Below the pieces are notes generated by a model. The model did no database searches. It was not told where the DNA came from and saw only the letters and a program-made list of their open reading frames with translations. A stretch of DNA of 64,000 bases, from NCBI RefSeq assembly GCF_011046735.1, contig NZ_CP049258.1, positions 4,916,001 through 4,980,000 on the forward strand, in the 5' to 3' direction. Shown here one piece after another: positions 1 through 64,000 of the stretch (position 1 is the first letter of the stretch; each line of letters begins with the position of its first letter). The position numbers and the translations under genes were made by a program. The stretch comes from Nordella sp. HKS 07. Its GTDB lineage: Bacteria > Pseudomonadota > Alphaproteobacteria > Rhizobiales > Aestuariivirgaceae.

Positions 1-832
1 CGGCATGCTTCTTCGACACCAGCACGACTTCGGCTTTGATCACGCCGGCATTGCCGACCATGCCGCGGCCCGGCTCGATGATCGTTTCCGGGATGGCATT
101 GCCGAAATGCTTGGCGAGCGACTGCTCGATGCCCTGGGCATAGGCAGGCACGCCCGGAACCTGCTTGAGGTAGCGGGTCGGGAAGCCGCCGCCGAGATTG
201 ACCATCGACAGCGTGATGCCGCGATCGGCGAGCGCGCGGAAGATTTCGGCCGACTGCGCCAAGGCCGAATCCCAGCCGTCGGTCTTCGTCTGCTGCGAGC
301 CGACATGGAAGGAGACGCCATAGGCATGGAGACCGAGCTTGTGCGCGCGATCGAGCACGTCGATCGCCATCTCGGCGTCGCAGCCGAATTTGCGCGACAA
401 GGGCCAGTCGGCGCCGTCGCCATCGGTCAGGATGCGGCAGAAGACGCGCGCGCCGGGGGCGGCGCGCGCCACCTTCTCGACTTCCTCGACGGAATCGACG
501 GCATAGAGCGACACGCCGAGCTGATGGGCGCGCGCGACATCGCGCTCCTTCTTGATGGTGTTGCCGAAGGAGATGCGGTCGGGCGTGGCGCCGGCGGCGA
601 GCGCCATCTCGATCTCAGGGACCGACGCCGTGTCGAAGCACGAGCCGAGGCTCGCCAGGAGCGAGAGCACTTCCGGCGCCGGATTGGCCTTCACCGCATA
701 GAAGATGCGGGTGGCCGGCATCGCGCGCGCGAAGCGGAGATAATTGTCCTGGATGACCTCGAGATCGACGACGAGGCAGGGGCCTTCCGGTCGTCGGTCG
801 GTGAGGAAGTCGATCATGCGTTGCGTAGCCAT
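1..832 (-). CDS. Ornithine/lysine decarboxylase, PLP-dependent (C-terminus beyond window)
   Basis: Decarboxylates ornithine and/or lysine to putrescine or cadaverine in the cytoplasm, the entry to polyamine synthesis. Translation from the ATG at 832 gives 277 residues of a group IV (alanine-racemase fold) decarboxylase. YAVKANP near residue 46 carries the PLP-binding lysine (about K48); FHVGSQ, the glycine-rich GGGFP and EPGRG follow in the family order. The family is usually about 375 residues, so roughly 100 C-terminal residues lie outside the window. A GGGAG Shine-Dalgarno precedes the start by about 8 bases. The sequence resembles rhizobial enzymes that accept both ornithine and lysine; substrate cannot be fixed from the sequence. 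An agmatinase-type gene 3.4 kb away adds to the polyamine theme. Confidence 0.93.
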   Translation of the reverse strand, partial: MATQRMIDFLTDRRPEGPCLVVDLEVIQDNYLRFARAMPATRIFYAVKANPAPEVLSLLASLGSCFDTASVPEIEMALAAGATPDRISFGNTIKKERDVARAHQLGVSLYAVDSVEEVEKVARAAPGARVFCRILTDGDGADWPLSRKFGCDAEMAIDVLDRAHKLGLHAYGVSFHVGSQQTKTDGWDSALAQSAEIFRALADRGITLSMVNLGGGFPTRYLKQVPGVPAYAQGIEQSLAKHFGNAIPETIIEPGRGMVGNAGVIKAEVVLVSKKHA

Positions 833-1060
833 AGGCGTAACTCCCGTCAGGGCGCAGTGGATGGCCGTCGAGATGGCAAGGCGCGCGCCCCGCGATGGAG
901 ACGGGACGGGCCGGCCACCTTTCGGGCCGTCGAGTGCGATGATTGTCCGGGCGCAAAAGCGCCTCGCATTCACCGCGGTTTGTCTGCCTTGGATTGGAGG
1001 GAGTCCCCATCCGCACTTTTGGCAAGGAAAGTGGTGCCTCTTCAGTAACGCCGACTGTTG
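833..1060 (-). promoter_or_regulatory. Long 5' leader of the decarboxylase gene, candidate structured RNA
   Basis: About 480 bases separate this gene from the MarR gene, with no convincing reading frame between. In the decarboxylase direction the leader contains a GGGGACTCCC hairpin and a GGCGC-TTTT-GCGCC hairpin. The speF RNA motif is known upstream of ornithine decarboxylase genes in alphaproteobacteria, and position and orientation fit. I cannot confirm the conserved core by eye. Confidence 0.25.
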
Positions 1061-1130
1061 GACCAGCCAGACACGAGACCAAAAAAGCCCGCACCGTCGT
1101 TGCTTCAAGGCGTCCGCGGTCTTCGACCGC

Positions 1131-1149
1131 ATACGGATCATGTCCGTAT
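1131..1149. promoter_or_regulatory. 19-bp perfect inverted repeat, operator-like
   Basis: Two 7-base arms, ATACGGA and TCCGTAT, flank five bases (TCATG). The site lies in the gap between the decarboxylase leader and the MarR gene. The geometry fits a dimeric regulator such as a TetR-type protein. Which regulator binds is unknown. Confidence 0.4.
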
Positions 1150-1310
1150 GTACCATCCCGGAGACCTTCTTGAGGATCCGGGGGACGCCCACAGGCACGT
1201 GCGACTTTGGGCAACTCGGGATATGATGGATTCTCCCGTCGCATTCAAGAAAAATATTGCACCGCACCCCAGAAAATTGCGTGGGCCTTCAAGGGCTTCT
1301 TTATGGAATC

Positions 1311-1799
1311 TTAATTTCCGCAGCCGCCGGGGCGCAAATAGCCGCCGATGGCGCCGAGGTGCTTTGCCAACTGCTCGAGATCCTTCTCCGACAGATCGGG
1401 CGCCACATGCTCGGCGATCGCGTCGCGATAGGCCGGCCAGATCCGCTTCTGCATGGCGCGACCCTCTGACGTTGCCTGGATCATCTGGCCGCGCCCGTCG
1501 CCCGGGCAGGCGACGCGCTCGATGAGGCCGGCCGCTTCCATCCGGTCGAGGAGGCGGGACAGATTATACTGGGCGACGAGAAGTTCCTTCTCGAGTTCCA
1601 CCGGCCTGAGCTTGCGCCCGCCCTCGCGCGAAAGCTCGAGCAGCACATCATACCAGGCGATAGGGGGCAGGCCCTTGGCCTTCACCGCGGCCTCGACTTT
1701 GCGCACGACACTGTCCTGGGCGCGGATGAGCCGCACCCAGACATGGAGAACCTTGTCGATTCGCTTTTCGTCGGCCATGACCAAATATTCATGATTCAT
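1311..1799 (-). CDS. MarR-family transcriptional regulator
   Basis: Winged-helix dimeric repressor of 162 residues, close to the usual MarR length. The DNA-binding region is the middle part with LSRLLDRMEAAGLIERVACPGDGR, whose DGR wing is typical (quoted parts: LSRLLDRMEAAGLIERV, then DGRGQ). The first ATG (1799) lies inside the nearest operator; a second ATG at 1778 (MADEKR) gives 155 residues. Neither has a clear Shine-Dalgarno, so the start is open. The gene is divergent from a glutathione S-transferase, and three identical-type operators sit between them, suggesting autorepression and control of that gene, perhaps in response to electrophilic or phenolic compounds. Confidence 0.9.
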   Translation of the reverse strand: MNHEYLVMADEKRIDKVLHVWVRLIRAQDSVVRKVEAAVKAKGLPPIAWYDVLLELSREGGRKLRPVELEKELLVAQYNLSRLLDRMEAAGLIERVACPGDGRGQMIQATSEGRAMQKRIWPAYRDAIAEHVAPDLSEKDLEQLAKHLGAIGGYLRPGGCGN

Positions 1800-1858
1800 G
1801 CAGTTGCATCAAGCTTGACAATATAGATGCACCTGCATTAAAGTCAATGTACTTGCAT
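1798..1858. promoter_or_regulatory. Three MarR-type operators over a divergent promoter
   Basis: Three copies of ATGYA-N2-TGCAT occur at 1798-1809 (ATGCAGTTGCAT), 1827-1838 (ATGCACCTGCAT) and 1847-1858 (ATGTACTTGCAT). A rightward promoter fits TTGACA at 1815-1820 with TTAAAG at 1838-1843 (17-base spacer). On the other strand TATATT at 1824-1819 could serve marR. Sites 2 and 3 overlap the rightward -10 region and site 1 overlaps the start of marR. Assignment to this MarR is by position. Confidence 0.65.
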
Positions 1859-1884
1859 GAAACTAAGTCGTGAAGGAGGCTCCC

Positions 1885-2499
1885 ATGAAGCTCTATTACT
1901 CACCCGGCGCTTGCTCGCTCGCTCCCCACATCGTCGCATCCGAAGCGGGCGTCCCGCTCGAGCTCGAGAAGGTCGATCTTTCGACCCACACGCTCGCCGA
2001 CGGCTCCAATTATTATGATGTCAATCCGCGCGGCTATGTGCCGGCCGTCCGGATCAAGGACGGAGAGCCGGTGCTGACGGAAGCCAATGTGGTGGTGCAG
2101 TTTATCGCCGACCAGAAGCCGGAATCGGGCTTGATGCCGAAGGCGGGCACGCCTGAGCGCTACCGCGCCCAGCAGTGGCTGGCCTTCATCGCGACGGAGC
2201 TGCACAAGAATTTCTCCTGGCTCTGGCAGAAGGACACCTCCGACGAGACGAAGGCCGCCGTCAAGGCGAAGCTCGAAAAGCGCTTCGCCGAACTCGACGC
2301 CCATCTCAAGAGCAACGATTATCTGCTCGGCAAGAATTTCTCCGCCGCCGACGCTTATGCCTTCACCATCATCAACTGGGTGAATTTCCTCGGCATGAAT
2401 TTGAAGAGCTTCCCGAGCCTCCAGGCCTATATGGACCGTGTCGCGGCGCGCCCGAAGGTGCAGGAGACGCTCAAGTCCGAAGGCCTCCTCGCGGCGTAA
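1885..2499 (+). CDS. gstA: Glutathione S-transferase (GstA-like, beta class)
   Basis: Cytoplasmic enzyme that conjugates glutathione to electrophiles. The product has 204 residues, the usual length. SPGACSLAPHI near residue 6 contains the Ser/Cys region of beta-class enzymes, and an N-terminal thioredoxin-like half is followed by an all-helical C-terminal half (from about residue 85) with LLGKNFSAADAYAF. The ATG at 1885 is preferred over an upstream in-frame GTG at 1870 because AAGGAGG lies just before it. The gene faces away from marR and shares its operator region, so it is the probable regulatory target. Confidence 0.93.
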   Translation: MKLYYSPGACSLAPHIVASEAGVPLELEKVDLSTHTLADGSNYYDVNPRGYVPAVRIKDGEPVLTEANVVVQFIADQKPESGLMPKAGTPERYRAQQWLAFIATELHKNFSWLWQKDTSDETKAAVKAKLEKRFAELDAHLKSNDYLLGKNFSAADAYAFTIINWVNFLGMNLKSFPSLQAYMDRVAARPKVQETLKSEGLLAA

Positions 2500-2507
2500 G
2501 CCGAGCT

Positions 2508-2668
2508 CTTCATCCTTCCCCCTTGCGGGGAAGGTGGCTCACCCGGCTTCGGCCGGGTGAGTCGGATGGGGGTCGGGTAGTGAATGCAATTATTGATTTG
2601 TCGATTCACCACCCGACCCCCACCCTGGCCCTTCGGGCCATCCCTCCCCGCAAAGGGGAGGGAAAGAA
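2508..2668. repeat. Intergenic palindromic repeat element (rhizobial REP-like)
   Basis: The gap between the two transferase genes holds nested palindromes: CCCCTTGCGGGGA at the left, CACCCGGCTTCGGCCGGGTG, the pair GGGGGTCGGGTAGTGAA and TTCACCACCCGACCCCC, and CCTCCCCGCAAAGGGGAGG at the right. The whole can fold into one large cruciform. A related element lies at 8940-9180. Confidence 0.6.
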
Positions 2669-2698
2669 GCATTTCACGGAATTTAAAGTGAGGTTGCA

Positions 2699-3367
2699 AT
2701 GAAGAAGCTAACCCTCATCAGCCATGTGCTCTGCCCCTATGTGCAGCGGGCGGTGATCGCGCTGAAGGAGAAGGGTGTCGATTTCGAGCGTATCGATATC
2801 GATCTCGCAAGGAAGCCGGACTGGTTTCTTGCGATCTCTCCGCTCGGCAAGGTGCCGGTGCTGAAGGTCGGTGACGACGTGATCTTCGAATCCGCGGTGA
2901 TCGCCGAGTTCCTGGAGGACACCATTGAGCCGGCTTTGCATCCGGCCGATCCGGTACGCCGCGCCGAGCACCGCGCCTGGATCGAGGTGGCGTCCGCCAC
3001 CCTGGCTGATATCTGGGAGTTCTACACGGCGACGACGGAAGAGGCCTTTGAGCGCAAGCGCCGCGATCTCGTCCAGCGTTTTGAGCGCATCGAGGCGCGG
3101 CTCGGCGACGGGCCGTGGTTCGACGGCGAGCGCTTCTCGCTGGCCGACGCCGCCTTCGCGCCCGCTCTGCGCTATTTCGAGGTCTTCGACACGGTTGCCG
3201 ATTTCGGCATCCTCGCCGACAAGCCCAAGGTCGCGCGCTGGCGCAAGGCCCTGGCCGATCGGCCTTCGGTCGCCACCGCCGTGGCCCCGGACTATGGCAG
3301 GAAGCTGCGTGATTTCATCGTCGCCCGCAAGTCGCATATGGCGGGCCTTCTGCTTCAGACCGCCTGA
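2699..3367 (+). CDS. Glutathione S-transferase family protein
   Basis: A 222-residue GST-fold protein not closely similar to the preceding one. It starts KKLTLISHVLCPYVQRAVIA, in which SHVLCPYVQR places a cysteine at the N-terminal end of helix 1, as in omega, zeta or glutaredoxin-like GSTs. KVPVL and FESAVI match the glutathione-binding motif of the thioredoxin-like domain. The helical domain contains FDGERFSLADAAFAP with the conserved N-capping box. Likely cytosolic, acting on glutathione conjugates or mixed disulfides; the substrate is unknown. It ends at paired hairpins that also close the convergent agmatinase operon. Confidence 0.9.
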   Translation: MKKLTLISHVLCPYVQRAVIALKEKGVDFERIDIDLARKPDWFLAISPLGKVPVLKVGDDVIFESAVIAEFLEDTIEPALHPADPVRRAEHRAWIEVASATLADIWEFYTATTEEAFERKRRDLVQRFERIEARLGDGPWFDGERFSLADAAFAPALRYFEVFDTVADFGILADKPKVARWRKALADRPSVATAVAPDYGRKLRDFIVARKSHMAGLLLQTA

Positions 3368-3376
3368 TCCAAACAA

Positions 3377-3404
3377 AACGGCCGCCATGCAAATGGCGGC
3401 CGTT
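3377..3404. terminator. Hairpin between convergent genes
   Basis: Perfect 12-base arms AACGGCCGCCAT and ATGGCGGCCGTT flank the tetraloop GCAA, ten bases after the transferase stop codon. It probably ends transcription on the + strand. Confidence 0.7.
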
Positions 3405-3416
3405 CCCCAATTCGTC

Positions 3417-3439
3417 ATGGCCGCCCTTGAGGCGGCCAT
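3417..3439. terminator. Second hairpin between convergent genes
   Basis: Arms ATGGCCGCC and GGCGGCCAT around CTTGA, just past the stop of the minus-strand agmatinase operon, which it may terminate. Its stem shares sequence with the adjacent hairpin. Confidence 0.55.
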
Positions 3440-3452
3440 CCAGGTGTTGAGC

Positions 3453-4400
3453 TTACTTGATATAAGCTCGCACCGCCGCGCCGATCACATTGAGAATGAT
3501 GTGTCCGGCAGTGATCGAGGTGATCTCGTTCACGTCGCGCGAGGGCGTGATCTCGACCAGGTCCATGCCGACCAGGCGGCCCTTGCGGGTCAGACCCTTG
3601 ATGAGGTCGATCGTCTCGGCATAGGTGACGCCGCCCGGCTGCGGGCCGTTCACCGCCGGCATGACCGAGGGATCGAGCCCGTCGGCGTCGATCGAGAGAT
3701 AATAACGTCCGCCATCCGGAATCTGCGCGAGAATGGCGTCCATGCCGCGCTTGTGCAGCTCGTAGACGGTGATGATATTGGCGCCATATTTGCGCGCCGC
3801 CTCGACTTCCTCCGTGCGGGCACTGCCCTGGCCGCGGATGCCGATCTGGAAGATCTTGTCGACATGCTTCATCTCGGAAGCGCGCCGGATCGTGCTGGAA
3901 TAACCTTCACGCGCGCCATTCACCTCGTCGCGCCAGTCAAGATGGGCGTCGAGATGGACGAGGGTGATCGGGCCTTCGCCGTCAAGCGCCCGGAAAATCG
4001 GGATCGGAATGCCGTGGTCGCCGCCGATCGAGATCGGCATGGCGCCCGCCTTCAGGATCTTGCGGATGGCTTCCTCGGCGAGCTTGTAGTGCTTGCCGAG
4101 ATCGCGCGGGTCGCCCGGCACGTCACCCACATCCACCACCTTGATGTCCTTGCCGTCGAAGACGGGCCCGCCGATGTCGAAGTCCCAGCGCTCGAGACCG
4201 AGGCTGATGCGGGACGAGGCACGGCGCACCGCGGTCGGCGCATTGGTCTGGTCGTTGATCGTCTCGTCCATCGCATAGGGATCGCCATAGGGCATGCCGA
4301 TGATGGCGAAATGCGCGTCGAGCTTGTCGAGATCCGCGGCATACGGGAAGTTCATGAAGGTCGTGTAGACGCCCCGCGGCGGAACGGTCGGTCGTGACAT
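3453..4400 (-). CDS. speB: Agmatinase-type ureohydrolase (SpeB family)
   Basis: Binuclear manganese hydrolase that removes urea from agmatine or another guanidino compound such as guanidinobutyrate. The 315-residue product has every metal-binding motif: GGDHG (126-130), DAHLDW (151-156) and SIDADGLDP (236-244). AGGAG precedes the ATG. It is the last gene of a minus-strand operon after two amino-acid ABC permeases, which suggests that the imported substrate, probably a basic amino acid or guanidino compound, is the one it hydrolyses. Agmatinase and guanidinobutyrase cannot be told apart here. Confidence 0.9.
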   Translation of the reverse strand: MSRPTVPPRGVYTTFMNFPYAADLDKLDAHFAIIGMPYGDPYAMDETINDQTNAPTAVRRASSRISLGLERWDFDIGGPVFDGKDIKVVDVGDVPGDPRDLGKHYKLAEEAIRKILKAGAMPISIGGDHGIPIPIFRALDGEGPITLVHLDAHLDWRDEVNGAREGYSSTIRRASEMKHVDKIFQIGIRGQGSARTEEVEAARKYGANIITVYELHKRGMDAILAQIPDGGRYYLSIDADGLDPSVMPAVNGPQPGGVTYAETIDLIKGLTRKGRLVGMDLVEITPSRDVNEITSITAGHIILNVIGAAVRAYIK

Positions 4401-4412
4401 GGTTTTCTCCTG

Positions 4413-5111
4413 TTATTGTTGACGGGCGAGTTGCGGGTCGGGTGTCCTCGTGAGCCCGCGATAGGGCTGCAGATATTTCTCGAGCTGGCCGGCGAGCGCG
4501 GCGAGCGCGGCGGTGAGGCCCCAATACAGAAGGGCGAGGATGGCGAAGACCTCGGCCGGCGCATAGGTGCGCCCGATCACATCCTGCGCCATGTAGGTGA
4601 GCTCGCCGACCGTGATGATCGACAGTGCCGCCGATTCCTTGATCAGCGTGATGGTGAGATTGGTGCTGGCCGGCATCACATAGCCGACGATCTGCGGGAA
4701 CAGCACTTTCCAGAAAGTCTGCGCATAGGTGAGGCCAAGGGCCCGCGCGGCCTCCGCCTGACCGGGCGGGATCGAGACGATGCCGCCGCGCACGATCTCG
4801 GAGAAATAGGCGGCCGCGTAAGAGGAGAGAGCGATGACGCCGGCGGTCATCGGTGACAGCCTGATGCCGGCGAAGGGCAGCGCGAAGAAGAGCAGGAAGA
4901 CCTGCACCAGGAAGGGGATATTGCGGATGAGCTCGATATAGGCCAGCGCCACGCCGTTGAGGACGCGCCCGCCTCTGAGCCGGATGAGCGCCAGAAGTGC
5001 CCCCAGTGCAAAGCCGATCGGCAGCGAGATGAAGCAGATCAGGATGGTCTTGCCGAGTCCGATCGCGAAATACTGCCAGTTATCGAAGATGACATTGATG
5101 TCGAAGCTCAT
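4413..5111 (-). CDS. Amino acid ABC transporter permease (HisM/GlnP family)
   Basis: Inner-membrane permease of 232 residues with about five membrane segments. The cytoplasmic EAA loop, QAEAARALGLTYAQTFWKVL near residue 140, docks the ATPase. Its ATG overlaps the stop of the preceding permease (ATGA), so the two are translationally coupled and probably form a heterodimer. Substrate is inferred from the neighbouring ureohydrolase to be a basic amino acid or guanidino compound. Confidence 0.92.
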   Translation of the reverse strand: MSFDINVIFDNWQYFAIGLGKTILICFISLPIGFALGALLALIRLRGGRVLNGVALAYIELIRNIPFLVQVFLLFFALPFAGIRLSPMTAGVIALSSYAAAYFSEIVRGGIVSIPPGQAEAARALGLTYAQTFWKVLFPQIVGYVMPASTNLTITLIKESAALSIITVGELTYMAQDVIGRTYAPAEVFAILALLYWGLTAALAALAGQLEKYLQPYRGLTRTPDPQLARQQ

Positions 5112-5767
5112 CGCCGCTGCACCTGCATGCGCTTCTCGAGAACACGGGTCAGCGAGCTCAGCGCGAAGAGAATGACGAAATAGAACGCGGCCGCCATCAG
5201 GAAGGCTTCGACCGGCCGGTAGGTGACGTTCATGATGTTCTGCGCCGTGCGCGTCAGGTCGACGACGGTGATCACCGAAAGCAGCGTCGAGGCCTTCACC
5301 AGGAGCGTGAATTCGTTGACGAGCGGCGGCAGGACGATACGGAAGACCTGCGGTAGGATGATCTTGGGCCAGGTGACGAAGCGTGGCAGGCCCAGCGCAT
5401 CGGCCGCCTCATATTGGCCATGCGGGATCTGCGACAGGCCGGCACGGAAGATTTCCGAGGCGAAGGCGCCACTGTTGAGGCTGAGGGCCAGGACGCCCGC
5501 GGTGAAGGGGGCGAGGTCGATGCCGGTGAGGCCCGGCAGCGCGTAATAGACGAGGAATATCTGGACGAGCAGCGGCGTGCCGCGCACGAAGCTGATATAG
5601 AGATGCGCCAGGAAGCGCAGCGGCCGCCATTTGGCGTCGCGCATGAAGAACAGGGCAAGCCCCACCGCCAGGCCGAACAGCGCGCCCAACAGCGACACGA
5701 ACAGCGTCACGCCGGCTCCCCACAGGAACTGGTCGAATTGCGCCAGGGTTTTGCTGAAATTGAGCAT
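5108..5767 (-). CDS. Amino acid ABC transporter permease (HisQ/GlnP family)
   Basis: Inner-membrane permease of 219 residues. It has the signature SFVRGTPLLVQIF near residue 62 and the EAA loop YEAADALGLPRFVTWPKIIL near residue 125. It forms a pair with the downstream permease, whose start overlaps its stop codon, and follows the binding-protein gene by 60 bases. No ATP-binding subunit lies in this operon. Confidence 0.92.
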   Translation of the reverse strand: MLNFSKTLAQFDQFLWGAGVTLFVSLLGALFGLAVGLALFFMRDAKWRPLRFLAHLYISFVRGTPLLVQIFLVYYALPGLTGIDLAPFTAGVLALSLNSGAFASEIFRAGLSQIPHGQYEAADALGLPRFVTWPKIILPQVFRIVLPPLVNEFTLLVKASTLLSVITVVDLTRTAQNIMNVTYRPVEAFLMAAAFYFVILFALSSLTRVLEKRMQVQRR

Positions 5768-5827
5768 GGTCAGGGCAGGATGAGTCCGGACCTCGCGGCC
5801 CGGACTCTGAAGGACAGTTGAAGTTGT

Positions 5828-6679
5828 TTAGAAAGCGCCGGCCGGCAGATAGCCATCCTTCGGCGTCTTCATCTCGAAGCCGAACCACTTCATCTGCAGT
5901 TCCTTGAGCTTGCCGCTGTCATTGAGCTCGTCAATCTTGGCATTGATGAAGTCGCGCAGATCGATATCCTCGGGGCGCGTCAGCCAGCACAGATAGTCGG
6001 ATTGGCCGATCTGGGTCGCGACCTTGTAGGTGTCGGGCACGTTCTTCATGAGCACGGCGGCCGACGGCGAGGCGATGGCGATCGCATCGACCTGGCCCGA
6101 GGCGAGCGCCATATGAACCTCGGGGAAGGCGGTGAAGAGTTTGATCTCGGCATAGCCGGCGCCACCCTTGGCCTTGAGCTCGGCATTATGCGCTTCGAGG
6201 ATCGGCTGCACCGAGGAGGCGAGCTGGCTCGCTACCACGAGGCCGTTGAGGTCGTCGAGGGTCTTCACCCGGTCGTCGTCATGGCGCACCACGATAACCG
6301 TCTGATAGGAGCCGGTCGGGCGCGTATAGGCGTATTTCTTGATGCGCTCCTCGTTGATGCCGTTGGAGGTGGCGACGAAATCGAACTTCTTGGCGAGAAG
6401 ACCCGGAAGGATGCCTTGATAGGGCAGGTTGAGCTGCTCCATCGGCACACCGAGGCCTTCGACGACATAAGCGAGAATGTCCATGTTGTAGCCGACGATT
6501 TTGCCGTCGAGGACGAATTCGAAGGGCTCGAAGGCCGCTTCGGTGGCGACCACCACCTTGCCACGCTTCTTGATCTCTTCGAGAAGACCCGCCGCCTTGG
6601 CGCCGCCGATATTGGCGGCGAGCAATGCCGCGGCGCCGCCGATCGCGAAACCGCGACGGGTGATGTTGAAAGTGGACAT
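5828..6679 (-). CDS. Amino acid ABC transporter substrate-binding protein
   Basis: Periplasmic binding protein of 283 residues, SBP family 3. The N-terminus TRRGFAIGGAAALLAA has a twin-arginine-like start and hydrophobic core, with likely cleavage near AKA (about residue 30). GKVVVATEAAFEPFEF and the GYNMDIL segment are typical of the ligand-binding lobe. GGGAG lies seven bases before the ATG. It delivers substrate to the two downstream permeases. Confidence 0.92.
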   Translation of the reverse strand: MSTFNITRRGFAIGGAAALLAANIGGAKAAGLLEEIKKRGKVVVATEAAFEPFEFVLDGKIVGYNMDILAYVVEGLGVPMEQLNLPYQGILPGLLAKKFDFVATSNGINEERIKKYAYTRPTGSYQTVIVVRHDDDRVKTLDDLNGLVVASQLASSVQPILEAHNAELKAKGGAGYAEIKLFTAFPEVHMALASGQVDAIAIASPSAAVLMKNVPDTYKVATQIGQSDYLCWLTRPEDIDLRDFINAKIDELNDSGKLKELQMKWFGFEMKTPKDGYLPAGAF

Positions 6680-6700
6680 GCTTGTACTCCCTGTTTTCTC

Positions 6701-7189
6701 TTATTGAGACTTGGCTTCGGCGCGCGCGACGGCGGTCAACCGCCCGTGATGCTTGTAGACGCGGCCGATGAAGTAGCTTTCGGTGTTCTTGATTCCTTCG
6801 ACGGGCCTGAGCTCGTCCATCAGGAACTTGAACAGATGATCCGTCGAAGGGACCCTGATCTCCGCAATGAGATGATAGGGACCGGTCATCACATAGACGC
6901 TTTCGACAAAGTTATAGGTCGCCAGGCGCTGCGCCACCTCGTCAACCTGCAGTCTTTCGATGGTGAAGCCGACGATCGCCGTGATCCCCGAGCCGCGCAT
7001 CGGATCGCTCACGAGCTGCACATGGATCGACTCATCGCTCAGAAGATTCTGAAGCTTCCGCCGCACCGTCGCCTCGGCCACGCCGATCTCGTTCGCGAGC
7101 TGCACCGTGGACATCCGGCCGTCGACGCGCAGGCGATCGGCGATGGCGCGCTCGGTGTCGTCGAAATCCTCTAATGTGACGGAAAGCAT
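6701..7189 (-). CDS. Lrp/AsnC-family transcriptional regulator
   Basis: DNA-binding regulator of 162 residues. The N-terminal helix-turn-helix (about 10-60) reads DDTERAIADRLRVDGRMSTV with VAEATVRRKLQNLL following, and a C-terminal RAM/ligand-binding domain begins near residue 75. Such proteins respond to amino acids. It is the first gene of the minus-strand transport and ureohydrolase cluster, 21 bases before the binding-protein gene, and so probably senses the transported compound. The ATG at 7189 is preferred to the TTG just before it. Confidence 0.9.
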   Translation of the reverse strand: MLSVTLEDFDDTERAIADRLRVDGRMSTVQLANEIGVAEATVRRKLQNLLSDESIHVQLVSDPMRGSGITAIVGFTIERLQVDEVAQRLATYNFVESVYVMTGPYHLIAEIRVPSTDHLFKFLMDELRPVEGIKNTESYFIGRVYKHHGRLTAVARAEAKSQ

Positions 7190-7337
7190 CAAAATTTTCG
7201 ACAGAAGTGGACGATTACGATAATTTTATGACGATTTATCAGCGGAAACCGAAGATGTCTAGTGCTTCCTTTAGGGAGCTGTGGACGTCCGCGGGCAATG
7301 ATATCCTCGAATAGCGTAGCGGCAGGGAGCAGGCGGC

Positions 7338-7643
7338 ATGAGCTATCGCATCATCTGGGCGTATGAGGTTGCGGAAACCAATCGCGCCGACTTCGAGGCC
7401 GCCTACGGGCCTTCCGGACCCTGGGCCAGGCTGTTTGGCAAGGCGAAGGGTTTTCTCGTGGTCGAGCTGTTCCGGAGCGCCGACCGCGACAGCCGGTATT
7501 TCACTATCGATCGATGGGACTCAAAGGAAGCGTTCGAGACTTTTCGGCGCGACTTCGCGGCCGAGTATGAAGCGATGGACAGGAGCTTCGACGGACTGAC
7601 GACAAGTGAGACCCGGATCGCCGCGATCGCCGAAGTCCGCTGA
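7338..7643 (+). CDS. Small dimeric alpha-beta barrel protein, antibiotic-biosynthesis-monooxygenase-like
   Basis: A 101-residue protein with the beta-alpha-beta pattern of the ABM/dimeric barrel superfamily: YRIIWAYEVAE, then GFLVVELFRS, then YFTIDRWDSKEAFETFRRDF. The tryptophan-aspartate-serine element is common in these proteins, many of which degrade haem or act as small monooxygenases; others have no known reaction. GGGAG lies eight bases before the ATG. It is divergent from the Lrp gene and precedes mtnA by 86 bases. Confidence 0.75.
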   Translation: MSYRIIWAYEVAETNRADFEAAYGPSGPWARLFGKAKGFLVVELFRSADRDSRYFTIDRWDSKEAFETFRRDFAAEYEAMDRSFDGLTTSETRIAAIAEVR

Positions 7644-7729
7644 CGCGCGTCTCTTGATGACGCAAGGGGTTGATTGACAGCCAGGCAGCTCTCACGGCAC
7701 CGTTGGTCAACTGAATCGGAAAGAAGACT

Positions 7730-8842
7730 ATGAAAGTTGACGGAAAGCCCTATCGGACCATCTGGCTCAATGCGGACGGCTGGTCGGTCGAGATCATCGA
7801 CCAGACGAAGTTCCCGCACCGTTTCGAGACCGTGACCTTGCGCTCGATGGCTGATGCCGCTCATGCCATCAAGGACATGCTGGTGCGTGGCGCACCCTTG
7901 ATCGGCGCCACCGCCGCCTATGGCATGGCGCTGCAGGCGCGCATCGATCCTTCCGACGAGGCGCTGACCGAGGCCTATGCGCGCCTCCATGAAACGCGCC
8001 CCACCGCCATCAATCTCAAATGGGCGCTCGATGAGATGATGGCCGCGCTGCGCAACTTCCCGCCGGCCGAGCGGGCGAAACGCGCTTACGCCCGCGCCGC
8101 CGAGATCTGCGAGGAGGATGTCGCGATCAACCAGGCGATCGGCCGCCATGGTCTCCAGCTCATCAAGAAGATCGCGGCGAAGAAGAAGCCTGGCGAACCG
8201 GTCAATGTGCTCACCCATTGCAATGCCGGCTGGCTCGCCACCGTCGACTGGGGCACCGCCACAGCACCCATCTACATGGCGCATGACGGCGGCATCCCGA
8301 TCCATGTCTGGGTGGACGAGACGCGCCCGCGCAACCAGGGTGCCTCATTGACCGCCTGGGAGCTCGGCCATCACGGCGTGAAGCATACGGTGATACCCGA
8401 CAATACCGGCGGCCATCTCATGCAGCACGGCCTGGTCGATCTCTGCATCGTCGGCACCGACCGCACCACCGCCTCGGGCGATGTCTGCAACAAGATCGGC
8501 ACCTATCTGAAAGCGCTCGCCGCCCACGACAACAATGTGCCCTTCTATGTGGCGCTGCCGTCGCCGACCATCGACTTCACCATCGATGACGGGCTAAAGC
8601 AGATCCCGATCGAGCAGCGCTCGGGCGACGAGGTGACGAAGCTCACCGGCGTCACCAGAGACGGGCGCATCGAGACGGTGGACATCGTGGCGCCGGGATC
8701 GCCCGTCGCCAACTACGCCTTCGACGTGACGCCGGCGAAATATGTGTCCGGCCTCATCACCGAGCGCGGCGTGGTGAAAGCCGACAAGGCCGCCATCGCC
8801 AAGGCGTTCCCGGAACGAGTCGGAGAGCAATCGATTCCCTAG
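7730..8842 (+). CDS. mtnA: S-methyl-5-thioribose-1-phosphate isomerase
   Basis: Converts methylthioribose 1-phosphate to methylthioribulose 1-phosphate in the methionine salvage pathway, which recycles the methylthioadenosine released by polyamine synthesis. At 370 residues it has family length. [13 protein letters not shown] (53-65), the catalytic cysteine in [11 protein letters not shown] (C164) and the catalytic aspartate in [19 protein letters not shown] (D244) are all present. No other salvage gene is adjacent. The product links to the polyamine genes nearby through methylthioadenosine. Confidence 0.95.
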
Positions 8843-8939
8843 TGAAGCACCCTAGAGCGAACGGCTAGACCACGGCGGTACCAAGCTTTTCGGTCATCCC
8901 GGCGAAAGCCGCTATCGGATTCACACATCTGATGGCCGG

Positions 8940-9180
8940 TCTGCCGCTTTACCCTCGCCCTGCAAGCGAAGCGCAGCGGGGAGAGGGAAGGGGCCCGACG
9001 CGCAGCGGCGGGAAGGGTAAGGGGCACGGCCACCGACGCAGTGAGGGCATGCTTGTTGCGAGAGCGTTCAGTTGTCTGAGGTCGAACTCAATCTCGCAAA
9101 AGCCCCTCACCCTCCCATTGCTGCGCAATGGGCCCCTCCCTCTCCCCGCTAAAGCGGGGCGAGGGTAAGGGCGCATCCCT
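8940..9180. repeat. Intergenic palindromic repeat element, related to 2508-2668
   Basis: The 470 bases between mtnA and the EamA gene (8843-9312) contain no convincing gene. They hold long complementary arms: TTACCCTCGCCCTGCAAGC near 8950 pairs with sequence near 9150-9168, and an inner pair GGGAAGGGGC / GGCCCCTCCC is also visible. The outer arms read as CCCTCGCC and GGCGAGGG. The composition and folding match the repeat downstream of gstA. Confidence 0.55.
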
Positions 9181-9312
9181 CAGGAGATGTGTGTCAGATG
9201 ATAGCGGCGAAAGCCGGGACCCACTAAATTCGTACAAGGCGGGCAGCGCTGCTCGCGTGGATTGGCTTTTGTGAATTCCGGCTTTTCGCAGGGATGACGG
9301 TTTGGGAGATAC

Positions 9313-10230
9313 TCATCCGATGGGCTCGATCACGACGGCTTCCTTGCGGGCGCGTATGATCTCCGACACGATGACCGCGCCGATGACGAGGGTGCCGCCC
9401 ACGACACGCGCCAGCGTGAGCCCTTCGCTCAGAAACGCGGCGGCCAGCACGATGACGAAGACCGGCTCGAGATTGAGCACCATGGCCGTCGGCGCCGCGC
9501 CGGCCAGGCTCACCGCCCGGAACATCAGCACGAAGGAGACCGAGAAGAAGAAGCAGGTGACGACGAGCGGCAGCCACGGCGCGAGGCCGGGCTCGGGTGT
9601 GAGGACGAAGCTGCCTGTCGCCAGCACGAAGAGCGCCACCGTGACGATGCCGGAGATCGCCATATGGAAGCTCACCACCGTGCTGTCGGCGGCGCGCAGC
9701 GCAATGCCGTTCCAGAAGATCGATACGGCATAGCAGAACGCCGCAAGGCCCGCGAGGAAGATGCCCGTGGGGTCGAGCGCCACGTCATTGAGGCCGACCG
9801 CGATGCCCACACCGGCAAAGGCGGTGATCAGGCACAGGAGTTCGACGGCGCCGGGGAAGCGGCGGGCATGCAGGCACTCAAACAAGGTGGTGAGCATCGG
9901 GAAGGTATAGAGGATGACGACGCCGAGGCTGACCGGGATGAAGGCGAAGGAGCCGAGCAGTCCCAATGTCGCGACCGCGGTTATCGCACCGGAGCCCAGC
10001 GCATGCCCGGTGTGGCCTGGCGCTAGGCGCGGCTTGAGCCTGAGCACCACCATCAGAAGCACGACGGTCAGGAACAAGAAGCCGAAGCGCGCCAGCACGA
10101 CGGTCGGCGGGCTGAAGCCGCTCTTGTAGGCGAAGGGCACCGACACGTCGTTGACGGCGAGCATCAGGCCCGCCGCCGCCGCAATAATAATGCCGAAGCG
10201 CGTTTTCTGCGCCGTGTGATCGCTGCTCAT
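9313..10230 (-). CDS. EamA/DMT-family membrane transporter
   Basis: A 305-residue integral membrane protein with ten predicted hydrophobic segments arranged as two EamA repeats (about 15-145 and 160-295). AGVGIAVGLNDVALDPTGI lies between the halves and LEPVFVIVLAAAFLSEGLT in the last repeat is the usual GEP-like signature region. Members export amino acids, metabolites or drugs; the cargo here cannot be predicted. It is a single gene, followed on the left by repeat DNA. Confidence 0.9.
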   Translation of the reverse strand: MSSDHTAQKTRFGIIIAAAAGLMLAVNDVSVPFAYKSGFSPPTVVLARFGFLFLTVVLLMVVLRLKPRLAPGHTGHALGSGAITAVATLGLLGSFAFIPVSLGVVILYTFPMLTTLFECLHARRFPGAVELLCLITAFAGVGIAVGLNDVALDPTGIFLAGLAAFCYAVSIFWNGIALRAADSTVVSFHMAISGIVTVALFVLATGSFVLTPEPGLAPWLPLVVTCFFFSVSFVLMFRAVSLAGAAPTAMVLNLEPVFVIVLAAAFLSEGLTLARVVGGTLVIGAVIVSEIIRARKEAVVIEPIG

Positions 10231-10281
10231 GCTGTTGAAGCCCCCGCGGGCGCGGAAGGTGAGGGCGCCCCCGGCGGCACT

Positions 10282-10448
10282 CTAGCGCGGGATGCGAAAA
10301 AGTGGATACCGGTTTTTCGCAAGAATCCCGCGCTAATATATAAGAATCGATCACGTTTATGAGTTTGGATCGATTCGATCCAAACTCATCGTGATCTAGC
10401 GCGTGATCAGGAAAAGTGGATACCGGTTTTCCGTCCGATCACGCGCTA
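10282..10448. repeat. Composite palindromic repeat of rhizobial type
   Basis: Three palindromes lie side by side. The outer two carry the same motif: TAGCGCGGGAT and ATCCCGCGCTA around AAAAGTGGATACCGGTTTTT (10282-10334), and GCGCGTGATC and GATCACGCGC around GAAAAGTGGATACCGGTTTT (10399-10447). Between them GATCACG...ATGAGTTTGGATCGA faces TCGATCCAAACTCATCGTGATC-type sequence (arms of 17 bases). A decayed copy lies at 25003-25076. Confidence 0.7.
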
Positions 10449-11041
10449 AACTTAGAATTCCGGCCGCGAGCCACTTCCAGACCGAAACTCCCGACGCCCA
10501 CGGCTACGCGCCCTTCCACCGCGGCGATGACGGATGCGGCGTCTTGCGTGTCGAAACCATAGAGCTCGATGAGCTCGACGCCCGCCGCCACCATTTCGCG
10601 CGCTGCCGCGACCGCGCCTGCCGCATCGGGCACGGCAATCAGAGTCGATATCTGCGGCGGCCGCTTCTGCACTGTGCGGTCGCGCTGGGCATCGGCGCCC
10701 GGCAGCCTGATGATGAAGGCATCCTTCATGTCCTTGCCCGCCTCGAAATTGGCGCTGAAGGCGGCGGCCAGACGGATGGACTCGAAGCCGAAGGTGACCG
10801 AGCTCACCGGCACCGCGCCATCGACTGCGCGGCTCACCTTGTCGCGCCAGATGGGGGACATGCTGCCGCACAGCTCGATGCGCCGGGCGCCCCCAGTGAC
10901 GAGCGTCTTCGCCCAGGCAAGCGCATGGCTCGGCTCGGCGACCGTCACGATGGTGACCTTGTTCGCTCCTTTCTCGATGTCGATGCTTTCGCCTTCGGGT
11001 CCGACGCGCGGCGATTCATAGATCACGGCAAACTTCGTCAT
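10439..11041 (-). CDS. DUF6506-type protein, internally duplicated
   Basis: A 200-residue protein without a known reaction. Two halves repeat the same pattern: residues 1-100 with FAVIYESP, then a PSHALAWAKTLVTGGARRIEL helix (quoted part AWAKTLVTGGARRIEL), then SSVTFGFES; residues 105-195 with AFIIRLPG, then AAAREMVAAGVELIELYGF, then VAVGVGSFGLE. The resemblance suggests a tandem duplication of an about 95-residue domain like DUF6506. The ATG at 11041 is chosen because GGAG lies nine bases before it; a second ATG at 11050 abuts the GGAG. It is divergent from a LysR gene, its likely regulator. Confidence 0.75.
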   Translation of the reverse strand: MTKFAVIYESPRVGPEGESIDIEKGANKVTIVTVAEPSHALAWAKTLVTGGARRIELCGSMSPIWRDKVSRAVDGAVPVSSVTFGFESIRLAAAFSANFEAGKDMKDAFIIRLPGADAQRDRTVQKRPPQISTLIAVPDAAGAVAAAREMVAAGVELIELYGFDTQDAASVIAAVEGRVAVGVGSFGLEVARGRNSKFSA

Positions 11042-11138
11042 GTCGCTCATCTCCAGTGGGGTACGACAGAGAGATGACATTCTTAAGCGATCGACGTAAT
11101 TGATAAATTTCTGCTCATCTTGATCTAAGAGATCGATC

Positions 11139-12074
11139 ATGTTGGATGGCCTGACCCTCGACCAGCTTCGTATCTTCATCGCCGTGGCGAAGGCCGGCAG
11201 CTTCCGCGCGGCGGCGGCCCGGCTCGGTCGCGTCCAGTCGGCGGTGAGCCATGCGATCGCCAATCTCGAAGCTGAGCTGCGCCTTACCTTGTTCGACCGG
11301 TCCGCGCATCGCCCGGAGCTGACGCCCGAGGGCAGGGCGTTGCTCGCCGATGCGCGCGCCGCCGTGCAGCGCATGGACTCTCTGAAAGCCCGCGCGCGCG
11401 GCCTGGGCGCCGGGATCGAGCTGGAGCTCCCGATCGCGCTTGATCCGCTTTTTCCCTATCCGCTTGCCGCCGCCGCGCTGAAGGACATGCATGAGGACTT
11501 CCCCTCGGTCGCGGTGCGGCTGTGGGAAGCACCGCTGGCCGAGCCGATCGCCGCCTTGCGTGACAAGCGCTGCGTGCTGGCGCTGACGACCGTCGATTTC
11601 CCCGATGCTGAAATCGAGATGGAGCAGCTGCCCATCTCCCCGCCGGCCAGTTTCATCGCCGTTGCCGCGCCATCGCATCCGCTGGCAAGGCACCCGGGCG
11701 AAGCTCCGCCGCTCAGCGCGCAGGACCTGGCCGATCACCTGCAGATCGTGGTCGAGGATCGCTCATCCCTCACGCGCGGCAAGGATTTCGGCGTGTTCTC
11801 CGCCGGCACCTGGCGGGTGAGCGACATGCAGACGAAATATGCGCTCATTCGCGAAGGATTGGGCTGGGGTCGCCTGCCCGGCTGGTGGATCGAGCGCGAT
11901 CTGGCTGAAAAGCGCCTGGTGCCGGTGAGGACGGCGGCTTTCGGTCCCGATGGCGAGATGATCATTCGCGCCTGCCTCGCGCGCCGCAGCGACGATGCCT
12001 TGGGACCGGCGGCGCGTTGCCTGCGCGAGGCCTTGTTGCGGCGTGCGCGCGGCAAGGCGCTGACTGCAATGTGA
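11139..12074 (+). CDS. LysR-family transcriptional regulator
   Basis: A 311-residue regulator. The N-terminal winged helix (4-65) reads LDQLRIFIAVAKAGSFRAAA, then QSAVSHAIANLEAELRLTLF, followed by the linker helix and a substrate-binding domain from about residue 90. LysR proteins usually regulate the divergent gene, here the DUF6506-type protein 97 bases away. The ligand is unknown. Leftward and rightward starts are separated by an AT-rich gap where TNA-type LysR sites could lie. Confidence 0.92.
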   Translation: MLDGLTLDQLRIFIAVAKAGSFRAAAARLGRVQSAVSHAIANLEAELRLTLFDRSAHRPELTPEGRALLADARAAVQRMDSLKARARGLGAGIELELPIALDPLFPYPLAAAALKDMHEDFPSVAVRLWEAPLAEPIAALRDKRCVLALTTVDFPDAEIEMEQLPISPPASFIAVAAPSHPLARHPGEAPPLSAQDLADHLQIVVEDRSSLTRGKDFGVFSAGTWRVSDMQTKYALIREGLGWGRLPGWWIERDLAEKRLVPVRTAAFGPDGEMIIRACLARRSDDALGPAARCLREALLRRARGKALTAM

Positions 12075-12154
12075 TGCCGTCAGGGTGACAAACCATTGAC
12101 GCTTTCACGGCGCAGCCTACTCTCAGGGCCGGGACGGCGGATATGGAGGCTCTG

Positions 12155-12952
12155 ATGGGCGGCATGCTCTTGCGGCTTCTGATGACGGTGCTTGCCCTGG
12201 CGTTTTCGCTGCGTGTGGGCCTTGCCGCCGACACGCAGGTCGATCTCGAACTGGTGCTTGCCGTCGATGTGTCGCGCTCGATGGATGCGGATGAGCAGGC
12301 CTTGCAGCGCAACGGCTATATCCAGGCGTTTCGCCACCAGGAGGTGATTGACGCCTTGTCGTCCGGGCCGTATGGCCGCATCGCGGTCAGCTATGTCGAA
12401 TGGGCGGGGCCGTCCTTCCAGCAGACCATCGTGCCCTGGATGTTGATCGACGGCGAAGCGGCCGCTCACGCCTTCGCCGACCGTCTGGCTGCCGCACCCA
12501 TATCGCGTGAGCGTGGCACCTCGATCGCCAATGGCCTTCTCTTTGTCGGTCCGACCTTCGAAGGCAATGGCATCGCCGGCAGCCGCCGCGTCATCGACGT
12601 GTCGGGCGACGGCCCGAACAATATGGGCGTGCCGGTCCAGACGGCGCGCGATCCGCTGGTGGCTGCGGGAGTGACCATCAATGGCCTGCCGATCATGATC
12701 AAGCGGGCGGGCGGCTTTGCCTCGATCGAGAATCTCGATATCTACTACGAGGACTGCGTCATCGGCGGTCCGGGCGCCTTCCTGGTGACGGTGACCGATA
12801 TCAAGAACCTTGCTTCGGCCATCCGCCGCAAGTTGGTGCTGGAGATCGCGACCCGCCCCGTGCTGCTGCAGAAGGCCAGCGAGACGGAGCCGGAGACGCG
12901 CATCGATTGCATGATCGGCGAGCGGCTGCGCGAGCAGTGGATGCGCGAATAG
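12155..12952 (+). CDS. DUF1194 protein, secreted VWA-like
   Basis: A 265-residue protein with a signal peptide (LLMTVLALAFSLRVGLAA, about residues 6-25) and a von Willebrand A-like fold. LAVDVSRSMDADE supplies the DxSxS metal-ion site, and RRVIDVSGDGPNNMG is the family's second signature. DUF1194 is common in rhizobia and probably acts outside the cytoplasm in protein binding; its role is unknown. The ATG at 12155 is chosen because GGAGG lies five bases before it; an upstream in-frame ATG at 12143 overlaps that site. Confidence 0.88.
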   Translation: MGGMLLRLLMTVLALAFSLRVGLAADTQVDLELVLAVDVSRSMDADEQALQRNGYIQAFRHQEVIDALSSGPYGRIAVSYVEWAGPSFQQTIVPWMLIDGEAAAHAFADRLAAAPISRERGTSIANGLLFVGPTFEGNGIAGSRRVIDVSGDGPNNMGVPVQTARDPLVAAGVTINGLPIMIKRAGGFASIENLDIYYEDCVIGGPGAFLVTVTDIKNLASAIRRKLVLEIATRPVLLQKASETEPETRIDCMIGERLREQWMRE

Positions 12953-12997
12953 GACGGAACAGGGGACGGTATTGAACAATATGTGCGAGCGCGCCGC

Positions 12998-13483
12998 ATG
13001 AGTTTCATTCAGCCGATAGGCAGCACGGAACGCGCCCGCGTTCTCGCTCTCAACAATGCGCATGCCGTCGAGACGTCATTGCTCGACGATGGAAAGCTCG
13101 CCCGCATGCTGGACGAAGCGTTCCTCGCCACCCGTATCGGCGATGTCGATGCCTTCCTCATCGTCTTCGATGAGAAAGCCCGCTATGACAGCCCCAATTT
13201 CGAGTGGTTCCGCGCGCACTACCCGACTTTCGTATATGTCGACCGCATCGTCACGGGGCCTCAGGCGCGCGGCAAGGGTTATGCCCGTGCGCTCTACCAG
13301 GACCTCTTCGAAAAGGCGGCCGTCCGGGGGCATGGCAGGGTGGTCTGCGAGGTCAATCTGGACCCTCCGAACCCGGTGTCCGATGCCTTCCATGCAGCCT
13401 TGGGTTTTATTGACGTTGGGCGCCAGCTGTTGCAGGGCTCCGGCAAGACCGTCCGCTATCTGAGTAAGAATATTCCTAGCTGA
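12998..13483 (+). CDS. GNAT-family N-acetyltransferase
   Basis: A 161-residue acetyl-CoA-dependent transferase. VDRIVTGPQARGKGYARAL contains the RGKGYAR pyrophosphate-binding loop of motif A, and DAFHAALGFIDVGRQ is the usual motif B. The acceptor is unknown. A GTG at 12983 would add five residues. It follows the DUF1194 gene by 45 bases on the same strand. Confidence 0.88.
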   Translation: MSFIQPIGSTERARVLALNNAHAVETSLLDDGKLARMLDEAFLATRIGDVDAFLIVFDEKARYDSPNFEWFRAHYPTFVYVDRIVTGPQARGKGYARALYQDLFEKAAVRGHGRVVCEVNLDPPNPVSDAFHAALGFIDVGRQLLQGSGKTVRYLSKNIPS

Positions 13484-13698
13484 TTGCCTGCGTTCCCGGG
13501 CACCCACAGCGCCTTGTGCGTTTGCCATGTCAAGGCCGGTTTTCATGCCGGAAACAGGGCGCATTTTCCTATCGATTTGCACGAAATTCGCACGTTTTTC
13601 GGCCCTTTTTGTCGCGTTTTTCGGGGCTGGATTTGGGCCGCCCAGATGCTACCGTTTCTGTGTTGCGGCGGTATCGTTAGGTCAAGTGAGTGTGTGTC

Positions 13699-13842
13699 AT
13701 GCCAGTCTTCGAGGAGTGGTTCGAATACGACTATGAGGAAGTTCTTCTGGGTGCTGTGAAAGCGGAATCCAAGCGCGAGCATAACGCGCGCCTGGCTCTG
13801 CAACTGCGCCACCGGAGGTCCAAACCCGGTCAACAAAAATAA
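13699..13842 (+). CDS. Possible 47-residue acidic-basic small protein
   Basis: The frame starts MPVFEEWFEYDYEEVLLGAV and ends in a basic tail with RHRRSKPGQQK. No Shine-Dalgarno is clear. A stable hairpin with a downstream TTTT lies 29 bases after the stop, which supports a short transcript. No homologue is recognised. The surrounding 13,484-13,987 stretch has no other convincing gene. Confidence 0.4.
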   Translation: MPVFEEWFEYDYEEVLLGAVKAESKREHNARLALQLRHRRSKPGQQK

Positions 13843-13870
13843 CGCTCTCGAAAACCATCTGAGTTTCGCG

Positions 13871-13902
13871 ACATGGCGGATGGATCACCCCACCCGCCAT
13901 GT
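13871..13902 (+). terminator. Hairpin after the small ORF
   Basis: Arms ACATGGCGG and CCGCCATGT enclose 14 bases and are followed by TCGCTTTT. It could end the transcript of the small ORF at 13699-13842. Confidence 0.5.
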
Positions 13903-13987
13903 TCGCTTTTATGGTCCCGATTTGCCCGCTGCGATGGGAGCAGCGCTTGATCAAGCTGTCGGAAAGAGTCGCTATCACGGTGTGTGA

Positions 13988-14416
13988 TCACTCCGGCATC
14001 AGCTTTCCCGATCCACCCGCTTCAGTGGGGAAGTCCGTCAGCTTGGGAAGCCCGTCTTTCATGGGCTGCACGGTTTCGGCGTAGTTCAGATGGACGGTTG
14101 GCGCGAAGGCGAGCGTCGGCAGCACGGCGGCATGAACATCGGTAAGGTTGAATTCCGGATGGTCGGCCATGATGTGGCCGCCGCATCTCCTGCAGAATTG
14201 CCGGTCGCTCATGCCGGTCTTGTTGAAACGGCCGATGAGGTCCGCCCCTTTCGTGACCGTCACATTCTCCATCTTCCACAAGGTGAAGGAGGTTACCGGC
14301 GCTCCCGAATAGGATCGGCACGAGGCGCAATGGCAATAGCCCATTTCCAGAGGCGCGCCTCTCACCTCGATCTCCACCGCGCCGCAGAAGCAGGTTCCCT
14401 TGTGCGTGTCGCCCAT
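13988..14416 (-). CDS. GFA/CENP-V-type zinc protein
   Basis: A 142-residue protein of the glutathione-dependent formaldehyde-activating family. Zinc-binding cysteines appear in GTCFCGAVEIEV, YCHCASCR and FCRRCGGHIM. The family binds zinc and sometimes glutathione; most members have no proven formaldehyde activity. It stands alone, convergent with the preceding hairpin region and divergent from the operon at 14647. Confidence 0.9.
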   Translation of the reverse strand: MGDTHKGTCFCGAVEIEVRGAPLEMGYCHCASCRSYSGAPVTSFTLWKMENVTVTKGADLIGRFNKTGMSDRQFCRRCGGHIMADHPEFNLTDVHAAVLPTLAFAPTVHLNYAETVQPMKDGLPKLTDFPTEAGGSGKLMPE

Positions 14417-14646
14417 GTCTTTGTCCTCTTCGTTTCAGACGTGGAAATCGTTGGGGGACCAGTAGAACACCGAAAGCAGATCTTAGCGTGTGATAGGCCG
14501 TTGTTGCAATCTCACGGCATGCCGGGGCGAGCATTTACTTTGTCGACCGGTGCCGCGCCTTTGGCCATTCTCCCGAATCGTGCGGCATTGTAGGTTGCGG
14601 GATCGCTTCCCGTCGGGAGGATGAGGCCATTCTAACAATCGGTGCG

Positions 14647-15804
14647 ATGAACAAGTGCCGGACAGGCGCTCTGGCGGCGGTGCTGTGGCTGGCCGCGACG
14701 GCGGCGGGCGCGCAAACGCCCGGCGTTGCGACGGACCGTATCCTGTTCGGCCAGTCGGCGGCTTTGGGCGGGCCTACCGCCGATCTCGGCAATGAGATGC
14801 GCCGCGGCATCCTGGCCGCCTTCGAGGAAGTGAACCGGGCAGGGGGTGTCGGCGGGCGCCGCCTGGAGTTGCGCTCTTATGACGACCGTTACGAGCCGGA
14901 GCTGGCGATCGCCAATACACGCCGGCTCATCGAGGACGACGGCGTATTCGCCCTGATCGGCGGGGTCGGCACGACGACATCGGCTGCCAGTGAGCCCCTC
15001 GCGCGCGCCGCCGGCGTGCCCTTCATCGCCCCTTTCTCCGGTGCCGAGTTCCTGCGCGATCCGGCCCTCGGCCATGTCGTGAATGTGCGCGCCTCCTATT
15101 ATGAGGAGACCGAAGCGATGGTCGAGCGCCTGACCAGCGATCTCGGCATCTCGCGCATCGGCGTCCTCTATCAGGACGATTCCTATGGCCGCAACGGCCT
15201 CGCCGGCGTCCGCCGGGCGCTCGACCGGCGTGGACTCGAGCTCGCCGGCACCGGCACCTATATGCGCAACACCACCGCCGTGAAGACCGCCCTTCTGGGG
15301 CTCGGCCGAGGCAATCCTGACGCGATCGTCATCATCGGCGCCTATATGCCGAGCGCCGTCTTCACCCGCTGGGCGCGCAAGCTTGGCGTCGAGGCCCCCA
15401 TCTTCAATATCTCCTTCGTCGGCAGCGATGCGCTCGCGGCGGCGCTTGGGCCGGCGGGAGACGGCGTCTACATCACCCAGGTCGTGCCCTTTCCCGACGG
15501 CGGGTCGCTGCCGCTGCTCGCTGAATACCGCAAGGCTCTTGTCGCCCACGAGGCGGCGGCGCGGCCGTCCTTCGTCTCACTCGAAGGTTATATCGCCGGC
15601 CGGCTCACCGCGGAGGTGCTGGCCCGGGCGGGGGAGGCGCCGACGCGCGCGAGCTTCCTGTCGGCGCTCACCACCACGGGCAAGTTCGACATTGGCGGCT
15701 TCACGCTGCGCTACGGGCCGGGCGACAACCGGGGCTCCGACCAGGTCTTCCTGACGGTAGTCCGCAAGGGCGACATCTTTTCGGCCGAGCGGCTTGCACC
15801 ATGA
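14647..15804 (+). CDS. Periplasmic ligand-binding protein (branched-chain amino acid type), cyclase partner
   Basis: A 385-residue Peripla_BP_6 protein with a signal peptide (TGALAAVLWLAATAAGAQ, residues 5-22). ILFGQSAALGGPTADLG and the GVAFIAPF-like GVPFIAPFSG segment belong to the ligand cleft. Its stop codon overlaps the ATG of a membrane adenylate cyclase by four bases (ATGA), and no ABC permease or ATPase is near. It is therefore more likely to present a ligand to the cyclase's periplasmic domain than to feed a transporter. Confidence 0.9.
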   Translation: MNKCRTGALAAVLWLAATAAGAQTPGVATDRILFGQSAALGGPTADLGNEMRRGILAAFEEVNRAGGVGGRRLELRSYDDRYEPELAIANTRRLIEDDGVFALIGGVGTTTSAASEPLARAAGVPFIAPFSGAEFLRDPALGHVVNVRASYYEETEAMVERLTSDLGISRIGVLYQDDSYGRNGLAGVRRALDRRGLELAGTGTYMRNTTAVKTALLGLGRGNPDAIVIIGAYMPSAVFTRWARKLGVEAPIFNISFVGSDALAAALGPAGDGVYITQVVPFPDGGSLPLLAEYRKALVAHEAAARPSFVSLEGYIAGRLTAEVLARAGEAPTRASFLSALTTTGKFDIGGFTLRYGPGDNRGSDQVFLTVVRKGDIFSAERLAP

Positions 15805-17924
15805 ACATCGCCGCCGCCGCACCTCAGATCCGACGCCGGCGGCCGCGTCTTGGCCTCTCCATCAAGCTTTATGTGGCGATCGCCGGCGCGGTGGCGCTGA
15901 TCCTGGCGGCGAGCGTCGTCGCCTGGATCTCCTTCGTCGAGCTCGGCCAGCTGCAGCGCCGCATCACGCGTGAGCACATTCCCTCGATGACCGACTCCCT
16001 GCGGCTCGCGCAGCGGAGCGCGCTGATTGCGGCGACCGCGCCGGCCCTGGTCTCGGCCGCCAGCGAGGCGGAACGCGAAGCGCTGATGCAGGCGGTCAGA
16101 GACCATCAGCGCATGATCGGCGCGCTGATCGACGATCTCGAACGGCAGAGCGCCAATGCCACCGATCCCGGCAACCCCAAGCAGCATATTACCGGGATCA
16201 GGCAAGCGACCGGCGAACTCGCGACCGCCCTCGACCGGCTCGATGGATCGGTCGGACGCCAGCTTCTGCTCAAGGCCGAGCTTGCCGAGCGCCGCGACCG
16301 GGCGGTGGAACTGCATCGCCGCCTGATCGGGCGGCTGACGCCGCTTCTCGACGATGCGACCATGTACCTGGTCACCGGATATCGAACTCTCGAGGATCCG
16401 GCACCGGTCTTGGCGGGGGAGCGACTTTCGCAGGAGGCGCTGCTCGATTACACAGCGATTGCTCAACTCGGCATCGAGGGCAATCTGATCGGCGGCTTTC
16501 TCGCCGAAGCGGCCAATATCCCCGATGTCACGCTGTTGCCGCCGCTGCGCGAGCGCTATGAGGCGGCGGCGGATCGCTTCCGGACCGCGCTTGCGGTCGT
16601 GAGAGGCAACGAGGCGGAGGTGCTGCGCGTCATCGCCGACGGCCTGATCAATCTGGGCGAGGGGGCAAGCGGCATATTTGTGCCGCGCCACGCTTTGCTT
16701 GTCGAAACCCAGGCTGCCGAAGCGCTGGCCGGCGAGGCGCGGACCATCGCGGCGCGGCTGACCGGTGATGTCGACCGGCTCGTGGCCGGCGTCAGGGCGA
16801 GGACCGATGAAGCCGTCGCCGCCTCCAACCGCGCGATCGATGTCGGCAGCAAGCTGCTCTTCGTGCTCAACGCCATCAGCATCATGGGCGCGCTTCTGAT
16901 CGGCTGGTGGTATGTGGCGCGCCAGGTCACCGCACCGGTGGTGCGCATCACCGATGCCGCCGCGTCCTTCGAGGAGCGGCGCTTCGATCCCGAAAGCCTC
17001 AGCCATGTGCGCACGCGCACCGACGAACTGGGAGATCTCGCCCGCACCTTCACGCGCATGGCGGGCGAGGTCCAGACCCGCACCGACACGCTCGACCGCC
17101 TGGTGGCCGAGCGCACCAGCGAATTGGAGAATGTCGCCAACCGCCTGGCCAAATATCTGTCGCCGCAGATCTACAGTTCGATCTTCTCGGCCAAGGGTGC
17201 CGCGACGGGCACGCTGGCGCGCAAGAACCTGACCATCTTCTTCTCCGACATTGCGGGCTTCACCGACATCAGCGACGGCATGGAGCCCGAGCGCTTGTCC
17301 TTCTTCATCAATACTTACTTGAGCGAGATGTCGAACATCGCCATCGAGCATGGCGGCACCATCGACAAGTTCATCGGCGATGCGATGCTGGTGTTCTTCG
17401 GCGATCCGGAAACGGAAGGGGACCGCAATGACGCCTTGCGCTGCGCCCGCATGGCGCTGCGCATGCGCGAGCGGGTGATAGAGCTCGACAAGACCTGGCA
17501 CGAGAACGGCATCTCGAAGCCTTTGCGCACCCGCATGGGCATCACCACAGGTTATTGCACGGTGGGCAATTTCGGCTCCGAGCATCGTCTCGACTACACG
17601 GTGCTCGGCGGCACGGTGAATCTCGCCGCCAGGCTCGAGACGCGGGCCGAGCCCGGCACCATCCTGATGGCCGATTCCACCTGGCTCCTCATCCAGGATG
17701 TCGCGGACGCCACGCCGATGGGCGAGATCACGCCGAAGGGCTTTGCCCGCCCCGTCGGCTGCTATCGCCTGAATGGCCTTGTTGCGCCCGACACCGCGGA
17801 TGCGGTGCAGCTCGCCGGCCGCCATGTCACGGTCTCTGTCGCGCATAAACGCCACATTCAGGAAGCGATCGAGGAAATGCGCCGCATGGAAGAGGATCTG
17901 GCGCGCCGCCTGCCGGCCGATTGA
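15801..17924 (+). CDS. Membrane adenylate cyclase, class III, with periplasmic sensor and HAMP
   Basis: A 707-residue inner-membrane sensor making a cyclic nucleotide. Segments: membrane helix about 23-47; helical periplasmic domain about 48-350, resembling TorS-type sensors; membrane helix about 352-375; HAMP about 376-430; class III catalytic domain about 470-660. Metal aspartates are D483 in FFSDIAGF and D527 in DKFIGDAM. K523 and D598 (HRLDYT) are the adenine-selecting pair, and N607 and R611 in GGTVNLAARLE are the transition-state residues, so cAMP is predicted. It is translationally coupled to a periplasmic binding protein. Confidence 0.93.
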   Translation: MNIAAAAPQIRRRRPRLGLSIKLYVAIAGAVALILAASVVAWISFVELGQLQRRITREHIPSMTDSLRLAQRSALIAATAPALVSAASEAEREALMQAVRDHQRMIGALIDDLERQSANATDPGNPKQHITGIRQATGELATALDRLDGSVGRQLLLKAELAERRDRAVELHRRLIGRLTPLLDDATMYLVTGYRTLEDPAPVLAGERLSQEALLDYTAIAQLGIEGNLIGGFLAEAANIPDVTLLPPLRERYEAAADRFRTALAVVRGNEAEVLRVIADGLINLGEGASGIFVPRHALLVETQAAEALAGEARTIAARLTGDVDRLVAGVRARTDEAVAASNRAIDVGSKLLFVLNAISIMGALLIGWWYVARQVTAPVVRITDAAASFEERRFDPESLSHVRTRTDELGDLARTFTRMAGEVQTRTDTLDRLVAERTSELENVANRLAKYLSPQIYSSIFSAKGAATGTLARKNLTIFFSDIAGFTDISDGMEPERLSFFINTYLSEMSNIAIEHGGTIDKFIGDAMLVFFGDPETEGDRNDALRCARMALRMRERVIELDKTWHENGISKPLRTRMGITTGYCTVGNFGSEHRLDYTVLGGTVNLAARLETRAEPGTILMADSTWLLIQDVADATPMGEITPKGFARPVGCYRLNGLVAPDTADAVQLAGRHVTVSVAHKRHIQEAIEEMRRMEEDLARRLPAD

Positions 17925-18102
17925 GCAGGACATCAGTACTTTTGGACCGCGCCTCTCGCCACGCTCCTGTGGCTCCCATCTTGTTTCAATGCGGCACACG
18001 GAGAGACCGACCGATATTCGTGAAGAGACATTGCGCGCAAACTGAGGTACAATAAAAAGCTCAAACAGGCAGCGCATAGTGTTCCGCTAAGGAGACGTTA
18101 GA

Positions 18103-18759
18103 GTGCCCTTAGCCCGACCGTTTGTTTATGTTTCTGTAGCGATGGGTGTTTTCCTCACCGTGGCCGCTGCATTTGCGCTGGACACCAAGCCAATCTCCCT
18201 CGACCGGATGATCCGCGCCGCTGACTTCGTGGCCGTCGGCACCATCGAGTCGGTTTCGAAGGATCGTTTCATGCTCCGGCTGTCCGACCCCATCGTGGCG
18301 CCGGAAAGCAGCGGCAGCGTCGCGATCAAGCGCAATAAGGATTGGTCGGGCGACGAGGGGCCGCAGCTCTACCGCAAGGGCGAGAACGTGCTGGTATTCG
18401 CCGAGAAGGCCAAGGCGAACGCGCCGGCCGGAAGCCCGCCTTGGCGGGTGCTCGGCTTCGAGAATGAAGGCGTGCTGCCTGTCGAGGGCGAGCATGTCTA
18501 CTACACCAGCGGCGCGCTGGAGGGTTTCGAAGCCAAGCCATACGATGTCGACGGGGCGGAATTCACAGCCTACAAGTTTGGGCTTCCAGACTTCGTCGCG
18601 GCGGTGAAGGCGCACCGCGATTGCTTTGGCCGCGCGCCGGTCCGCGGTGAGCGGCCGCCTGGCAAATCCGAGATCCTGTGTTCGGAATCGGAACTCAAGG
18701 TGCTCCGGGACAACACAACCCTTGGAGCGTATCTGATCCGACAAGCAAAGGGTGAATAA
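18103..18759 (+). CDS. Exported protein of unknown function
   Basis: A 218-residue protein with a signal peptide (VYVSVAMGVFLTVAAAFA, about residues 8-25). The GTG start is supported by AAGGAG about eight bases upstream. After the signal the chain alternates short strands (DFVAVGTIESV, DRFMLRLSDPIV) and ends with two cysteines (DCFGR and ILCSES) that may pair. No family is recognised. It precedes the secreted metzincin-like gene by 58 bases and could share its promoter. Confidence 0.75.
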   Translation: MPLARPFVYVSVAMGVFLTVAAAFALDTKPISLDRMIRAADFVAVGTIESVSKDRFMLRLSDPIVAPESSGSVAIKRNKDWSGDEGPQLYRKGENVLVFAEKAKANAPAGSPPWRVLGFENEGVLPVEGEHVYYTSGALEGFEAKPYDVDGAEFTAYKFGLPDFVAAVKAHRDCFGRAPVRGERPPGKSEILCSESELKVLRDNTTLGAYLIRQAKGE

Positions 18760-18817
18760 CACGCGCGACTAGCCGCACGACCGAGAGCATCTTTCCATGA
18801 GCTGAATGGAGGATATT

Positions 18818-21556
18818 ATGCACTCCTTATTCGGGCATCGCAGCAACACCTCGAACAAGTCTTTATGGAGTGGAGTGCGCCGGCCTCCGGCCCGGCATTT
18901 GGTATATGCTGCGGCAGTCGTCGCGCTGATCGGAGCGTTCACGCATGCCGCGCGCGCCGCCAACGTGGATTGTCAGGCGAACCGTACCGGCACCGGCAGT
19001 GTCCTTTATCTGTATTACCCGACGGCCAGTGACAGCAACTTTCCGGACGATGTCGGCGACCTGGGGGTCACGACTTCACCGCTTGCCGATTTCGATGTCG
19101 CCGACCTCGATTCGGGGATAGGAACGACCGCCGCCTTGCGCGATGCCGTCACGTCACGCGTCAAGGTGGACTACTGCGAGTTCAATATCCGCATCGTGCC
19201 GACGACAAGTGCGAACGGCACCACAAATCCGCAGCCCGGGGACGCTCGGTGGCAGGTCGTCGGGATCGGAAGTGATTCATCTCCGGACCTTTTTGGCATA
19301 GCGAGCGACGTCGATACCGGTGACGCGGTGGCGCAGGACTTTGCCCGTGTCTTTGCCGATTCGTTCGGCGTCGAATTCGGCGGTGCCGGCGGGGAACTTA
19401 ACGGGGCCAACTCGACGCTGGATCGCTGGGCCAATGCGATCGCCGGCACCACCTCGCACGAGGCGGGACACGACTACGGTCTCGGCCACAACGATTCGAT
19501 TTCAAAGGCGGGCGAGGATGACCGCAAGAGCCACATCATGGCATCGGGCACTGAAGGCGGGCTCACGGGTGCCGACCGGGTGAAGAATCGGCATTTCAGC
19601 GATACGAGTTTCGAGAAGCTGGCCGCCAATATCGGCCTCTATGAGCAGACGGTCAGCAACTGGGACTTCATCAACCCGAACAGCACCGCGGCGAACGGCT
19701 TTACCATCACCGTGCTCGTCGTTCCGTCGGCCGGCGCGCCGACGAAGGGTTCGATGTATACCGGCTCGCTCAGCCCGTGGAACAACGTATCGATCTCGGC
19801 CGACGGCTCGGAAATGCTCCAGGGCGTGAACTACAACCGCTACCGCATCAATTTCACCGATCCGAAGGGCTGGGCGAACGGCAGTGCCGGCGAGGTCGGG
19901 GCAGGCGTCGAGTTCCATGTCGGCGTCGGCCTCACGACGGCCTATATCGTGCGCGCGACCGAGCTTCGTTCGGGGACCACGGTCCTCGGTCTGCATCCGC
20001 GCGTCGTGGGCTACACCGTCGATGGGTCTTTCGACCCCGAGAGCGGCGATTTCCATGTGTCGCTCGTCAATGGCGATCCGGACGCGCCCTTGATCATGTC
20101 GGACATCGAGATCCTGCATCTGCCGCGCACCGTGGCAATCGACGAGATGGTGCCCGGCGGGAAGCTCGTCGGCCAGGACGGGCTGCCGATCGAGCCCTGG
20201 AAGGCGTGGGACCCCGGCCAGAAGGCCGTGGAGATTACCGACAGGGCGAATCTGAGCCTCGGCAATCTCTCCAATAAGCGCGCGGTGGACTACAAATATG
20301 AGACGGCCCCTGGCTGCAAGCGCGGGATCTTCAAGCCGCCGCCGATCCAGGACGGCCGAGGGTTCGCCACCGTTGAATATTGCCCCAAGGGTCACGTGCT
20401 GGGCCTGTTCCCCTCGGCGCGGGTCTATGTGAAGGCGACGGTGACCGATCCTAATGCGATCTTTTTCGACGCCAAGGAGGGGCGCTTCGTGACAGGCCCG
20501 CTCAGCACCCGTGTCTTCTTCCAGGTTGCCGGCAAGCATCCGGACCTGAACGAGAACGGGGTGGACGACGCGATCGACATCGATAACGGAACCTGCGCGG
20601 ACACGAACCGCAACGGCGTGTGTGATCATATCGAGCCCCAGCACTACAAATATGCGGCGAAGCTCGTCTGCGGCGTGCAGCCGGAAGAAAATGACGGCCG
20701 CGTGGTGCGGGGCAGCTACGCCACGACCGTCAACATCCTCAATCCGCAAGAGCGGGAAGTGCGCCTTGTGAAGACGCTGTCGCTCACTTATCCGCCGGAA
20801 GAGCAGCGCCCGGGCGATGTGCTGACGATCGGCAAGGATCTTCTCAAGCCGGACCAGGCGCTCAAGGTCGATTGTGCCGACATTCAGCGACGGTTGTTCC
20901 CGAACGGCCTGCCGGCCTTGTATATCGAGGGCTTCGTGGTCATCGAGAGCTCCGGCAGCCTTGACGTGACCGCGGTCTATTCGAGCCGCGATGTCGCCGA
21001 GGCGCCTGACTGCGGCGGACGTCCCGGAGGAGACGGCGGGCATTGCGGCTGCAAGCACGGCGGGGACGATCATTGCAAGCGTGGCTGCGGAAAGGACGGG
21101 GGCGGTTCGCCGGGCTGCCAGCCGCCGGATTCGATCTCGACCACGCTCGATGTCGAGCAGATCCGCGAACGGGTGATTGAGCGCGCCAAGCAGCCGCCGG
21201 TGCAGCAGTGCGCCGACCTGACGGTGCGCGATATCAGTCGGCCGCAGGTTTCGTGCCCGACGGGCGGGGGCAGCTGCGTGACGAAGGTGGACTACGCGAT
21301 CGCCAATATCGGCAATGCGGCCTCGGGTCCGTTCGAGAGCCGGGCGACGCTCGATCCCAACCAGTCGGTTGTGGTCACGCAACTCGTCGCTGCGGGTCTG
21401 GCGCCGGGTCAGTCCACGTCTATCAGCGTGGTCACGCCGCCGGACGGCAATTGTTTTGACGGCGATTGCACCGTGGCGGTGGACGTGGACAGCTCGAACA
21501 AGGTCAACGAGTGCCGAGAGGACAACAATTCTCTCGCCAAGACCACGAAGGGCTAG
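18818..21556 (+). CDS. Large secreted zinc metalloprotease-like protein with CARDB domain
   Basis: A 912-residue protein with a signal peptide ending near ARA (about residue 47). HEAGHDYGLGH (H214, E215, H218, H224) is a full metzincin zinc motif with the conserved glycine. Near residue 575, DLNENGVDDAIDIDNG and DTNRNGVCD look like thrombospondin type 3 or dockerin-like calcium loops. A Cys/Gly/His-rich linker follows at about 730-770, and residues from about 800 (ADLTVRDI ... VDYAIANIGN) form a CARDB adhesion-type domain. The ATG at 18818 has GGAGG five bases upstream. Substrate unknown. A Met-turn was not identified with certainty. Confidence 0.82.
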   Translation: MHSLFGHRSNTSNKSLWSGVRRPPARHLVYAAAVVALIGAFTHAARAANVDCQANRTGTGSVLYLYYPTASDSNFPDDVGDLGVTTSPLADFDVADLDSGIGTTAALRDAVTSRVKVDYCEFNIRIVPTTSANGTTNPQPGDARWQVVGIGSDSSPDLFGIASDVDTGDAVAQDFARVFADSFGVEFGGAGGELNGANSTLDRWANAIAGTTSHEAGHDYGLGHNDSISKAGEDDRKSHIMASGTEGGLTGADRVKNRHFSDTSFEKLAANIGLYEQTVSNWDFINPNSTAANGFTITVLVVPSAGAPTKGSMYTGSLSPWNNVSISADGSEMLQGVNYNRYRINFTDPKGWANGSAGEVGAGVEFHVGVGLTTAYIVRATELRSGTTVLGLHPRVVGYTVDGSFDPESGDFHVSLVNGDPDAPLIMSDIEILHLPRTVAIDEMVPGGKLVGQDGLPIEPWKAWDPGQKAVEITDRANLSLGNLSNKRAVDYKYETAPGCKRGIFKPPPIQDGRGFATVEYCPKGHVLGLFPSARVYVKATVTDPNAIFFDAKEGRFVTGPLSTRVFFQVAGKHPDLNENGVDDAIDIDNGTCADTNRNGVCDHIEPQHYKYAAKLVCGVQPEENDGRVVRGSYATTVNILNPQEREVRLVKTLSLTYPPEEQRPGDVLTIGKDLLKPDQALKVDCADIQRRLFPNGLPALYIEGFVVIESSGSLDVTAVYSSRDVAEAPDCGGRPGGDGGHCGCKHGGDDHCKRGCGKDGGGSPGCQPPDSISTTLDVEQIRERVIERAKQPPVQQCADLTVRDISRPQVSCPTGGGSCVTKVDYAIANIGNAASGPFESRATLDPNQSVVVTQLVAAGLAPGQSTSISVVTPPDGNCFDGDCTVAVDVDSSNKVNECREDNNSLAKTTKG

Positions 21557-21629
21557 CGCATCGGCCCGAAAAGCTTGTGGTCAGGCCTGACCCGACCATG
21601 CGCAGCGGTTTTCGGGCAAGCCGATGCGC
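21556..21629. repeat. Palindromic intergenic repeat
   Basis: GCGCATCGGC and GCCGATGCGC form the outer arms, with CCCGAAAA and TTTTCGGG inside and GGTCAGGCCTGACC at the centre. Elements of this form are frequent in rhizobial intergenic DNA. It begins one base before the end of the preceding reading frame's stop region. Confidence 0.65.
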
Positions 21630-21646
21630 AAATACAAAGAGATAGA

Positions 21647-21681
21647 GCGGCTCCGGCGGCCACCACCGCTGCCGGAGCCGC
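21647..21681 (+). terminator. Strong hairpin, probable terminator
   Basis: Arms GCGGCTCCGGC and GCCGGAGCCGC flank 13 bases. No long T tract follows. It lies between the convergent protease gene and the small minus-strand gene. Confidence 0.45.
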
Positions 21682-21726
21682 CATCCGCGCTGGCGCGGCG
21701 CCGTCCGGTTGATCCTCCTGGTGCAG

Positions 21727-21903
21727 TCAAAACGACTGTGACTTGAATTCAGGTCCTTGTTGCGGGACTTCGGGCGGCTGGTTATCGTTTGTGGCTTTCG
21801 GCAGTTCGTGAATTCGGTTCTGAGAGCCCTGGAACTCGGCAAGCAACCCGTCGCCGCGCAGGGCCGCCTGAGTGTGCAGGGAGCGAAGCAACATCATCAT
21901 CAT
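21727..21903 (-). CDS. Small conserved-type protein with NDNQPPE tail
   Basis: A 58-residue product starting with four methionines. AAGGAGG lies seven bases before the first ATG (21903), an excellent ribosome site. The C-terminal part reads HELPKATNDNQPPEVPQQ; an NDNQPP element is common in short rhizobial proteins of unknown role. No domain can be named. Confidence 0.65.
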   Translation of the reverse strand: MMMMLLRSLHTQAALRGDGLLAEFQGSQNRIHELPKATNDNQPPEVPQQGPEFKSQSF

Positions 21904-22274
21904 CGAATGTCCTCCTTGTCGGAAGGTTTTACCGTGTCCTGCGCGCGGCGCTGTTGCCACCCGTTTCTTGCTCCGATCCAAACCTCTGGACAAAAAGTCA
22001 TGAGAGTCGACTGCCGCTTGCCATTGGCAGTGACTCTCTAGTCGATCGTATCATTCGGGAGGGTCGCGGCTGGCAGCGGCCTCGTCGATCGCTCGAAGCA
22101 AGCCGGCCTCGATCGTCACACCTTCGCTTATATCCTTGACGATCTCGGGCTGCCGCGAGGAGCCGGAAGGTCGGCGCCTTCAGCATAGAGAGCGAGCGCT
22201 TCAGCAGCATTTGAGCATGTTCACCCTCGTTGGCTGCGGCAGGAGATACTCTATTCTGAGTAATTCTTTAAGAA
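21904..22274. other. Gene-free stretch
   Basis: No convincing gene. It must hold the promoters of the minus-strand small gene and the rightward operon starting at 22275. An alternating GATCG-rich segment near 22040-22110 is visible but not explained. Confidence 0.4.
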
Positions 22275-22601
22275 GTGAATGACGCTTACAGCGGTGTGCT
22301 GGAGTTGCGGCTCAAAAGTCACATTGAGCGCGCTCGGCGCTCTGTGGCTGCAGGGCGTAGGTACTTGGTCCATCTAGAATGCGACGCCAATCTCGAAGAC
22401 AATTACTCCGTAATGGTCGCCGTCATCATGGACATTACCACGGCGCAAGCTCCCCTGCCGAAGCTGCAAGAGGCGGCCGCTGCCATCGGAGTCTCGGGCA
22501 GGACCGCCAGACTCTCTACCGAGCAGCTACCTCCGATCAAGGAAGCCGCCTGCGAAGTGCTTGCCATCCCGGGCGTGACCGATGTGGTCAAGCCCGCGTA
22601 A
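22275..22601 (+). CDS. Hypothetical protein
   Basis: A 108-residue product from a GTG. It starts MNDAYSGVLELRLKSHIERA and contains a beta-strand-like YLVHLECDANLEDNYSVMVA and the segment PGVTDVVKPA. No family is recognised. No strong Shine-Dalgarno is present. It begins a four-gene rightward set of a second hypothetical protein, a DUF4239 membrane protein and a TAXI-type binding protein. Confidence 0.6.
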   Translation: MNDAYSGVLELRLKSHIERARRSVAAGRRYLVHLECDANLEDNYSVMVAVIMDITTAQAPLPKLQEAAAAIGVSGRTARLSTEQLPPIKEAACEVLAIPGVTDVVKPA

Positions 22602-22614
22602 CAGCGAGGCGCAC

Positions 22615-23136
22615 ATGGCCTATACTGAAGACGATCTCAACCTTCTGGCTTCGGTGCCGCAGCTCATCGGCTCGGCCATCGCCGCCTCGGCGGGAAGCGG
22701 TTTGTTCGGCACCGGCAAGGAGCTCTTTGCCAACGCCAACGCAGTGTTGGACGGGCTCAAATCCTATCCCGGCAACCCTCTGATCAAGCAGCTTTTGCCG
22801 GATCCGGCAGGTGACCGGGCTGCAGCCGTCGAGAAGATGAAAAGAACACGTGACTGGACCACGGCGCGGCTCAGGGCCAAGGGCGTGGACAATGGCGAGA
22901 AGCTGAGAGCCCTGGTCATTGAAGACGCTCGGGCTGCCGCTGCGGTGCTCGCCAGCAAGGCCTCCCCAAGCGAAGCGGCGGAATACAAGCAGTGGGCTCT
23001 GTCGATCGCCGAGAAAGTTGCGAGTGCTGCGACCGAAGGCGGCTTCCTCGGCTTTGGCGGAGAGCGTGTTTCGGCGGCGGAAAAGGCGCTGATCGCGGAC
23101 GTCCGCAACGCACTTGGCGTCGCCGCGACGGCCTGA
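22615..23136 (+). CDS. Hypothetical helical protein
   Basis: A 173-residue, alanine-rich, mainly helical protein without membrane segments after a mildly hydrophobic start (VPQLIGSAIAASAGSGLFG). The ATG at 22615 follows GAGG; an in-frame ATG at 22582 lies inside the previous gene and is less likely. It lies 13 bases after the preceding gene. Function unknown. Confidence 0.65.
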   Translation: MAYTEDDLNLLASVPQLIGSAIAASAGSGLFGTGKELFANANAVLDGLKSYPGNPLIKQLLPDPAGDRAAAVEKMKRTRDWTTARLRAKGVDNGEKLRALVIEDARAAAAVLASKASPSEAAEYKQWALSIAEKVASAATEGGFLGFGGERVSAAEKALIADVRNALGVAATA

Positions 23137-23193
23137 TCCAAGCGCTCAAGCGCTCGCTGGGGAGGAGCGTATAGGAGGAAAGCAGTCTGTCCC

Positions 23194-24018
23194 ATGCCCC
23201 GGTGGTTTGATCTGCAATGGCTGACGGCGGCGATGGACGCGCTGTCGACGAGGCAGCTGGCGTTCTTTTGCTCGGCGATCCTTGTCGGTGTCACCTGGTT
23301 TGGAATCATTTTCTTCAAGCCATTCATTCGCAGGCTGCTGCGCAGCCAACCTGGAGCAAACGATCTTGTAAATTTTGCAAGTGCGGGATTCAGCCTTTTC
23401 TATGGGCTGCTGCTCGGGCTCCTGTCGTTTGCGACCTTCGGCAACGTATCGAGCGTCGAAGCAAGTGTGGATCGCGAGGCGTCAAACATCGCGGCGCTCT
23501 ATCGCCTGGTGGGATCCTACCCCGAACCACTGCAGAGTGAACTGCAGTACCTGCTTCGCGACTATACTAAATATGTCATCGACAAAGACTGGCCGGCACA
23601 CCGGCAGGGGAAAATCTATAACGGAGGCGATCTGCGACTACAGGTGATCGAGGAGAAGATAATATCTCTTATGCCCGCCAGTCACGCGCAAGAACTCCTC
23701 CAGGAACAGAGCATCAAGACATTTGGCGAGATCCGCGACGCGCGTTTCCAGAGACTCACCGGCGTGAATACCGCAATTCCCGGCGTGCTCTGGTATGTCG
23801 TCTTTATCGGCGCCGTGATAAACATACTCCTGATCTGGATGCTCGATATGCGCTTTTCGTTGCATCTGGTGCTCGGCGGCATTGTCTCTTTCTTTCTCGG
23901 CGTCATGATCTTTCTCATAGCGGCAATGGATCGCCCGCTGCAGGGAAGCGTCAGCGTGTCGGCCAACGCGTACAAGGTCATGTTCAAGCATGCCATGCAA
24001 TGGGACGATGCCCAATGA
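23194..24018 (+). CDS. DUF4239 (bestrophin-like) membrane protein
   Basis: A 274-residue membrane protein. Hydrophobic segments lie at about 22-45, 62-82, 192-215 and 222-247, and a central soluble helical region contains VEASVDREASNIAALYRLV, the DUF4239 signature. The family is related to bestrophin-type channels by structure prediction, and ion conductance is only an inference. Its stop overlaps the start of the TAXI protein gene (ATGA), so the two products may work together. Confidence 0.8.
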   Translation: MPRWFDLQWLTAAMDALSTRQLAFFCSAILVGVTWFGIIFFKPFIRRLLRSQPGANDLVNFASAGFSLFYGLLLGLLSFATFGNVSSVEASVDREASNIAALYRLVGSYPEPLQSELQYLLRDYTKYVIDKDWPAHRQGKIYNGGDLRLQVIEEKIISLMPASHAQELLQEQSIKTFGEIRDARFQRLTGVNTAIPGVLWYVVFIGAVINILLIWMLDMRFSLHLVLGGIVSFFLGVMIFLIAAMDRPLQGSVSVSANAYKVMFKHAMQWDDAQ

Positions 24019-24995
24019 CAGTCGGCTATCCCAACGTGCGCAAGCTTGTGGCCGTGGTCATCGCATCTCTGACCTTGGCCGGAACCTGGATTGTCGCATC
24101 CGCGGAGCCGGCCTTCGTATCGATGGGCACCGGTCCTGTTTCAGGCATCTACTATCCGACCGGGCGATCGATTTGTGACGTCGTAAACGCCGTAGCCGGA
24201 ATGACCCTGCGGTGTTCGGTAGAAGCTACTCCCGGGTCTGTGTACAATGTGGAAGCGGTTGCGAGCGGGGAAATCGAATTTGCGCTCATCCAATCGGATG
24301 TCCAGTTCTTCTCGAGTAGAGGTGAGGGACACTGGAAGAACCGACCTGTGGGCAAGCTTCGATCGGTCATGTCGCTTTATCCCGAACTGCTGACGATCAT
24401 GGCGCGCCCCGACGCCGGCATCCACGATCTCGATGGGCTCAAAGGCAAGCGAGTGAACATCGGAATGTCGGGAACCGGAACGCGCGCCACATGGGATGAG
24501 ATTGCCGACACCTTCGGTATCTCCGCCGGAGATTTGATGGAGGCAGCCAAGCTCAAGCCGGCGGCCGCGATCGAGCGCATGTGCGCCAAAACACTGGACG
24601 CAAATCTCCTCATCGTCGGCCATCCATCGAAAATGGTGGAATCTCAACTCGCGACCTGTGGCCTGGTTCTTGCTGGTGCGAGCGAGGAGAGGATCAGCAA
24701 GCTTGTCAGCTCGAGGCCCTACTATGTCAGCGCGACAATTCCGGCTGCATATTATGGCCTTGGCAGTGACGTAAGGACATTTGGTGTCAAAGCCACGCTG
24801 GTGTCGTCAGCCGACGTACCTGATGATCTTGTCTATGTGCTTGTCAAAACCATCATGATGAATCTCGATAATTTGAAGGCGCAATCGCCTTCGCTCGCGG
24901 GGCTGAAGCCGGAGGAGATGATCAGCCAATCCTTGACGGCACCTTTGCATCCCGGGGCCGCCAGAGCTTACCGGGAACTCGGCCTTCTCAAGTGA
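24015..24995 (+). CDS. TAXI-family TRAP-type solute-binding protein
   Basis: A 326-residue periplasmic protein with an N-terminal signal (LVAVVIASLTLAGTWIVASA). The TAXI signature is clear: MGTGPVSGIYYPTGRSICD near residue 36, then LRSVMSLYPELLTIMARPDA and LKGKRVNIGMSGTGTRATWD. Such proteins feed TRAP transporters, but no TRAP permease is encoded nearby. Instead the gene is coupled to a DUF4239 membrane protein, which suggests an unusual partner. Confidence 0.88.
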   Translation: MTVGYPNVRKLVAVVIASLTLAGTWIVASAEPAFVSMGTGPVSGIYYPTGRSICDVVNAVAGMTLRCSVEATPGSVYNVEAVASGEIEFALIQSDVQFFSSRGEGHWKNRPVGKLRSVMSLYPELLTIMARPDAGIHDLDGLKGKRVNIGMSGTGTRATWDEIADTFGISAGDLMEAAKLKPAAAIERMCAKTLDANLLIVGHPSKMVESQLATCGLVLAGASEERISKLVSSRPYYVSATIPAAYYGLGSDVRTFGVKATLVSSADVPDDLVYVLVKTIMMNLDNLKAQSPSLAGLKPEEMISQSLTAPLHPGAARAYRELGLLK

Positions 24996-24999
24996 GGAT

Positions 25000-25077
25000 A
25001 AGCGCTGGAAACGAGATGAAGTGGACACCGATTTTCGCAGGAAATTGATTCAATACAAACTCATCGTGATCTGGGAG
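25000..25077. repeat. Decayed copy of the repeat at 10282-10448
   Basis: The gap between the TAXI and AIM24 genes contains GAAGTGGACACCGATTTTCG and CAAACTCATCGTGATCT, which match the palindromes at 10399-10447 and 10340-10395 with several substitutions. Confidence 0.55.
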
Positions 25078-25091
25078 AAAGAGAGGAGGAG

Positions 25092-25769
25092 ATGGCGCAG
25101 TTCGAGACGCAGGAGGCCCAGTTTCAGCGATGGATCAAGATCACCCTGGACGACGAAGCCGTGCGGGCCGAGGCCGGTGCGCTGAGCTACATGCGCGGCG
25201 AGATAGAAATCGATACGCCGCTGCCCTCGCTCGGCCAATTCATCAAGTGCAGCCTCGCCGATGAACCGTTGGTCAGGCCACGCTATATCGGAACGGGTGA
25301 AGTGTTTCTCACCTCCTCATTTGGCGGATACCACGTCATTGAGCTTAAGGATGAGGCCTGGATTCTCGAGAGCGGCGCCTACTGGGCATCCGACAATACG
25401 ATTGAGCTGGGCCTGTATCGCGAAGCAATGATCACATCCTTCTGGGCAGGAGAGGGGTTCATCGACTTTCAGACAAAAGTCAGCGGGAGCGGCCGTGTCG
25501 TGCTGAATGCGCCAGGTCCCGTGGAAGAGATCAGCCTCGGAAATGAATCTATCTCCGTCGAGGGCAAGCTCATCATCGCCCGCACCGCCGGTGTTGGGTA
25601 CAAGGTCGCCAACCCGGCCAGATCATATTTCAGATATTGGCTTTCGCGTGAGAAATTCGTTCGCCGGTACACAGGTCCCGGCAAGGTGCTGCTGGTATCC
25701 ACCCCGTATTTGAACCGGCGTCTCGCGGCCGGCCTTGCACCGGAAAGCGACACGATGAGCGTTTCCTGA
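25092..25769 (+). CDS. AIM24-family protein
   Basis: A 225-residue all-beta protein of the AIM24/TIGR00266 family. VRAEAGALSYMRGEIEIDT near residue 23 and AEGFIDFQTKVSG-like GEGFIDFQTKVSGSG near residue 128 are diagnostic, and the chain ends in FRYWLSREKFV. The prokaryotic function is unknown; the yeast homologue affects mitochondrial inner-membrane organisation. Two GGAG-like sites precede the ATG. Confidence 0.85.
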   Translation: MAQFETQEAQFQRWIKITLDDEAVRAEAGALSYMRGEIEIDTPLPSLGQFIKCSLADEPLVRPRYIGTGEVFLTSSFGGYHVIELKDEAWILESGAYWASDNTIELGLYREAMITSFWAGEGFIDFQTKVSGSGRVVLNAPGPVEEISLGNESISVEGKLIIARTAGVGYKVANPARSYFRYWLSREKFVRRYTGPGKVLLVSTPYLNRRLAAGLAPESDTMSVS

Positions 25770-25847
25770 ATGCGGTTTTTATCCAACGGCAAAGAAAGTG
25801 GCGAAGTGTCCCGCTTGATGCGATTGAATGCCACTCTTGAATGAGTC

Positions 25848-26159
25848 CTGACGTGCGATGACGTGCTCGACAACAACACGCCCTTCTGGTTTGCGGGGAC
25901 AGCGATTTCTTTCACTCGTCTCTACTGCGAGACCACCGTTGCCGGCCTCTACTTCTTCGCCATGAAAGGCGTCAAGCTCCCGATTGCCTGCAGCGTATTT
26001 CCGGACGAGCTGTATGAAGCGCCGAAGAGCTGGGCAGAAGGCTTATCCCAATCTCATACACTACAAACTAGCTTCCCAAGGGCGGACACTTCGCGGCTTG
26101 GGGGGCAGCCGGAGTTTATGACGGCTGAGATTCGGACGGCATTAACGTTTCTTCGTTGA
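25848..26159 (+). pseudogene. C-terminal remnant of an epoxide hydrolase
   Basis: The frame from about 25848 reads LTCDDVLDNNTPFWFAGTAI and VKLPIACSVFPDELYEAPKS, typical of the last third of alpha/beta epoxide hydrolases. It then shifts frame twice: AYPNLIHYK is in a second frame, LPKGGHFAAWG (with the catalytic histidine) in a third, and QPEFMTAEIRTALTFLR is back in the first. The N-terminal two thirds are missing. It marks the left border of the CRISPR-Cas locus. Confidence 0.8.
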
Positions 26160-26160
26160 C

Positions 26161-26177
26161 GGGCCGGACTCCGGCCC
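26161..26177. terminator. Short GC hairpin at the end of the remnant
   Basis: Arms GGGCCGG and CCGGCCC flank three bases, directly after the stop of the epoxide hydrolase remnant. The following 200 bases up to the first cas gene contain no gene and must hold the cas promoter, which I could not place with certainty. Confidence 0.4.
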
Positions 26178-26379
26178 ACACAGAATTGCATAGGAGCGCC
26201 GCCTGTGGCGCCCCAAGTCCCCGCGCCCTGAGTCTTCCGAAAAGAAACCGGCCCCGTCCGAATGAGACGCAGCTTCCTGTTGGCAGGGCAAAACGAATAT
26301 CGCATTGCTGTAATCCAATTTGACGGTATAGTCAGCAAGATAGGTCCCGGGTGGCTTTTCAGCTGGGGCGGGGGAACCA

Positions 26380-27081
26380 GTGACGGCGACTCCTATCGTG
26401 ATCCGGTTTGTCATGGCCTCACCAGTCATACTGAGTGATGGGGCGAGCCTTGATGCCGTGGCTACCTTCCAGGGCTTCGCAAGGGGCGAAGATGGGGTCC
26501 AATTACTGAACCAGCTGTTCGTAAGGAACGGCAGTGTTCATTGTGCCTCATGGCTGTTTCCGGAGACGGAATACATAGTCGACCGCGCGGAGTTCGTAAG
26601 GCTGCAGCGGACGGGCACGGCGCTCAACACCCGAACACTACTGCCGCCAAGAGGACAGACCGACGCCTTTAGAGTTGACAACAAGCGGGGCATAGCCGCC
26701 AACAAACGGACTACGATGACGACTATCGCCACGCCCGCGATATGGGCGTTCGCGACGGGCGATCTTTCAGCCATCGCCAAAATGCTTTCGGATGTGAGCA
26801 GCATCGGCATCAAGCGAGCGAACGGCTTTGGTCGAGTTCAGCGCATTGATATAAGCCGTGCAGAGGGCTGGCCCGGATTCGGCAAGCTGATGCGAGACGG
26901 CTCACCTGCCCGAGCCATACCTGTCGACGAATGCCAGGCAGTGACAAAGCGCGGCGCCTACGTTCTTGGCTTTCCCCGGTGGTCGGCCGCGCCGGAGCAA
27001 TGCGCCATACCAACAAGAAAGACTGTCGACCCCACTATCTTTGCCGAACTGGTTCCAGCCGCCGAACTGGAGTTCTCATGA
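26380..27081 (+). CDS. csf3: Type IV CRISPR Csf3 (Cas5-like RAMP)
   Basis: A 233-residue RAMP protein expected to bind the 5' handle of the crRNA and cap the type IV effector. The start IVIRFVMASPVILSDGASLD is a RAMP beta1-alpha1 unit, and SIGIKRANGFGRVQRI (about 144-159) is the glycine-rich loop. It starts at a GTG preceded by GGGG; stops in all positions upstream exclude an earlier ATG. Its TGA overlaps the next ATG (ATGA). The call rests on motifs and on the Cas7, Cas6 and DinG neighbours. Confidence 0.82.
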   Translation: MTATPIVIRFVMASPVILSDGASLDAVATFQGFARGEDGVQLLNQLFVRNGSVHCASWLFPETEYIVDRAEFVRLQRTGTALNTRTLLPPRGQTDAFRVDNKRGIAANKRTTMTTIATPAIWAFATGDLSAIAKMLSDVSSIGIKRANGFGRVQRIDISRAEGWPGFGKLMRDGSPARAIPVDECQAVTKRGAYVLGFPRWSAAPEQCAIPTRKTVDPTIFAELVPAAELEFS

Positions 27082-27665
27082 GCGGCGGGATGATTGACCA
27101 ATTCGCGATTGCCTTCGAGGTCGCCAGGCACTGGCTGCCGGAAGATGAACAAGGCAGTGACAACCGCGCCAACGTGCTGCGGGCCCTGTCGCGGCCGCAG
27201 GTGACCGACCCCGAGAAGGCGGCACGGCGTCTTACCGTTGGGTGGTTCATTGCAACCCCGGATGGCGGGTATCACAACCTGGGCGCCGAACCACTGCGCT
27301 CCCTGAGCAATCGCGTGGTCCGAGGGACCAGTATCGAGGAGACCATCGGTGACCAGCCGATTGAGAGGCCGACCGTAGTCGTCAGACTCGCGAAGGCGGG
27401 ACTTTCAATCCGAAACTTCCAGCCCAGCTACGGCGATACACTGCGCATCAACGAAGCGGGCAAGCCCACAAGCAACATCGACCTCGCGAATGTTCGCGAC
27501 CTCACCAGACTGACCTGGCGGGTCAAGCCCGGGGCCAAATGGGTGTACCAAACCCGCAGGGCGCTCGTCGAGGCGAAGTTCGGCAACCCGGCGGGGCTGC
27601 AGACTCTCCCTAGCCACCCTTCAACGATGACCCTGCTGATCTGCTCAAGGCCATCGACAGGATGA
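27078..27665 (+). CDS. Csf1-position (Cas8-like) subunit, frameshifted near the 3' end
   Basis: Reads 195 residues from an ATG overlapping the csf3 stop. It starts MSGGMIDQFAIAFEVARHWL and contains VVVRLAKAGLSIRNFQPSYG. No zinc-finger cysteines of classical Csf1 are visible. The frame ends at 27665, but the next frame continues DPADLLKAIDRMTQDEITYA and IALMIRRIKK to a stop at 27719-27721, which overlaps the GTG of the Cas6 gene in the same coupled manner as the gene's own start. Adding one base at about 27617-27621 (CACCCTTC) joins the two frames and gives a product of about 214 residues. Role as large-subunit-like protein is inferred from position. Confidence 0.6.
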   Translation: MSGGMIDQFAIAFEVARHWLPEDEQGSDNRANVLRALSRPQVTDPEKAARRLTVGWFIATPDGGYHNLGAEPLRSLSNRVVRGTSIEETIGDQPIERPTVVVRLAKAGLSIRNFQPSYGDTLRINEAGKPTSNIDLANVRDLTRLTWRVKPGAKWVYQTRRALVEAKFGNPAGLQTLPSHPSTMTLLICSRPSTG

Positions 27666-27717
27666 CTCAAGACGAGATCACTTATGCCATCGCACTCATG
27701 ATCCGGAGGATAAAGAA

Positions 27718-28257
27718 GTGAGGCAGGCAACCTTTCCCACGTTGGAGACCAACACCTACGTCCTTCACCAGCAGATAGAGAAGCTGATGGGTGGCCGTGG
27801 AGCGAACCACTATGTGTGGTCTGCGGAACCCATAGGCAACCGGATGACGGCCATTACCATCAGATCGGCAGCACTTCCTCCGGTCCTCGAGAAGTATGGC
27901 GTGACGCTCCCCTCGACTTTCCACGTCGGAGAAGTGAGGCGCTTCAGCCTCGTGGCGCAGTGCGCGATTAGAAGGGGCGAAAAGAACAACCGGGTCGCCA
28001 TCGACGTGGATGATGATGAGCGAAGGCACGAGTGGCTTCGGCGACGTGCGGCCCTGAACGGCTTTGAAGTCGTCAGTGCCGAGATCGCGACTGTGGAGCG
28101 TATTCGCATCGGGAAGACGGGTGCTCGCCACGTGGCGGACCGGACCCGGTTCGAGGGAACACTGAAGATCACGGATCCTGAGAAGTTTGCGAACGCCATG
28201 CGCATGGGTATTGGTCATGGCAAGGCGTTCGGCCTTGGCCTCATCGACGTCGGCTGA
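27718..28257 (+). CDS. cas6: Cas6e-like crRNA-processing endoribonuclease (Csf5 position)
   Basis: A 179-residue RAMP nuclease that cuts the repeat RNA. TNTYVLHQQIEKLMGG near residue 11 matches the Cas6e motif with the catalytic histidine (H17), and GIGHGKAFGLGLIDVG at the C-terminus is the glycine-rich loop. The GTG start follows GGAGG by eight bases. Cutting at the base of the repeat hairpin would leave the 8-base 5' handle ACTGAAAG, analogous to type I-E processing. It lies between the csf1-position gene and csf2. Confidence 0.85.
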   Translation: MRQATFPTLETNTYVLHQQIEKLMGGRGANHYVWSAEPIGNRMTAITIRSAALPPVLEKYGVTLPSTFHVGEVRRFSLVAQCAIRRGEKNNRVAIDVDDDERRHEWLRRRAALNGFEVVSAEIATVERIRIGKTGARHVADRTRFEGTLKITDPEKFANAMRMGIGHGKAFGLGLIDVG

Positions 28258-28273
28258 ACGAGGGGACACAACA

Positions 28274-29383
28274 ATGAACTATAGCATCACGGGCCAAGGA
28301 TACATTACCGCGGAGACACCGGTCGCCGTGTCTCCTCCGGATCACTACAGCGAAGCCAGGCGGCTACTCCAGCTGCCGAGGGAGACCGTTTACCGCGACG
28401 GCTCGCCACAGAAGTTTCCCATTATCCCTGCTTCGACCTTCCGCGGGGCACTGCGCCACGCCGTGACCGGCCACACCTTTGAGGCACTGAACGAGGTGGC
28501 ACAGAAGAAGCTGTTCAAAGTGAACGACTACATCTGGACGGCGCAAGGCGGCGTTACAGACAGGAGGGAAGAAGGTGTCGAGAGCTTTGTTGAAATCTCG
28601 ATACCGGCACGGGTCCGTGCAGAGAACCCCATCATGGGACTGTGGGGAAACTTCACGTTCAAGATGGGTTCGCTGATCGAGATGCGCTCGGCGAGAGCAG
28701 TGGACGGTGAAGCCGCGATCGTTCTGATACCGGCGCAGGTGCGCACCGACCCCCTTGAGCGCGACTATGGTCTGTTGGGGATTTTTGACAAGACGGACCT
28801 CGGCGCCTTCAAGGATGAAATCATTGCGCGACGGCAGATGGTCAAAGCCGAGAAACGGGCCGAACAGCTGGAGCATCGGCTTCAGCAGGTCGCAGACGGA
28901 AAGCGTGAGATGACGCCGGAGCAAGTCAAGGCCCTCAAGGCCGAGATCGCGCAACTGAAAGATGATGCGGAGGTCCTCGCGGAGAAAGCGGGAGGTGCAG
29001 TGAACCTTCAGCAGATCACGACGCGGTATGAAGCAATAGCTTCGGGTGGAGAACTGGAGCACGGATGGGCACTCAGGGATGTATCGGTGGACGAGGCGGC
29101 AGTATTCCTGTTGGCCTGGCGTGCGTGGGTTGCGAATGGCTCACGAGTCGGCGCCATTCAGCGCAGCGGCTTCGGGAAATTGAAGGGCCACTACGATATC
29201 CTGATCAAGCCGTCACAGGGTGCGAATCGGCTGGATGCACCGGTCGCCGCCGGACGCATGAAGTTTTCATACGAGGCAGGTGTACAAATCGAGACGGGCG
29301 ATGACGTATTGCAGAAGATCGTCGGTGCGGAGGACGCGATGAGAAAGGAAGGATTCGCGAATTGGAACCTGAAAGCTTCATAG
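28274..29383 (+). CDS. csf2: Type IV CRISPR Csf2 (Cas7 backbone) with coiled-coil insert
   Basis: A 369-residue backbone subunit that polymerises on the spacer part of the crRNA. IPASTFRGALRHAV near residue 50 and ENPIMGLWGNF near residue 118 are typical of Csf2/Cas7. Residues about 175-245 form a charged heptad-like coiled coil (KAEKRAEQLEHRLQQVADGK, then ALKAEIAQLKDDAEVLAEKA), not expected in a compact Cas7. GSRVGAIQRSGFGKLKG near residue 295 is a second loop. GAGGGG lies nine bases before the ATG. Sixty-five bases separate its stop from the array. Confidence 0.85.
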   Translation: MNYSITGQGYITAETPVAVSPPDHYSEARRLLQLPRETVYRDGSPQKFPIIPASTFRGALRHAVTGHTFEALNEVAQKKLFKVNDYIWTAQGGVTDRREEGVESFVEISIPARVRAENPIMGLWGNFTFKMGSLIEMRSARAVDGEAAIVLIPAQVRTDPLERDYGLLGIFDKTDLGAFKDEIIARRQMVKAEKRAEQLEHRLQQVADGKREMTPEQVKALKAEIAQLKDDAEVLAEKAGGAVNLQQITTRYEAIASGGELEHGWALRDVSVDEAAVFLLAWRAWVANGSRVGAIQRSGFGKLKGHYDILIKPSQGANRLDAPVAAGRMKFSYEAGVQIETGDDVLQKIVGAEDAMRKEGFANWNLKAS

Positions 29384-29445
29384 GCAATTTTGCTGCGGAC
29401 GATGAGTGTTTGTATCGGAAAGCCCGTAACAAATGCGATATCAGG

Positions 29446-30338
29446 GGTTCAGCCCCCCTCGATTTGAAGGGGGGACTGAAAGACCACTCCCGCCACATCC
29501 GCAGGGGCGGGGCATACAGACCCCATCGAATTGAAAGGGGACTGAAAGGTGACGCGGCTCAGATCCATCAGCGCCCATGGTACAGCCCCCCTCGATCTGA
29601 AGGGGGACTGAAAGCCCTCAATGGAGAGAGAGAATGAGCGAGCGTTGCAGCCCCACTCGATTTGAAGGGGGACTGAAAGGTGACGAACGTCCGCAACACC
29701 AAGTCAATCCGTTACAGCCCCCCTCGATTTGAAGGGGGACTGAAAGTGCGTCAACCGCACGTCGCGGCCGAATATCGTTGCAGCCTTCCCTCGATTTGAA
29801 GGGGGACTGAAAGCCGGCGAACGGCACAACCGTCGAACCGTGGGTTGCAGCCCCCTCGATTTGAAGGGGGACTGAAAGCCGGCGAACGGCACAACCGTCG
29901 AACCGTGGGTTGCAGCCCCCTCGATTTGAAGGGGGACTGAAAGGGGAGAACGGCAGAGAGGCAGGCGCGGGCGGTTGTAGACCCCCTCGATTTGAAGGGG
30001 GACTGAAAGCTCAAACACGATCAAGGAGACGTGAGATGAGTTGCAGACCCCCTCGATTTGCAGGGGGGCTGAAAGTCGGGGAACGTATTGTTCGCCTTGA
30101 TCACAGTTGCAGGCCCCCTAGATTTGTAGGGGGATTGAAAGGGAATGAGGTTGGCGAATAGCTGGGCCCCGGTTGCAGACCCCCTCGATTTGAAGGAGGA
30201 CTGAAAGTAATCGTACCAGCCGATGAGTTCATCGTTGGGTATGGCCCCCTCGATATGTAGGGGGACTGAAAGTCCCCGCAATCTCAAGGAGAATAGAGCA
30301 TTGGAGCAAACCTCCTCGATTTGAAGGGGGACTGAAAG
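29446..30338 (+). CRISPR. CRISPR array, 14 repeats, 13 spacers, type IV
   Basis: Repeats of 35-37 bases end at 29482, 29548, 29614, 29679, 29746, 29813, 29878, 29943, 30009, 30075, 30141, 30207, 30272 and 30338. The consensus has GTTGCAG, a hairpin CCCCCTCGATTTGAAGGGGG, and the 3' handle ACTGAAAG. Spacers are 29-31 bases. Spacers 6 (29814-29843) and 7 (29879-29908) are identical, a 65-base unit duplication. Both ends are degenerate: repeat 2 has CCCCATCGAATTGAAAGGGG, repeat 13 lacks GTTGCAG, and repeat 14 begins GGAGCAAACCTCC. It is read in the same direction as the cas genes and lies between csf2 and csf4. Confidence 0.97.
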
Positions 30339-30396
30339 TAGAGGATGGCGAGGAAGCGGAGTTCCTTGAGCCAGTAAATTCGGTTAGACACGTGCG

Positions 30397-32367
30397 ATGA
30401 CTTCGACGTCTCGCATCCTTTCGCGTATTCTCACACCGCGCGACCAACAGAAGCGGCTAGCCGAGTTCATTGACGGCGCGGCTTCACCTGCCATCGCAGT
30501 TCAGGCCGATACGGGCACGGGGAAGACTGCCGTCCTGCTGTCGGCAGCAATCGCGGAAGCAAAGCGCGGTCGCCGGGCAATCGTCAGTACTCATACCATC
30601 CAGCTGCTCCACCAGGTCGAACGCGAGGCGGCCCGGTTTAGTACGGAAGGCGTCAGTTTTGGAACGCGATTGGGAATGCGCAACTTCATCTCTGTGTCAC
30701 GGGCGAACTCGGCTTTTGCCCGTCTGCTGTCCAGAGATGACGCGACCGCAGAAGATGAAGCCGTCTTCTCCGATCTGATGAACTTCGCCGAGAGTCGTTC
30801 AGGCCTGATCGAGGACTTCGTTGCCGAGTGCGGGGATCTCCCGGCCGGGTTGAAGCCCCATGAGATTTGCCTCCTTCCCTCGGCGCGTGCCTCTGATCGT
30901 GCGGCCTGGCAGAGAGCAACGGAGGCAGTGCGTGAGACAGAGATCGTCATTCAGACACACGCTCTCACGCTTGCTCAGGCCCGTTTCGGCCAGCTTCCAC
31001 CAGTCGTCATCTTCGACGAGGCCGATGCACTGAGCGATGTGGCCGACTCTGCCGAAGACAATCGGCTGTCTCTGGCTGAACTCCAGGCACTCTTGAAATA
31101 TGCCGGTGTAAGCACCGCCGCCCTTGATAGGGTTACAGCGGAGCCGCGCGACTTCAAACTTCGCGAGGACCTCGCCGCGACGCTCAAGATCAAACATGAG
31201 GATGAGGACGTCCGGTTCGCAATGAGCAATGCGCAACGGATACTCACGGCCCACAAACGGGACGGACCGCGCCGCGGAACAGATGTGATCCGCGAGGGTA
31301 ACGATACAATCATACGCGCACTTTGGGCAGACCGCGCCCACTGGATCTGGCGGAACCTGACTGATGCTGGCGCGCAGCGGTCCATCTTTGCCTCGGCAAC
31401 CTTGGCGGTTGGTGACCAGGTAGGCCTCTCGTTGCGGCGATATGGAGTACCGCTTGCGTCCACCGAAGCTGCCAGCTTCTCCCCGCGCAACTTCGGCACC
31501 ATGGACTTCAGGGTCATCCCGGAGACGACACCCGCGCCCGTCCAGGATAGGACAGTCAACGACGCGTGGCGCGAAGAAGCAAGTCTTTGGCTGACGCGCG
31601 AAGGGCTGATGCGCAAGGACAGTCGCCCGCTGGTGCTGGCCCAGAGCTACGCTGACACGGCGTACTTCGCCGAACGCCTCGGAATAATCGGACATGAGCG
31701 TGGACAACCTCTCGCGAGGTTTGTCGAACGGTTTCGGAGCGGAGACATCCAGGGACTGGCGACACCTGCGGGTTGGGCCGGAATAGATCTCCCAGGACTG
31801 ATCACGGACGTGGTCGTCCTTCGGCTGCCATATGGAGTAATTGACGACCTAAAGACCGAACTGACCGGCCGAACCGACTTTCCTGCAATCAAGGCGGCGA
31901 TGCAACGCAAGCTGAAGCAGGGGCTGGGGCGAGGCATCCGAAAGGAAGATGATCAGGTGACCGTTTGGCTCGCGGACCCCCGTGTCCACGATCTTCGCAA
32001 TGGCATTCTCGCTGCAATCCCCGAGAGGTTCCGCAACGCCTTTCTGGTCTCATTGAATCAAGTGCGAATGCGACTTGCCGCAGTCCGGACAGAGCAGGAA
32101 AGGTTCCGGGACGCACTCCTCGCGCATCATGGCGGTCGATGCGTCGTGACCGGCAGCAATGTCGAGGCCGTACTGGAAGCCGCTCACCGCCCGGGCAAGT
32201 CATGGAAGGCCGGTCACAACCGCGTTGAAGATGGGCTGCTTGTTCGATCCGACATCCACAAGCTGATCGACGATGGACTACTGACCATCACGGATAATGT
32301 AGTAAGCGTCGATCCGTCTGTGGCTGCCGAATACGGTCAGTACGAAGGGAAGGTAATCGCGACATAA
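30397..32367 (+). CDS. csf4: Csf4/CasDinG helicase with C-terminal HNH nuclease domain
   Basis: A 656-residue protein. Residues 1-560 form a DinG-family superfamily 2 helicase: Walker A ADTGTGKT (37-44), DEAD box IFDEAD (205-210), motif III FASATL (331-336), motif VI QGLGRGIRKEDD (508-519). The four cysteines of a DinG iron-sulfur cluster are absent, as in CasDinG. Residues about 565-640 are an HNH_2-type domain: RCVVTG (C582), LEAAHRPG (H597), EDGLLVRSDIHKLIDDGLL (D612, H621). The usual asparagine before GLL is aspartate. Recruited by the type IV-A complex, it should unwind target DNA; the HNH domain predicts cutting. It starts 58 bases after the array. Confidence 0.93.
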   Translation: MTSTSRILSRILTPRDQQKRLAEFIDGAASPAIAVQADTGTGKTAVLLSAAIAEAKRGRRAIVSTHTIQLLHQVEREAARFSTEGVSFGTRLGMRNFISVSRANSAFARLLSRDDATAEDEAVFSDLMNFAESRSGLIEDFVAECGDLPAGLKPHEICLLPSARASDRAAWQRATEAVRETEIVIQTHALTLAQARFGQLPPVVIFDEADALSDVADSAEDNRLSLAELQALLKYAGVSTAALDRVTAEPRDFKLREDLAATLKIKHEDEDVRFAMSNAQRILTAHKRDGPRRGTDVIREGNDTIIRALWADRAHWIWRNLTDAGAQRSIFASATLAVGDQVGLSLRRYGVPLASTEAASFSPRNFGTMDFRVIPETTPAPVQDRTVNDAWREEASLWLTREGLMRKDSRPLVLAQSYADTAYFAERLGIIGHERGQPLARFVERFRSGDIQGLATPAGWAGIDLPGLITDVVVLRLPYGVIDDLKTELTGRTDFPAIKAAMQRKLKQGLGRGIRKEDDQVTVWLADPRVHDLRNGILAAIPERFRNAFLVSLNQVRMRLAAVRTEQERFRDALLAHHGGRCVVTGSNVEAVLEAAHRPGKSWKAGHNRVEDGLLVRSDIHKLIDDGLLTITDNVVSVDPSVAAEYGQYEGKVIAT

Positions 32368-32614
32368 CTTCTAAAAAAGGGGCCCAATCGGCCGGAACAG
32401 CAATTCGCGATCGGCTGGGCGATCCTGATCGACAGTTCCGATTTCTCTTGCAATCGTGGGCCGTCGTGAGTTTGAATATATCAGGATCCGCGCAGTGTCC
32501 CGATCCGGACGGGATGCTCGCCCGACGGCTCTTCTGTCCTGAAATACATTTCACCAGTTGTAACGGCGCAATCGCCTATCGGTCTCGAACTTCACCCATA
32601 AAGGAAACGCTTGG

Positions 32615-32977
32615 ATGAGCATGACGGCCGGTGCAACAGGGATGCTCCACCACCTAGCCGGGTCATGGGCGGCAGGGATCGGGCGGAGCCTGGACATGAT
32701 CGTCGAAGTCCTCCTGATGCTGGTGGAAAATGTCATTGGCACGGCGGATGGCGGCAAAGCCCGAAGCCATGGCGCGGCAAGCGGATCTGCGACACGTGAA
32801 GGCAAGCCGGCTGCCGCTCCCCATCGCAAGCGCGCTGCATGGTTCGACCCGGGCGCCGCGGCGCAGAATTCTCGGGACCTCAAGATGGATCGCATCTACG
32901 CAAGCGCCGCTCCGGGATCGGCAAGCCATTCGATAGCTCAACTCGGCGCAGGCGGAAGCCGATATAGGACGGATTAA
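32615..32977 (+). CDS. Hypothetical protein with one hydrophobic helix
   Basis: A 120-residue frame with AAGGAA eight bases before the ATG. The N-terminal part contains WAAGIGRSLDMIVEVLLMLV, a possible membrane or amphipathic helix; the rest is alanine- and basic-rich. No family is recognised. The 250 bases before it carry no gene. It may be a chance frame, but third positions are GC-rich throughout. Confidence 0.45.
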   Translation: MSMTAGATGMLHHLAGSWAAGIGRSLDMIVEVLLMLVENVIGTADGGKARSHGAASGSATREGKPAAAPHRKRAAWFDPGAAAQNSRDLKMDRIYASAAPGSASHSIAQLGAGGSRYRTD

Positions 32978-33153
32978 TATACCGCCACGTAAATTTCTTA
33001 ACCCTTCATCGTAGAAACGTACAGCCCCCGAAGCCCTTGAGGATCATGTATCTGGCGTGGGGGTAATTCATAGATCCGGCGCGCCGGTGACTGCTGAGAT
33101 GGCGAGAATTTTGGTGTCACTTTACTGAAAAGACAGCCACTTCGCTGCGCTAC

Positions 33154-33411
33154 TCATTTCACCGGGATTACCTTGGAAACTGTCACCTTCCCCGCGGCGT
33201 TCGTGGAATACACGACGTGAACGCGCTCTCCTACTTTAAGTGTCTCGGCTTCGATGCCTTCCGGCAAGGTGAACACCTTGCCATCTGAGAGCGTAATCGA
33301 ATCGCCACTCTTGTTTATGGCCTTGATAGTTCCGACGTCATCCTTGGCGAAAGCGCTGCCGGCCGACACGATAAGGAACGCTGCCCCAGCAGCTAAGATC
33401 GAGCTTTTCAT
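33154..33411 (-). CDS. DUF1344 exported small protein
   Basis: An 85-residue protein with a signal peptide (SSILAAGAAFLIVSAGSAFA, residues 3-22). The mature part DVGTIKAINKSGDSITLSDG is the DUF1344 fold, a small beta barrel found mainly in rhizobia, of unknown role in the periplasm. GGAG lies before the ATG. Confidence 0.88.
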   Translation of the reverse strand: MKSSILAAGAAFLIVSAGSAFAKDDVGTIKAINKSGDSITLSDGKVFTLPEGIEAETLKVGERVHVVYSTNAAGKVTVSKVIPVK

Positions 33412-33740
33412 GGCATTCTCCTGTTGTCTTGGCTTTCGGCCGCCCCCAGCACTTTTCGCTGCGCGTCAAGCGTGGTTTTAGCCGATACGGGGAGAGGGTC
33501 TATCGAGCCCAATGTGGCGCCAACATCGCAGGTTTCTTACAAATAGTTATTCGAACTGATCGCAATTGCGGCGTCTGCTGCAATCGGATCTGCAACTGCT
33601 GTGCTACGACTTGATCCGGTTGCCTGATGGGTCGTCGAGTAAGCAAAAGGTCACCAGCTGCTCCAATCAGTTCGCTCTTAAGCCACGTGGGCATGCCCTA
33701 AAGTCAAAACTGTCGGAAGAAGAACTGCAGACTGTGAGGC
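33412..33740. other. Gene-free stretch
   Basis: No convincing gene on either strand. It separates the DUF1344 gene, whose promoter it must contain, from the integrase remnant. Confidence 0.4.
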
Positions 33741-34023
33741 ATGGCTATTGCGTTCGCACCGCTGAAAGCGGCTCTCGATGATGACCGCGGCAAAGCCGGC
33801 CCCATCCTGCTGAACAGCGACAAGCGGCCTTGGACAGGAGACCGGTTCCGTTCTTCATGGCGCAAAGCCAACAGAAGCGGAGATCGCCACCATTACCGGC
33901 CATAGCCTTGGTGACGTGCGGTCGATTCTTGATGCGCACTACTTGCACCGTGATCCCACACGTGAATCAGCGATCCGAAAGCTCGAAAAGAGAACGATTT
34001 CTCCCAACCGAGCGTCCAACTGA
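33741..34023 (+). pseudogene. Tyrosine integrase remnant with internal deletion
   Basis: The first frame reads APLKAALDDDRGKAGPILLN and WTGDRFRSSWRKAN, the region ahead of the catalytic core. It then jumps to another frame with TEAEIATITGHSLGDVRSIL and DAHYLHRDPT, the family's C-terminal box II with its histidine and tyrosine. The HxLR part is deleted at the junction (about 33870). It marks an older integration beside the tRNA fragment at 34071. Confidence 0.8.
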
Positions 34024-34070
34024 CCTGGAATGCTCCAGATGACCAATAAGGAAAGTGTAAGAAAAACAAG

Positions 34071-34119
34071 TGGCTGGGGAACTAGGATTCGAACCTAGAC
34101 TGGCGGAGTCAGAGTCCGC
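34071..34119 (-). other. Attachment site: 3' fragment of tRNA-Gln(CUG)
   Basis: On the minus strand the sequence gives anticodon stem-loop GCGGACTCTGACTCCGC (loop CTCTGAC, anticodon CTG), variable loop, T-arm CTAGGTTCGAATCCTAG, and the acceptor end TTCCCCAGCCA. The D-arm and 5' acceptor half are absent: upstream DNA is unrelated and AT-rich. A duplicated tRNA 3' half next to an integrase gene is the classical att scar of an integrated element. Confidence 0.88.
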
Positions 34120-34239
34120 AAGTCTAATATATGGAATCATTCGGTATATCTGATATTGCTGGATTTTTTTGCTTGATAGTTGCGCCTTTTGCGTTTATTT
34201 GATCCCTGTCGGTTACACAACGGTTACATGGAAGATGGA

Positions 34240-35418
34240 ATGCCAAGACTGACGGAAACCCGGGCCCTGCGCGCCAAACTGCCCAAAAAGGGCACGAAAT
34301 TTGACTGGTGTTCGGAGGTTAGAACCTTCGGCGCACGCTACACGCCGGGCAGCCGGACTTGGGTGGTTTACCCACGCTGCACGAACGGCATCCGCGTCAT
34401 GATTGCCCTTGGCGCGGTCGGCGTGCTGCCCTTCGAGGGGCCGCCCCACCGCCCCGGCGCGCGCGATCTTGCCATTGCCGCCATTACAGCGGCAAGGCGA
34501 GGGGAGGACCCACGCGTAGCTATCGGGCAGGCGAACGCCCCGGAAGGCCTGACGCTTGCCGAGGTGTGGCAAGCCTACGCGGACGCCGGTTTTCCGAAGC
34601 TGAAGGGTACAGGCCGCAAGCGCGCCTCGACGATCAAGCGCGACACCGATCGCTATAATTACCGCATCAAGCCGATGCTCGGGGGCGAGGCGGTAAGCCG
34701 AATCGATACGGCAAGGGTCCGGCGCTGGCTCGATACCATCGAAGCGGACGGTCAGCGCAACCATTCGCTGGTGCTCCTGAAAAGTCTCCTGTCGTTTGCC
34801 GCATCGCGCAATCTGGCGACCACTCAGGCAATCGCCATCTCGGCTCAGAAATCCAAGGAAATGCAGAACTTCTACACGACCGACGAACTGGTGCGGCTCG
34901 ACGCGGCTATGGTCGAGCTCATGCGGGAGAAGCCCGAACGGCGAATGGGTTTCGCGGCCTTGCGCCTGCTCCTGCTGACTGGCGCGCGTAAGGGCCAAAT
35001 CCTGTCGCTACGCTGGTCCGACGTCGACCTGAAACACGGAGTACTCGCGCTTGAAAAGGATAAGACGAGCGAAAATCGCAGAGATATCCTCCTGCTGCCG
35101 GAAGCCGTGGCGATTCTTAAGGGGTTGCCGAGGAGGAGTTCCTCGTTCGTGTTCCCCGCCGATTCGAAATCGGGCCATACGGTCAACATCGAAAAGCACC
35201 TCAATGACGCAGTCGAGCGCGCCGGTGTCAACCTTCACAGAATTCATGATCTGCGGCATAGTTTTGCGAGCGCAGCCATTAGAACAGGCACGAGCTTGTA
35301 CGTCACTGGCCAGCTGCTCGGCCACAAACAAGCCACCACCACACAGCGTTATGCCCACCTTGAGCATGATGTAGCGCGCGAGGCTTTGGAGCGTATCGCC
35401 AAGGCAATAGGAGGTTGA
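34240..35418 (+). CDS. int: Tyrosine-type site-specific integrase
   Basis: A 392-residue recombinase. An N-terminal arm-type domain (about 1-80) precedes a core-binding domain (about 90-190) and the catalytic domain. The catalytic residues are in GARKGQILSLRW (Arg), LHRIHDLRHSFASAA (His and Arg), LLGHKQATTTQRYAHL (His and nucleophilic Tyr). It lies 120 bases from the tRNA-Gln fragment and should have integrated its element there. The start could also be 34228 (MEDGMPRL); GGAAG favours 34240. Confidence 0.9.
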   Translation: MPRLTETRALRAKLPKKGTKFDWCSEVRTFGARYTPGSRTWVVYPRCTNGIRVMIALGAVGVLPFEGPPHRPGARDLAIAAITAARRGEDPRVAIGQANAPEGLTLAEVWQAYADAGFPKLKGTGRKRASTIKRDTDRYNYRIKPMLGGEAVSRIDTARVRRWLDTIEADGQRNHSLVLLKSLLSFAASRNLATTQAIAISAQKSKEMQNFYTTDELVRLDAAMVELMREKPERRMGFAALRLLLLTGARKGQILSLRWSDVDLKHGVLALEKDKTSENRRDILLLPEAVAILKGLPRRSSSFVFPADSKSGHTVNIEKHLNDAVERAGVNLHRIHDLRHSFASAAIRTGTSLYVTGQLLGHKQATTTQRYAHLEHDVAREALERIAKAIGG

Positions 35419-35781
35419 TGGACCGCCGCAAACCAGAACCCGTGCTGATTAGGGGACTGCCGTCACATCGCGTTTTGCGCAACTCTCTGGCGATTAGTGC
35501 TGGCACGGGCCGGCGGCGTGAGTCCAAAACATTGTAGGCGGCGCGCTGCAGAATTGGGGTTGCCAAGGCCCGGCGACGGATTCGGCGCTTAAACTCAGGC
35601 GCATCCCTATGGCCGGTTTGGCGGCCGCACTTGTTAGGAGCCTGATGGGGAACACGCATGGAATCACCGGGGCTGCCTCGCGAAAAGGACACACCCGCAT
35701 AAATTTTTACTAATCGCATGGGTTGCGAACATGCATTGTTTGGTTGTTTAAGGGCTGGCCAATCAAATTATGGAGCCAGCC
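35419..35781. other. Gene-free stretch
   Basis: No convincing gene. AT-rich sequence near 35698-35770 (ATAAATTTTTAC and TTGGTTGTTTAA) probably contains the promoter for the three small phage-type genes that follow. Confidence 0.4.
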
Positions 35782-36021
35782 ATGCCGCCCATTCCCGCAG
35801 AGCAAGTCTCGCCGTTCGACTCTGAAAATCATCCGAATCACGTCACGCCCTTCCCGCACTTAACCACGAACGAACTCGCCGCGCGCTGGCGCTGCACCGT
35901 CTTTACCATCAGCGCGAAATATCGTTCGCTCGGCTTACGGCCGATCCGCGTCGGCAAGCGTTTGTTGTTTCCCATTGTTCAGATTGAAGCCGCTGAGCGG
36001 CGGTCGATGGGAGCCCAGTGA
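35782..36021 (+). CDS. Small helix-turn-helix protein, excisionase-like
   Basis: A 79-residue protein with a winged-helix segment LTTNELAARWRCTVFTISAK followed by RPIRVGKRLLFP, the pattern of AlpA/Xis excisionases (MerR-like fold). GGAG lies six bases before the ATG at 35782; an in-frame ATG at 35770 overlaps it. Next to the integrase, it likely directs excision or represses the element's promoter. Confidence 0.75.
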   Translation: MPPIPAEQVSPFDSENHPNHVTPFPHLTTNELAARWRCTVFTISAKYRSLGLRPIRVGKRLLFPIVQIEAAERRSMGAQ

Positions 36022-36284
36022 TTCGCCGTGACCACTGCAAAAACGAAGGGTATCAGAGGCCTGATCGAGGTGTGGGACGCCAGGCGTTTTTCCCGCGCAT
36101 GAGCAGCGACATCGAGGAACTGACGGGTTTGATGGTCCGTGAGGACCGAGCCACCTTCGCGCGCTGGAAGCCAATTGCCGCTGCGATATCCCCACATTCC
36201 GGGCTGTCCACCTACTCAGAAACCGAAACGGTCGTTGTGGAGTCGCCCGTGGCACCGGCAAACGACATCGGTGCGATTCCCTAA
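36018..36284 (+). CDS. Small hypothetical protein of the mobile element
   Basis: An 88-residue frame from a GTG that overlaps the preceding stop (GTGA) and has GGGAG before it. An internal ATG at 36099 (MSSDIEELTGLMVREDRATF) gives 61 residues and may be the true start. In that case a 24-residue frame from the GTG at 36028 (MTTAKTKGIRGLIEVWDARR) fills the gap and ends in an ATGA overlap. Its own stop is followed by an ATG one base away. No family recognised. Confidence 0.5.
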   Translation: MIRRDHCKNEGYQRPDRGVGRQAFFPRMSSDIEELTGLMVREDRATFARWKPIAAAISPHSGLSTYSETETVVVESPVAPANDIGAIP

Positions 36285-37081
36285 TGACCGGCGACGATTT
36301 CACCAAGAACAAGCTGAAGTGGATTGAGTGCATCGCCGCTGACGCGAAGCTTAGCGCTAGCGCGGTTCGCCTTGGCGTGCTCCTGGCTACCCGGTTTCTC
36401 AACCGCAAGTACGGCTATGCCTTTCCGGCGCAGGACACCCTTGCCAAGATCTTGGATATCAACGACCGCACCATTCGCCGCGTCGCCAGCGAACTAGTCG
36501 CGGCCGGCTATCTGATCTCCAAGCAGGGAGGACCGGGCGTATCCAACCGCTACCGGATCATCTTCCCTGACCGGACAATCACTAGCGAGATGCCGCCCTC
36601 ACCGGACAAAAATGCCCGGTCAGACGAAAAGCTGACCGGACAAATTTGTCCAACTGGCTGGGCAAAAATGCCCGTTCTTACAGGACAAAAATGTCCTACT
36701 AACCCTATGAGGGTTCCCTTTGAGGAACCCTCGGGAGAGATCGCGCACCCGCGCGAGCGCGCGGCTGACGCCGCGCTCGCGCAAGAGTTCGAAGCCTTCA
36801 TGGAGGCCTATCCGTCAGGCCATGGCGGCAACCGCCAGTTCGCCGAGAATTGCTTCAAGCAAAAGGTGAAGGATGGCGTGGATCCGGCCCACATAATCGC
36901 CGGCGCCAAATGTTATAGGGCATCTGGCGAACATCCGATTTATCCGGTCAAGTGGCTGAAGCAAGAGGGCTGGCTCAAGGAATACCGGCCTGCGCCGAAG
37001 CGCAGCGGCGGCCGGTCGGCACGCGGTGGTGACCGTAGCTGGCTGAACGCGGGGCGTAGCATCATAGGAGAGGACCGTTGA
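36284..37081 (+). CDS. Helix-turn-helix protein, probable replication initiator of the element
   Basis: A 265-residue protein. The N-terminal winged helix (about 20-95) reads AFPAQDTLAKILDINDRTIR and ASELVAAGYLISKQGG. A C-terminal region around 170-230 (FEAFMEAYPSGHGG ... CFKQKVKDGVDPAHIIAGAK) resembles DnaT/replication-protein tails of phages. Between them, residues about 105-140 are low in structure and are encoded by four 14-bp near-palindromes. The arrangement matches initiators that bind iterons inside their own gene, such as lambda O. It is coupled to its neighbours by overlapping stops and starts. Confidence 0.72.
   Translation: MTGDDFTKNKLKWIECIAADAKLSASAVRLGVLLATRFLNRKYGYAFPAQDTLAKILDINDRTIRRVASELVAAGYLISKQGGPGVSNRYRIIFPDRTITSEMPPSPDKNARSDEKLTGQICPTGWAKMPVLTGQKCPTNPMRVPFEEPSGEIAHPRERAADAALAQEFEAFMEAYPSGHGGNRQFAENCFKQKVKDGVDPAHIIAGAKCYRASGEHPIYPVKWLKQEGWLKEYRPAPKRSGGRSARGGDRSWLNAGRSIIGEDR
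36604..36696. repeat. Four 14-bp near-palindromic iterons inside the HTH gene
   Basis: GGACAAAAATGCCC (36604-36617), GGACAAATTTGTCC (36638-36651, perfect), GGGCAAAAATGCCC (36660-36673) and GGACAAAAATGTCC (36683-36696). Starts are 34, 22 and 23 bases apart, roughly two to three helical turns. Confidence 0.85.
36709..36732. repeat. Perfect palindrome next to the iterons
   Basis: Arms GAGGGTTCC and GGAACCCTC around CTTTGA, 12 bases after the last iteron and within the same reading frame. It could be part of an origin. Confidence 0.7.
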
Positions 37082-37962
37082 ATAAGATTGTTAAGTCGGA
37101 TTCGGCGAACCTGACGGTCCTCAAAGGCGCGCAGGATCTCGCCGACTTTGATCGGTTCGCGAAGGAAACCGAAAAGCTCGCCAAGGTCAGGCGGAAACTT
37201 CACCAAGTCACTGAGCCGCTGCGCGAAATGAATTCAACGACCGACGAAATGGAGCGCGTCATCAAGGAAGCAAAGGCGGCGCTCGAGCGCTATTCCTGCG
37301 ACGGCACTTTGGAGCGTGTCAAGCGGCTCGAAGGCCAGGCCGCAAAGCTCGAGCCGGGGGAATACTACACGGAAGATGGCGAGATGTCGGCGTCGTTCGG
37401 TATGGCCATGCTCATCAACTTCCTGACGGCTTTTCCCACCAGCAACGTGCCCGATCCCCCTCTGTTTCTGAAGATCCTATCGGAAGAGGTCGGGGCTCGC
37501 GCACCGAATTGGTTTGCGCTAAACGCCGCCTTGTTGCATCTGCGGCGGACTTCGAAATTCGTGCCGACCCTTTCTGAGTTGCTCGAAACCCTTGATCGCG
37601 AAGAAAAGGTCTGGTCCCACCGGTTAGAGGCCCATGATGAACTTGGATACGAATTGAGCGAGCTGCCTACACTGATCGAAGAGGCCGAGGCCTGGGTCGT
37701 AGAGAAGCGCGAGAGAATGGAAAGCGAGCGGCTGGAGCGTGAGCGGTTGGAGCGCGACAGGGAACGGCAGCGTGCGCTGCCGATCACACCTGGCGACCGT
37801 GTCGAAGTTGAGTATTTGGGGCCCGGGACAGTAGTCAGACCCTGGGGCGACGACCTGATGTTGGTCGCCTTCGACCGCTTAGACTACGAGCAGTGTATGG
37901 ATATCTCATGCCTGAAGCGGCTGCTCCCTGGGGATGTCAACTTCGAACAGGTGAGAGCCTGA
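37078..37962 (+). CDS. Hypothetical coiled-coil protein of the mobile element
   Basis: A 294-residue protein from a TTG that overlaps the preceding stop and follows GAGAGG. Helical regions occupy residues 20-90 and a strongly charged coiled coil lies at about 205-240 (EKRERMESERLERERLERDR). The central part VPDPPLFLKILSEEVGARAP resembles phage proteins encoded after replication initiators. The C-terminal ITPGDRVEVEYLGPGTVV looks like a small beta-barrel domain. Function unknown. Confidence 0.7.
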   Translation: MNKIVKSDSANLTVLKGAQDLADFDRFAKETEKLAKVRRKLHQVTEPLREMNSTTDEMERVIKEAKAALERYSCDGTLERVKRLEGQAAKLEPGEYYTEDGEMSASFGMAMLINFLTAFPTSNVPDPPLFLKILSEEVGARAPNWFALNAALLHLRRTSKFVPTLSELLETLDREEKVWSHRLEAHDELGYELSELPTLIEEAEAWVVEKRERMESERLERERLERDRERQRALPITPGDRVEVEYLGPGTVVRPWGDDLMLVAFDRLDYEQCMDISCLKRLLPGDVNFEQVRA

Positions 37963-38491
37963 TGTCCGTTTATCCGTACTGCACGCAACGATGGCGGGGA
38001 GGGGGGCGTCAAAAGTCTAGAAGGCCTCCCAAGGCGACCCGCGCGCCCCAAGCATCCAGGGAATTTTTTTCTGCCGTGATGGTGCCTGGGCGTATACCGG
38101 AAGCGCGCTGCCTGATGGCGGCAGAGCCGCGCTGTCGGTGCGGGATTTGGCGGCGAGTGAACCGGCAATGCATGACTCCCCCACGGAGGCTGGCGTTGCC
38201 ACCCGTGACGAGGAGCTAGGAGCTGCGAGAACTGAGTTGCTGTCCTAACGCCATGTCCTTTGGCTGGTGCTTCTTGAAGGCTGCTACATGCCCTTTGAGT
38301 TTGGCGGCCATCGAATGTGGGGCCTCCGATGTCTTGGTCCGGTCCCCCATTCGATCGGCAACTTCGCTGCCGGCAAGCGGCTGAAGCAATTCATGACCAA
38401 CGTGAGGGCGGATATTTCTGCGACACGGCGCTGCGCGATCCCATGGTGAACTGATTTGTTCGCTCCCTCCGGTGGGGGCACTGATGCAGGC
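37963..38491. other. Stretch without a convincing gene; possible eroded frames
   Basis: A frame starting MSVYPYCTQRWRGGGRQ overlaps the preceding stop and then degrades. Another frame from about 38018 to 38248 reads GIFFCRDGAWAYTGSALPDG and EAGVATRDEELGAARTELLS without a start. These may be remnants of phage genes at the edge of the element. Confidence 0.35.
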
Positions 38492-41413
38492 CTAGGGCCG
38501 ACCCATCCCGGTCACCGAACTGGCGTAGGCGATCAGGCCGTGGAAGTCGTCCTCCATCCGGTCGGGCGCGGGCGCGCGCAGCGGCGCGGGTGGAACCTGG
38601 CCGTTCACCGGCGCCGGGGCGCGGTTCGCGATCGCGGCCATCTCGGCGGCGAGGGTGTTGAAGTCCGACCGCGGGCGCGGCGAATCCAGAGTCAACACGT
38701 CGCGCAGGTCCGGCATCCCGGCCATTCGGGCGCCGAGGTTGGGCGGGAACGGTGCGCAGAAGCGGCGCAGGATGGTCGCCGGGATTGTGGTGTGGTCGTA
38801 GATCGCCTTGGCCACGTTCACCTTGCCGTCCGGCATCGACGGGATGAAGGGCGAGATCACGAAAGCCGGCACACGCACCCCGAGGCGCCGCTCGCCATTG
38901 GCCAGGGGCGGGATGTCGCGCGTGGTGGTGGTCCCGTCCGGGGCGGTGTGAGTCGTCTGGTACGGCAGAGGGACGTGGTCGTAGAAGCCGCCGTGCTCGT
39001 CGTAGGTGATGATGAGCAGGGTCTTGTCCCACTGCGTACGGCCATTCGCATCAGCGGGGCTGTCGAGCAGGGCGCTGACGATCGTGGCAATCAGCCGCTG
39101 GCCGTTGAACATGTCCGCCGGCGCATGGTCGTCGTTGCCGTCGGGCGCCTCGATATAGTCCGGCTCGATGAATGACACCGCCGGCAGCCGGCCGGCCCGC
39201 GCGACGGCGGCGAAGCCATCCGTGGGGCTCGCGAAGCTCGCGATATTGGTCTCGTCGAACGTGAAGTTTCGGATCAGCCTGAGCATGCTGTAGCCGTGCT
39301 CGAACAGCTTCCAGGACACGTTCCGCGCCGTCAGGTGGTCGAAAAAGGTCCTGGCCTCGAGCGGCGCGAAGCTCTTCGCCAAGTCTGGGTTCTCGGCTTC
39401 AGGGCTGCCATAGATGTCTTCGCTGAGGTCGCCACCCAGCGAGATGAAGCGGTTGGGTAAAGTGCCGCCGATGTGCGAGCAGAACCAGCGGTCGCAGATG
39501 GCGAACTCGCGCGTCAGGGCGCCGTAGGCCGGAAGCTCCGCGTCGGTCAGGTAGTTCATGATGAGTTGCAGCTCGGCCTGGCCGTTCCCCGGCTTGCGCG
39601 CGAAGTCGGCGACGAATCCCTTCATGCCGTCGGCGATTTGGCGCTCGACGCAGGCGTGGCCATGGCACGGGTTGTCGAGACCGAACGAGGGCCAGGCGGT
39701 CGTGCGCGTGCGGCTCGCGCGGAACAGGTGGCCGCCCGGCAGGTCGGGAAATCGAATCGTGTCGCGCGCATTGTCACCAGGCAGCAAGCCGTCGACATTG
39801 TCCTGCAGCGGCTCGCGCTCATGCTCCGCGCTCTCGTCAGCGGAAAGCAGCTTCGATCGCGGCAGCATGCCGTCGCGTGACAGATAGCCGAGCACCTGGT
39901 CGAACGAGCGGTTTTCCTGCATTAGCACGACGATGTGTTCGATCTTGGACAGGGCGCCCGGGCTCACGCCGTGCAGCGGGGTCGGGTCGACGCCGAATCC
40001 CTCAGGGGGCAGCGGCTCCTCGAACGGCAGGTCGAACAACCGGGGCGCGCCGGCGGTGGCGACCCCACCGCTGCCGCCGCCGTCGGAAACCATGTCCGGC
40101 TGCACGATCGTCCCGCCCGTATCCGAACTGAACACCAGTTCGTGCGAAGGTGTCTGGCGGCCCACGTAAGTGAGCACCATGGCGTCGGCGTTGGGATCGT
40201 AGCGGATGTTCTCCACCTCGTAGCGGCCCACCAGCCAGGGCCTGAGGTAGCGGTCCATAAGGTTGCCCTTTGCGGAGAACTGCAGCCGGTACAGGTAGTC
40301 CTCGATCGCCTTCTTCACGACCTGCTTGACGTTGATCGTCTCAAGCCCTTGGCTCGCGGAGGGATAGGTTACGTCCCGGTCGAGGGCGTCGAGCAGGGGC
40401 GACTCCACGGCCACGTAGTAGCCGATGGTTCCCTGGCTGTAGGGCGAGAGATAGAACTTGGCCGCGACCCACAGCGGATCCGGCAACTGGGCCGACGGGT
40501 TCGGGCCGGGGATATCTAACTCGGCCGTATGCGAGTCGCGGTAGCTGAAATCGAACCGCAGCTTGAAGTACGGCATCTGGCCCTGGCCGGCGATAGGTCC
40601 CTGTTCGCCCCCTGCCTCAACGCTAATCGTGTCGAGCGTTATATGCGGCAGCTTCAAGCGGTCGGTTCCCAGCGGGACATACTGGTCGTCGAGCGGCTTG
40701 TCATAGAGCAGGGCGAACTGCTCGTCCCATTTGTAGGCAAGCAGGCCCCCTTCGAGATAGGCCCAGGCGATGTAGGGATTGCTGTCCCAATTCTTGGCGA
40801 AGCCGCGGCTGAAGAATCCCATCGGGATGGTGCGGGTCAGGATAGGAAGGACGCTGGGATACTGGGCGTGGATTCTGTAGCGCCGACGTTCCAGCGACCC
40901 GTCCTGGTTACGGGTGATGCGCAGCGCCCAGATGTCTCCGGCGTTGGGGGTCTGATGCAGGATGGTGTGGCTCTGCGGATTGAGGTCCGGGACCACTTGA
41001 CCGCCTCGCAGAAGCTCCAGCGTCAGCTCCATGGTGGGGCCGAAGCTGCCGCCGATGTCGTCGATGAGGTCGAGGTCGCCCCCGAGTCCGCCGGTCGGGA
41101 AACGAGGCTGGGCGCGGCGGATCGTGCCGCCGGCAGCGGGTGTCGCGGAGCCTGCGCCTCCCGGATCGGCCTCCAGCCGCCCGAGTGGCGTATGCAGTCC
41201 CGGGCCGCCGGCGTGGCCGCCGAGGCCAGGCTGCGGCGTCCCCGAGCCGTGTTCCAATGGCGTAGCCGGCGTGCTGGACTGCCAGCCGGATGGCATGGCG
41301 TAGAATGACTGGACGATGATGGTTCCCGGCGTCATCGGCGGCAGCCGCCACAGGCCGGTCTCGCCTGGACTGAGTTCGATGAGCGCCTCGTGAGTCCGAT
41401 AAGCAAATGCCAT
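38492..41413 (-). CDS. Phospholipase C-like phosphoesterase with long N-terminal domain
   Basis: A 973-residue protein. Residues about 490-940 form the phosphoesterase (PF04185) domain: KIEHIVVLMQENRSFDQVLG with the catalytic ENRSFD motif, DPDYIEAPDGN-like EPDYIEAPDGNDDHAPAD, and TYDEHGGFYDHVPLP (metal-binding DEHGGFYDH). About 430 N-terminal residues hold a separate beta-rich region of unknown fold. No signal peptide is visible, unlike classical secreted PlcC/AcpA enzymes. GAGGAG lies eight bases before the ATG at 41413. It probably hydrolyses phospho- or sphingolipids. Confidence 0.88.
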   Translation of the reverse strand: MAFAYRTHEALIELSPGETGLWRLPPMTPGTIIVQSFYAMPSGWQSSTPATPLEHGSGTPQPGLGGHAGGPGLHTPLGRLEADPGGAGSATPAAGGTIRRAQPRFPTGGLGGDLDLIDDIGGSFGPTMELTLELLRGGQVVPDLNPQSHTILHQTPNAGDIWALRITRNQDGSLERRRYRIHAQYPSVLPILTRTIPMGFFSRGFAKNWDSNPYIAWAYLEGGLLAYKWDEQFALLYDKPLDDQYVPLGTDRLKLPHITLDTISVEAGGEQGPIAGQGQMPYFKLRFDFSYRDSHTAELDIPGPNPSAQLPDPLWVAAKFYLSPYSQGTIGYYVAVESPLLDALDRDVTYPSASQGLETINVKQVVKKAIEDYLYRLQFSAKGNLMDRYLRPWLVGRYEVENIRYDPNADAMVLTYVGRQTPSHELVFSSDTGGTIVQPDMVSDGGGSGGVATAGAPRLFDLPFEEPLPPEGFGVDPTPLHGVSPGALSKIEHIVVLMQENRSFDQVLGYLSRDGMLPRSKLLSADESAEHEREPLQDNVDGLLPGDNARDTIRFPDLPGGHLFRASRTRTTAWPSFGLDNPCHGHACVERQIADGMKGFVADFARKPGNGQAELQLIMNYLTDAELPAYGALTREFAICDRWFCSHIGGTLPNRFISLGGDLSEDIYGSPEAENPDLAKSFAPLEARTFFDHLTARNVSWKLFEHGYSMLRLIRNFTFDETNIASFASPTDGFAAVARAGRLPAVSFIEPDYIEAPDGNDDHAPADMFNGQRLIATIVSALLDSPADANGRTQWDKTLLIITYDEHGGFYDHVPLPYQTTHTAPDGTTTTRDIPPLANGERRLGVRVPAFVISPFIPSMPDGKVNVAKAIYDHTTIPATILRRFCAPFPPNLGARMAGMPDLRDVLTLDSPRPRSDFNTLAAEMAAIANRAPAPVNGQVPPAPLRAPAPDRMEDDFHGLIAYASSVTGMGRP

Positions 41414-41805
41414 TGCACCCGCTCCTCGTCGGCTCGTCCGCTTCATGCGCCTGGCAGGGAACTCTTCGCTTCCGGTTGGTTCCGATGCTCGCGCCGGTGA
41501 ATGAGGGTCATCCTACTCGAAGCCTCTCCTTCCGAAAAGGGGCGATAGGCGGAGCGATTAACCGTTTCCAACACCTCAAGCCCTTGGGCTGGCAAAAGCC
41601 GGCTCCATTTTATGAGGCCGGGGTTAAAGCTACAATCCCGCGAATGCACACCGCCTGAGCATAAGTCCAGCAATCGTTGTCGCGTTACCGATATCGTAGC
41701 CACGGGTTCGAGTACGAGCACAGGGCTCGGGAAATCGCCACGGGTGTTTTGCGGGACCCCTTGCTTGCGTTTTAATTCCGGCGATGCGTCGCCGCTCGGC
41801 CAGCA
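41414..41805. other. Gene-free stretch
   Basis: No convincing gene. It contains the promoter side of the phosphoesterase gene and the end of the small membrane protein cluster transcribed toward it. Confidence 0.4.
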
Positions 41806-42507
41806 CTATCTCACCACTCCTTTGAGACCTGCCTCCGCCACCCTCTTCAGCTTTGCAGCGCTGCCCCTGGCCCCTTTTTTAAAGGCGTCGGGGGTCAAGT
41901 CTTGAGCAACGGCTTCATCTGTGGCCTCAGCGATCGCCGTGGTCACCCTATCGCCAGCGGCTTCCGCCGCGCCTTTGACTGTTTCCCTCAGCTTTTCGCC
42001 CGCCGTTCCCATCAGGCGCTCTTCGGTGCCTGTTGACGGGAAGGCGGAGGCAATAACCGCCCCCACTGCGACGCCAACCGCTGCCAAAGCCAGTGGCTGA
42101 CGATCCAGCAAGTCCGCCAGCCCGCTTCGAAAAGGCAGCGAGTGGTTGCCGCTATCCGCGTTCCGTTTGTCCGGCTTCGTCGTCGCCGTCTCAGATCCCT
42201 CCATATCGACGCCGACTTTGGAGGCCGCAGCCTTCATGCCGTCCGATACCGCATCGCTTACTCCCGCAGTAGCCTTGCGTATTTGATCGACAGCCCCGAC
42301 CACCGTGGATCCGATCGCCCCGGTTGCGACATCGACGGCTGTGTCCAGCGTGTCTCTGCTCGCGCGCGCGGCTCTTGACGTCGTCCCAACGACTGCACGG
42401 GACTTGCTGAAAAGCATCCAGGCCAAGCCCAATCCGATCAATCCTGCCGCAACTGGATTGTCGCGTACCGCGTCATTCACGTTGTCGAGAAAATGTTCCG
42501 ATCTCAT
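41806..42507 (-). CDS. Membrane-associated stress-type protein
   Basis: A 233-residue protein with two short hydrophobic segments (NPVAAGLIGLGLAWMLFSKS near 16, PLALAAVGVAVGAVIASAFP near 135) separated by alanine-rich amphipathic helices. The pattern NPVAAGLIGLGLAWM resembles the C-terminal anchor of DUF883/DUF3618 proteins. It overlaps the holin-X-type gene upstream by four bases (ATGA). No catalytic motif. Probably envelope stress-related. Confidence 0.7.
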   Translation of the reverse strand: MRSEHFLDNVNDAVRDNPVAAGLIGLGLAWMLFSKSRAVVGTTSRAARASRDTLDTAVDVATGAIGSTVVGAVDQIRKATAGVSDAVSDGMKAAASKVGVDMEGSETATTKPDKRNADSGNHSLPFRSGLADLLDRQPLALAAVGVAVGAVIASAFPSTGTEERLMGTAGEKLRETVKGAAEAAGDRVTTAIAEATDEAVAQDLTPDAFKKGARGSAAKLKRVAEAGLKGVVR

Positions 42508-42941
42508 TTTACGATGTCCTTGGCCGCGGCGATATCGCGGCGGATTTGTTCCAGCGTGATGTCCGGCCGAAGGTTCTTCGCCCGAAGATATTTCATTGCC
42601 GTCACGCCGCAGATTGCGCCAAGGGCGGCGCCGATCACCGCCGCGGTTACAAGCGACAGAGGAAGGGAAATTCCACTTAAGTCACTTATCCAAAGCGCCA
42701 GCGCGGCAAGGAGCAGGGTGAGTACCGGTACGGCGAACAGGGTGGCGGCGGCGAGATAGGCTGCGCCCCAGCCGACATTCGCGACCTTTTCGGACAATTC
42801 GGCCTGCGCCAGCTGCAGTTCGACCTGAAACATCTCGCCCAACTGTTCTACGCCGTCGCCGAGCAACTTGGAGAGGGACCTGGAGCGCTCAACTAGAGAC
42901 ATTGTTAGGCCTTTTCCTTTTAATCTTTCACTGGCCCCCAT
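42504..42941 (-). CDS. Phage holin-X superfamily (DUF1469-type) membrane protein
   Basis: A 145-residue protein with two adjacent hydrophobic helices (AAYLAAATLFAVPVLTLLLA and LPLSLVTAAVIGAALGAICG) after an amphipathic helix EMFQVELQLAQAELSEKV, the usual Holin-X pattern. Despite the name such proteins are chromosomal envelope proteins. GGAG lies eight bases before the ATG at 42941, which overlaps the preceding gene. Confidence 0.78.
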   Translation of the reverse strand: MGASERLKGKGLTMSLVERSRSLSKLLGDGVEQLGEMFQVELQLAQAELSEKVANVGWGAAYLAAATLFAVPVLTLLLAALALWISDLSGISLPLSLVTAAVIGAALGAICGVTAMKYLRAKNLRPDITLEQIRRDIAAAKDIVK

Positions 42942-43449
42942 ATTCGTTCTCCTGGCTCGATTGCGAGGGACCGGCCTTGAAGACTCTCACAGCCGCAAAC
43001 CCGAGAAGCAGCGCACCGCCGAAGAAGAGGGCTGGCTGCCGGCGAGCTAAATCCTGCACATCATGTGCAACCTCTCGCATCCTTCGTGTTCGTACGGTTT
43101 CAGCGACCGTATCGATCTGCTGTGCGGCCTGATGAATATACCGGGAGGCCTGAGGTATCTCCTTGTCAAAAACGTCGGCCGCCTGATGTACGAGATCGGC
43201 GACATTCTGCAAATAGCTCGCCCCCGAAGCGCGCTGTTCGTCGATTAAGTTCTCGATCTTCATTCCGGTATCTGTCGCGACACTCTTGGCTTTGTCGCCG
43301 ATTTTGGCGGCCTGCTCCTTCACAGTGCTGGTCACTTTCTCACGTGCTTGCGAGCTTGCAGCCTTTGCATCCCGTCCAAGTGATCGAGCCTGCTCGTCCA
43401 GGCTTTGCGACGAACCATCGCTTCTTTCGAACTCGTCACGATCTTGCAT
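42928..43449 (-). CDS. Hypothetical helical membrane-anchored protein (DUF883-like)
   Basis: A 173-residue protein with a long amphipathic helix containing KVTSTVKEQAAKIGDKAKSV and ASRYIHQAAQQIDTVAETVR, and a C-terminal anchor RRQPALFFGGALLLGFAAVR. This layout resembles YqjD/ElaB-type DUF883 proteins that tether ribosomes to the membrane in stationary phase; equivalence is not shown. GGAGG lies seven bases before the ATG at 43449. Confidence 0.72.
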   Translation of the reverse strand: MQDRDEFERSDGSSQSLDEQARSLGRDAKAASSQAREKVTSTVKEQAAKIGDKAKSVATDTGMKIENLIDEQRASGASYLQNVADLVHQAADVFDKEIPQASRYIHQAAQQIDTVAETVRTRRMREVAHDVQDLARRQPALFFGGALLLGFAAVRVFKAGPSQSSQENEYGGQ

Positions 43450-43545
43450 TATGGCCTCCATCGCTGTCTTCAGGGTCGCCGTTGGCCGGTTCAGTCCCGA
43501 TCGCTGCGCCGACCGCCCTATGGACAACGGATGCGAATTTCTCGG

Positions 43546-44412
43546 TTACACTGCTAACTGCCTCATCGAGAGCTGCAGGGGTGAGGCCTTCGTCGCGGCG
43601 GCGGCAGATATATCGTCGGCGATTTCAGCTGCCTGGGCCTTGGCTCCCTTGACGACTTCGGCGGCGGCTTTCCGGCCTGCACCCTTCAACGCCCTGCCGG
43701 TGTTGTTGAGCACGTCTTCTTCTATCCGCGACGCCGGCACTGAGGCCGCGATGAAGCCACCTACAGCCATTGCCACTCCCGCAACAAGAAGGGGGTTGCG
43801 ATCAACCAGCCTTGCGAGCGCATCCCGCGTTTCCGAGCTCGCTTTAGCCGCCTGAGCGGTAACATCCGCTGCTGTAGCTTTGGCGCTCGAGACCGCCGAA
43901 GCCGCGCCAGCGGAAAATGCTTCTTTAGCTATGTTACCGGCGTTCACGGCTGATCTGCGCGTTCCTTGAAACGCGGTGTGAATAGCCTCACCAAGTCCTT
44001 CCCCACCGTCGGGGGGACCCCCGTCAGGCCTTTCTACTGGGTGCTGAGACTCATTGGCGACTGGGGTGGCGCTGGTTCGAGAAAGCAGCAGACCGGCGCC
44101 GATCAAGACCATGGAAAAAGGAACTTTTCTGACGAGACCAAGAAACGGATAGCTCGCGATGGCGCCGATTGCTAATGCCTGAAGCGGGTGAGTGGCAATA
44201 TTCTCCTTGACCGCCTCGACCGCCTTCGAACTTTTTCGTCTGGCATAGGCGGTCGCCTCATCTTTCAGATGGCGCGGTGAGAGTGTCGTTTTAATCTCGT
44301 CGGTAGTATCCGACAGGGTCTGGGTGAGCTCGCTGAGTGTCTCCTTAAGTTCCGCTCTGCGTAGTTCGGACATCGCTCGCAAATCATGGATGGAGTTAGA
44401 GCCGTCGGGCAT
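43546..44412 (-). CDS. DUF3618 membrane protein
   Basis: A 288-residue protein. The N-terminal DUF3618 unit reads RRAELKETLSELTQTLSD, then IKTTLSPRHLKDEATAY, followed by a hydrophobic segment IATHPLQALAIGAIASYPFL. A second anchor NPLLVAGVAMAVGGFIAASV lies near residue 225, similar to that of the protein encoded at 41806. GGAG lies eight bases before the ATG at 44412. It begins the minus-strand cluster. Confidence 0.75.
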   Translation of the reverse strand: MPDGSNSIHDLRAMSELRRAELKETLSELTQTLSDTTDEIKTTLSPRHLKDEATAYARRKSSKAVEAVKENIATHPLQALAIGAIASYPFLGLVRKVPFSMVLIGAGLLLSRTSATPVANESQHPVERPDGGPPDGGEGLGEAIHTAFQGTRRSAVNAGNIAKEAFSAGAASAVSSAKATAADVTAQAAKASSETRDALARLVDRNPLLVAGVAMAVGGFIAASVPASRIEEDVLNNTGRALKGAGRKAAAEVVKGAKAQAAEIADDISAAAATKASPLQLSMRQLAV

Positions 44413-44746
44413 AATATGTCTCCAAAGGAGGTGCAAAGCGAACTCCCGCAGGGCGCAAATGGTTCCCTTCAGGTTCTGCGGGTGGACCAATGATCGAAAA
44501 TGGCACCCGGCTCCTGAGTCGACTATTCGATCCCCCAGCGTTCACGGTTTTTGGTCATTTCACTCCACGGAGCCCGCCCGGATCTGTGACGTGGCGTGCC
44601 TTTGGGTTGCCACTGTAGGTGGTCAGGCAACTAACAACTACGAGTCGCCGATTCCTCTAGTTCGGGTGGCGCATTGCTAGAGGCAGGCCGAACCATAACC
44701 CTCCAAAAAGGCAGAATAGCGCTACGGCGAGTACGACACTCACTAG
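44413..44746. other. Gene-free stretch
   Basis: No convincing gene. It contains the promoter of the minus-strand membrane-protein cluster and the left flank of the IS element. Confidence 0.4.
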
Positions 44747-44796
44747 AGCCTGTCTTCAGTTGAGCAAGATGAAAGCCGAAGCCAAGTGGACGCCGG

Positions 44797-45099
44797 CTAG
44801 AAAGTTTCTGGCGAGCTTATCGTAGCGGGTTGCGATAGCTCGAAAGTGCTTGAGTTTGTTGAAGAAGCGCTCGACGAGCAGTAGAGGGCGAAATCGCAAG
44901 GCAATGGGATCTTACGGCGGGGATGAGAGGGAATGACTGGGGTGATTTGCTTGTCGGCGAGGGTTGCGAGGAAGGCGTCGACATCATAGGCCTTGTCGGC
45001 GATGAGGGCGGCGGGATCGGAGTTCTCGAGCAAAGGCTGGGCACAAATGATGTCGTTGGTTTGTCCTGGCGAAAGCATCACCTCCACGGGATTGCCCAA
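44797..45099 (-). pseudogene. IS5-family transposase, second frame (OrfB), broken
   Basis: The frame reads GNPVEVMLSPGQTNDIICAQ and LIADKAYDVDAFLA (second catalytic aspartate), then IPSHPRRKIPLPCDFALYC. About ten bases are missing after DFALY, so the part with the catalytic glutamate, LVERFFNKLKHFRAIATRYD, is in another frame up to about 44768. The full DDE triad cannot be made. Confidence 0.8.
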
Positions 45100-45128
45100 G
45101 GCATCGACGAGCGCGTGGATTTTGGTGC

Positions 45129-45497
45129 TCAGTCCGCCACGCGAGCGGCCGATCGCTTGCTCGCCGTTTTTTTGCGCGCTCCTGCACTATGTTGATGAGC
45201 CCGCACGATGGTGGCGTCGATCATCATGTACTCGTTGTCGTGATCGCTCGCTAATAGCTTGAAAATACGCTCGAAAACGCCACTTTTTGACCACCGACTG
45301 AAGCGTTGATAGACGATATTCCAGTCTCCGAAACGCTCCGGCAGATCGCGCCAGGGAATCCCCGCTCGGTAGCGATACAGCACCGCATCAACAAACAATC
45401 GATTATCGGCAGCTGTACCGCCGACATGGCCTTCACGGCCGGGCAGAGAATCCTTGATCCGATCCCACTGATCGTCACGTAATGCATAGCGTCGCAT
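45129..45497 (-). CDS. IS5-family transposase, first frame (OrfA)
   Basis: A 122-residue N-terminal frame: MRRYALRDDQWDRIKDSLPG is the DUF4096 domain, and YMMIDATIVRAHQHSAGA carries the first catalytic aspartate. It runs into an A7 run (AAAAAAACGG) where a -1 shift enters the second frame, as in many IS427-type elements. Confidence 0.85.
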   Translation of the reverse strand: MRRYALRDDQWDRIKDSLPGREGHVGGTAADNRLFVDAVLYRYRAGIPWRDLPERFGDWNIVYQRFSRWSKSGVFERIFKLLASDHDNEYMMIDATIVRAHQHSAGARKKTASKRSAARVAD

Positions 45498-45690
45498 CGG
45501 TCGGCCCTCCAAAAGCCGACCTCCCATGAATCACTCAATCGCTGATTTGGGAATCCCTCAACTGAAGACAGACTCTAGTCCGCGCCCAAACACCGCGAGC
45601 CCACAACACGAGCCATTTTTACGAAGAGGCCAAAACCGTTGTTTACTCCGCAATCCGGTGAGATGCTGCCGACAGAGCAGCATGAAACCG

Positions 45691-45712
45691 GCCCCGGCAT
45701 TTCTGCCGGGGC
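45691..45712. terminator. Hairpin after the stress protein gene
   Basis: Perfect arms GCCCCGGCA and TGCCGGGGC flank TTTC, with TTATT on the + strand side. It lies 23 bases beyond the stop of the minus-strand general stress protein gene. Confidence 0.65.
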
Positions 45713-45734
45713 TTATTGCTGTTATGAATGGTCC

Positions 45735-46312
45735 TCACAGACGCCTAATGCGCTCCATCTCCGCATCGGTTAGTTCGTAGGGCGGAGCGTCGGGGTCGTA
45801 AGACTTCCATCCCGCCTTTCTATACTCATCTCCGATACGGATCGGATCGAGTGGTTGGTGTTTATCAAGAATTGAGCGGACCTTGCCGGCTATAGCCTCG
45901 TCCGTTTTATTGAAAGCAAGGTTCCGCCGCGCCGAATCGCTTCCGAATAGACATGGGCATGCTTCTCGGGAACTCCTGCGTCGACAAGGGCGCCTATAAT
46001 ACCGCCCGCTGCACCACCCGCGAGAGCGCCTGCCGCTGTCGAAGCTAACCAACCAGCGGCAACTATGGGGCCTATACCTGGAATAGCTAGCAGCCCTAGC
46101 CCGGCAAGAAGACCCGCGCCACCACCGACAGCCGCTCCCAGGCCCGCGCCAGCTCCGGTATTCGAAATTTCATCGACTTCAGCATACTTGGCACTTACAT
46201 GACGATTGGCGAGTACACTGATGTCTTTGGTCGGTATCCCAGCCGCCTCGAGCTCGCTCACTGCTCGGCGAGCACGTTCATGATTATCATACACTTTCGT
46301 TACGGTTTGCAT
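45735..46312 (-). pseudogene. General stress protein 17M-type protein with a one-base frameshift
   Basis: The first frame (46312-45890) reads MQTVTKVYDNHERARRAVSE, the GSP17M/YflT domain, then two glycine-rich hydrophobic helices (GLGLLAIPGIGPIVAAGWLA). It runs off at RRGGTLLSIK. The second frame continues TDEAIAGKVRSILDKHQPLD and ends DAEMERIRRL at 45735. Adding one A to the run at 45905-45908 joins them into about 192 residues. AAAGGAA precedes the start. This is either a recent mutation or a base-call error. Confidence 0.82.
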
Positions 46313-46347
46313 TTTTCACATTCCTTTCGAAAGCGGGGGGCGCCACG

Positions 46348-46800
46348 CTAATTAGAAACCACGTTTCCTTTGTAATCCACGGCAACCTTTACGGTGGTAC
46401 CGTCTTTGGTTGCCGTACCCCGCCATATACCCTTGTCGTCTTTCGTCAACGTCGAGACGTCGGCATATCCAGCTGCAAGCACACGGTCTTGTGCCTGCCC
46501 TTCAGTGAAGCTGTTCGCTCCTTCCAATGGAGCGCCAAGATCCACCTTGGCGGTCACAAATGTGTCAGCCTTGCAGTGCTCTAGAAACGCGGCTTTGGCA
46601 ATTGTTCCATCACTGGGAACTTCTTTTCCACTAACTCGCAACGATGCGGCGTAGCGAATTGCTTCTCCTCCACTCAACACCCCATCATGATTTGCATCGG
46701 CCTGTTTCCACATTGCTTCGCATTCCGCATCGGTCGCCGCTAATGCCGCAGGAGCCGATAGGAAAAGTCCCGCCAGCAGGGACATCAGGGTTCTGTTCAC
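46348..46800 (-). CDS. Exported EF-hand/PepSY-like protein
   Basis: A 150-residue protein with a signal peptide (LMSLLAGLFLSAPAALAA). DANHDGVLSGGEA at about residue 35 is a calcium-binding EF-hand loop. The C-terminal half GIWRGTATKDGTTVKVAVDY has the pattern of PepSY-like domains. Likely periplasmic. Function unknown. Confidence 0.78.
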   Translation of the reverse strand: MNRTLMSLLAGLFLSAPAALAATDAECEAMWKQADANHDGVLSGGEAIRYAASLRVSGKEVPSDGTIAKAAFLEHCKADTFVTAKVDLGAPLEGANSFTEGQAQDRVLAAGYADVSTLTKDDKGIWRGTATKDGTTVKVAVDYKGNVVSN

Positions 46801-47148
46801 TGAGCAAACTCACACTTGTGTTTAATGCCGGGCTATTGCAACGGCGGAAGGCCAACGTCGAAGATGACGATAGGTTCCTTTCCGACGGCGCCCGCGGATC
46901 GTCACTCGCAAGCTCGCCAACTTGGTTTTCAGCGCAGGCGCGGATCGAAGAAATCGAACACCGGTTCTCACTGGGCGCAGATGAAGAAGGGCGCGGTCGC
47001 CCGAGCCCTCACCACTATCGGAGGGGGCGCGGCCAGAGCTGCATCGCTGCTCGAAGTGCGATGCTCAATGGGCTGGTGTTTCCAGACAGGAACCGAACGG
47101 TGCAAATTAGCGTTGCCAGATCACCGTCAACTTCCGATCAGGTGAGAC
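46801..47148. other. Gene-free stretch
   Basis: No convincing gene on either strand; promoters of the flanking divergent genes must lie here. Confidence 0.35.
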
Positions 47149-47340
47149 ATGGCACGCAAGACTTCGAAGAGCGCCTCCAAGGACGTGAAACGAGCGATGC
47201 ATAAGCGCAAGGAGGGCACGCTAAAGAGTGGCCGAAGCGGTAAGACAGTAAAGAGCCGAAAGCAGGCCATTGCCATCGGGCTGTCGGAAGCGCGCCAGAA
47301 AGGGAAGAAGGTCGCCCCCAAGAAACGCTCAAAAAAGTAG
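47149..47340 (+). CDS. Small lysine-rich protein (DUF6496-like)
   Basis: A 63-residue, strongly basic protein: KDVKRAMHKRKEGTLKSGRS and SRKQAIAIGLSEARQKGKKV. The second segment is the DUF6496-type motif found in small stress-island proteins of alpha- and betaproteobacteria. Probably DNA- or RNA-binding. Confidence 0.78.
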   Translation: MARKTSKSASKDVKRAMHKRKEGTLKSGRSGKTVKSRKQAIAIGLSEARQKGKKVAPKKRSKK

Positions 47341-47706
47341 ACCTCTCGCAAGTAGACCTTCGGCGTCTGCTATCACGGTTGCCCGCATACGAGAGGCCCA
47401 TTATTCGGCGGGATCTGCTTCCGAAGGAATGAGGTAAACCCGCTCCTTGAGAAAGAGGCGCGCATTACTTCAAAAAGCTCCGGCGGATTCAGGTGGCTTG
47501 CCGTCCATGCATTACGTCACCATCACTCACACCATCACTCAGAGCCGGCCGAAGGGAGTACAATGGATGGCCCGCCAGGTTTGCTTCCGAGGACCAGGGA
47601 GGAAAGCCTTGGCCTGACGGGCCGTGCTTCGAGCATGAGCAAAATCGCCCAGGAGCTGAAAGGTTCCAAGTTCCCGCGAACCTTATCGCGGGTATCGGGT
47701 TCCTGA
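47341..47706. other. Gene-free stretch
   Basis: No convincing gene. It separates the small basic protein from the convergent iron permease gene. Confidence 0.35.
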
Positions 47707-48183
47707 TTAATTGCGGGCGCGGGAACGCGTCTTCCCATTTGACGACCGCGGGGTGTTCTTGCGACCTTCGGCACTCTCGACCTTATGCTCGTCCTTTCGC
47801 GCTTCGTCGGCCATCTCAGAGAATTTGGCCCGCAGCTCCGCCAGTTCGTCGTCCGATAGGCATTCAAGGTCGATCATTGAGTTCTTGGCGCCGCCGACGG
47901 CGCGAATGATCTCATCCAGCTTGATCTGTGCGGCCAATCCATCCCGGTTCTGGCTGTTCTGAATGACGAAAACCATCATGAAGGTGACGATGGTGGTGCC
48001 GGTGTTGATCACCAGCTGCCAGTTCGGGGAGTAATGGAAGATGGGCCCAGAGGCTCCCCAGGCCAATAGCGCCACGAGCGCCACGCAGGATGTGATCGGA
48101 CTACCGGACGCCCAGGCTACTTTACTCGCGAAAGTGGCGAAATGGTCGCTGAAACTGCGGGTGGGTTTGTGTGCTTTAGTCAC
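47707..48183 (-). CDS. Low-affinity iron permease family protein
   Basis: A 158-residue membrane protein of PF04120. FSDHFATFASKVAWASGSPI, then two hydrophobic helices (SCVALVALLAWGASGPIFHY and VINTGTTIVTFMMVFVIQNS) and QNRDGLAAQIKLDEII form the family signature. Transport of iron is the annotation for the fungal founder; bacterial function is unproven. The GTG at 48183 has GGAG six bases upstream. The C-terminal tail is basic. Confidence 0.88.
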   Translation of the reverse strand: MTKAHKPTRSFSDHFATFASKVAWASGSPITSCVALVALLAWGASGPIFHYSPNWQLVINTGTTIVTFMMVFVIQNSQNRDGLAAQIKLDEIIRAVGGAKNSMIDLECLSDDELAELRAKFSEMADEARKDEHKVESAEGRKNTPRSSNGKTRSRARN

Positions 48184-48313
48184 GGGAGTCTCCAATATGG
48201 TGGCGGGTACATAATAATCAGGGTGCGGAGAAGTTCCCGCCGCCTGATCGGGAACATCCGTGCCTGAAAGTGAGTTCACCACCAGCGGCGACCCCATAAC
48301 TGGAGGACTCCCT

Positions 48314-48817
48314 ATGGCTATGGACAGTCTAGATGCCCTGTTTGAAGACACCCTTCGGGACATGTATTACGCGGAAAAGAAACTCACCAAAATCTTGCCA
48401 AAGATGGCGAAGAAAGCGAGTTCGCCCGAGCTGGCCGACGCCTTTACGTCGCATGCAGAGGAAACCGAGGAGCACGTCACACGCCTCGAGAAGGTTTTTG
48501 AAATCATCGGAAAGACCGCTCGCGCCAAGAAGTGCGAAGCCCTTGAAGGCCTATCCGCCGAAGGCGACCACGTCATGGAAGAAGCCGGGGACGATGGCGT
48601 AATGGATGCCGGCCTCATCGCCAGCGCCCAGGCCGTCGAACACTATGAGATCGCCCGCTACGGAGCGTTGAGCGCTTGGGCCGGGCAGCTCAATTTTAGC
48701 GACGCCGTCAGTCTCCTTGAGCAGACCTTGGAGGAGGAAAAGGCCGCGGACGAAAAGCTGAACGGCATCGCGGAAACGGTCAACGAAACAGCCATGCACG
48801 CCGAAGCCGCGGAATAA
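48314..48817 (+). CDS. DUF892 ferritin-like protein (YciE type)
   Basis: A 167-residue four-helix protein. LEDTLRDMYYAEKKL-type FEDTLRDMYYAEKKLTKILP, HAEETEEHVTRLEKVF and AQAVEHYEIARYG carry the Glu/His pattern of the di-iron site. Members respond to osmotic, oxidative or desiccation stress. GGAGG precedes the ATG. A close paralogue lies at 57109-57609. Confidence 0.92.
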   Translation: MAMDSLDALFEDTLRDMYYAEKKLTKILPKMAKKASSPELADAFTSHAEETEEHVTRLEKVFEIIGKTARAKKCEALEGLSAEGDHVMEEAGDDGVMDAGLIASAQAVEHYEIARYGALSAWAGQLNFSDAVSLLEQTLEEEKAADEKLNGIAETVNETAMHAEAAE

Positions 48818-48822
48818 AATGT

Positions 48823-48848
48823 GCCCGCCTTCTAGGCGGGCGCTTTTT
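48823..48848 (+). terminator. Rho-independent terminator
   Basis: Arms GCCCGCCT and AGGCGGGC around TCT, followed by GCTTTTT, six bases after the DUF892 stop. Confidence 0.85.
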
Positions 48849-48870
48849 GCTTCTAACCGAGGAGGGATCA

Positions 48871-49284
48871 ATGAATAAGAACGAACGGCCAGAAGCTCTA
48901 TCGCAGTTTGCGGAATCCGCGCGGCGCGGTGAGCGTGCGGGAGTTACCGGCCTCACCGCGACCAAGGCAACCGCGCCCATCCCAACCGATTCCAAGGCCA
49001 AGGACGAGGCGGCGACGTGCGTTCTGGCCGAAGGCGCCACCGGCGAGGAACTCTCGACGGATGAGTATGTGGACCGCCTTCCAGACCGCATTCTCAAGAG
49101 CCAGAAAAATTCAAGCGATGACGCGCTTGAGGCGGGGAAGGAACTACGCAATCAGACATATGACGCAACACGCGATCCGCGTACCGGGCGACCGCCTCAG
49201 CTTGGAGAAACACAGCGACTGGCGCACGAGCACGAGATCGACCGTCTAAGCGATCGGCCGTCTGCGGCCGAAGTTGAACCGTAG
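48871..49284 (+). CDS. Hypothetical hydrophilic protein
   Basis: A 137-residue, highly charged protein starting MNKNERPEALSQFAESARRG, with LSTDEYVDRLPDRILKSQKN and HEHEIDRLSDRPSAAEVEP toward the end. No membrane segment and no recognised domain; composition suggests disorder. GAGGAGG lies just before the ATG at 48871. Confidence 0.72.
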   Translation: MNKNERPEALSQFAESARRGERAGVTGLTATKATAPIPTDSKAKDEAATCVLAEGATGEELSTDEYVDRLPDRILKSQKNSSDDALEAGKELRNQTYDATRDPRTGRPPQLGETQRLAHEHEIDRLSDRPSAAEVEP

Positions 49285-49930
49285 AGTGAAGTCGCCGCCG
49301 GCGAGTCAGATGAGGATGACCAGGAAGCTAGTGAAAATATGGAGGAAGTGAAGATCTCGTTAGGTGCAACAAAGCCGGCGACGTCGCCTCTTTAACCGAA
49401 GCGTTCACGGCCATCGGCGCGATATCGGGCGCCGTCGTCCAGTCCGCCCGGCATCCGACGCAGGCCTTGAGCGGGTCGGTGACCGCGCCAGCGATCACCG
49501 GCACAATCGGCCGGACCGGACCCAGGGCTCCAGACCCTGGCCGGTCTGGTCGTGGTCGACGTCACCGGCACGATCGGCCAGAGTGGGTTCCGGCCGCGCC
49601 GTGCTCTCGCCATGGGATGGCTTTGGATGGTTCCTATTCAGGCAAGGGCACGCCTCAGAGGGGATGTCGTAATCAGCCACGGCCATCAGCTGAGGCCGTC
49701 GGCATTTCAAGCCGGCCAAAAGGTCCAGCAACATCCGAACCAATTGTATTAAGTGACCCGCCAGGACTGGCCATAGCGAAGATCGCCTGGCGGGCCTTGG
49801 GGCATCATCTTCGCTCATCCCAGCCCTATTGGGAAGTCCACGGTATTACAAAGACCTGTGCTGATTTAATAGGAACAACGAGCTGATCTAATCGTTGGAG
49901 ATCCGTACTGAGCTATGGCTGAGATTGACC
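49285..49930. other. Gene-free stretch
   Basis: Frames are open on both strands around 49360-49820 because of high GC, but none has a ribosome site or a family motif. The end must contain the promoter of the glycosyltransferase gene. Confidence 0.35.
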
Positions 49931-51040
49931 GTGAAAATTGCGCAAGTTGCACCTTTAATGGAAAGCGTACCGCCCAAGCTCTATGGCGGCACCGAGCGTA
50001 TCGTGTTCTACCTCACCGAGGAACTGATTCGGCAAGGCCACGAGGTCACGCTGTTTGCGTCCGGCGATTCGCGAACAAGTGCGACACTCGTAGCGGGGAG
50101 CAGAATGGCCTTGCGCCTCAGCGAGGATCGCCAGGATCCATTATTGCAGCATCTTTTGATGCTCGAGAAATTGCGCGACCGGTACGAGGATTTCGACGTC
50201 ATCCATTTTCATATGGATCTTCTGCAATTTCCGTTCCTACGAAGTCTCAACTGCCCATCGGTTACCACACTACACGGTCGCCTCGACGGACCGGGTATTT
50301 CTCCCTTCTATCGCGAATTTAACGAAGCCCAGCTCGTCACCATCTCCCGGTCTCAGCGTCGTAGCCTCCCAGATGAAGCTCAGGCATCTCTCGTTTATCA
50401 CGGTCTGCCGCAGGATTTACTTCATTATGGCAAAGGGCAAGGTGGCTACCTCGCTTTCCTCGGCCGCATTTCCCCGGAGAAAGGGCCGGCAGATGCGATC
50501 GCCATCGCCCTAGCGGCAGGCCTTCCGCTCAAAATCGCTGCAAAGATCGACAAGGTGGACGCGGACTTTTGGCGTGACGTTGTCAAGCCGTTGGTCGATA
50601 AGAATGCGAGCATTGAGTTTGTTGGAGAGATTTCGGAACGCGAGAAGGGAGAGTTCCTCGGCAATGCGTCAGCTCTTCTCTTTCCTATCGACTGGCCGGA
50701 GCCTTTTGGCCTGGTCATGATCGAAGCCATGGCATGCGGAACGCCGGTGATTGCATATCCTCTCGGATCAGTGCCTGAGATTATTGAAGATGGGCATTCG
50801 GGATATATCGTGGGCAGCCGCGACGCCGCGGCCGACGCGGTGAGGAGGATCGATCAGTTGGATCGCGGCATAGTGCGGCAATGCTTCGATCGACGCTTCA
50901 CCGTTGAACGCATGACTGCTGGTTATGTGAGACTTTATGAAAAGTTGATGCAATCACGCCGCACTGACCGGCATATTTACGGACCGCCGCTCGCTGCGCG
51001 ACAAACTCCATCAAACGTGCAGCCAATCAGCGCCATGTAA
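49931..51040 (+). CDS. Glycosyltransferase family 4 (GT-B fold)
   Basis: A 369-residue cytoplasmic glycosyltransferase. VKIAQVAPLMESVPPKLYGG is the N-terminal acceptor domain start. GYLAFLGRISPEKGPADAIA begins the C-terminal domain, and WPEPFGLVMIEAMACGTPVI is the nucleotide-sugar EX7E motif. The GTG at 49931 gives the typical N-terminus. Similar genes occur beside HAD phosphatases in stress islands, perhaps for compatible solute or glycoside synthesis. Confidence 0.88.
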   Translation: MKIAQVAPLMESVPPKLYGGTERIVFYLTEELIRQGHEVTLFASGDSRTSATLVAGSRMALRLSEDRQDPLLQHLLMLEKLRDRYEDFDVIHFHMDLLQFPFLRSLNCPSVTTLHGRLDGPGISPFYREFNEAQLVTISRSQRRSLPDEAQASLVYHGLPQDLLHYGKGQGGYLAFLGRISPEKGPADAIAIALAAGLPLKIAAKIDKVDADFWRDVVKPLVDKNASIEFVGEISEREKGEFLGNASALLFPIDWPEPFGLVMIEAMACGTPVIAYPLGSVPEIIEDGHSGYIVGSRDAAADAVRRIDQLDRGIVRQCFDRRFTVERMTAGYVRLYEKLMQSRRTDRHIYGPPLAARQTPSNVQPISAM

Positions 51041-51119
51041 CTGGTTGAGGCCGAAATGCTGCAAACTACAGACCGTCTGGGCACCCGCCCCGGTCCAAAC
51101 CGGAATGAGAGTCTCCGCT

Positions 51120-52388
51120 TCACCGATCTGCCGACTGAGAGGGTCGTGTCTCCGGCATGAGTGCAATAACAAGCACGAACCCGGCGGCGGCGGCGCCGGC
51201 AAGGAAAAGAAAAGCCGTGGCACTGCCCAAACGATCGGCAACATATCCCGCGAGCGTGGTACTAAGCGAAGCGCCGATGCCGACGGCGGCGCCCACCACG
51301 CCCTGAGCGAAATTGAAATGACCGCTCCCACGCATCACATCCGCGATGACCAGCGGGACCAACACGCCGAGAGTGGCTGCTGAAATGCCGTCCAACAATT
51401 GCACCGCGACCACCAGATACGGCGCGCTGGTTGCCGCGAATACGACGCACCGGATCGACAGTGCGACGAAGCAAAGCAAGAGAAGCGGACGTCGGCCCCA
51501 GCTCTGTGCCTGAAGGCCGACCCAGGGTGCAATTGCTACAACTACGAACTGTGGCGCGAAGATACAAATGGAGAGTATCAAGGTTGCCGTCTCGGGCAAG
51601 CGCGTCGCGAGCAGACCCGCCATAGTGGGTAGGGCGGCGGCATTGGCGAGTTGAAACAGAAGAACCGCACTGGCAAAAATCAAGAGCGAGCGGTTGTGTA
51701 CCAACGAATGAAACGTATGCAACGATGAACGGCGTTCGTTTGCCCTAACCCCTCCGCGCGCAAGGTCCAGGTCGATGTCTTCCGGTCGGATTTGCGTCAG
51801 GGCGACGAAGGTGGGGACGCAGAGCGCGGCGGTGAGAAGGAATATCGCTCTATTCGAGAAGAAATAGCCAAAGGCACCCATCACGCCGGCGGCAATCGCG
51901 TTTCCGAGCGAAAGAAACCGCGCATTCCGTCCAAGCCTCACACTCAAGAGGGCGTGACCAACGAGTCCGAGGCTGATTGCGGCCAGTGTCGGTCCAAGCA
52001 GACAGCTTGCAATCGCGTGCAGCACCTTTGCGACAACCACCACACTGAAGGTCGGCCACACCACGAGCAGGAGAGCACTGCCACTGACACTTGCAACCGC
52101 GAGCGCTGCCAGAAAACGTTTGGCGGGTACACGATCGACGAGGGCACCAGCGGGAATTTGTAACGCAAAGGTCACGAGCGTTCCAATCGTAAGGATCAAG
52201 CCAATGTCTAATTGCGTCCAAGCTACCGATGTCAAATATAACGCGACAAATGGCCCCCAACCGGTCTGAATATCTGCAACGAAGAAGGCAAACCAATCGA
52301 GGCCGTGAAGACTTCGGCTAGAGGCCCGACTTACAGTAGCAGGCGCGGTGGTTTCCGCCGCCCTTTTGCCAGGTAGTGAAGTCATCAT
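51120..52388 (-). CDS. MFS transporter
   Basis: A 422-residue membrane protein with twelve hydrophobic segments. DIGLILTIGTLVTFALQIPA and GALVDRVPAKRFLAAL form the A-motif between helices 2 and 3. The cargo is unknown. It is convergent with the glycosyltransferase gene. Confidence 0.9.
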   Translation of the reverse strand: MMTSLPGKRAAETTAPATVSRASSRSLHGLDWFAFFVADIQTGWGPFVALYLTSVAWTQLDIGLILTIGTLVTFALQIPAGALVDRVPAKRFLAALAVASVSGSALLLVVWPTFSVVVVAKVLHAIASCLLGPTLAAISLGLVGHALLSVRLGRNARFLSLGNAIAAGVMGAFGYFFSNRAIFLLTAALCVPTFVALTQIRPEDIDLDLARGGVRANERRSSLHTFHSLVHNRSLLIFASAVLLFQLANAAALPTMAGLLATRLPETATLILSICIFAPQFVVVAIAPWVGLQAQSWGRRPLLLLCFVALSIRCVVFAATSAPYLVVAVQLLDGISAATLGVLVPLVIADVMRGSGHFNFAQGVVGAAVGIGASLSTTLAGYVADRLGSATAFLFLAGAAAAGFVLVIALMPETRPSQSADR

Positions 52389-52529
52389 TTCCTATAATCA
52401 CAGAATGCTAATTCCAGCCGGAATTCGTGCACTCCGCCGCGCGAGCATGTGGACGATGTGCGCAAGGTCGACGCGGCCCCTGACATACGAGTACCCTCGC
52501 CAGACCAGCAGGCGAGGTGCAGGTGAAGT

Positions 52530-52672
52530 GCGATCTCCCGAAGGTTGCGGGTGGCCAGAACGCTGTCCAGGCGCTCTATGTTACCCGCAGCGCCCGTAAG
52601 ACAATGCGAGGGTAAGCGGCGCGTCTGACAGTCTATACGGTCGTGCGCGACAAGCGCTAGTGTTCTGGTCAT
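52530..52672 (-). pseudogene. Possible remnant of methylglyoxal synthase
   Basis: The frame starts MTRTLALVAHDR, which resembles the N-terminus of MgsA (ALVAHD), and later reads RLDSVLATRNLREIA where MgsA has VLYATGTTG. The rest is unlike the family. The resemblance is weak and may be chance. Confidence 0.25.
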
Positions 52673-52816
52673 CGTTGGTCTCCAGTAGTGGGTCAGCCCG
52701 AAGGTCACTATCTGGAACACGGGTTGCCTCAGGCCATTCTCAATGCAGCATTGGCCTGCACGGAACTTAGCACGCTGGGCAAGTGTTAACGCATAGTCTT
52801 AAGGGTGAAGACGAAG

Positions 52817-54523
52817 ATGTACCTGATTTCGGTGGCCACCGACTACGACGGCACTTTGGCGCATAACGGGCGCGTTGATCCACCAACGATTGCGGCATTC
52901 GAACGGTTGAAGGCCAGTGGCCGCAAGCTGTTGATGGTTACTGGTCGGGAATTACCACACCTAAAGCGGGTGTTCGCGCGCCTCGACCTTTTCGACGGCG
53001 TTGTTGCTGAGAACGGCTCACTTCTCTACTTTCCAGAACGAGAGGAGGAACGCTTGGTAGCTGCTAAGCCTCCGGCGGAACTTGTGGCCGCGCTAAGAAA
53101 TCGTGGCGTTCATCCGTTGTCGGTGGGAGGGGGCATCATCGCCACTTGGGAGCCCAACGAGACAACGGTGCTGGAATGTATACGGGAACTCGGATTGGAA
53201 TGGCAAATAATCTTCAACAAGGGTGCCGTTATGGTGCTGCCACCTGGCGTCAACAAGGCGACAGGTTTGGCCGCAGCGCTCAATGTACTAGAAATCTCTC
53301 CGCTCAACGTGCTGGGCATTGGCGACGCCGAGAACGATCATGCCTTCCTGACGGCGAGCGGTTGCTCGGCCGCGGTTTCTAATGCGATAGATTCAGTTAA
53401 AGAAGTCGTTGACGTGGTTACGAGTGGTGACCACGGCGCCGGCGTGATTGAAATAATTGATGCGCTGCTCTCCGATGAACAAGTCTTCACTTCTCTTGCC
53501 GCAAAGCGCCACAAGATTTCACTTGGCAAAGATGAGGCGGCCGTATTGCAACCCGAGCACGGTGCGGTCCTGATCGCAGGTGCCTCTGGAATCGGCAAAT
53601 CGACCCTCGCTACAGCCATCATAGAGAAGCTGATAGGTCGGGGATTTGAGATCTGTGTGTTCGACCCAGAGGGAGACTATGATGATTTAGAGAAGGCGAT
53701 TGTTCTCGGCGACGCACAACGGGCCCCAGTTATAGATGAAGTTCTTGACATCCTACGCAAGCCCGTCGACATGGCTTTGGTGGTCAATATGTTAGGCTTG
53801 CCCCTAGAAGAGCGCCCGAAGTTCTTTGCTGAACTCCTCTCGCGGATTCAGCAAATGCGCAGCAAAATTGCTCGGCCGCATTGGCTAGTAGTTGACGAGG
53901 CCCACCATATGCTACCCGCAGAATCGGAAGTCAGCGATGTCAGTCTCCCAGATCCACTTTCTGCGGTAATTTACGTTACTGTGCACCCGGAAGCGATGCG
54001 CCCCAAGGCGTTAGCCGCCGTGCAAATCGTGATCGGCGTCGGACCAAAGGCAAATCAAGTCGTATTGAGCTTTTGTGCTGCAACCGGAACAGCGACACCC
54101 ACACTTCCGTCGTCAGGTAAAGATGAGGAGGTATTGTTCTGGGATCGGACCTCTGGTGAACCACCTCGATGGATCGGCGTCGATCGTCCGCAACAGGAGC
54201 ATCAACGACATACGCGCAAATATGCCCAAGGGGATCTTGGGGAAGACAACAGCTTTTATTTCCGAGGCCCACGCGGCAAGCTGAACCTCCGAGCGCAAAA
54301 CCTTATGATTTTCCTTCAGATAGCTGACGGCGTTGATGACAAGACTTGGTTGCACCACCTCCACCGTGGGGATTACAGCCGTTGGTTTCGCGAGTCGATA
54401 AAGGACGAAAAGCTGGCAGACGAGGTGGAGAAGGTACAGGACGACGCCGATCCTGTAACAACTCGCAAAGACGTTCGTGCGATAGTCGAGCGCCGCTATA
54501 CTGCACCATCTCAGACTTCCTAA
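52817..54523 (+). CDS. HAD-IIB phosphatase fused to a HerA-type ATPase
   Basis: A 568-residue fusion. Residues 1-225 are a HAD-IIB (Cof/sucrose-phosphatase-like) hydrolase: ATDYDGTLAHNG supplies the DxD nucleophile, VTGRE motif II, NKATGL motif III lysine, GIGDAENDHAFL motif IV. Residues 245-430 are a RecA-fold ATPase: Walker A GASGIGKSTLATAI, Walker B PHWLVVDEAHHMLP. The rest is a charged helical tail. A GTG at 52805 would add four residues. It lies near a glycosyltransferase, so sugar phosphates are possible substrates. Confidence 0.85.
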   Translation: MYLISVATDYDGTLAHNGRVDPPTIAAFERLKASGRKLLMVTGRELPHLKRVFARLDLFDGVVAENGSLLYFPEREEERLVAAKPPAELVAALRNRGVHPLSVGGGIIATWEPNETTVLECIRELGLEWQIIFNKGAVMVLPPGVNKATGLAAALNVLEISPLNVLGIGDAENDHAFLTASGCSAAVSNAIDSVKEVVDVVTSGDHGAGVIEIIDALLSDEQVFTSLAAKRHKISLGKDEAAVLQPEHGAVLIAGASGIGKSTLATAIIEKLIGRGFEICVFDPEGDYDDLEKAIVLGDAQRAPVIDEVLDILRKPVDMALVVNMLGLPLEERPKFFAELLSRIQQMRSKIARPHWLVVDEAHHMLPAESEVSDVSLPDPLSAVIYVTVHPEAMRPKALAAVQIVIGVGPKANQVVLSFCAATGTATPTLPSSGKDEEVLFWDRTSGEPPRWIGVDRPQQEHQRHTRKYAQGDLGEDNSFYFRGPRGKLNLRAQNLMIFLQIADGVDDKTWLHHLHRGDYSRWFRESIKDEKLADEVEKVQDDADPVTTRKDVRAIVERRYTAPSQTS

Positions 54524-54649
54524 GTATCTACTTAGGTTTTGCCCAACAATGTTCGTCCTACAATGAGCGTTGGGGAGCACTTCACGCTAGAAGGCGGGAA
54601 CTCTCTGTGAAAGTCCTCGGGTCTCAGCGCCCCTAGATCAAGGCAACAC

Positions 54650-54856
54650 CGACAATAGTCAAGCGTCCTGCGGGCTCGCGCAAAGGCGCCCCACGCAAGC
54701 GCTCTCAGCTCAAGACTAAGGTGGAAGGGGAGGGGCATTGGACGAAGCGGGACAAAACCACAGGCGAATGTATGGCGCAGAAGAACGACATCCTCGCGCT
54801 CCCTGCCACAATCAGCCCGCCAGAGAATGCACGAACAGGTAGATCACGTCTCTGAC
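54650..54856 (+). pseudogene. Possible start-less small basic protein
   Basis: The frame contains KRSQLKTKVEGEGHWTKRDK and TTGECMAQK, resembling small rhizobial proteins with a KTK..G.HWTKR motif. No start codon precedes it before a stop (TAG at about 54632). It may be a remnant or have an unrecognised start. Confidence 0.3.
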
Positions 54857-55212
54857 GGGCTTTTAGGGCGTGCCTTGTGACAGGCAACACGAAAAATGCC
54901 GAGAGGCTCTGGATGTTCCCAATCGCTATCAATCTTTTTGCTTGTTTCTCTGGCCACGATCTTTGCGGCCATAGACGGCGGCTACCGAGTTGTGATCGTT
55001 AGTGAAGGTGTACGAGCTCGTATGATGCAGGGCGGAGGGCCGCTCTCGAAGGAATATTGCCACTGTTTGATCAACAGGTCGAGCTTGTCGGCGTCGACGA
55101 GCTCTTGAACTGTTGGACACGAGAGTTCCAGCGGCATTCGTGATGCAAAGAGGAACAAATAAGCGAGCGCTTTGTTGCCGTTGGTCACTTATCCATCATA
55201 TGGAGTGAAGAC
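54857..55212. other. Gene-free stretch
   Basis: No convincing gene. It precedes the small glutamine-rich protein gene and probably holds its promoter. Confidence 0.35.
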
Positions 55213-55407
55213 ATGAATCGCGACAAAGAAAACAAGCAGCATGGCCAGGCGGGACAGCAGCAGCAGGGCAACCCGTCTCAGCGTCCGGGCCAGGACCAGC
55301 AGGGCGGCGGCATGAAGGACCCGGGTCAGCAGCAGCAGCAGAACCCGAATCCCGGCCGTCGTGACGACGAGGAAGATGACCGCACTCCTGGCGGTCCTAA
55401 AAAATAG
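55213..55407 (+). CDS. Small glutamine/glycine-rich disordered protein
   Basis: A 64-residue product with poly-Gln runs (HGQAGQQQQGNPSQ and GQQQQQNPNPGRR) and an acidic DDEEDD stretch. GGAG lies eight bases before the ATG, and a strong terminator follows, so the gene looks genuine. Such low-complexity hydrophilic proteins are often linked to desiccation stress. Confidence 0.7.
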   Translation: MNRDKENKQHGQAGQQQQGNPSQRPGQDQQGGGMKDPGQQQQQNPNPGRRDDEEDDRTPGGPKK

Positions 55408-55416
55408 GCGGTAGCT

Positions 55417-55445
55417 GGGAAGCCCGTCTGCTAGACGGGCTTCCC
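55417..55445 (+). terminator. Strong hairpin after the Gln-rich gene
   Basis: Perfect arms GGGAAGCCCGTC and GACGGGCTTCCC around TGCTA, nine bases after the stop. Confidence 0.75.
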
Positions 55446-55486
55446 GTCCCCAAGTTCTGAACCAAGACGAAGTGCCGAGGTGTCGA

Positions 55487-56473
55487 ATGGCTCCACGCCG
55501 ACCCACCCGCAAGGCAAGTTCCAAGACGGCCGTAGCCGCCGGACGCCGAATCCAGTCCGCGGTAGATCGTCGAGACCGCAAGCGGAGTCCGAAGAAGTCG
55601 TCCAGCAAGCCGATGCAGTCCGGTAAACGTGCCTATCCGAAGGCGTTTCCGGCGCAGCATCTCACAAAACCCGGCGTGGAGGACGACCTCTCCTATCCGC
55701 CTCTCTTTCAGGCTCCGGGCTATCAGGGCTCGGAGAAGCTCAAAGACATGGTGGCACTCATCACCGGCGGCGATTCAGGGATAGGGAGAGCCATTGCCGT
55801 ACTCTATGCCCGCGAAGGCGCCGATATCGCGATCGCCTATCTGAATGAACATGACGACGCCGAGATCACGAAGGCCGCCGTGGAGCGAGAGGGGAGCCGC
55901 TGCCTGTTACTGCCGGGCGATGTCCGAATGGCGGGCTTCTGCAACAAAGCGGTCGAAGAGACCATTCGCACATTCGGAAAGCTCGATATTCTGGTGAACA
56001 ATGCGGCGTTCCAGGAACATGAATACGATATCGAAGACCTGAGTGACGAGCATTTCGATCATACGCTCAAGACCAACCTCTATGGTTATTTCTACATGGC
56101 GCGGGCGGCGGTGCCGCATCTCAAGCCGGGCGGCTCCATCGTCATGACAGGCTCGGTGACCGGAATCATGGGGAGCAAGCACCTGCTCGATTATTCTATG
56201 ACCAAGGGCGGCATTCACGCCTTCACGAGATCCCTCGCCGGGCACCTCATCGAGCGCGGCATCCGGGTGAATGCCGTGGCGCCCGGCCCGGTCTGGACAC
56301 CGCTCAATCCGGCAGACAAACCAGCCAAGGACGTGAAGGACTTCGGGGCGGACACGCCGATGAAACGCGCGGCACAACCAGAAGAGATCGCACCCGCCTT
56401 CGTGTTCCTCGCCGCGCCATGCTGCTCGAGCTACATCACCGGCGAAGTGTTGCCCATCGTCGGAGGATATTGA
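55487..56473 (+). CDS. SDR oxidoreductase, general stress protein 39 type
   Basis: A 328-residue NAD(P)-dependent dehydrogenase. The first 70 residues are a basic, disordered extension (RKASSKTAVAAGRRIQ). ALITGGDSGIGRAIAVLYAR is the cofactor site, NNAA follows, and YSMTKGGIHAF is the catalytic YxxxK. C-terminal ITGEVLPIVGGY is typical. Homologues act in stress response, possibly on sugars or aldehydes. GAGG precedes the ATG at 55487. Confidence 0.92.
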   Translation: MAPRRPTRKASSKTAVAAGRRIQSAVDRRDRKRSPKKSSSKPMQSGKRAYPKAFPAQHLTKPGVEDDLSYPPLFQAPGYQGSEKLKDMVALITGGDSGIGRAIAVLYAREGADIAIAYLNEHDDAEITKAAVEREGSRCLLLPGDVRMAGFCNKAVEETIRTFGKLDILVNNAAFQEHEYDIEDLSDEHFDHTLKTNLYGYFYMARAAVPHLKPGGSIVMTGSVTGIMGSKHLLDYSMTKGGIHAFTRSLAGHLIERGIRVNAVAPGPVWTPLNPADKPAKDVKDFGADTPMKRAAQPEEIAPAFVFLAAPCCSSYITGEVLPIVGGY

Positions 56474-56485
56474 AGGAGGCCTCAA

Positions 56486-56728
56486 ATGCCACGTGGAGAC
56501 AAGTCCAGCTACACCGGAAAGCAGAAGCGGCGCGCCGAGCACATTGAGGAAGGGTATGAGAAGCGCGGGGTCTCGCGAAAGGAGGCGGCGAAGCGCGCAT
56601 GGGCCACGGTCAATAAAGAGTCTGGCGGTGGCAAGAAAAGTCGCTCCGGGCGCGGCAAAGCGGAAAACCGGTCGGCGTCGCGGCGCGGCGGCCACAAGGT
56701 TGCCGCAAAGAAGCAGGCTCGCCGCTAG
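56486..56728 (+). CDS. Small basic plasmid-stabilisation-type protein
   Basis: An 80-residue basic protein: MPRGDKSSYTGKQKRRAEHI, then GYEKRGVSRKEAAKRAWATV and a lysine/arginine-rich tail. It belongs to a small family often annotated as plasmid stabilisation protein and found beside stress genes. AAGGAGG lies before the ATG, and it follows the SDR gene by 12 bases, so co-transcription is likely. Confidence 0.82.
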   Translation: MPRGDKSSYTGKQKRRAEHIEEGYEKRGVSRKEAAKRAWATVNKESGGGKKSRSGRGKAENRSASRRGGHKVAAKKQARR

Positions 56729-57108
56729 GACCCGGTTCCCCGTTTCTCTAGTCGTGCTCAATATCAAGGGTCGCTTACCTTAGCGCGACTTCGATGAGCG
56801 CGCGAAGCATGGCGCCTCGTGGAGGGGCCCGGCCATTGCGATAGTTCTGCTGGTCGGGAACGAATACGGTTGGTGTGTGGGAGCCAAACTCTAGTCTTTC
56901 GCAGGCTGCCGCTCCTTTCATTCGGCTAGAAACTAATTAAGCAAAAGACTTCAGTTCCGGCCTGTCCAAATCAGTAGATCTGTTCCACGTCTCCAAAAAA
57001 GAACTCGCCAAGACCATTCGGTCTGGCGAGCTAGGTTATTCGGGGTTCACTCCAAATGGCTTGGGATAACGAAGCAGTATCGGGCGTGTTCCGTTAGCAA
57101 GCCTAATT
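56729..57108. other. Gene-free stretch
   Basis: No convincing gene. CTCGCCAAGACCATTCGGTC and GGTCTGGCGAG near 57006-57030 can pair (CTCGCCA / TGGCGAG), which may be a terminator for the minus-strand DUF892 gene or the rightward operon. Confidence 0.4.
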
Positions 57109-57609
57109 TCAGGCGGCTGCCTTGTGTGCTGCCATCGGATTGACGGTTTCGGCAAGGCCGCTCAGCTTTTCGTCGGCGGCCTTTTCCTCTTCAAGGGTCT
57201 CTGCCAGCAGATCTGCTGCTTCCGTCATGTCGAGTTGGTTTGCCCAGGCTATGAGGGTGCCATAACGAGCGATCTCGTAGTGCTCGACAGCCTGGGCGGT
57301 AGCAATTAGGCCGGCGTCCATGACGCCATCGTCCTCAGCATCCTCCATAACATGGTCGCCCTCGGCCGACAGCCCCTCGAGCGCCTCGCACTTCTTGGCC
57401 CGGGGTGTCTTGTCGAGAAGTTCGAAAACCTTCTCGATGCGCTGGACCTGGCCTGCGGTTTCTTCCGCGTGCGATGTGAACGCTTCAGCCAACTCCTCAG
57501 TGGTCGCCTTCTTTGCCATCTTCGGGAGAATTTTGGTGAGCTTCTTCTCGGCATAATACATATCGCGAAGTGTATCTTCGAAGAGGGCCTCAAGTGAGTT
57601 CATGGCCAT
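57109..57609 (-). CDS. DUF892 ferritin-like protein, second copy
   Basis: A 166-residue paralogue of the protein at 48314, sharing FEDTLRDMYYAEKKLTKILP, ALEGLSAEGDHVME and AQAVEHYEIARYG. The two differ most in the second helix and the C-terminus. Same predicted di-iron four-helix fold and stress role. Confidence 0.92.
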   Translation of the reverse strand: MAMNSLEALFEDTLRDMYYAEKKLTKILPKMAKKATTEELAEAFTSHAEETAGQVQRIEKVFELLDKTPRAKKCEALEGLSAEGDHVMEDAEDDGVMDAGLIATAQAVEHYEIARYGTLIAWANQLDMTEAADLLAETLEEEKAADEKLSGLAETVNPMAAHKAAA

Positions 57610-57824
57610 GGCAGTTATCCTATTTCGGGTTGAATAGGTGGTGAACTACCCCAGCGGGCGAAATGTTCCCGTGATATGAAGGCCCCGCGCAGATTGTTTA
57701 CGTGGGCCTCGTAGAGTGCGGTACGCCCGGTCGACACCCTGAATAATGTTGGGGCAGGGCCCTTCGTTGGTGTCTTCTAAGCCGCTATGCGGTTTTCTGC
57801 GCCCAATGAGGCACGGGCGCCCGT

Positions 57825-58715
57825 CTAAGGAGCGGAGCTCACCAGCATCAGTTCGTCGTCATCCCGCTGTCTTCCGCCCATGGCTCCGGCCACCGAAGCA
57901 ATGAATGCCCCGATTGCCATTGACAGCGCGCCAAGGATGGCAGCCGTGGCGCTGACTTTGCGAGCATCATCTGCAGCCTGCTGTGCCTTCGCTTTCAACT
58001 CGTTAGCCTTGGTGAGGACGGCCTCGACCCGCGCTTTCGCACCCTCCTGTGAAAGGCCTGTTCTTGCGGCGACAAGACTAGACAAATAAGTCCGGTCTTC
58101 CTGAGCAACTTCACCCTGCATGGTTCCCATTACGAGGATGCGTGACGCTTGCGCCGATGCGGCCTGATCGGCTTCCGGCCCCGTAGTTGCCAAGCGCGCT
58201 GGATCGGCGGGCCTCAGCAAGCTGTCCACCAGATAGCCGGTCGCATCATTCTGATTGTTCGGCTGCGCCGCCTGGCCAGCGGCATTCCCGGCGCCGCCGG
58301 CAACGGTGGCCGCCGCCCCGAAAAGCATAGTCGTATGGATACCCACAATCCCGATGATGATTAGTGTCGCCACCGCCCATGCCATGAAACCATGGGCCGT
58401 ATCACGGAAAAACACTTCGTCCGTATGAACGTCCACCCATCTGGTCCGAAGGCGCCCGGAGAGATAGCCACCGAGGGCTGAGGAAAGCCATTGAACAATG
58501 ACGAGCCAGATTGCTGTCGATGTAGCTACGGTCGCCAGGCCTGCACTTTCACCCGACCAGGGAGAGATCAGTGTAAGGCCCAGCCCCGAGCCAAGAAGCA
58601 TGAGCACCGCCGTCGCGGCGACCGCGGCGAATGCGCCGGCAAATATGGGTCCCCACACGACCGCGGGCGTTGACGCCTCGCCTACCAATGACGCCTCACG
58701 AGTAATGCTTGCCAT
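57825..58715 (-). CDS. Multispanning membrane protein of unknown function
   Basis: A 296-residue protein with hydrophobic segments near 20-48 (VVWGPIFAGAFAAVAATAVL), 65-85, 110-140 (AWAVATLIIIGIVGIHTTML) and 260-280. Between the last two lies an amphipathic helix-rich loop with AKAQQAADDARKVSATAAIL. Members occur in rhizobial stress islands. Its neighbour upstream is a 25-residue membrane peptide gene, probably in one transcript. Confidence 0.78.
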   Translation of the reverse strand: MASITREASLVGEASTPAVVWGPIFAGAFAAVAATAVLMLLGSGLGLTLISPWSGESAGLATVATSTAIWLVIVQWLSSALGGYLSGRLRTRWVDVHTDEVFFRDTAHGFMAWAVATLIIIGIVGIHTTMLFGAAATVAGGAGNAAGQAAQPNNQNDATGYLVDSLLRPADPARLATTGPEADQAASAQASRILVMGTMQGEVAQEDRTYLSSLVAARTGLSQEGAKARVEAVLTKANELKAKAQQAADDARKVSATAAILGALSMAIGAFIASVAGAMGGRQRDDDELMLVSSAP

Positions 58716-58724
58716 ATCGTCCTC

Positions 58725-58802
58725 CTATCGAAAGAAGAGGAGGAGAAGCAGGATGATGGGGATAGGAACCCCCAACATCCAAAGTAGAATACCGCGTCCC
58801 AT
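58725..58802 (-). CDS. 25-residue membrane peptide
   Basis: Reads MGRGILLWMLGVPIPIILLL, then LLFFR and a stop. AAGGAGG lies five bases before the ATG, and the stop is followed within nine bases by the ribosome site of the membrane protein gene. One hydrophobic helix with a positively charged start and end. Small peptides with GVPIPIILL recur next to this gene type in related genomes. Confidence 0.7.
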   Translation of the reverse strand: MGRGILLWMLGVPIPIILLLLLFFR

Positions 58803-59026
58803 ATAGTCCTCCTTCGATAGTTCTTGGAACAATTCCTGAGCACTGTGTAACCCACAAGGTCTGTGCGAGTTCCATTTTGGCGTTAAGGCAGTCTCCAAAG
58901 ACCATGTTTATGGAGGGATAGGCCCGCCACAATCCGACGCGCGGCATCGTGGCGAGCTTCACATGTGGAGATCAAACGAGAGCTACCTGCTATCCGGCCC
59001 TTGAGAATTAAGGCCACACAGGCACT

Positions 59027-59594
59027 CTATTTCTTCGTCTGTTCCGTTTGGCTCTTAGCGGGTCGCGTGCTCCGCCACTTGTCAAAGTCTTCGGAGAATT
59101 TCTTGCGACGCTCCTGGCGCCATTCATCATAATCGGCGTCAAGTTTCTTAAGCTGCTCGCCCCGCCAGTGGCGATAGTCTGGGTCATAATCATCGTCATT
59201 TCGTTCGTGGCGACTTTCCCAGGAACCGCCCTCGGCATCACCGTTATCACCCCAATTTTCGGTCCTCATCCCTCGGCCACGCCAAGATGATCCTCTTTGG
59301 CCTTCCTCTGGATAGCCCCAACCTCCTTCGGAGCCGCCATAGTCATCCGCCGCGTGTAAGGCCACCGCCGCGGAACTCGCCATAGCCACCTTCCCGGCCG
59401 CCACCTCCATATCGACCAGATCCGTATTCACTGAAGCTCTCGCGGCTCGATGCGCGCCCGCCATATTCGCCGCGACCATATCCACCCTGATAGCGACCGC
59501 CGTTATCCTCATCGTCGTCGATGAATCGCCCGCGCGCATCGCGAGGATGTTCGCTTTCGTCAAAGTCGCGACGATAGTCACGTCTGTTCCTCAT
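59027..59594 (-). pseudogene. Glycine-rich stress protein (SWFGD-type) with a one-base frameshift
   Basis: The first frame from the ATG at 59594 reads MRNRRDYRRDFDESEHPRDA and a Gly/Tyr/Arg-rich stretch, ending at 59343. The second frame continues DDYGGSEGGWGYPEEGQRGS and ends RHWRGEQLKKLDADYDEW with a charged tail at 59027. Adding one G near 59347-59350 joins them into about 188 residues. AAAGGGAC precedes the start. A C-terminal RHWR..Q...LD.DY..WR motif is typical of this family. Confidence 0.72.
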
Positions 59595-59607
59595 GAGTTT
59601 TGTCCCT

Positions 59608-60360
59608 TTAGAAAAAAGCCGTCCTTGCGGGCCAAACTCGGTGCTTCGAATAATGTTCCTGCCCGGTGCGAGGAATCGAAAAGATGCGCTGCACATGGCC
59701 GCCAAACGGCCGAGCCAACCTAAAGACCCTGCTTATGCGCCTAATCGGCAAATATCCGGCCGCCGCCGTCTTGGTCCGAGCGGGAACCCCGGGCGAGGGC
59801 ATGGCAACAACACTAGTGTTTTTTTGGAAAAGCTTTTGCGCGTCCTCTATAAGGCGCGCGGCACCCTTGGGACCGACGTCCTTGATGCACTCGAATTTCT
59901 TCTCGAAGAGCCGATTGTAGTTGGCAAAAAAACCCTTGATGTCTTTAAGCACGTGGGGGCCAAGATCATCGAGGCTGCACGCGCTATTGTGCTCGCGGGC
60001 ATTCTCTGCGAGCGCGATTAACCTGTCATTGCGAATCCAGCCGCTGCCCTTTTCCTTCTGGCGCGCCTCGATGGCCCCCAGTGCGCGGGCTTTCAGTGTA
60101 CAGCCGGGCACGGCAGGCGCATCAGTCAGCACCAGAACGTCGAGCGGATCGCCGTCGGCAGCCAGCGTCGAAGGCACGAATCCGAAATCAAACGGAAAAT
60201 TCATGCCTTCGGGCAGAACTTTTGCCAGCTCGAAAGTATTGCTGTCTGGATCATAATTGTACTTGTTGCGGCTGCCCTTTGGCGTCTCGATGACGACGCG
60301 CAATGCTCCTGTTTTCTTATCATAGGGTTCAAGTTCTAAAAGCAGCTTGCTGCGCGCCAT
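59608..60360 (-). CDS. ppa: Inorganic pyrophosphatase (family I) with extended tail
   Basis: A 250-residue soluble enzyme that hydrolyses pyrophosphate. PKGSRNKYNYDP and DFGFVPSTLAADGDPLDVLV (with the metal-binding DGDPLD) are diagnostic, followed by LKDIKGFFANYNRLF. The family is about 175-190 residues; the last 60 residues here (from SPGVPARTK) look non-native and could reflect a shift of frame near the end. Its C-terminus abuts the frameshifted stress protein gene. Confidence 0.88.
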   Translation of the reverse strand: MARSKLLLELEPYDKKTGALRVVIETPKGSRNKYNYDPDSNTFELAKVLPEGMNFPFDFGFVPSTLAADGDPLDVLVLTDAPAVPGCTLKARALGAIEARQKEKGSGWIRNDRLIALAENAREHNSACSLDDLGPHVLKDIKGFFANYNRLFEKKFECIKDVGPKGAARLIEDAQKLFQKNTSVVAMPSPGVPARTKTAAAGYLPIRRISRVFRLARPFGGHVQRIFSIPRTGQEHYSKHRVWPARTAFF

Positions 60361-60503
60361 TGTCGTTTCTCGCGGTCGGAGCCCACAGCGAAAACTTACA
60401 ACGCTGTGATCCGGTTCCCTTTTCCTACATTCAAGGCTCCTATTCTGCGTTATCGCGGTCTTCGCGCTCGAACGCGAAGAGGCCGCCCGGCTCTCAGAAT
60501 CAA

Positions 60504-60986
60504 TCAGTTTCTAGTGTTCGAGGGCCATTGCTTACGACGAGCGCGGATCACCAACGGCAACGCAAACCACAAAGTCGCGAATAAGCAAAAAAGTCCGACA
60601 GCAATACTGATGCTGAGAAAACAGCGACCAATCAGGGCGACGCCCACGATATAGAGTTCCACCGAAATCGCGGTTGCCAGGGGGACCATAGCAAGAGCGA
60701 TGAGCCAAGAAGCAAAGGATACAAAAAACGCGGAAATCGTAGTTTGCTCGGCAAGGCGGTGATATGCGGCCGGTGTCATAATTATCGCAATGGACATGGC
60801 GATGAGGACTATGGCGCCGTAGTGCAGGTATTGCTCCAAAATCGGTAGTGAAGAAAAGTGTTGATTGAACACCGCGATAAGCTGGAATCCGAATAATGCC
60901 TGAATGCCGGGAAGCACCATTCGCGCCTCCTCAATTACATTCTGCCCAATTGCCTCTATGCTCGATTTCTTCTCCATGAAGGCCAT
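60504..60986 (-). CDS. DUF6328-type four-helix membrane protein
   Basis: A 160-residue membrane protein with four hydrophobic helices after the amphipathic start QNVIEEARMVLPGIQALFGF, the DUF6328 signature region. HYGAIVLIAMSIAIIMTPAA and TISAFFVSFASWLIALAMVP are the second and third. Function unknown. Candidate starts are the GTG at 60992 and ATGs at 60986 and 60977. Confidence 0.78.
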   Translation of the reverse strand: MAFMEKKSSIEAIGQNVIEEARMVLPGIQALFGFQLIAVFNQHFSSLPILEQYLHYGAIVLIAMSIAIIMTPAAYHRLAEQTTISAFFVSFASWLIALAMVPLATAISVELYIVGVALIGRCFLSISIAVGLFCLFATLWFALPLVIRARRKQWPSNTRN

Positions 60987-61051
60987 TGCCACTCGCGACC
61001 GTCCAGTAGAATGCCTCTGTCCTTCCTTTAAATGGCAAGCGTGGCGGACTT

Positions 61052-61243
61052 TTACGGAAGCCGGGATGTTCCCGCCGCACGGCGTCGATCAACCTTCTGC
61101 CGAAACGCGTCGCACTTTTCCTCACAAATGGCGGCATGGAGAAGATACAGCTCCGCGACAGGGCCGGTATTGTGTTGCGCGAACTTTTTCGCGCGCCGTA
61201 TCTGCTTTTCCAGTCGCTTAATTCTGGGATCCATTTTCCGCAT
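61052..61243 (-). CDS. Possible small helical protein
   Basis: A 63-residue frame: MRKMDPRIKRLEKQIRRAKK, then GPVAELYLLHAAICEEKCDA. AGGAG lies nine bases before the ATG. No family recognised. It is upstream of the DUF6328-type gene on the same strand. Confidence 0.4.
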   Translation of the reverse strand: MRKMDPRIKRLEKQIRRAKKFAQHNTGPVAELYLLHAAICEEKCDAFRQKVDRRRAAGTSRLP

Positions 61244-61913
61244 TCGGACCGCTCCTGAAGGAGGCCGGCGCCGGTCTCTTCTGCTCCCCTCAGCCTTCCG
61301 ATGAGGATAGCATCAGGGCATCGGGTGAAGCTCGTGCCGGTTCAATTTTGCGAAGAACTTGCTTCACCCTAAAAAGTTCCGACGCGAGATGGCGCACCGA
61401 AAAACCTGCTCATGCATTTTCAGCGTTTGGCCGATTCGGCAAGTGAGCCCGCTCGTGGGGAAGCGAGGGCGGCGGGGTTTTGCATTTAAGGTCGTCCGCC
61501 GGACCGGGAGGCCATCCGTGGCCCGACGGGCTAGAGGCCATGTCACACGCTATCATGGCCATCTTCGTAGTATCCCTGCGCCGACCGCAGGCAAAGAAAA
61601 CCCGCCAAGGCGGGTTGAGAGTTAGGATTGGGTAGTGCACCCCGACGGGGTTGTCGAGGAATCACGTAAACGCGGGCGCTGCGGAAAGGTTCCCATGTGT
61701 CGCACTGGCAGCCGCCGGCATCTGTTGTCGTGAGCCCGAAGCCTTTCCGCAAGGCGGGAATAATGGTGGTCAGCGGACTGTAGTTCTGGAAGGCGCGAGG
61801 GCTCCAAAGGCTCGGCAGGAAAGTAGTCTTCAGCCACGGGGTGCGAGTAAGCGGGAGCACCACACCGGGAGTAGGGTCGCGCGCAACCAGAAGCCTTAAA
61901 GGGAGCAACGCCC
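61244..61913. other. Stretch with a terminator and no recognised gene
   Basis: A minus-strand terminator lies at 61599-61616 (arms AACCCGCC and GGCGGGTT, then TTTTCTTTG on that strand). It suggests a minus-strand transcript in 61620-61910, but none of the frames there is recognisable. A second frame-free region lies at 61244-61598. Confidence 0.4.
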
Positions 61914-62192
61914 ATGAAGGACAAATCCGAGCTATCACGTCGCAAATTTTTGGGGCAATGCCTCACAGGCGCTACCATTGCGGGGTCCAGTGTCCCCGCG
62001 CAGGCTCTGAACCGGATGAGCAAGGCTGCTTCGGACTACCAGAGTCACCCAAATGGAAGCCAGCGTTGTGGCGGATGCAGGCATTTCCAGCCTCCAGATT
62101 CGTGCGAGGTCGTGCCAGGCAATATCAGTCCGAATGGCTGGTGCAAATGGTTCCGCGCGCCGCGTAAAAGCTCTGGCGGCATGGGGTATTAG
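61914..62192 (+). CDS. High-potential iron-sulfur protein (HiPIP), Tat-exported
   Basis: A 92-residue periplasmic electron carrier. SRRKFLGQCLTGATIAGSS is a twin-arginine signal, needed because the cluster folds in the cytoplasm. The mature part has four cysteines in RCGGCRHF, DSCEV and NGWCKWF, which bind one [4Fe-4S] cluster. GGGAG lies nine bases before the ATG. It is convergent with a truncated globin gene. Confidence 0.92.
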   Translation: MKDKSELSRRKFLGQCLTGATIAGSSVPAQALNRMSKAASDYQSHPNGSQRCGGCRHFQPPDSCEVVPGNISPNGWCKWFRAPRKSSGGMGY

Positions 62193-62230
62193 CGCCCAGG
62201 ATGTGAAGAGAGCTCTGGGAACGGGTCATG

Positions 62231-62764
62231 TCAGCCCGGTTTATAGCCGGCAGTAACCTCTCCCTTGTGAGCCGCGAAAGCTGCGAGGACCTCTTCCTTC
62301 TCCCGCTTGGGGACCTTGAAGTGATCCAGCGTTCGTCCAAGCTCCGCTGCGACCTCATCGAACTCCGCCGGCGAAATCCGTAGGTCCCGGTGCGCCTCTT
62401 CAAGACCCAGCGGTGTCTTGCCTGGCTTGGTGGCCGTGAATTTAAAGGGCCCTCCCGACACGTCGCAGACCCAGAGCGTTCGCATGAACTTTAGGCCCGG
62501 TAACCGCTCTAAGCTCTTTGTGTGCCATTTCCGCAGTTGCGGATTCTTCGACTTCTGGCCAACGATGGGATTCTTCACGAGAGCATCGCTGAAATAGTCC
62601 ACCACGGCCGCGATGGCAAAGACACCACCCAGTCGTTCGTAGAGACTTTTTTCGGATGTGGTCTCGGCGTACGCGTTAGCGAATATGGTGATGGGCGCTG
62701 TACTCAGCGCCAAGCCCGCTACAACGCTGCGCCTTGTAATAGTAGCGGAAATGAGGGGAGCCAT
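62231..62764 (-). CDS. Exported group 1 truncated globin
   Basis: A 177-residue protein with an N-terminal export signal (TRRSVVAGLALSTAPITIFA) and a globin domain from about residue 38: KSLYERLGGVFAIAAVVDYF, then LRKWHTKSLERLPGLK. EAHRDLRISPAEFDEVAAEL carries the proximal histidine (HRDLRI). A periplasmic truncated globin could bind oxygen, NO or peroxide. AAGGAGG lies before the ATG at 62764. It is convergent with the HiPIP gene. Confidence 0.88.
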   Translation of the reverse strand: MAPLISATITRRSVVAGLALSTAPITIFANAYAETTSEKSLYERLGGVFAIAAVVDYFSDALVKNPIVGQKSKNPQLRKWHTKSLERLPGLKFMRTLWVCDVSGGPFKFTATKPGKTPLGLEEAHRDLRISPAEFDEVAAELGRTLDHFKVPKREKEEVLAAFAAHKGEVTAGYKPG

Positions 62765-63031
62765 TGTGTTCCTCCTTCTCAAGGATTGGTACCTAACGAC
62801 ATTGGATGAGTTGCTAGCAAATTGGTTCCCAGCAGCCAGTGACATTGGCCGGTCGGGGACTCAGCAGAATGCTGCTATCCCGACGCCGGCAAAAGAAAAC
62901 CCGCCTTCGGCCGCAGGTTAGAGCGGGCTTATTCGCCGGAACTTGTAGATGATTTTCGCGTTGAGCTTCATAGTCCGCCGGGGCCCTTCTCGACCTTCTC
63001 CCAACTTGATGACTTCCTTCGGTGATTCCCA

Positions 63032-63469
63032 ATGAACAACGATGAAGCCGAAATTCGTTCTCTGCTGGCTGAGTTTACTGGCGCCCTTCGCAATAAGGAC
63101 GCCGATAGTGCCATCGCTCTGCTTGCCGAGGACGCAATTACGTTCGACCTGGCTCCGCCGCTTGAGCAGGGGCCAGACGCCACTCACAACCCCGCGCTAT
63201 TGGGGGAGTGGTTTCAAACATGGAAAGGACCAATTAACTCGGAGTCCCGCGACCTTAAGCTCGACGTCAGTGGTAACGTGGCCTACGCATACGGACTGCA
63301 GCATATGACAGGCACCAAGATCGATGGTCAGGAAGTGGACCTTTGGTTCCGAGCGACGGCCTGTTTTCGCCGCGAGGATGGTCAGTGGCGCATCACACAC
63401 ATGCACAATTCAGTGCCGTTTGCGATGGACGGCAGCGAAAGGGCATTACTCGATCTTCAGCCGGAATAA
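63032..63469 (+). CDS. SnoaL/SgcJ-like protein (NTF2 fold)
   Basis: A 145-residue NTF2-fold protein of the YybH/SgcJ type: EIRSLLAEFTGALRNKDADS, then YGLQHMTGTKIDGQEVDLWF and RRRDGQWRITHMHNSVP-like REDGQWRITHMHNSVP. The conserved HxH near the end may bind a small ligand. The reaction is unknown. The Shine-Dalgarno is weak. Confidence 0.88.
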   Translation: MNNDEAEIRSLLAEFTGALRNKDADSAIALLAEDAITFDLAPPLEQGPDATHNPALLGEWFQTWKGPINSESRDLKLDVSGNVAYAYGLQHMTGTKIDGQEVDLWFRATACFRREDGQWRITHMHNSVPFAMDGSERALLDLQPE

Positions 63470-63618
63470 ACTGCGGTGGCGTTCACGTGACGTGTCGTCG
63501 ACACGTACCGTCGAAATCATTCGCCGTTTGCGTCCACCTGACGGGTGGAGCAGCCGCCCTCGCTGATTAGCAAACAAGGTTTTTAGGCCCGGGACTGGCA
63601 CGCACAGCCGGAGAGAGC

Positions 63619-64000
63619 TCACGCCGTTTCGGTCCGTCCAACACGACGTGGTCGCATCTTCTGAGCATAGGCGCGAGTAAATTCAGCGCCGAACAATACG
63701 AGCTGAGCGGAATAATAGACCCAGATTAGAACCACAACGAACGAGGCCGCCGCGCCATACGTTGATTCAAGACCTTGTTTACCGATGTAGAGTCCAATGA
63801 GCAGCTTGCCGATCTCAAAGAGAGCAGCCGTGAGAAGGCCTCCCGGTACGACTACCCTCCATTCTATTTCGATATCAGGGAGCCATTTGAACATCATAGC
63901 GAAGAGGACGGTCGTCAACGTGAACGATATCGCGAAGCCCGCGACCTGCAGCGCCACCTCTGAGACGTATTCAGAGAGCAGGGGGCCAACAGCCGATAGA
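63619..64000 (-). CDS. YihY/BrkB-family membrane protein (N-terminus beyond window)
   Basis: The last 126 residues of a multispanning inner-membrane protein: VAGFAISFTLTTVLFAMMFK, then VVPGGLLTAALFEIGKLLIG, YGAAASFVVVLIWVYYSAQL and FGAEFTRAYA, the BrkB signature. The frame stays open to the right edge. The family was once called ribonuclease BN, which is not supported; its function is unknown. Confidence 0.9.
   Translation of the reverse strand, partial: LSAVGPLLSEYVSEVALQVAGFAISFTLTTVLFAMMFKWLPDIEIEWRVVVPGGLLTAALFEIGKLLIGLYIGKQGLESTYGAAASFVVVLIWVYYSAQLVLFGAEFTRAYAQKMRPRRVGRTETA

Follow-up and report, generated by a model that had tools for sequence, protein, structure and literature searches.

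Gene content of the locus

The window, that is, the whole 64,000-nt stretch of DNA analysed in this study, carries a CRISPR array and five effector genes identified by profile or synteny:

26380..27081, + strand: csf3 (type IV cas5), 233 aa, GTG start; PADLOC Csf3_0_IV, 3.2e-23
27078..27665, + strand: gene in the csf1/cas8 position, 195 aa as read and with its frame broken near the 3' end; assigned by position and by its counterpart in the related locus L007
27718..28257, + strand: cas6e-type crRNA endonuclease gene, 179 aa, GTG start; PADLOC Cas6e, 1.2e-25
28274..29383, + strand: csf2 (type IV cas7), 369 aa; PADLOC Csf2_0_IV, 2.7e-35
29447..30338, + strand: CRISPR array, 14 repeats of 36 nt and 13 spacers of 29-31 nt
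30397..32367, + strand: csf4 (CasDinG-HNH), 656 aa; PADLOC Csf4_0_IVA, 2e-67, 226 bits

All six had been named in the initial annotation, and searches with PADLOC, NCBIfam and Pfam, together with synteny for the csf1-position gene, found each of them in its place. The order, cas5-cas8-cas6-cas7-array-dinG-HNH, is that published for the DinG-HNH variant in the part of a 2025 review considered here (PMC11981726). The cas6e product exceeded the cut-off of NCBIfam casE_Cse3 (47.9 bits, cut-off 45.2) and scored 76.5 bits against Pfam PF08798. Csf2 scored 28.6 bits against Pfam RAMPs (cut-off 22.1) and 59 bits against NCBIfam cas7_csf2, below the cut-off of 130. Csf3 had no Pfam match, reached 35.4 bits against NCBIfam cas5_csf3, far below the 140-bit cut-off, and was 39% identical to its L007 counterpart. 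The csf1-position ORF had no profile match above cut-off in Pfam, PADLOC or NCBIfam and no PDB match by profile, and its predicted structure gave no Foldseek match at E 0.001, with a type IV-A Csf chain (7xg1_A) at E 4.5 only; it was 45% identical to the ORF in the same place of L007. The locus has the type IV-A features csf2 (cas7), csf3 (cas5), csf4/CasDinG by PADLOC, cas6 and a CRISPR array, and the DinG-HNH variant features of a C-terminal HNH on CasDinG, the H, D, H residues with the Walker B D and E, and the gene order.

The CasDinG-HNH protein

The csf4 product contains Walker A (residues 37-44), a DEAD box (207-210), a QGLGRGIR motif from residue 508 and an HNH_2 domain, and matched Pfam DEAD and Helicase_C_2 at 42.1 and 39.5 bits. 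The initial annotation had placed an HNH_2-type domain at the C-terminus after a complete DinG helicase, and this was borne out by PF13391, which matched residues 582-631 with 28.5 bits, above its curated cut-off of 21. Across the whole 7.18-Mb genome, this HNH was the sole PF13391 match (31.4 bits). H597, D612 and H621 and the Walker B residues D207/E208 are kept, and the HNH contains a single Cys (582). The AlphaFold2 models made in this analysis, on five- and four-row alignments, were poor (mean pLDDT 54.7 and 56.6), and the HNH was not resolved in the DinG-HNH model (pLDDT <50 over residues 558-621).

In phmmer searches, the protein matched CasDinG chains of the PDB (8s35_M, 3.2e-9; 7xex_A, 1.4e-4). 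The type IV-A1/IV-A3 CasDinG systems (PDB 7xex, 8e2w, 8s35) likewise combine a Csf complex with a CasDinG helicase, as judged from sequence matches, but they lack the HNH and their interference is nuclease-independent. A repair helicase of the usual DinG/YoaA kind, extended by an HNH tail and lying beside a CRISPR array by chance, would agree with YoaA being the best NCBIfam match by E-value (83.9 bits, far below the cut-off of 680). Against this, the PADLOC assignment to Csf4_0_IVA was made at 226 bits, the nearest relatives all adjoin csf3, cas6 and csf2, and in a tree the helicase was separated from two chromosomal DinG proteins (100/100). This explanation is already largely refuted and is extremely improbable.

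Among the matches listed, standalone HNH_2 endonucleases of plasmids and phages were 36-46% identical to the HNH, the best being a Paraburkholderia plasmid HNH (46.3%). Unlike CasDinG-HNH, none of the eight examined was fused to a helicase.

Comparison with published DinG-HNH systems

The initial annotation had pointed to a 2023 mining study with a DinG-HNH variant. That study exists (Altae-Tran et al. 2023, PMC10910872), and the part of it considered here describes exactly such a design in Sulfitobacter sp. JL08, a type IV-A variant with a C-terminal HNH on DinG and five effector genes. Since the design was published in 2023, the DinG-HNH locus of the window is a further example of it and not a new kind. 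JL08 and the window share the C-terminal HNH, the five effector genes and an array between cas7 and dinG-HNH, and the spacers are 29-31 nt here versus 30 nt in the JL08 crRNAs as given in PMC10910872. By motif and spacing, with no alignment to JL08, H597/D612/H621 correspond to JL08 H497/D514/H523, and D207/E208 to D139/E140. The last two HNH residues are 9 apart in both proteins, whereas the first two are 15 apart here and 17 apart in JL08. The JL08 protein is shorter, with Walker B at 139 versus 207 and the first HNH His at 497 versus 597, and its HNH has a four-Cys Zn knuckle according to the part of PMC11981726 considered here, in contrast to the one Cys (582) found in the window. The frame break in the csf1-position gene is a further difference from JL08.

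The same part of the review (PMC11981726) describes a CasDinG-HNH locus of Nordella sp. HKS 07 without cas5, cas7 and cas8. The protein encoded in the window resembles, and may be, the protein described there: both are chromosomal, have the H, H and D residues and no Zn knuckle, and have an array and cas6 upstream. The review's Nordella protein has about 60 extra residues in the pFeS region, and the protein here has 68 extra before Walker B. Unlike in the review's gene list, csf3, the csf1-position gene and csf2 are present in the window. Since csf3 and csf2 score below the NCBIfam cut-offs and cas6e above, automatic annotation would suggest that cas5, cas7 and cas8 are missing.

The HNH might also be a passenger that does not cut the target, with the helicase driving transcriptional repression as in ordinary type IV-A. 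CasDinG of type IV-A without HNH does repress independently of a nuclease, as reported in part of PMC11519345, but the HNH_2 match and the H/D/H residues are retained here. In JL08, moreover, the ATPase and HNH residues are both required and HNH mutants lose interference (in the part of PMC10910872 considered here). We consider a passenger HNH improbable.

The preferred reading is target degradation by the DinG-HNH system. What the window directly shows is the gene set, the array, the motifs of helicase and HNH and the catalytic residues; complex formation, PAM recognition and cutting are proposed by analogy with the JL08 experiments. In favour of this reading, the JL08 HNH, when grafted onto another CasDinG in an engineered protein, led to DNA cutting in vivo (reported in part of PMC12714560). 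The published DinG-HNH variant has a 5' YCN PAM and performs crRNA-guided directional degradation of double-stranded DNA. In the locus studied here, crRNAs would be released from the array transcript by Cas6e, and Csf3, the Csf1-like subunit and about five copies of Csf2 would wrap around each of them. The crRNA complex would then locate a matching, PAM-flanked site in incoming double-stranded DNA, and DinG-HNH would load onto the displaced strand and move 5' to 3' with ATP. The HNH domain would nick both strands, and the target would be degraded, much like by Cas3 in type I. The initial annotation had predicted guided unwinding and cutting by one polypeptide. The helicase and HNH motifs do lie in one protein, but cutting would also need the crRNA complex.

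The CRISPR array

The array has degenerate repeats at both ends, and 12 of its 13 spacers are distinct, spacer 6 being identical to spacer 7. A 21-nt piece of the repeat had seven matches at up to three mismatches, all inside the array, a number reached in 0/100 shuffles. Folding of the consensus repeat gave a hairpin (-14.7 kcal/mol, z -3.2). The Rfam search returned only CRISPR-DR31, on the opposite strand and below the cut-off (19.8 versus 35 bits).

No convincing protospacer was found when the native array stretch was searched against phages, plasmids and its own genome and spacer cores against viral_contigs. The phage match (one record, E 0.3) and the plasmid matches (three records at one kind of place, E 0.9) lay across a repeat edge and were at chance level. 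So were the matches in its own genome other than the array itself (87% over spacer 8, E 0.48; 88% over 25 nt, E 0.90). Exact 21-22-nt cores of three of the 12 distinct spacers had no match in viral_contigs. A translation-start bias of the spacers was considered and dropped, being weak and a pattern picked after looking: among 13 sequences, namely the 12 distinct spacers and the 31 nt that follow the final repeat, a Shine-Dalgarno-like motif with ATG occurred in two on the sense strand and in none on the other (mononucleotide-shuffle P 0.03).

Related loci with fused and separate HNH

Fused DinG-HNH was found in 2 of the 385 alphaproteobacterial genomes sampled (the window's own genome and one MAG), and in the window's own genome only among 397 genomes of its order and 69 of its family. 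The second full-length fused relative (L003/L007) was 46% identical over query residues 10-654, and its locus, L007, has the same gene order and a similar repeat of equal length and period. L007 is itself broken, with an internal TAG in dinG-HNH and a frame break in cas6, and its HNH scored 19.6 bits, below the cut-off of 21. Two related MAG loci, L008 and L009, encode an HNH-less CasDinG and, across the array, a separate HNH protein. L007, L008 and L009 all have csf3, a csf1-like gene, cas6, csf2 and an array; a helicase phylogeny whose relatives lacked CRISPR linkage, named in the initial annotation as evidence against its reading, was thus not what we observed.

The helicase tree, from which the outgroup row L012 (410 aa) was left out, contained a four-row clade (99/99). 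In the csf2 tree (eight rows) each pair was supported and the four together were unsupported. In the HNH tree (12 rows, about 95 residues), the separate HNHs grouped with the HNH of a Burkholderia ambifaria plasmid (97/98), and support for joining the two fused HNHs was weak (57/25). A single origin of the fused and separate HNHs, with all four together, was disfavoured (AU p 0.038) in a test chosen after seeing the tree.

These loci may represent one alphaproteobacterial CasDinG lineage with HNH either fused (the window, L007) or separate beyond the array (L008, L009). Since the HNH occurs in both forms, the nuclease could work in trans, and there may have been more than one recruitment. This proposal, taken together with the absence of cas5, cas7 and cas8 from the review's Nordella-type locus being an annotation artefact, is tentative, and we give it a little less than an even chance.

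DinG-HNH systems are very rare, and with each added member the minimal nuclease module becomes easier to define. A complete effector set beside an HNH free of the Zn knuckle would settle the printed doubt over whether the JL08 mechanism holds in such proteins. The split loci, if functional, would mark a modular stage between repression by the helicase alone and degradation by helicase and nuclease, and the addition or removal of a single gene would test it directly.

Frame break and genomic setting

Over roughly its last 35 codons, the csf1-position gene runs out of frame, which the initial annotation had overlooked. Residues 6-166 of the intact L007 counterpart aligned to 27096-27584 of the window (48.8% of 164, E 5e-41), and residues 173-193 aligned in another frame to 27629-27694 (41% of 22, E 0.36), a match that is weak alone and collinear with the first. 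This second frame is open across 27614-27721. Five intact effector components were thus not found here, although a sequencing error is possible. All five components are required in JL08, as stated in the part of PMC10910872 considered here, and the frame break puts the activity of this copy in doubt. If the break is neither tolerated nor a sequencing error, this copy may be in decay or silenced. The break matters for whether this copy is active; in the published definition, an HNH fusion in a type IV-A locus makes a system a member of the variant.

Three further features lie to the right of csf4:

33738..34019, + strand: broken remnant in two frames, which we take to be tyrosine-integrase-like (frame translations, TGHSLGDVRSILDAHYLH-type stretch; assigned by eye and general knowledge, no profile); outside the CRISPR system
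34067..34119, - strand: 3' part of tRNA-Gln(CTG), an attachment-site copy; three sister genomes have the identical 51-52 bp in their tRNA-Gln
34180..35418, + strand: intact tyrosine integrase belonging to the adjacent 43-kb tRNA-Gln element, outside the CRISPR system; Pfam Phage_integrase, 78.6 bits

The locus might be a decayed, inactive DinG-HNH relic, with csf1 broken, the array degenerating, adaptation absent and the integrase of the surrounding element lost. Besides the frame break, the degenerate end repeats and duplicated spacer point in this direction, as do the adjoining remnant and a genome search that found no cas1 in its own genome (control positive in 9/14 genomes). The system is one without adaptation genes of its own, but many type IV-A systems lack cas1. 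Furthermore, the remaining four effector ORFs are uninterrupted from end to end, with conserved catalytic and ATPase residues, and a sequencing error may account for a lone frame break seen in one genome. A relic is a serious possibility but an unlikely one. As a whole, the locus is very probably a DinG-HNH variant of type IV-A CRISPR-Cas on the chromosome, with crRNA-guided target degradation. Counted against this explanation were the csf1 break, the lack of cas1, the degenerate end repeats with the duplicate spacer, the lack of a protospacer, the broken L007 and the poorly modelled HNH.

The chromosomal rather than plasmid setting and the adjoining integrase remnants noted in the initial annotation were both confirmed. 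The CRISPR locus lies just outside the 43-kb tRNA-Gln island and adjoins the broken integrase-like remnant, which marks an older element. The second attachment-site copy of the island lies 43,455 bp to the right, inside an intact tRNA-Gln.

CRISPR-Cas genes and the CasDinG-HNH protein

The source genome consists of one contig of 7.18 Mb, in which the CRISPR-Cas locus is arranged as follows.

26,380-32,367, all on the plus strand: csf3/cas5, an ORF at the csf1/cas8 position, cas6e, csf2/cas7, a CRISPR array and csf4/CasDinG (656 aa)

Four of the five genes were named by PADLOC profiles (Csf3_0_IV, 3.2e-23; Cas6e, 1.2e-25; Csf2_0_IV, 2.7e-35; Csf4_0_IVA, 2e-67). The helicase motif set of CasDinG is complete (Walker A, residues 37-44; DEAD, 207-210; QGLGRGIR at 508). 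Its C-terminus, where the initial annotation had placed an HNH domain, scored 28.5 bits against Pfam HNH_2 over residues 582-631 (cut-off 21), with H597, D612 and H621 as the HNH residues, and this was the sole PF13391 match of the whole genome.

The array comprises 14 repeats of 36 nt with a period of 65-67 bp and 13 spacers of 29-31 nt, two of which (6 and 7) are identical. Folding of the consensus repeat gives a hairpin (-14.7 kcal/mol, z -3.2), and so does folding of the native repeats of two MAG loci, L007 and L009. No cas1 was matched genome-wide (Pfam Cas_Cas1; control positive in 9 of 14 genomes), and searches with the window array and spacers returned no protospacers over chance level. 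Spacers 3 and 9 (29602-29711 and 29943-30040) resemble gene starts, with a Shine-Dalgarno-like motif and then ATG on the sense strand, a likeness that is statistically weak.

Comparison with published DinG-HNH systems

Altae-Tran et al. described a type IV-A variant of Sulfitobacter sp. JL08 with HNH on the DinG C-terminus (PMC10910872). The JL08 system has a 5' YCN PAM and 30-nt spacers and cuts both strands directionally, and mutants in Walker B (D139, E140) or HNH (H497, D514, H523) lose activity. A 2025 review gives the gene order as cas5, cas8, cas6, cas7, array and casDinG-HNH, and adds Nordella sp. HKS 07 as a second member (PMC11981726). The window locus agrees with the published variant in order, residues and spacer length as far as JL08 can be compared via its published description.

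In the same review, the Nordella protein is chromosomal, carries H, H and D residues without a Zn knuckle, and has ~60 extra residues in pFeS (PMC11981726); compared with this description, the window CasDinG-HNH has a single Cys (582) in the HNH region, and its Walker B lies 68 residues further along than that of JL08 (207 vs 139). The review lists only cas6 and an array upstream of the Nordella gene, without cas5, cas7 and cas8 (PMC11981726), whereas csf3/cas5, the csf1/cas8-position ORF and csf2/cas7 are all present in the window. With the NCBIfam models, cas6 was over the cut-off (47.9 vs 45.2), whereas csf3 (35.4 of 140) and csf2 (59 of 130) were under it. Thus, the gene list in the review would be an annotation artefact if the same genome was described. 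The same under-naming occurs in Halomonas and Alteromonas plasmid records, where the CRISPR name is on the cas6 gene and the neighbours are annotated as hypothetical protein.

The most likely mode of action is crRNA-guided helicase-nuclease degradation of both strands, as in JL08. The crRNA would guide recruitment of the 5'-3' helicase-nuclease, CasDinG-HNH, to target DNA, and both target strands would be degraded by the recruited protein. Transfer of the JL08 HNH onto another CasDinG supports a helicase-nuclease mechanism (PMC12714560). In the window, the genes and motifs are present; complex formation, a PAM and cutting are inferred from JL08.

Frame break in the csf1-position gene

The csf1-position ORF (27078-27665) matched nothing above cut-off in Pfam, PADLOC or NCBIfam. 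Its counterpart in L007 is an open frame of 205 aa with 45% identity. Within its own frame, the ORF aligns over window 27,096-27,584 with residues 6-166 of this counterpart (48.8% of 164, E 5e-41). Residues 173-193 align to 27,629-27,694 in a different frame (41% of 22, E 0.36), a match that is weak by itself but collinear. This second frame stays open between 27,614 and the stop codon at 27,719-27,721, which slightly overlaps the cas6e start. Since the 3' part of the counterpart matches another frame, approximately the last 35 codons of the csf1-position gene (27078-27721) are out of frame. Because interference in JL08 required all five components (PMC10910872), this break puts the activity of the window copy in doubt unless it is a sequencing error; the copy may be inactive.

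Relatives of the fused protein and split loci

Protein searches gave a match in one of the 69 family genomes, in one of 397 at order level and in three of 385 at class level, with the own genome counted in each and at most three candidates scored per genome in the order and class searches. The genome_contigs set gave no locus with a single-protein query and four loci (L007-L010) with an alignment query; viral_contigs gave none. Plasmids yielded 117 matching records, all below 60% identity. Among the 30 matches listed, none extends past residue 576 of the query, which leaves the HNH part uncovered in them.

L007, a Lake Baikal MAG locus, encodes a fused relative (46% over residues 10-654). Its dinG-HNH is interrupted by one TAG, and its HNH score of 19.6 bits is below cut-off. 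The cas6 of L007 has a frame break as well, so that either the system is broken or the MAG sequence contains errors. In two other loci, the HNH is a separate protein.

OY282363.1 (L008), 7965-11074, MAG chromosome: CasDinG without HNH, array, separate HNH_2 protein
OY282368.1 (L009), 7968-10763, MAG chromosome: CasDinG without HNH, array, separate HNH_2 protein

Both follow the order csf3, csf1-like, cas6, csf2, HNH-less CasDinG (611 aa in L008, 603 aa in L009), array (9-10 and 5 copies, respectively; period 66) and separate HNH (176 or 193 aa; PF13391 at 32.4 and 29.3 bits in L008 and L009). The two cassettes share 65-76% identity gene by gene, and their DNA similarity stops at the cassette limits, the flanks being unrelated, so the separate HNH gene travels with the cassette. 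Searched at E 0.01 with a profile of all four HNHs, fused and separate, six further loci gave no HNH: L054-L058, which are plasmid CasDinG loci that carry cas6 and an array, and the L010 contig. On the Methylobacter plasmid L057, an annotated HNH endonuclease, unscored by this profile, lies at 10995-11879 on the opposite strand, ~2 kb past the HNH-less dinG.

The two fused CasDinG proteins and the two from split loci formed one clade (99/99) in a helicase tree of 12 rows, separate from the L054-L058 and L010 proteins and two chromosomal DinG proteins. The four loci were not grouped together in an 8-row csf2 tree, and there was a weak indication that a single origin of the HNH domains of fused and split loci is not required (AU p 0.038). 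Full-text literature searches on type IV/DinG-HNH, covering the main text of largely open-access papers, brought up no split DinG/HNH system among the titles and passages returned.

Chromosomal setting

Window 14,643-17,921 aligns to three sister genomes at ~85% (81% in one). Right of 17,921, the sisters align only over 49-52 bp that end at 34,119 and form the 3' part of tRNA-Gln(CTG). A second copy lies 43,455 bp rightward, inside an intact tRNA-Gln, and the DNA past it matches the sister's right flank. These two copies and the flank match thus place a 43-kb element, whose integrase is intact, at the tRNA.

34067-77526, only partly inside the window: 43-kb integrative element at tRNA-Gln(CTG)
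34,180-35,418: intact tyrosine integrase of this element
~33.74-34.02 kb: integrase-like remnant in two frames, adjoining the CRISPR locus

The CRISPR locus lies directly left of the element, and G+C falls from 0.633 to ~0.59 across the locus. In the corresponding interval, the sisters carry a gene that, from its sequence, we take to be MinD-like; it was not found in the window or the following 15.5 kb. No left boundary of a CRISPR-bearing insertion was found, and the setting of the CRISPR region fits an older, decayed insertion. Inside the window, the 43-kb element carries, among other cargo, two DUF892 proteins, a glycosyltransferase, an MFS transporter, an inorganic pyrophosphatase and a large phosphoesterase. 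In a 572-aa protein encoded at window 52805-54523, matches to Hydrolase_3 and to DUF87/HerA-like profiles mark a HAD-type hydrolase domain joined to a P-loop ATPase region.
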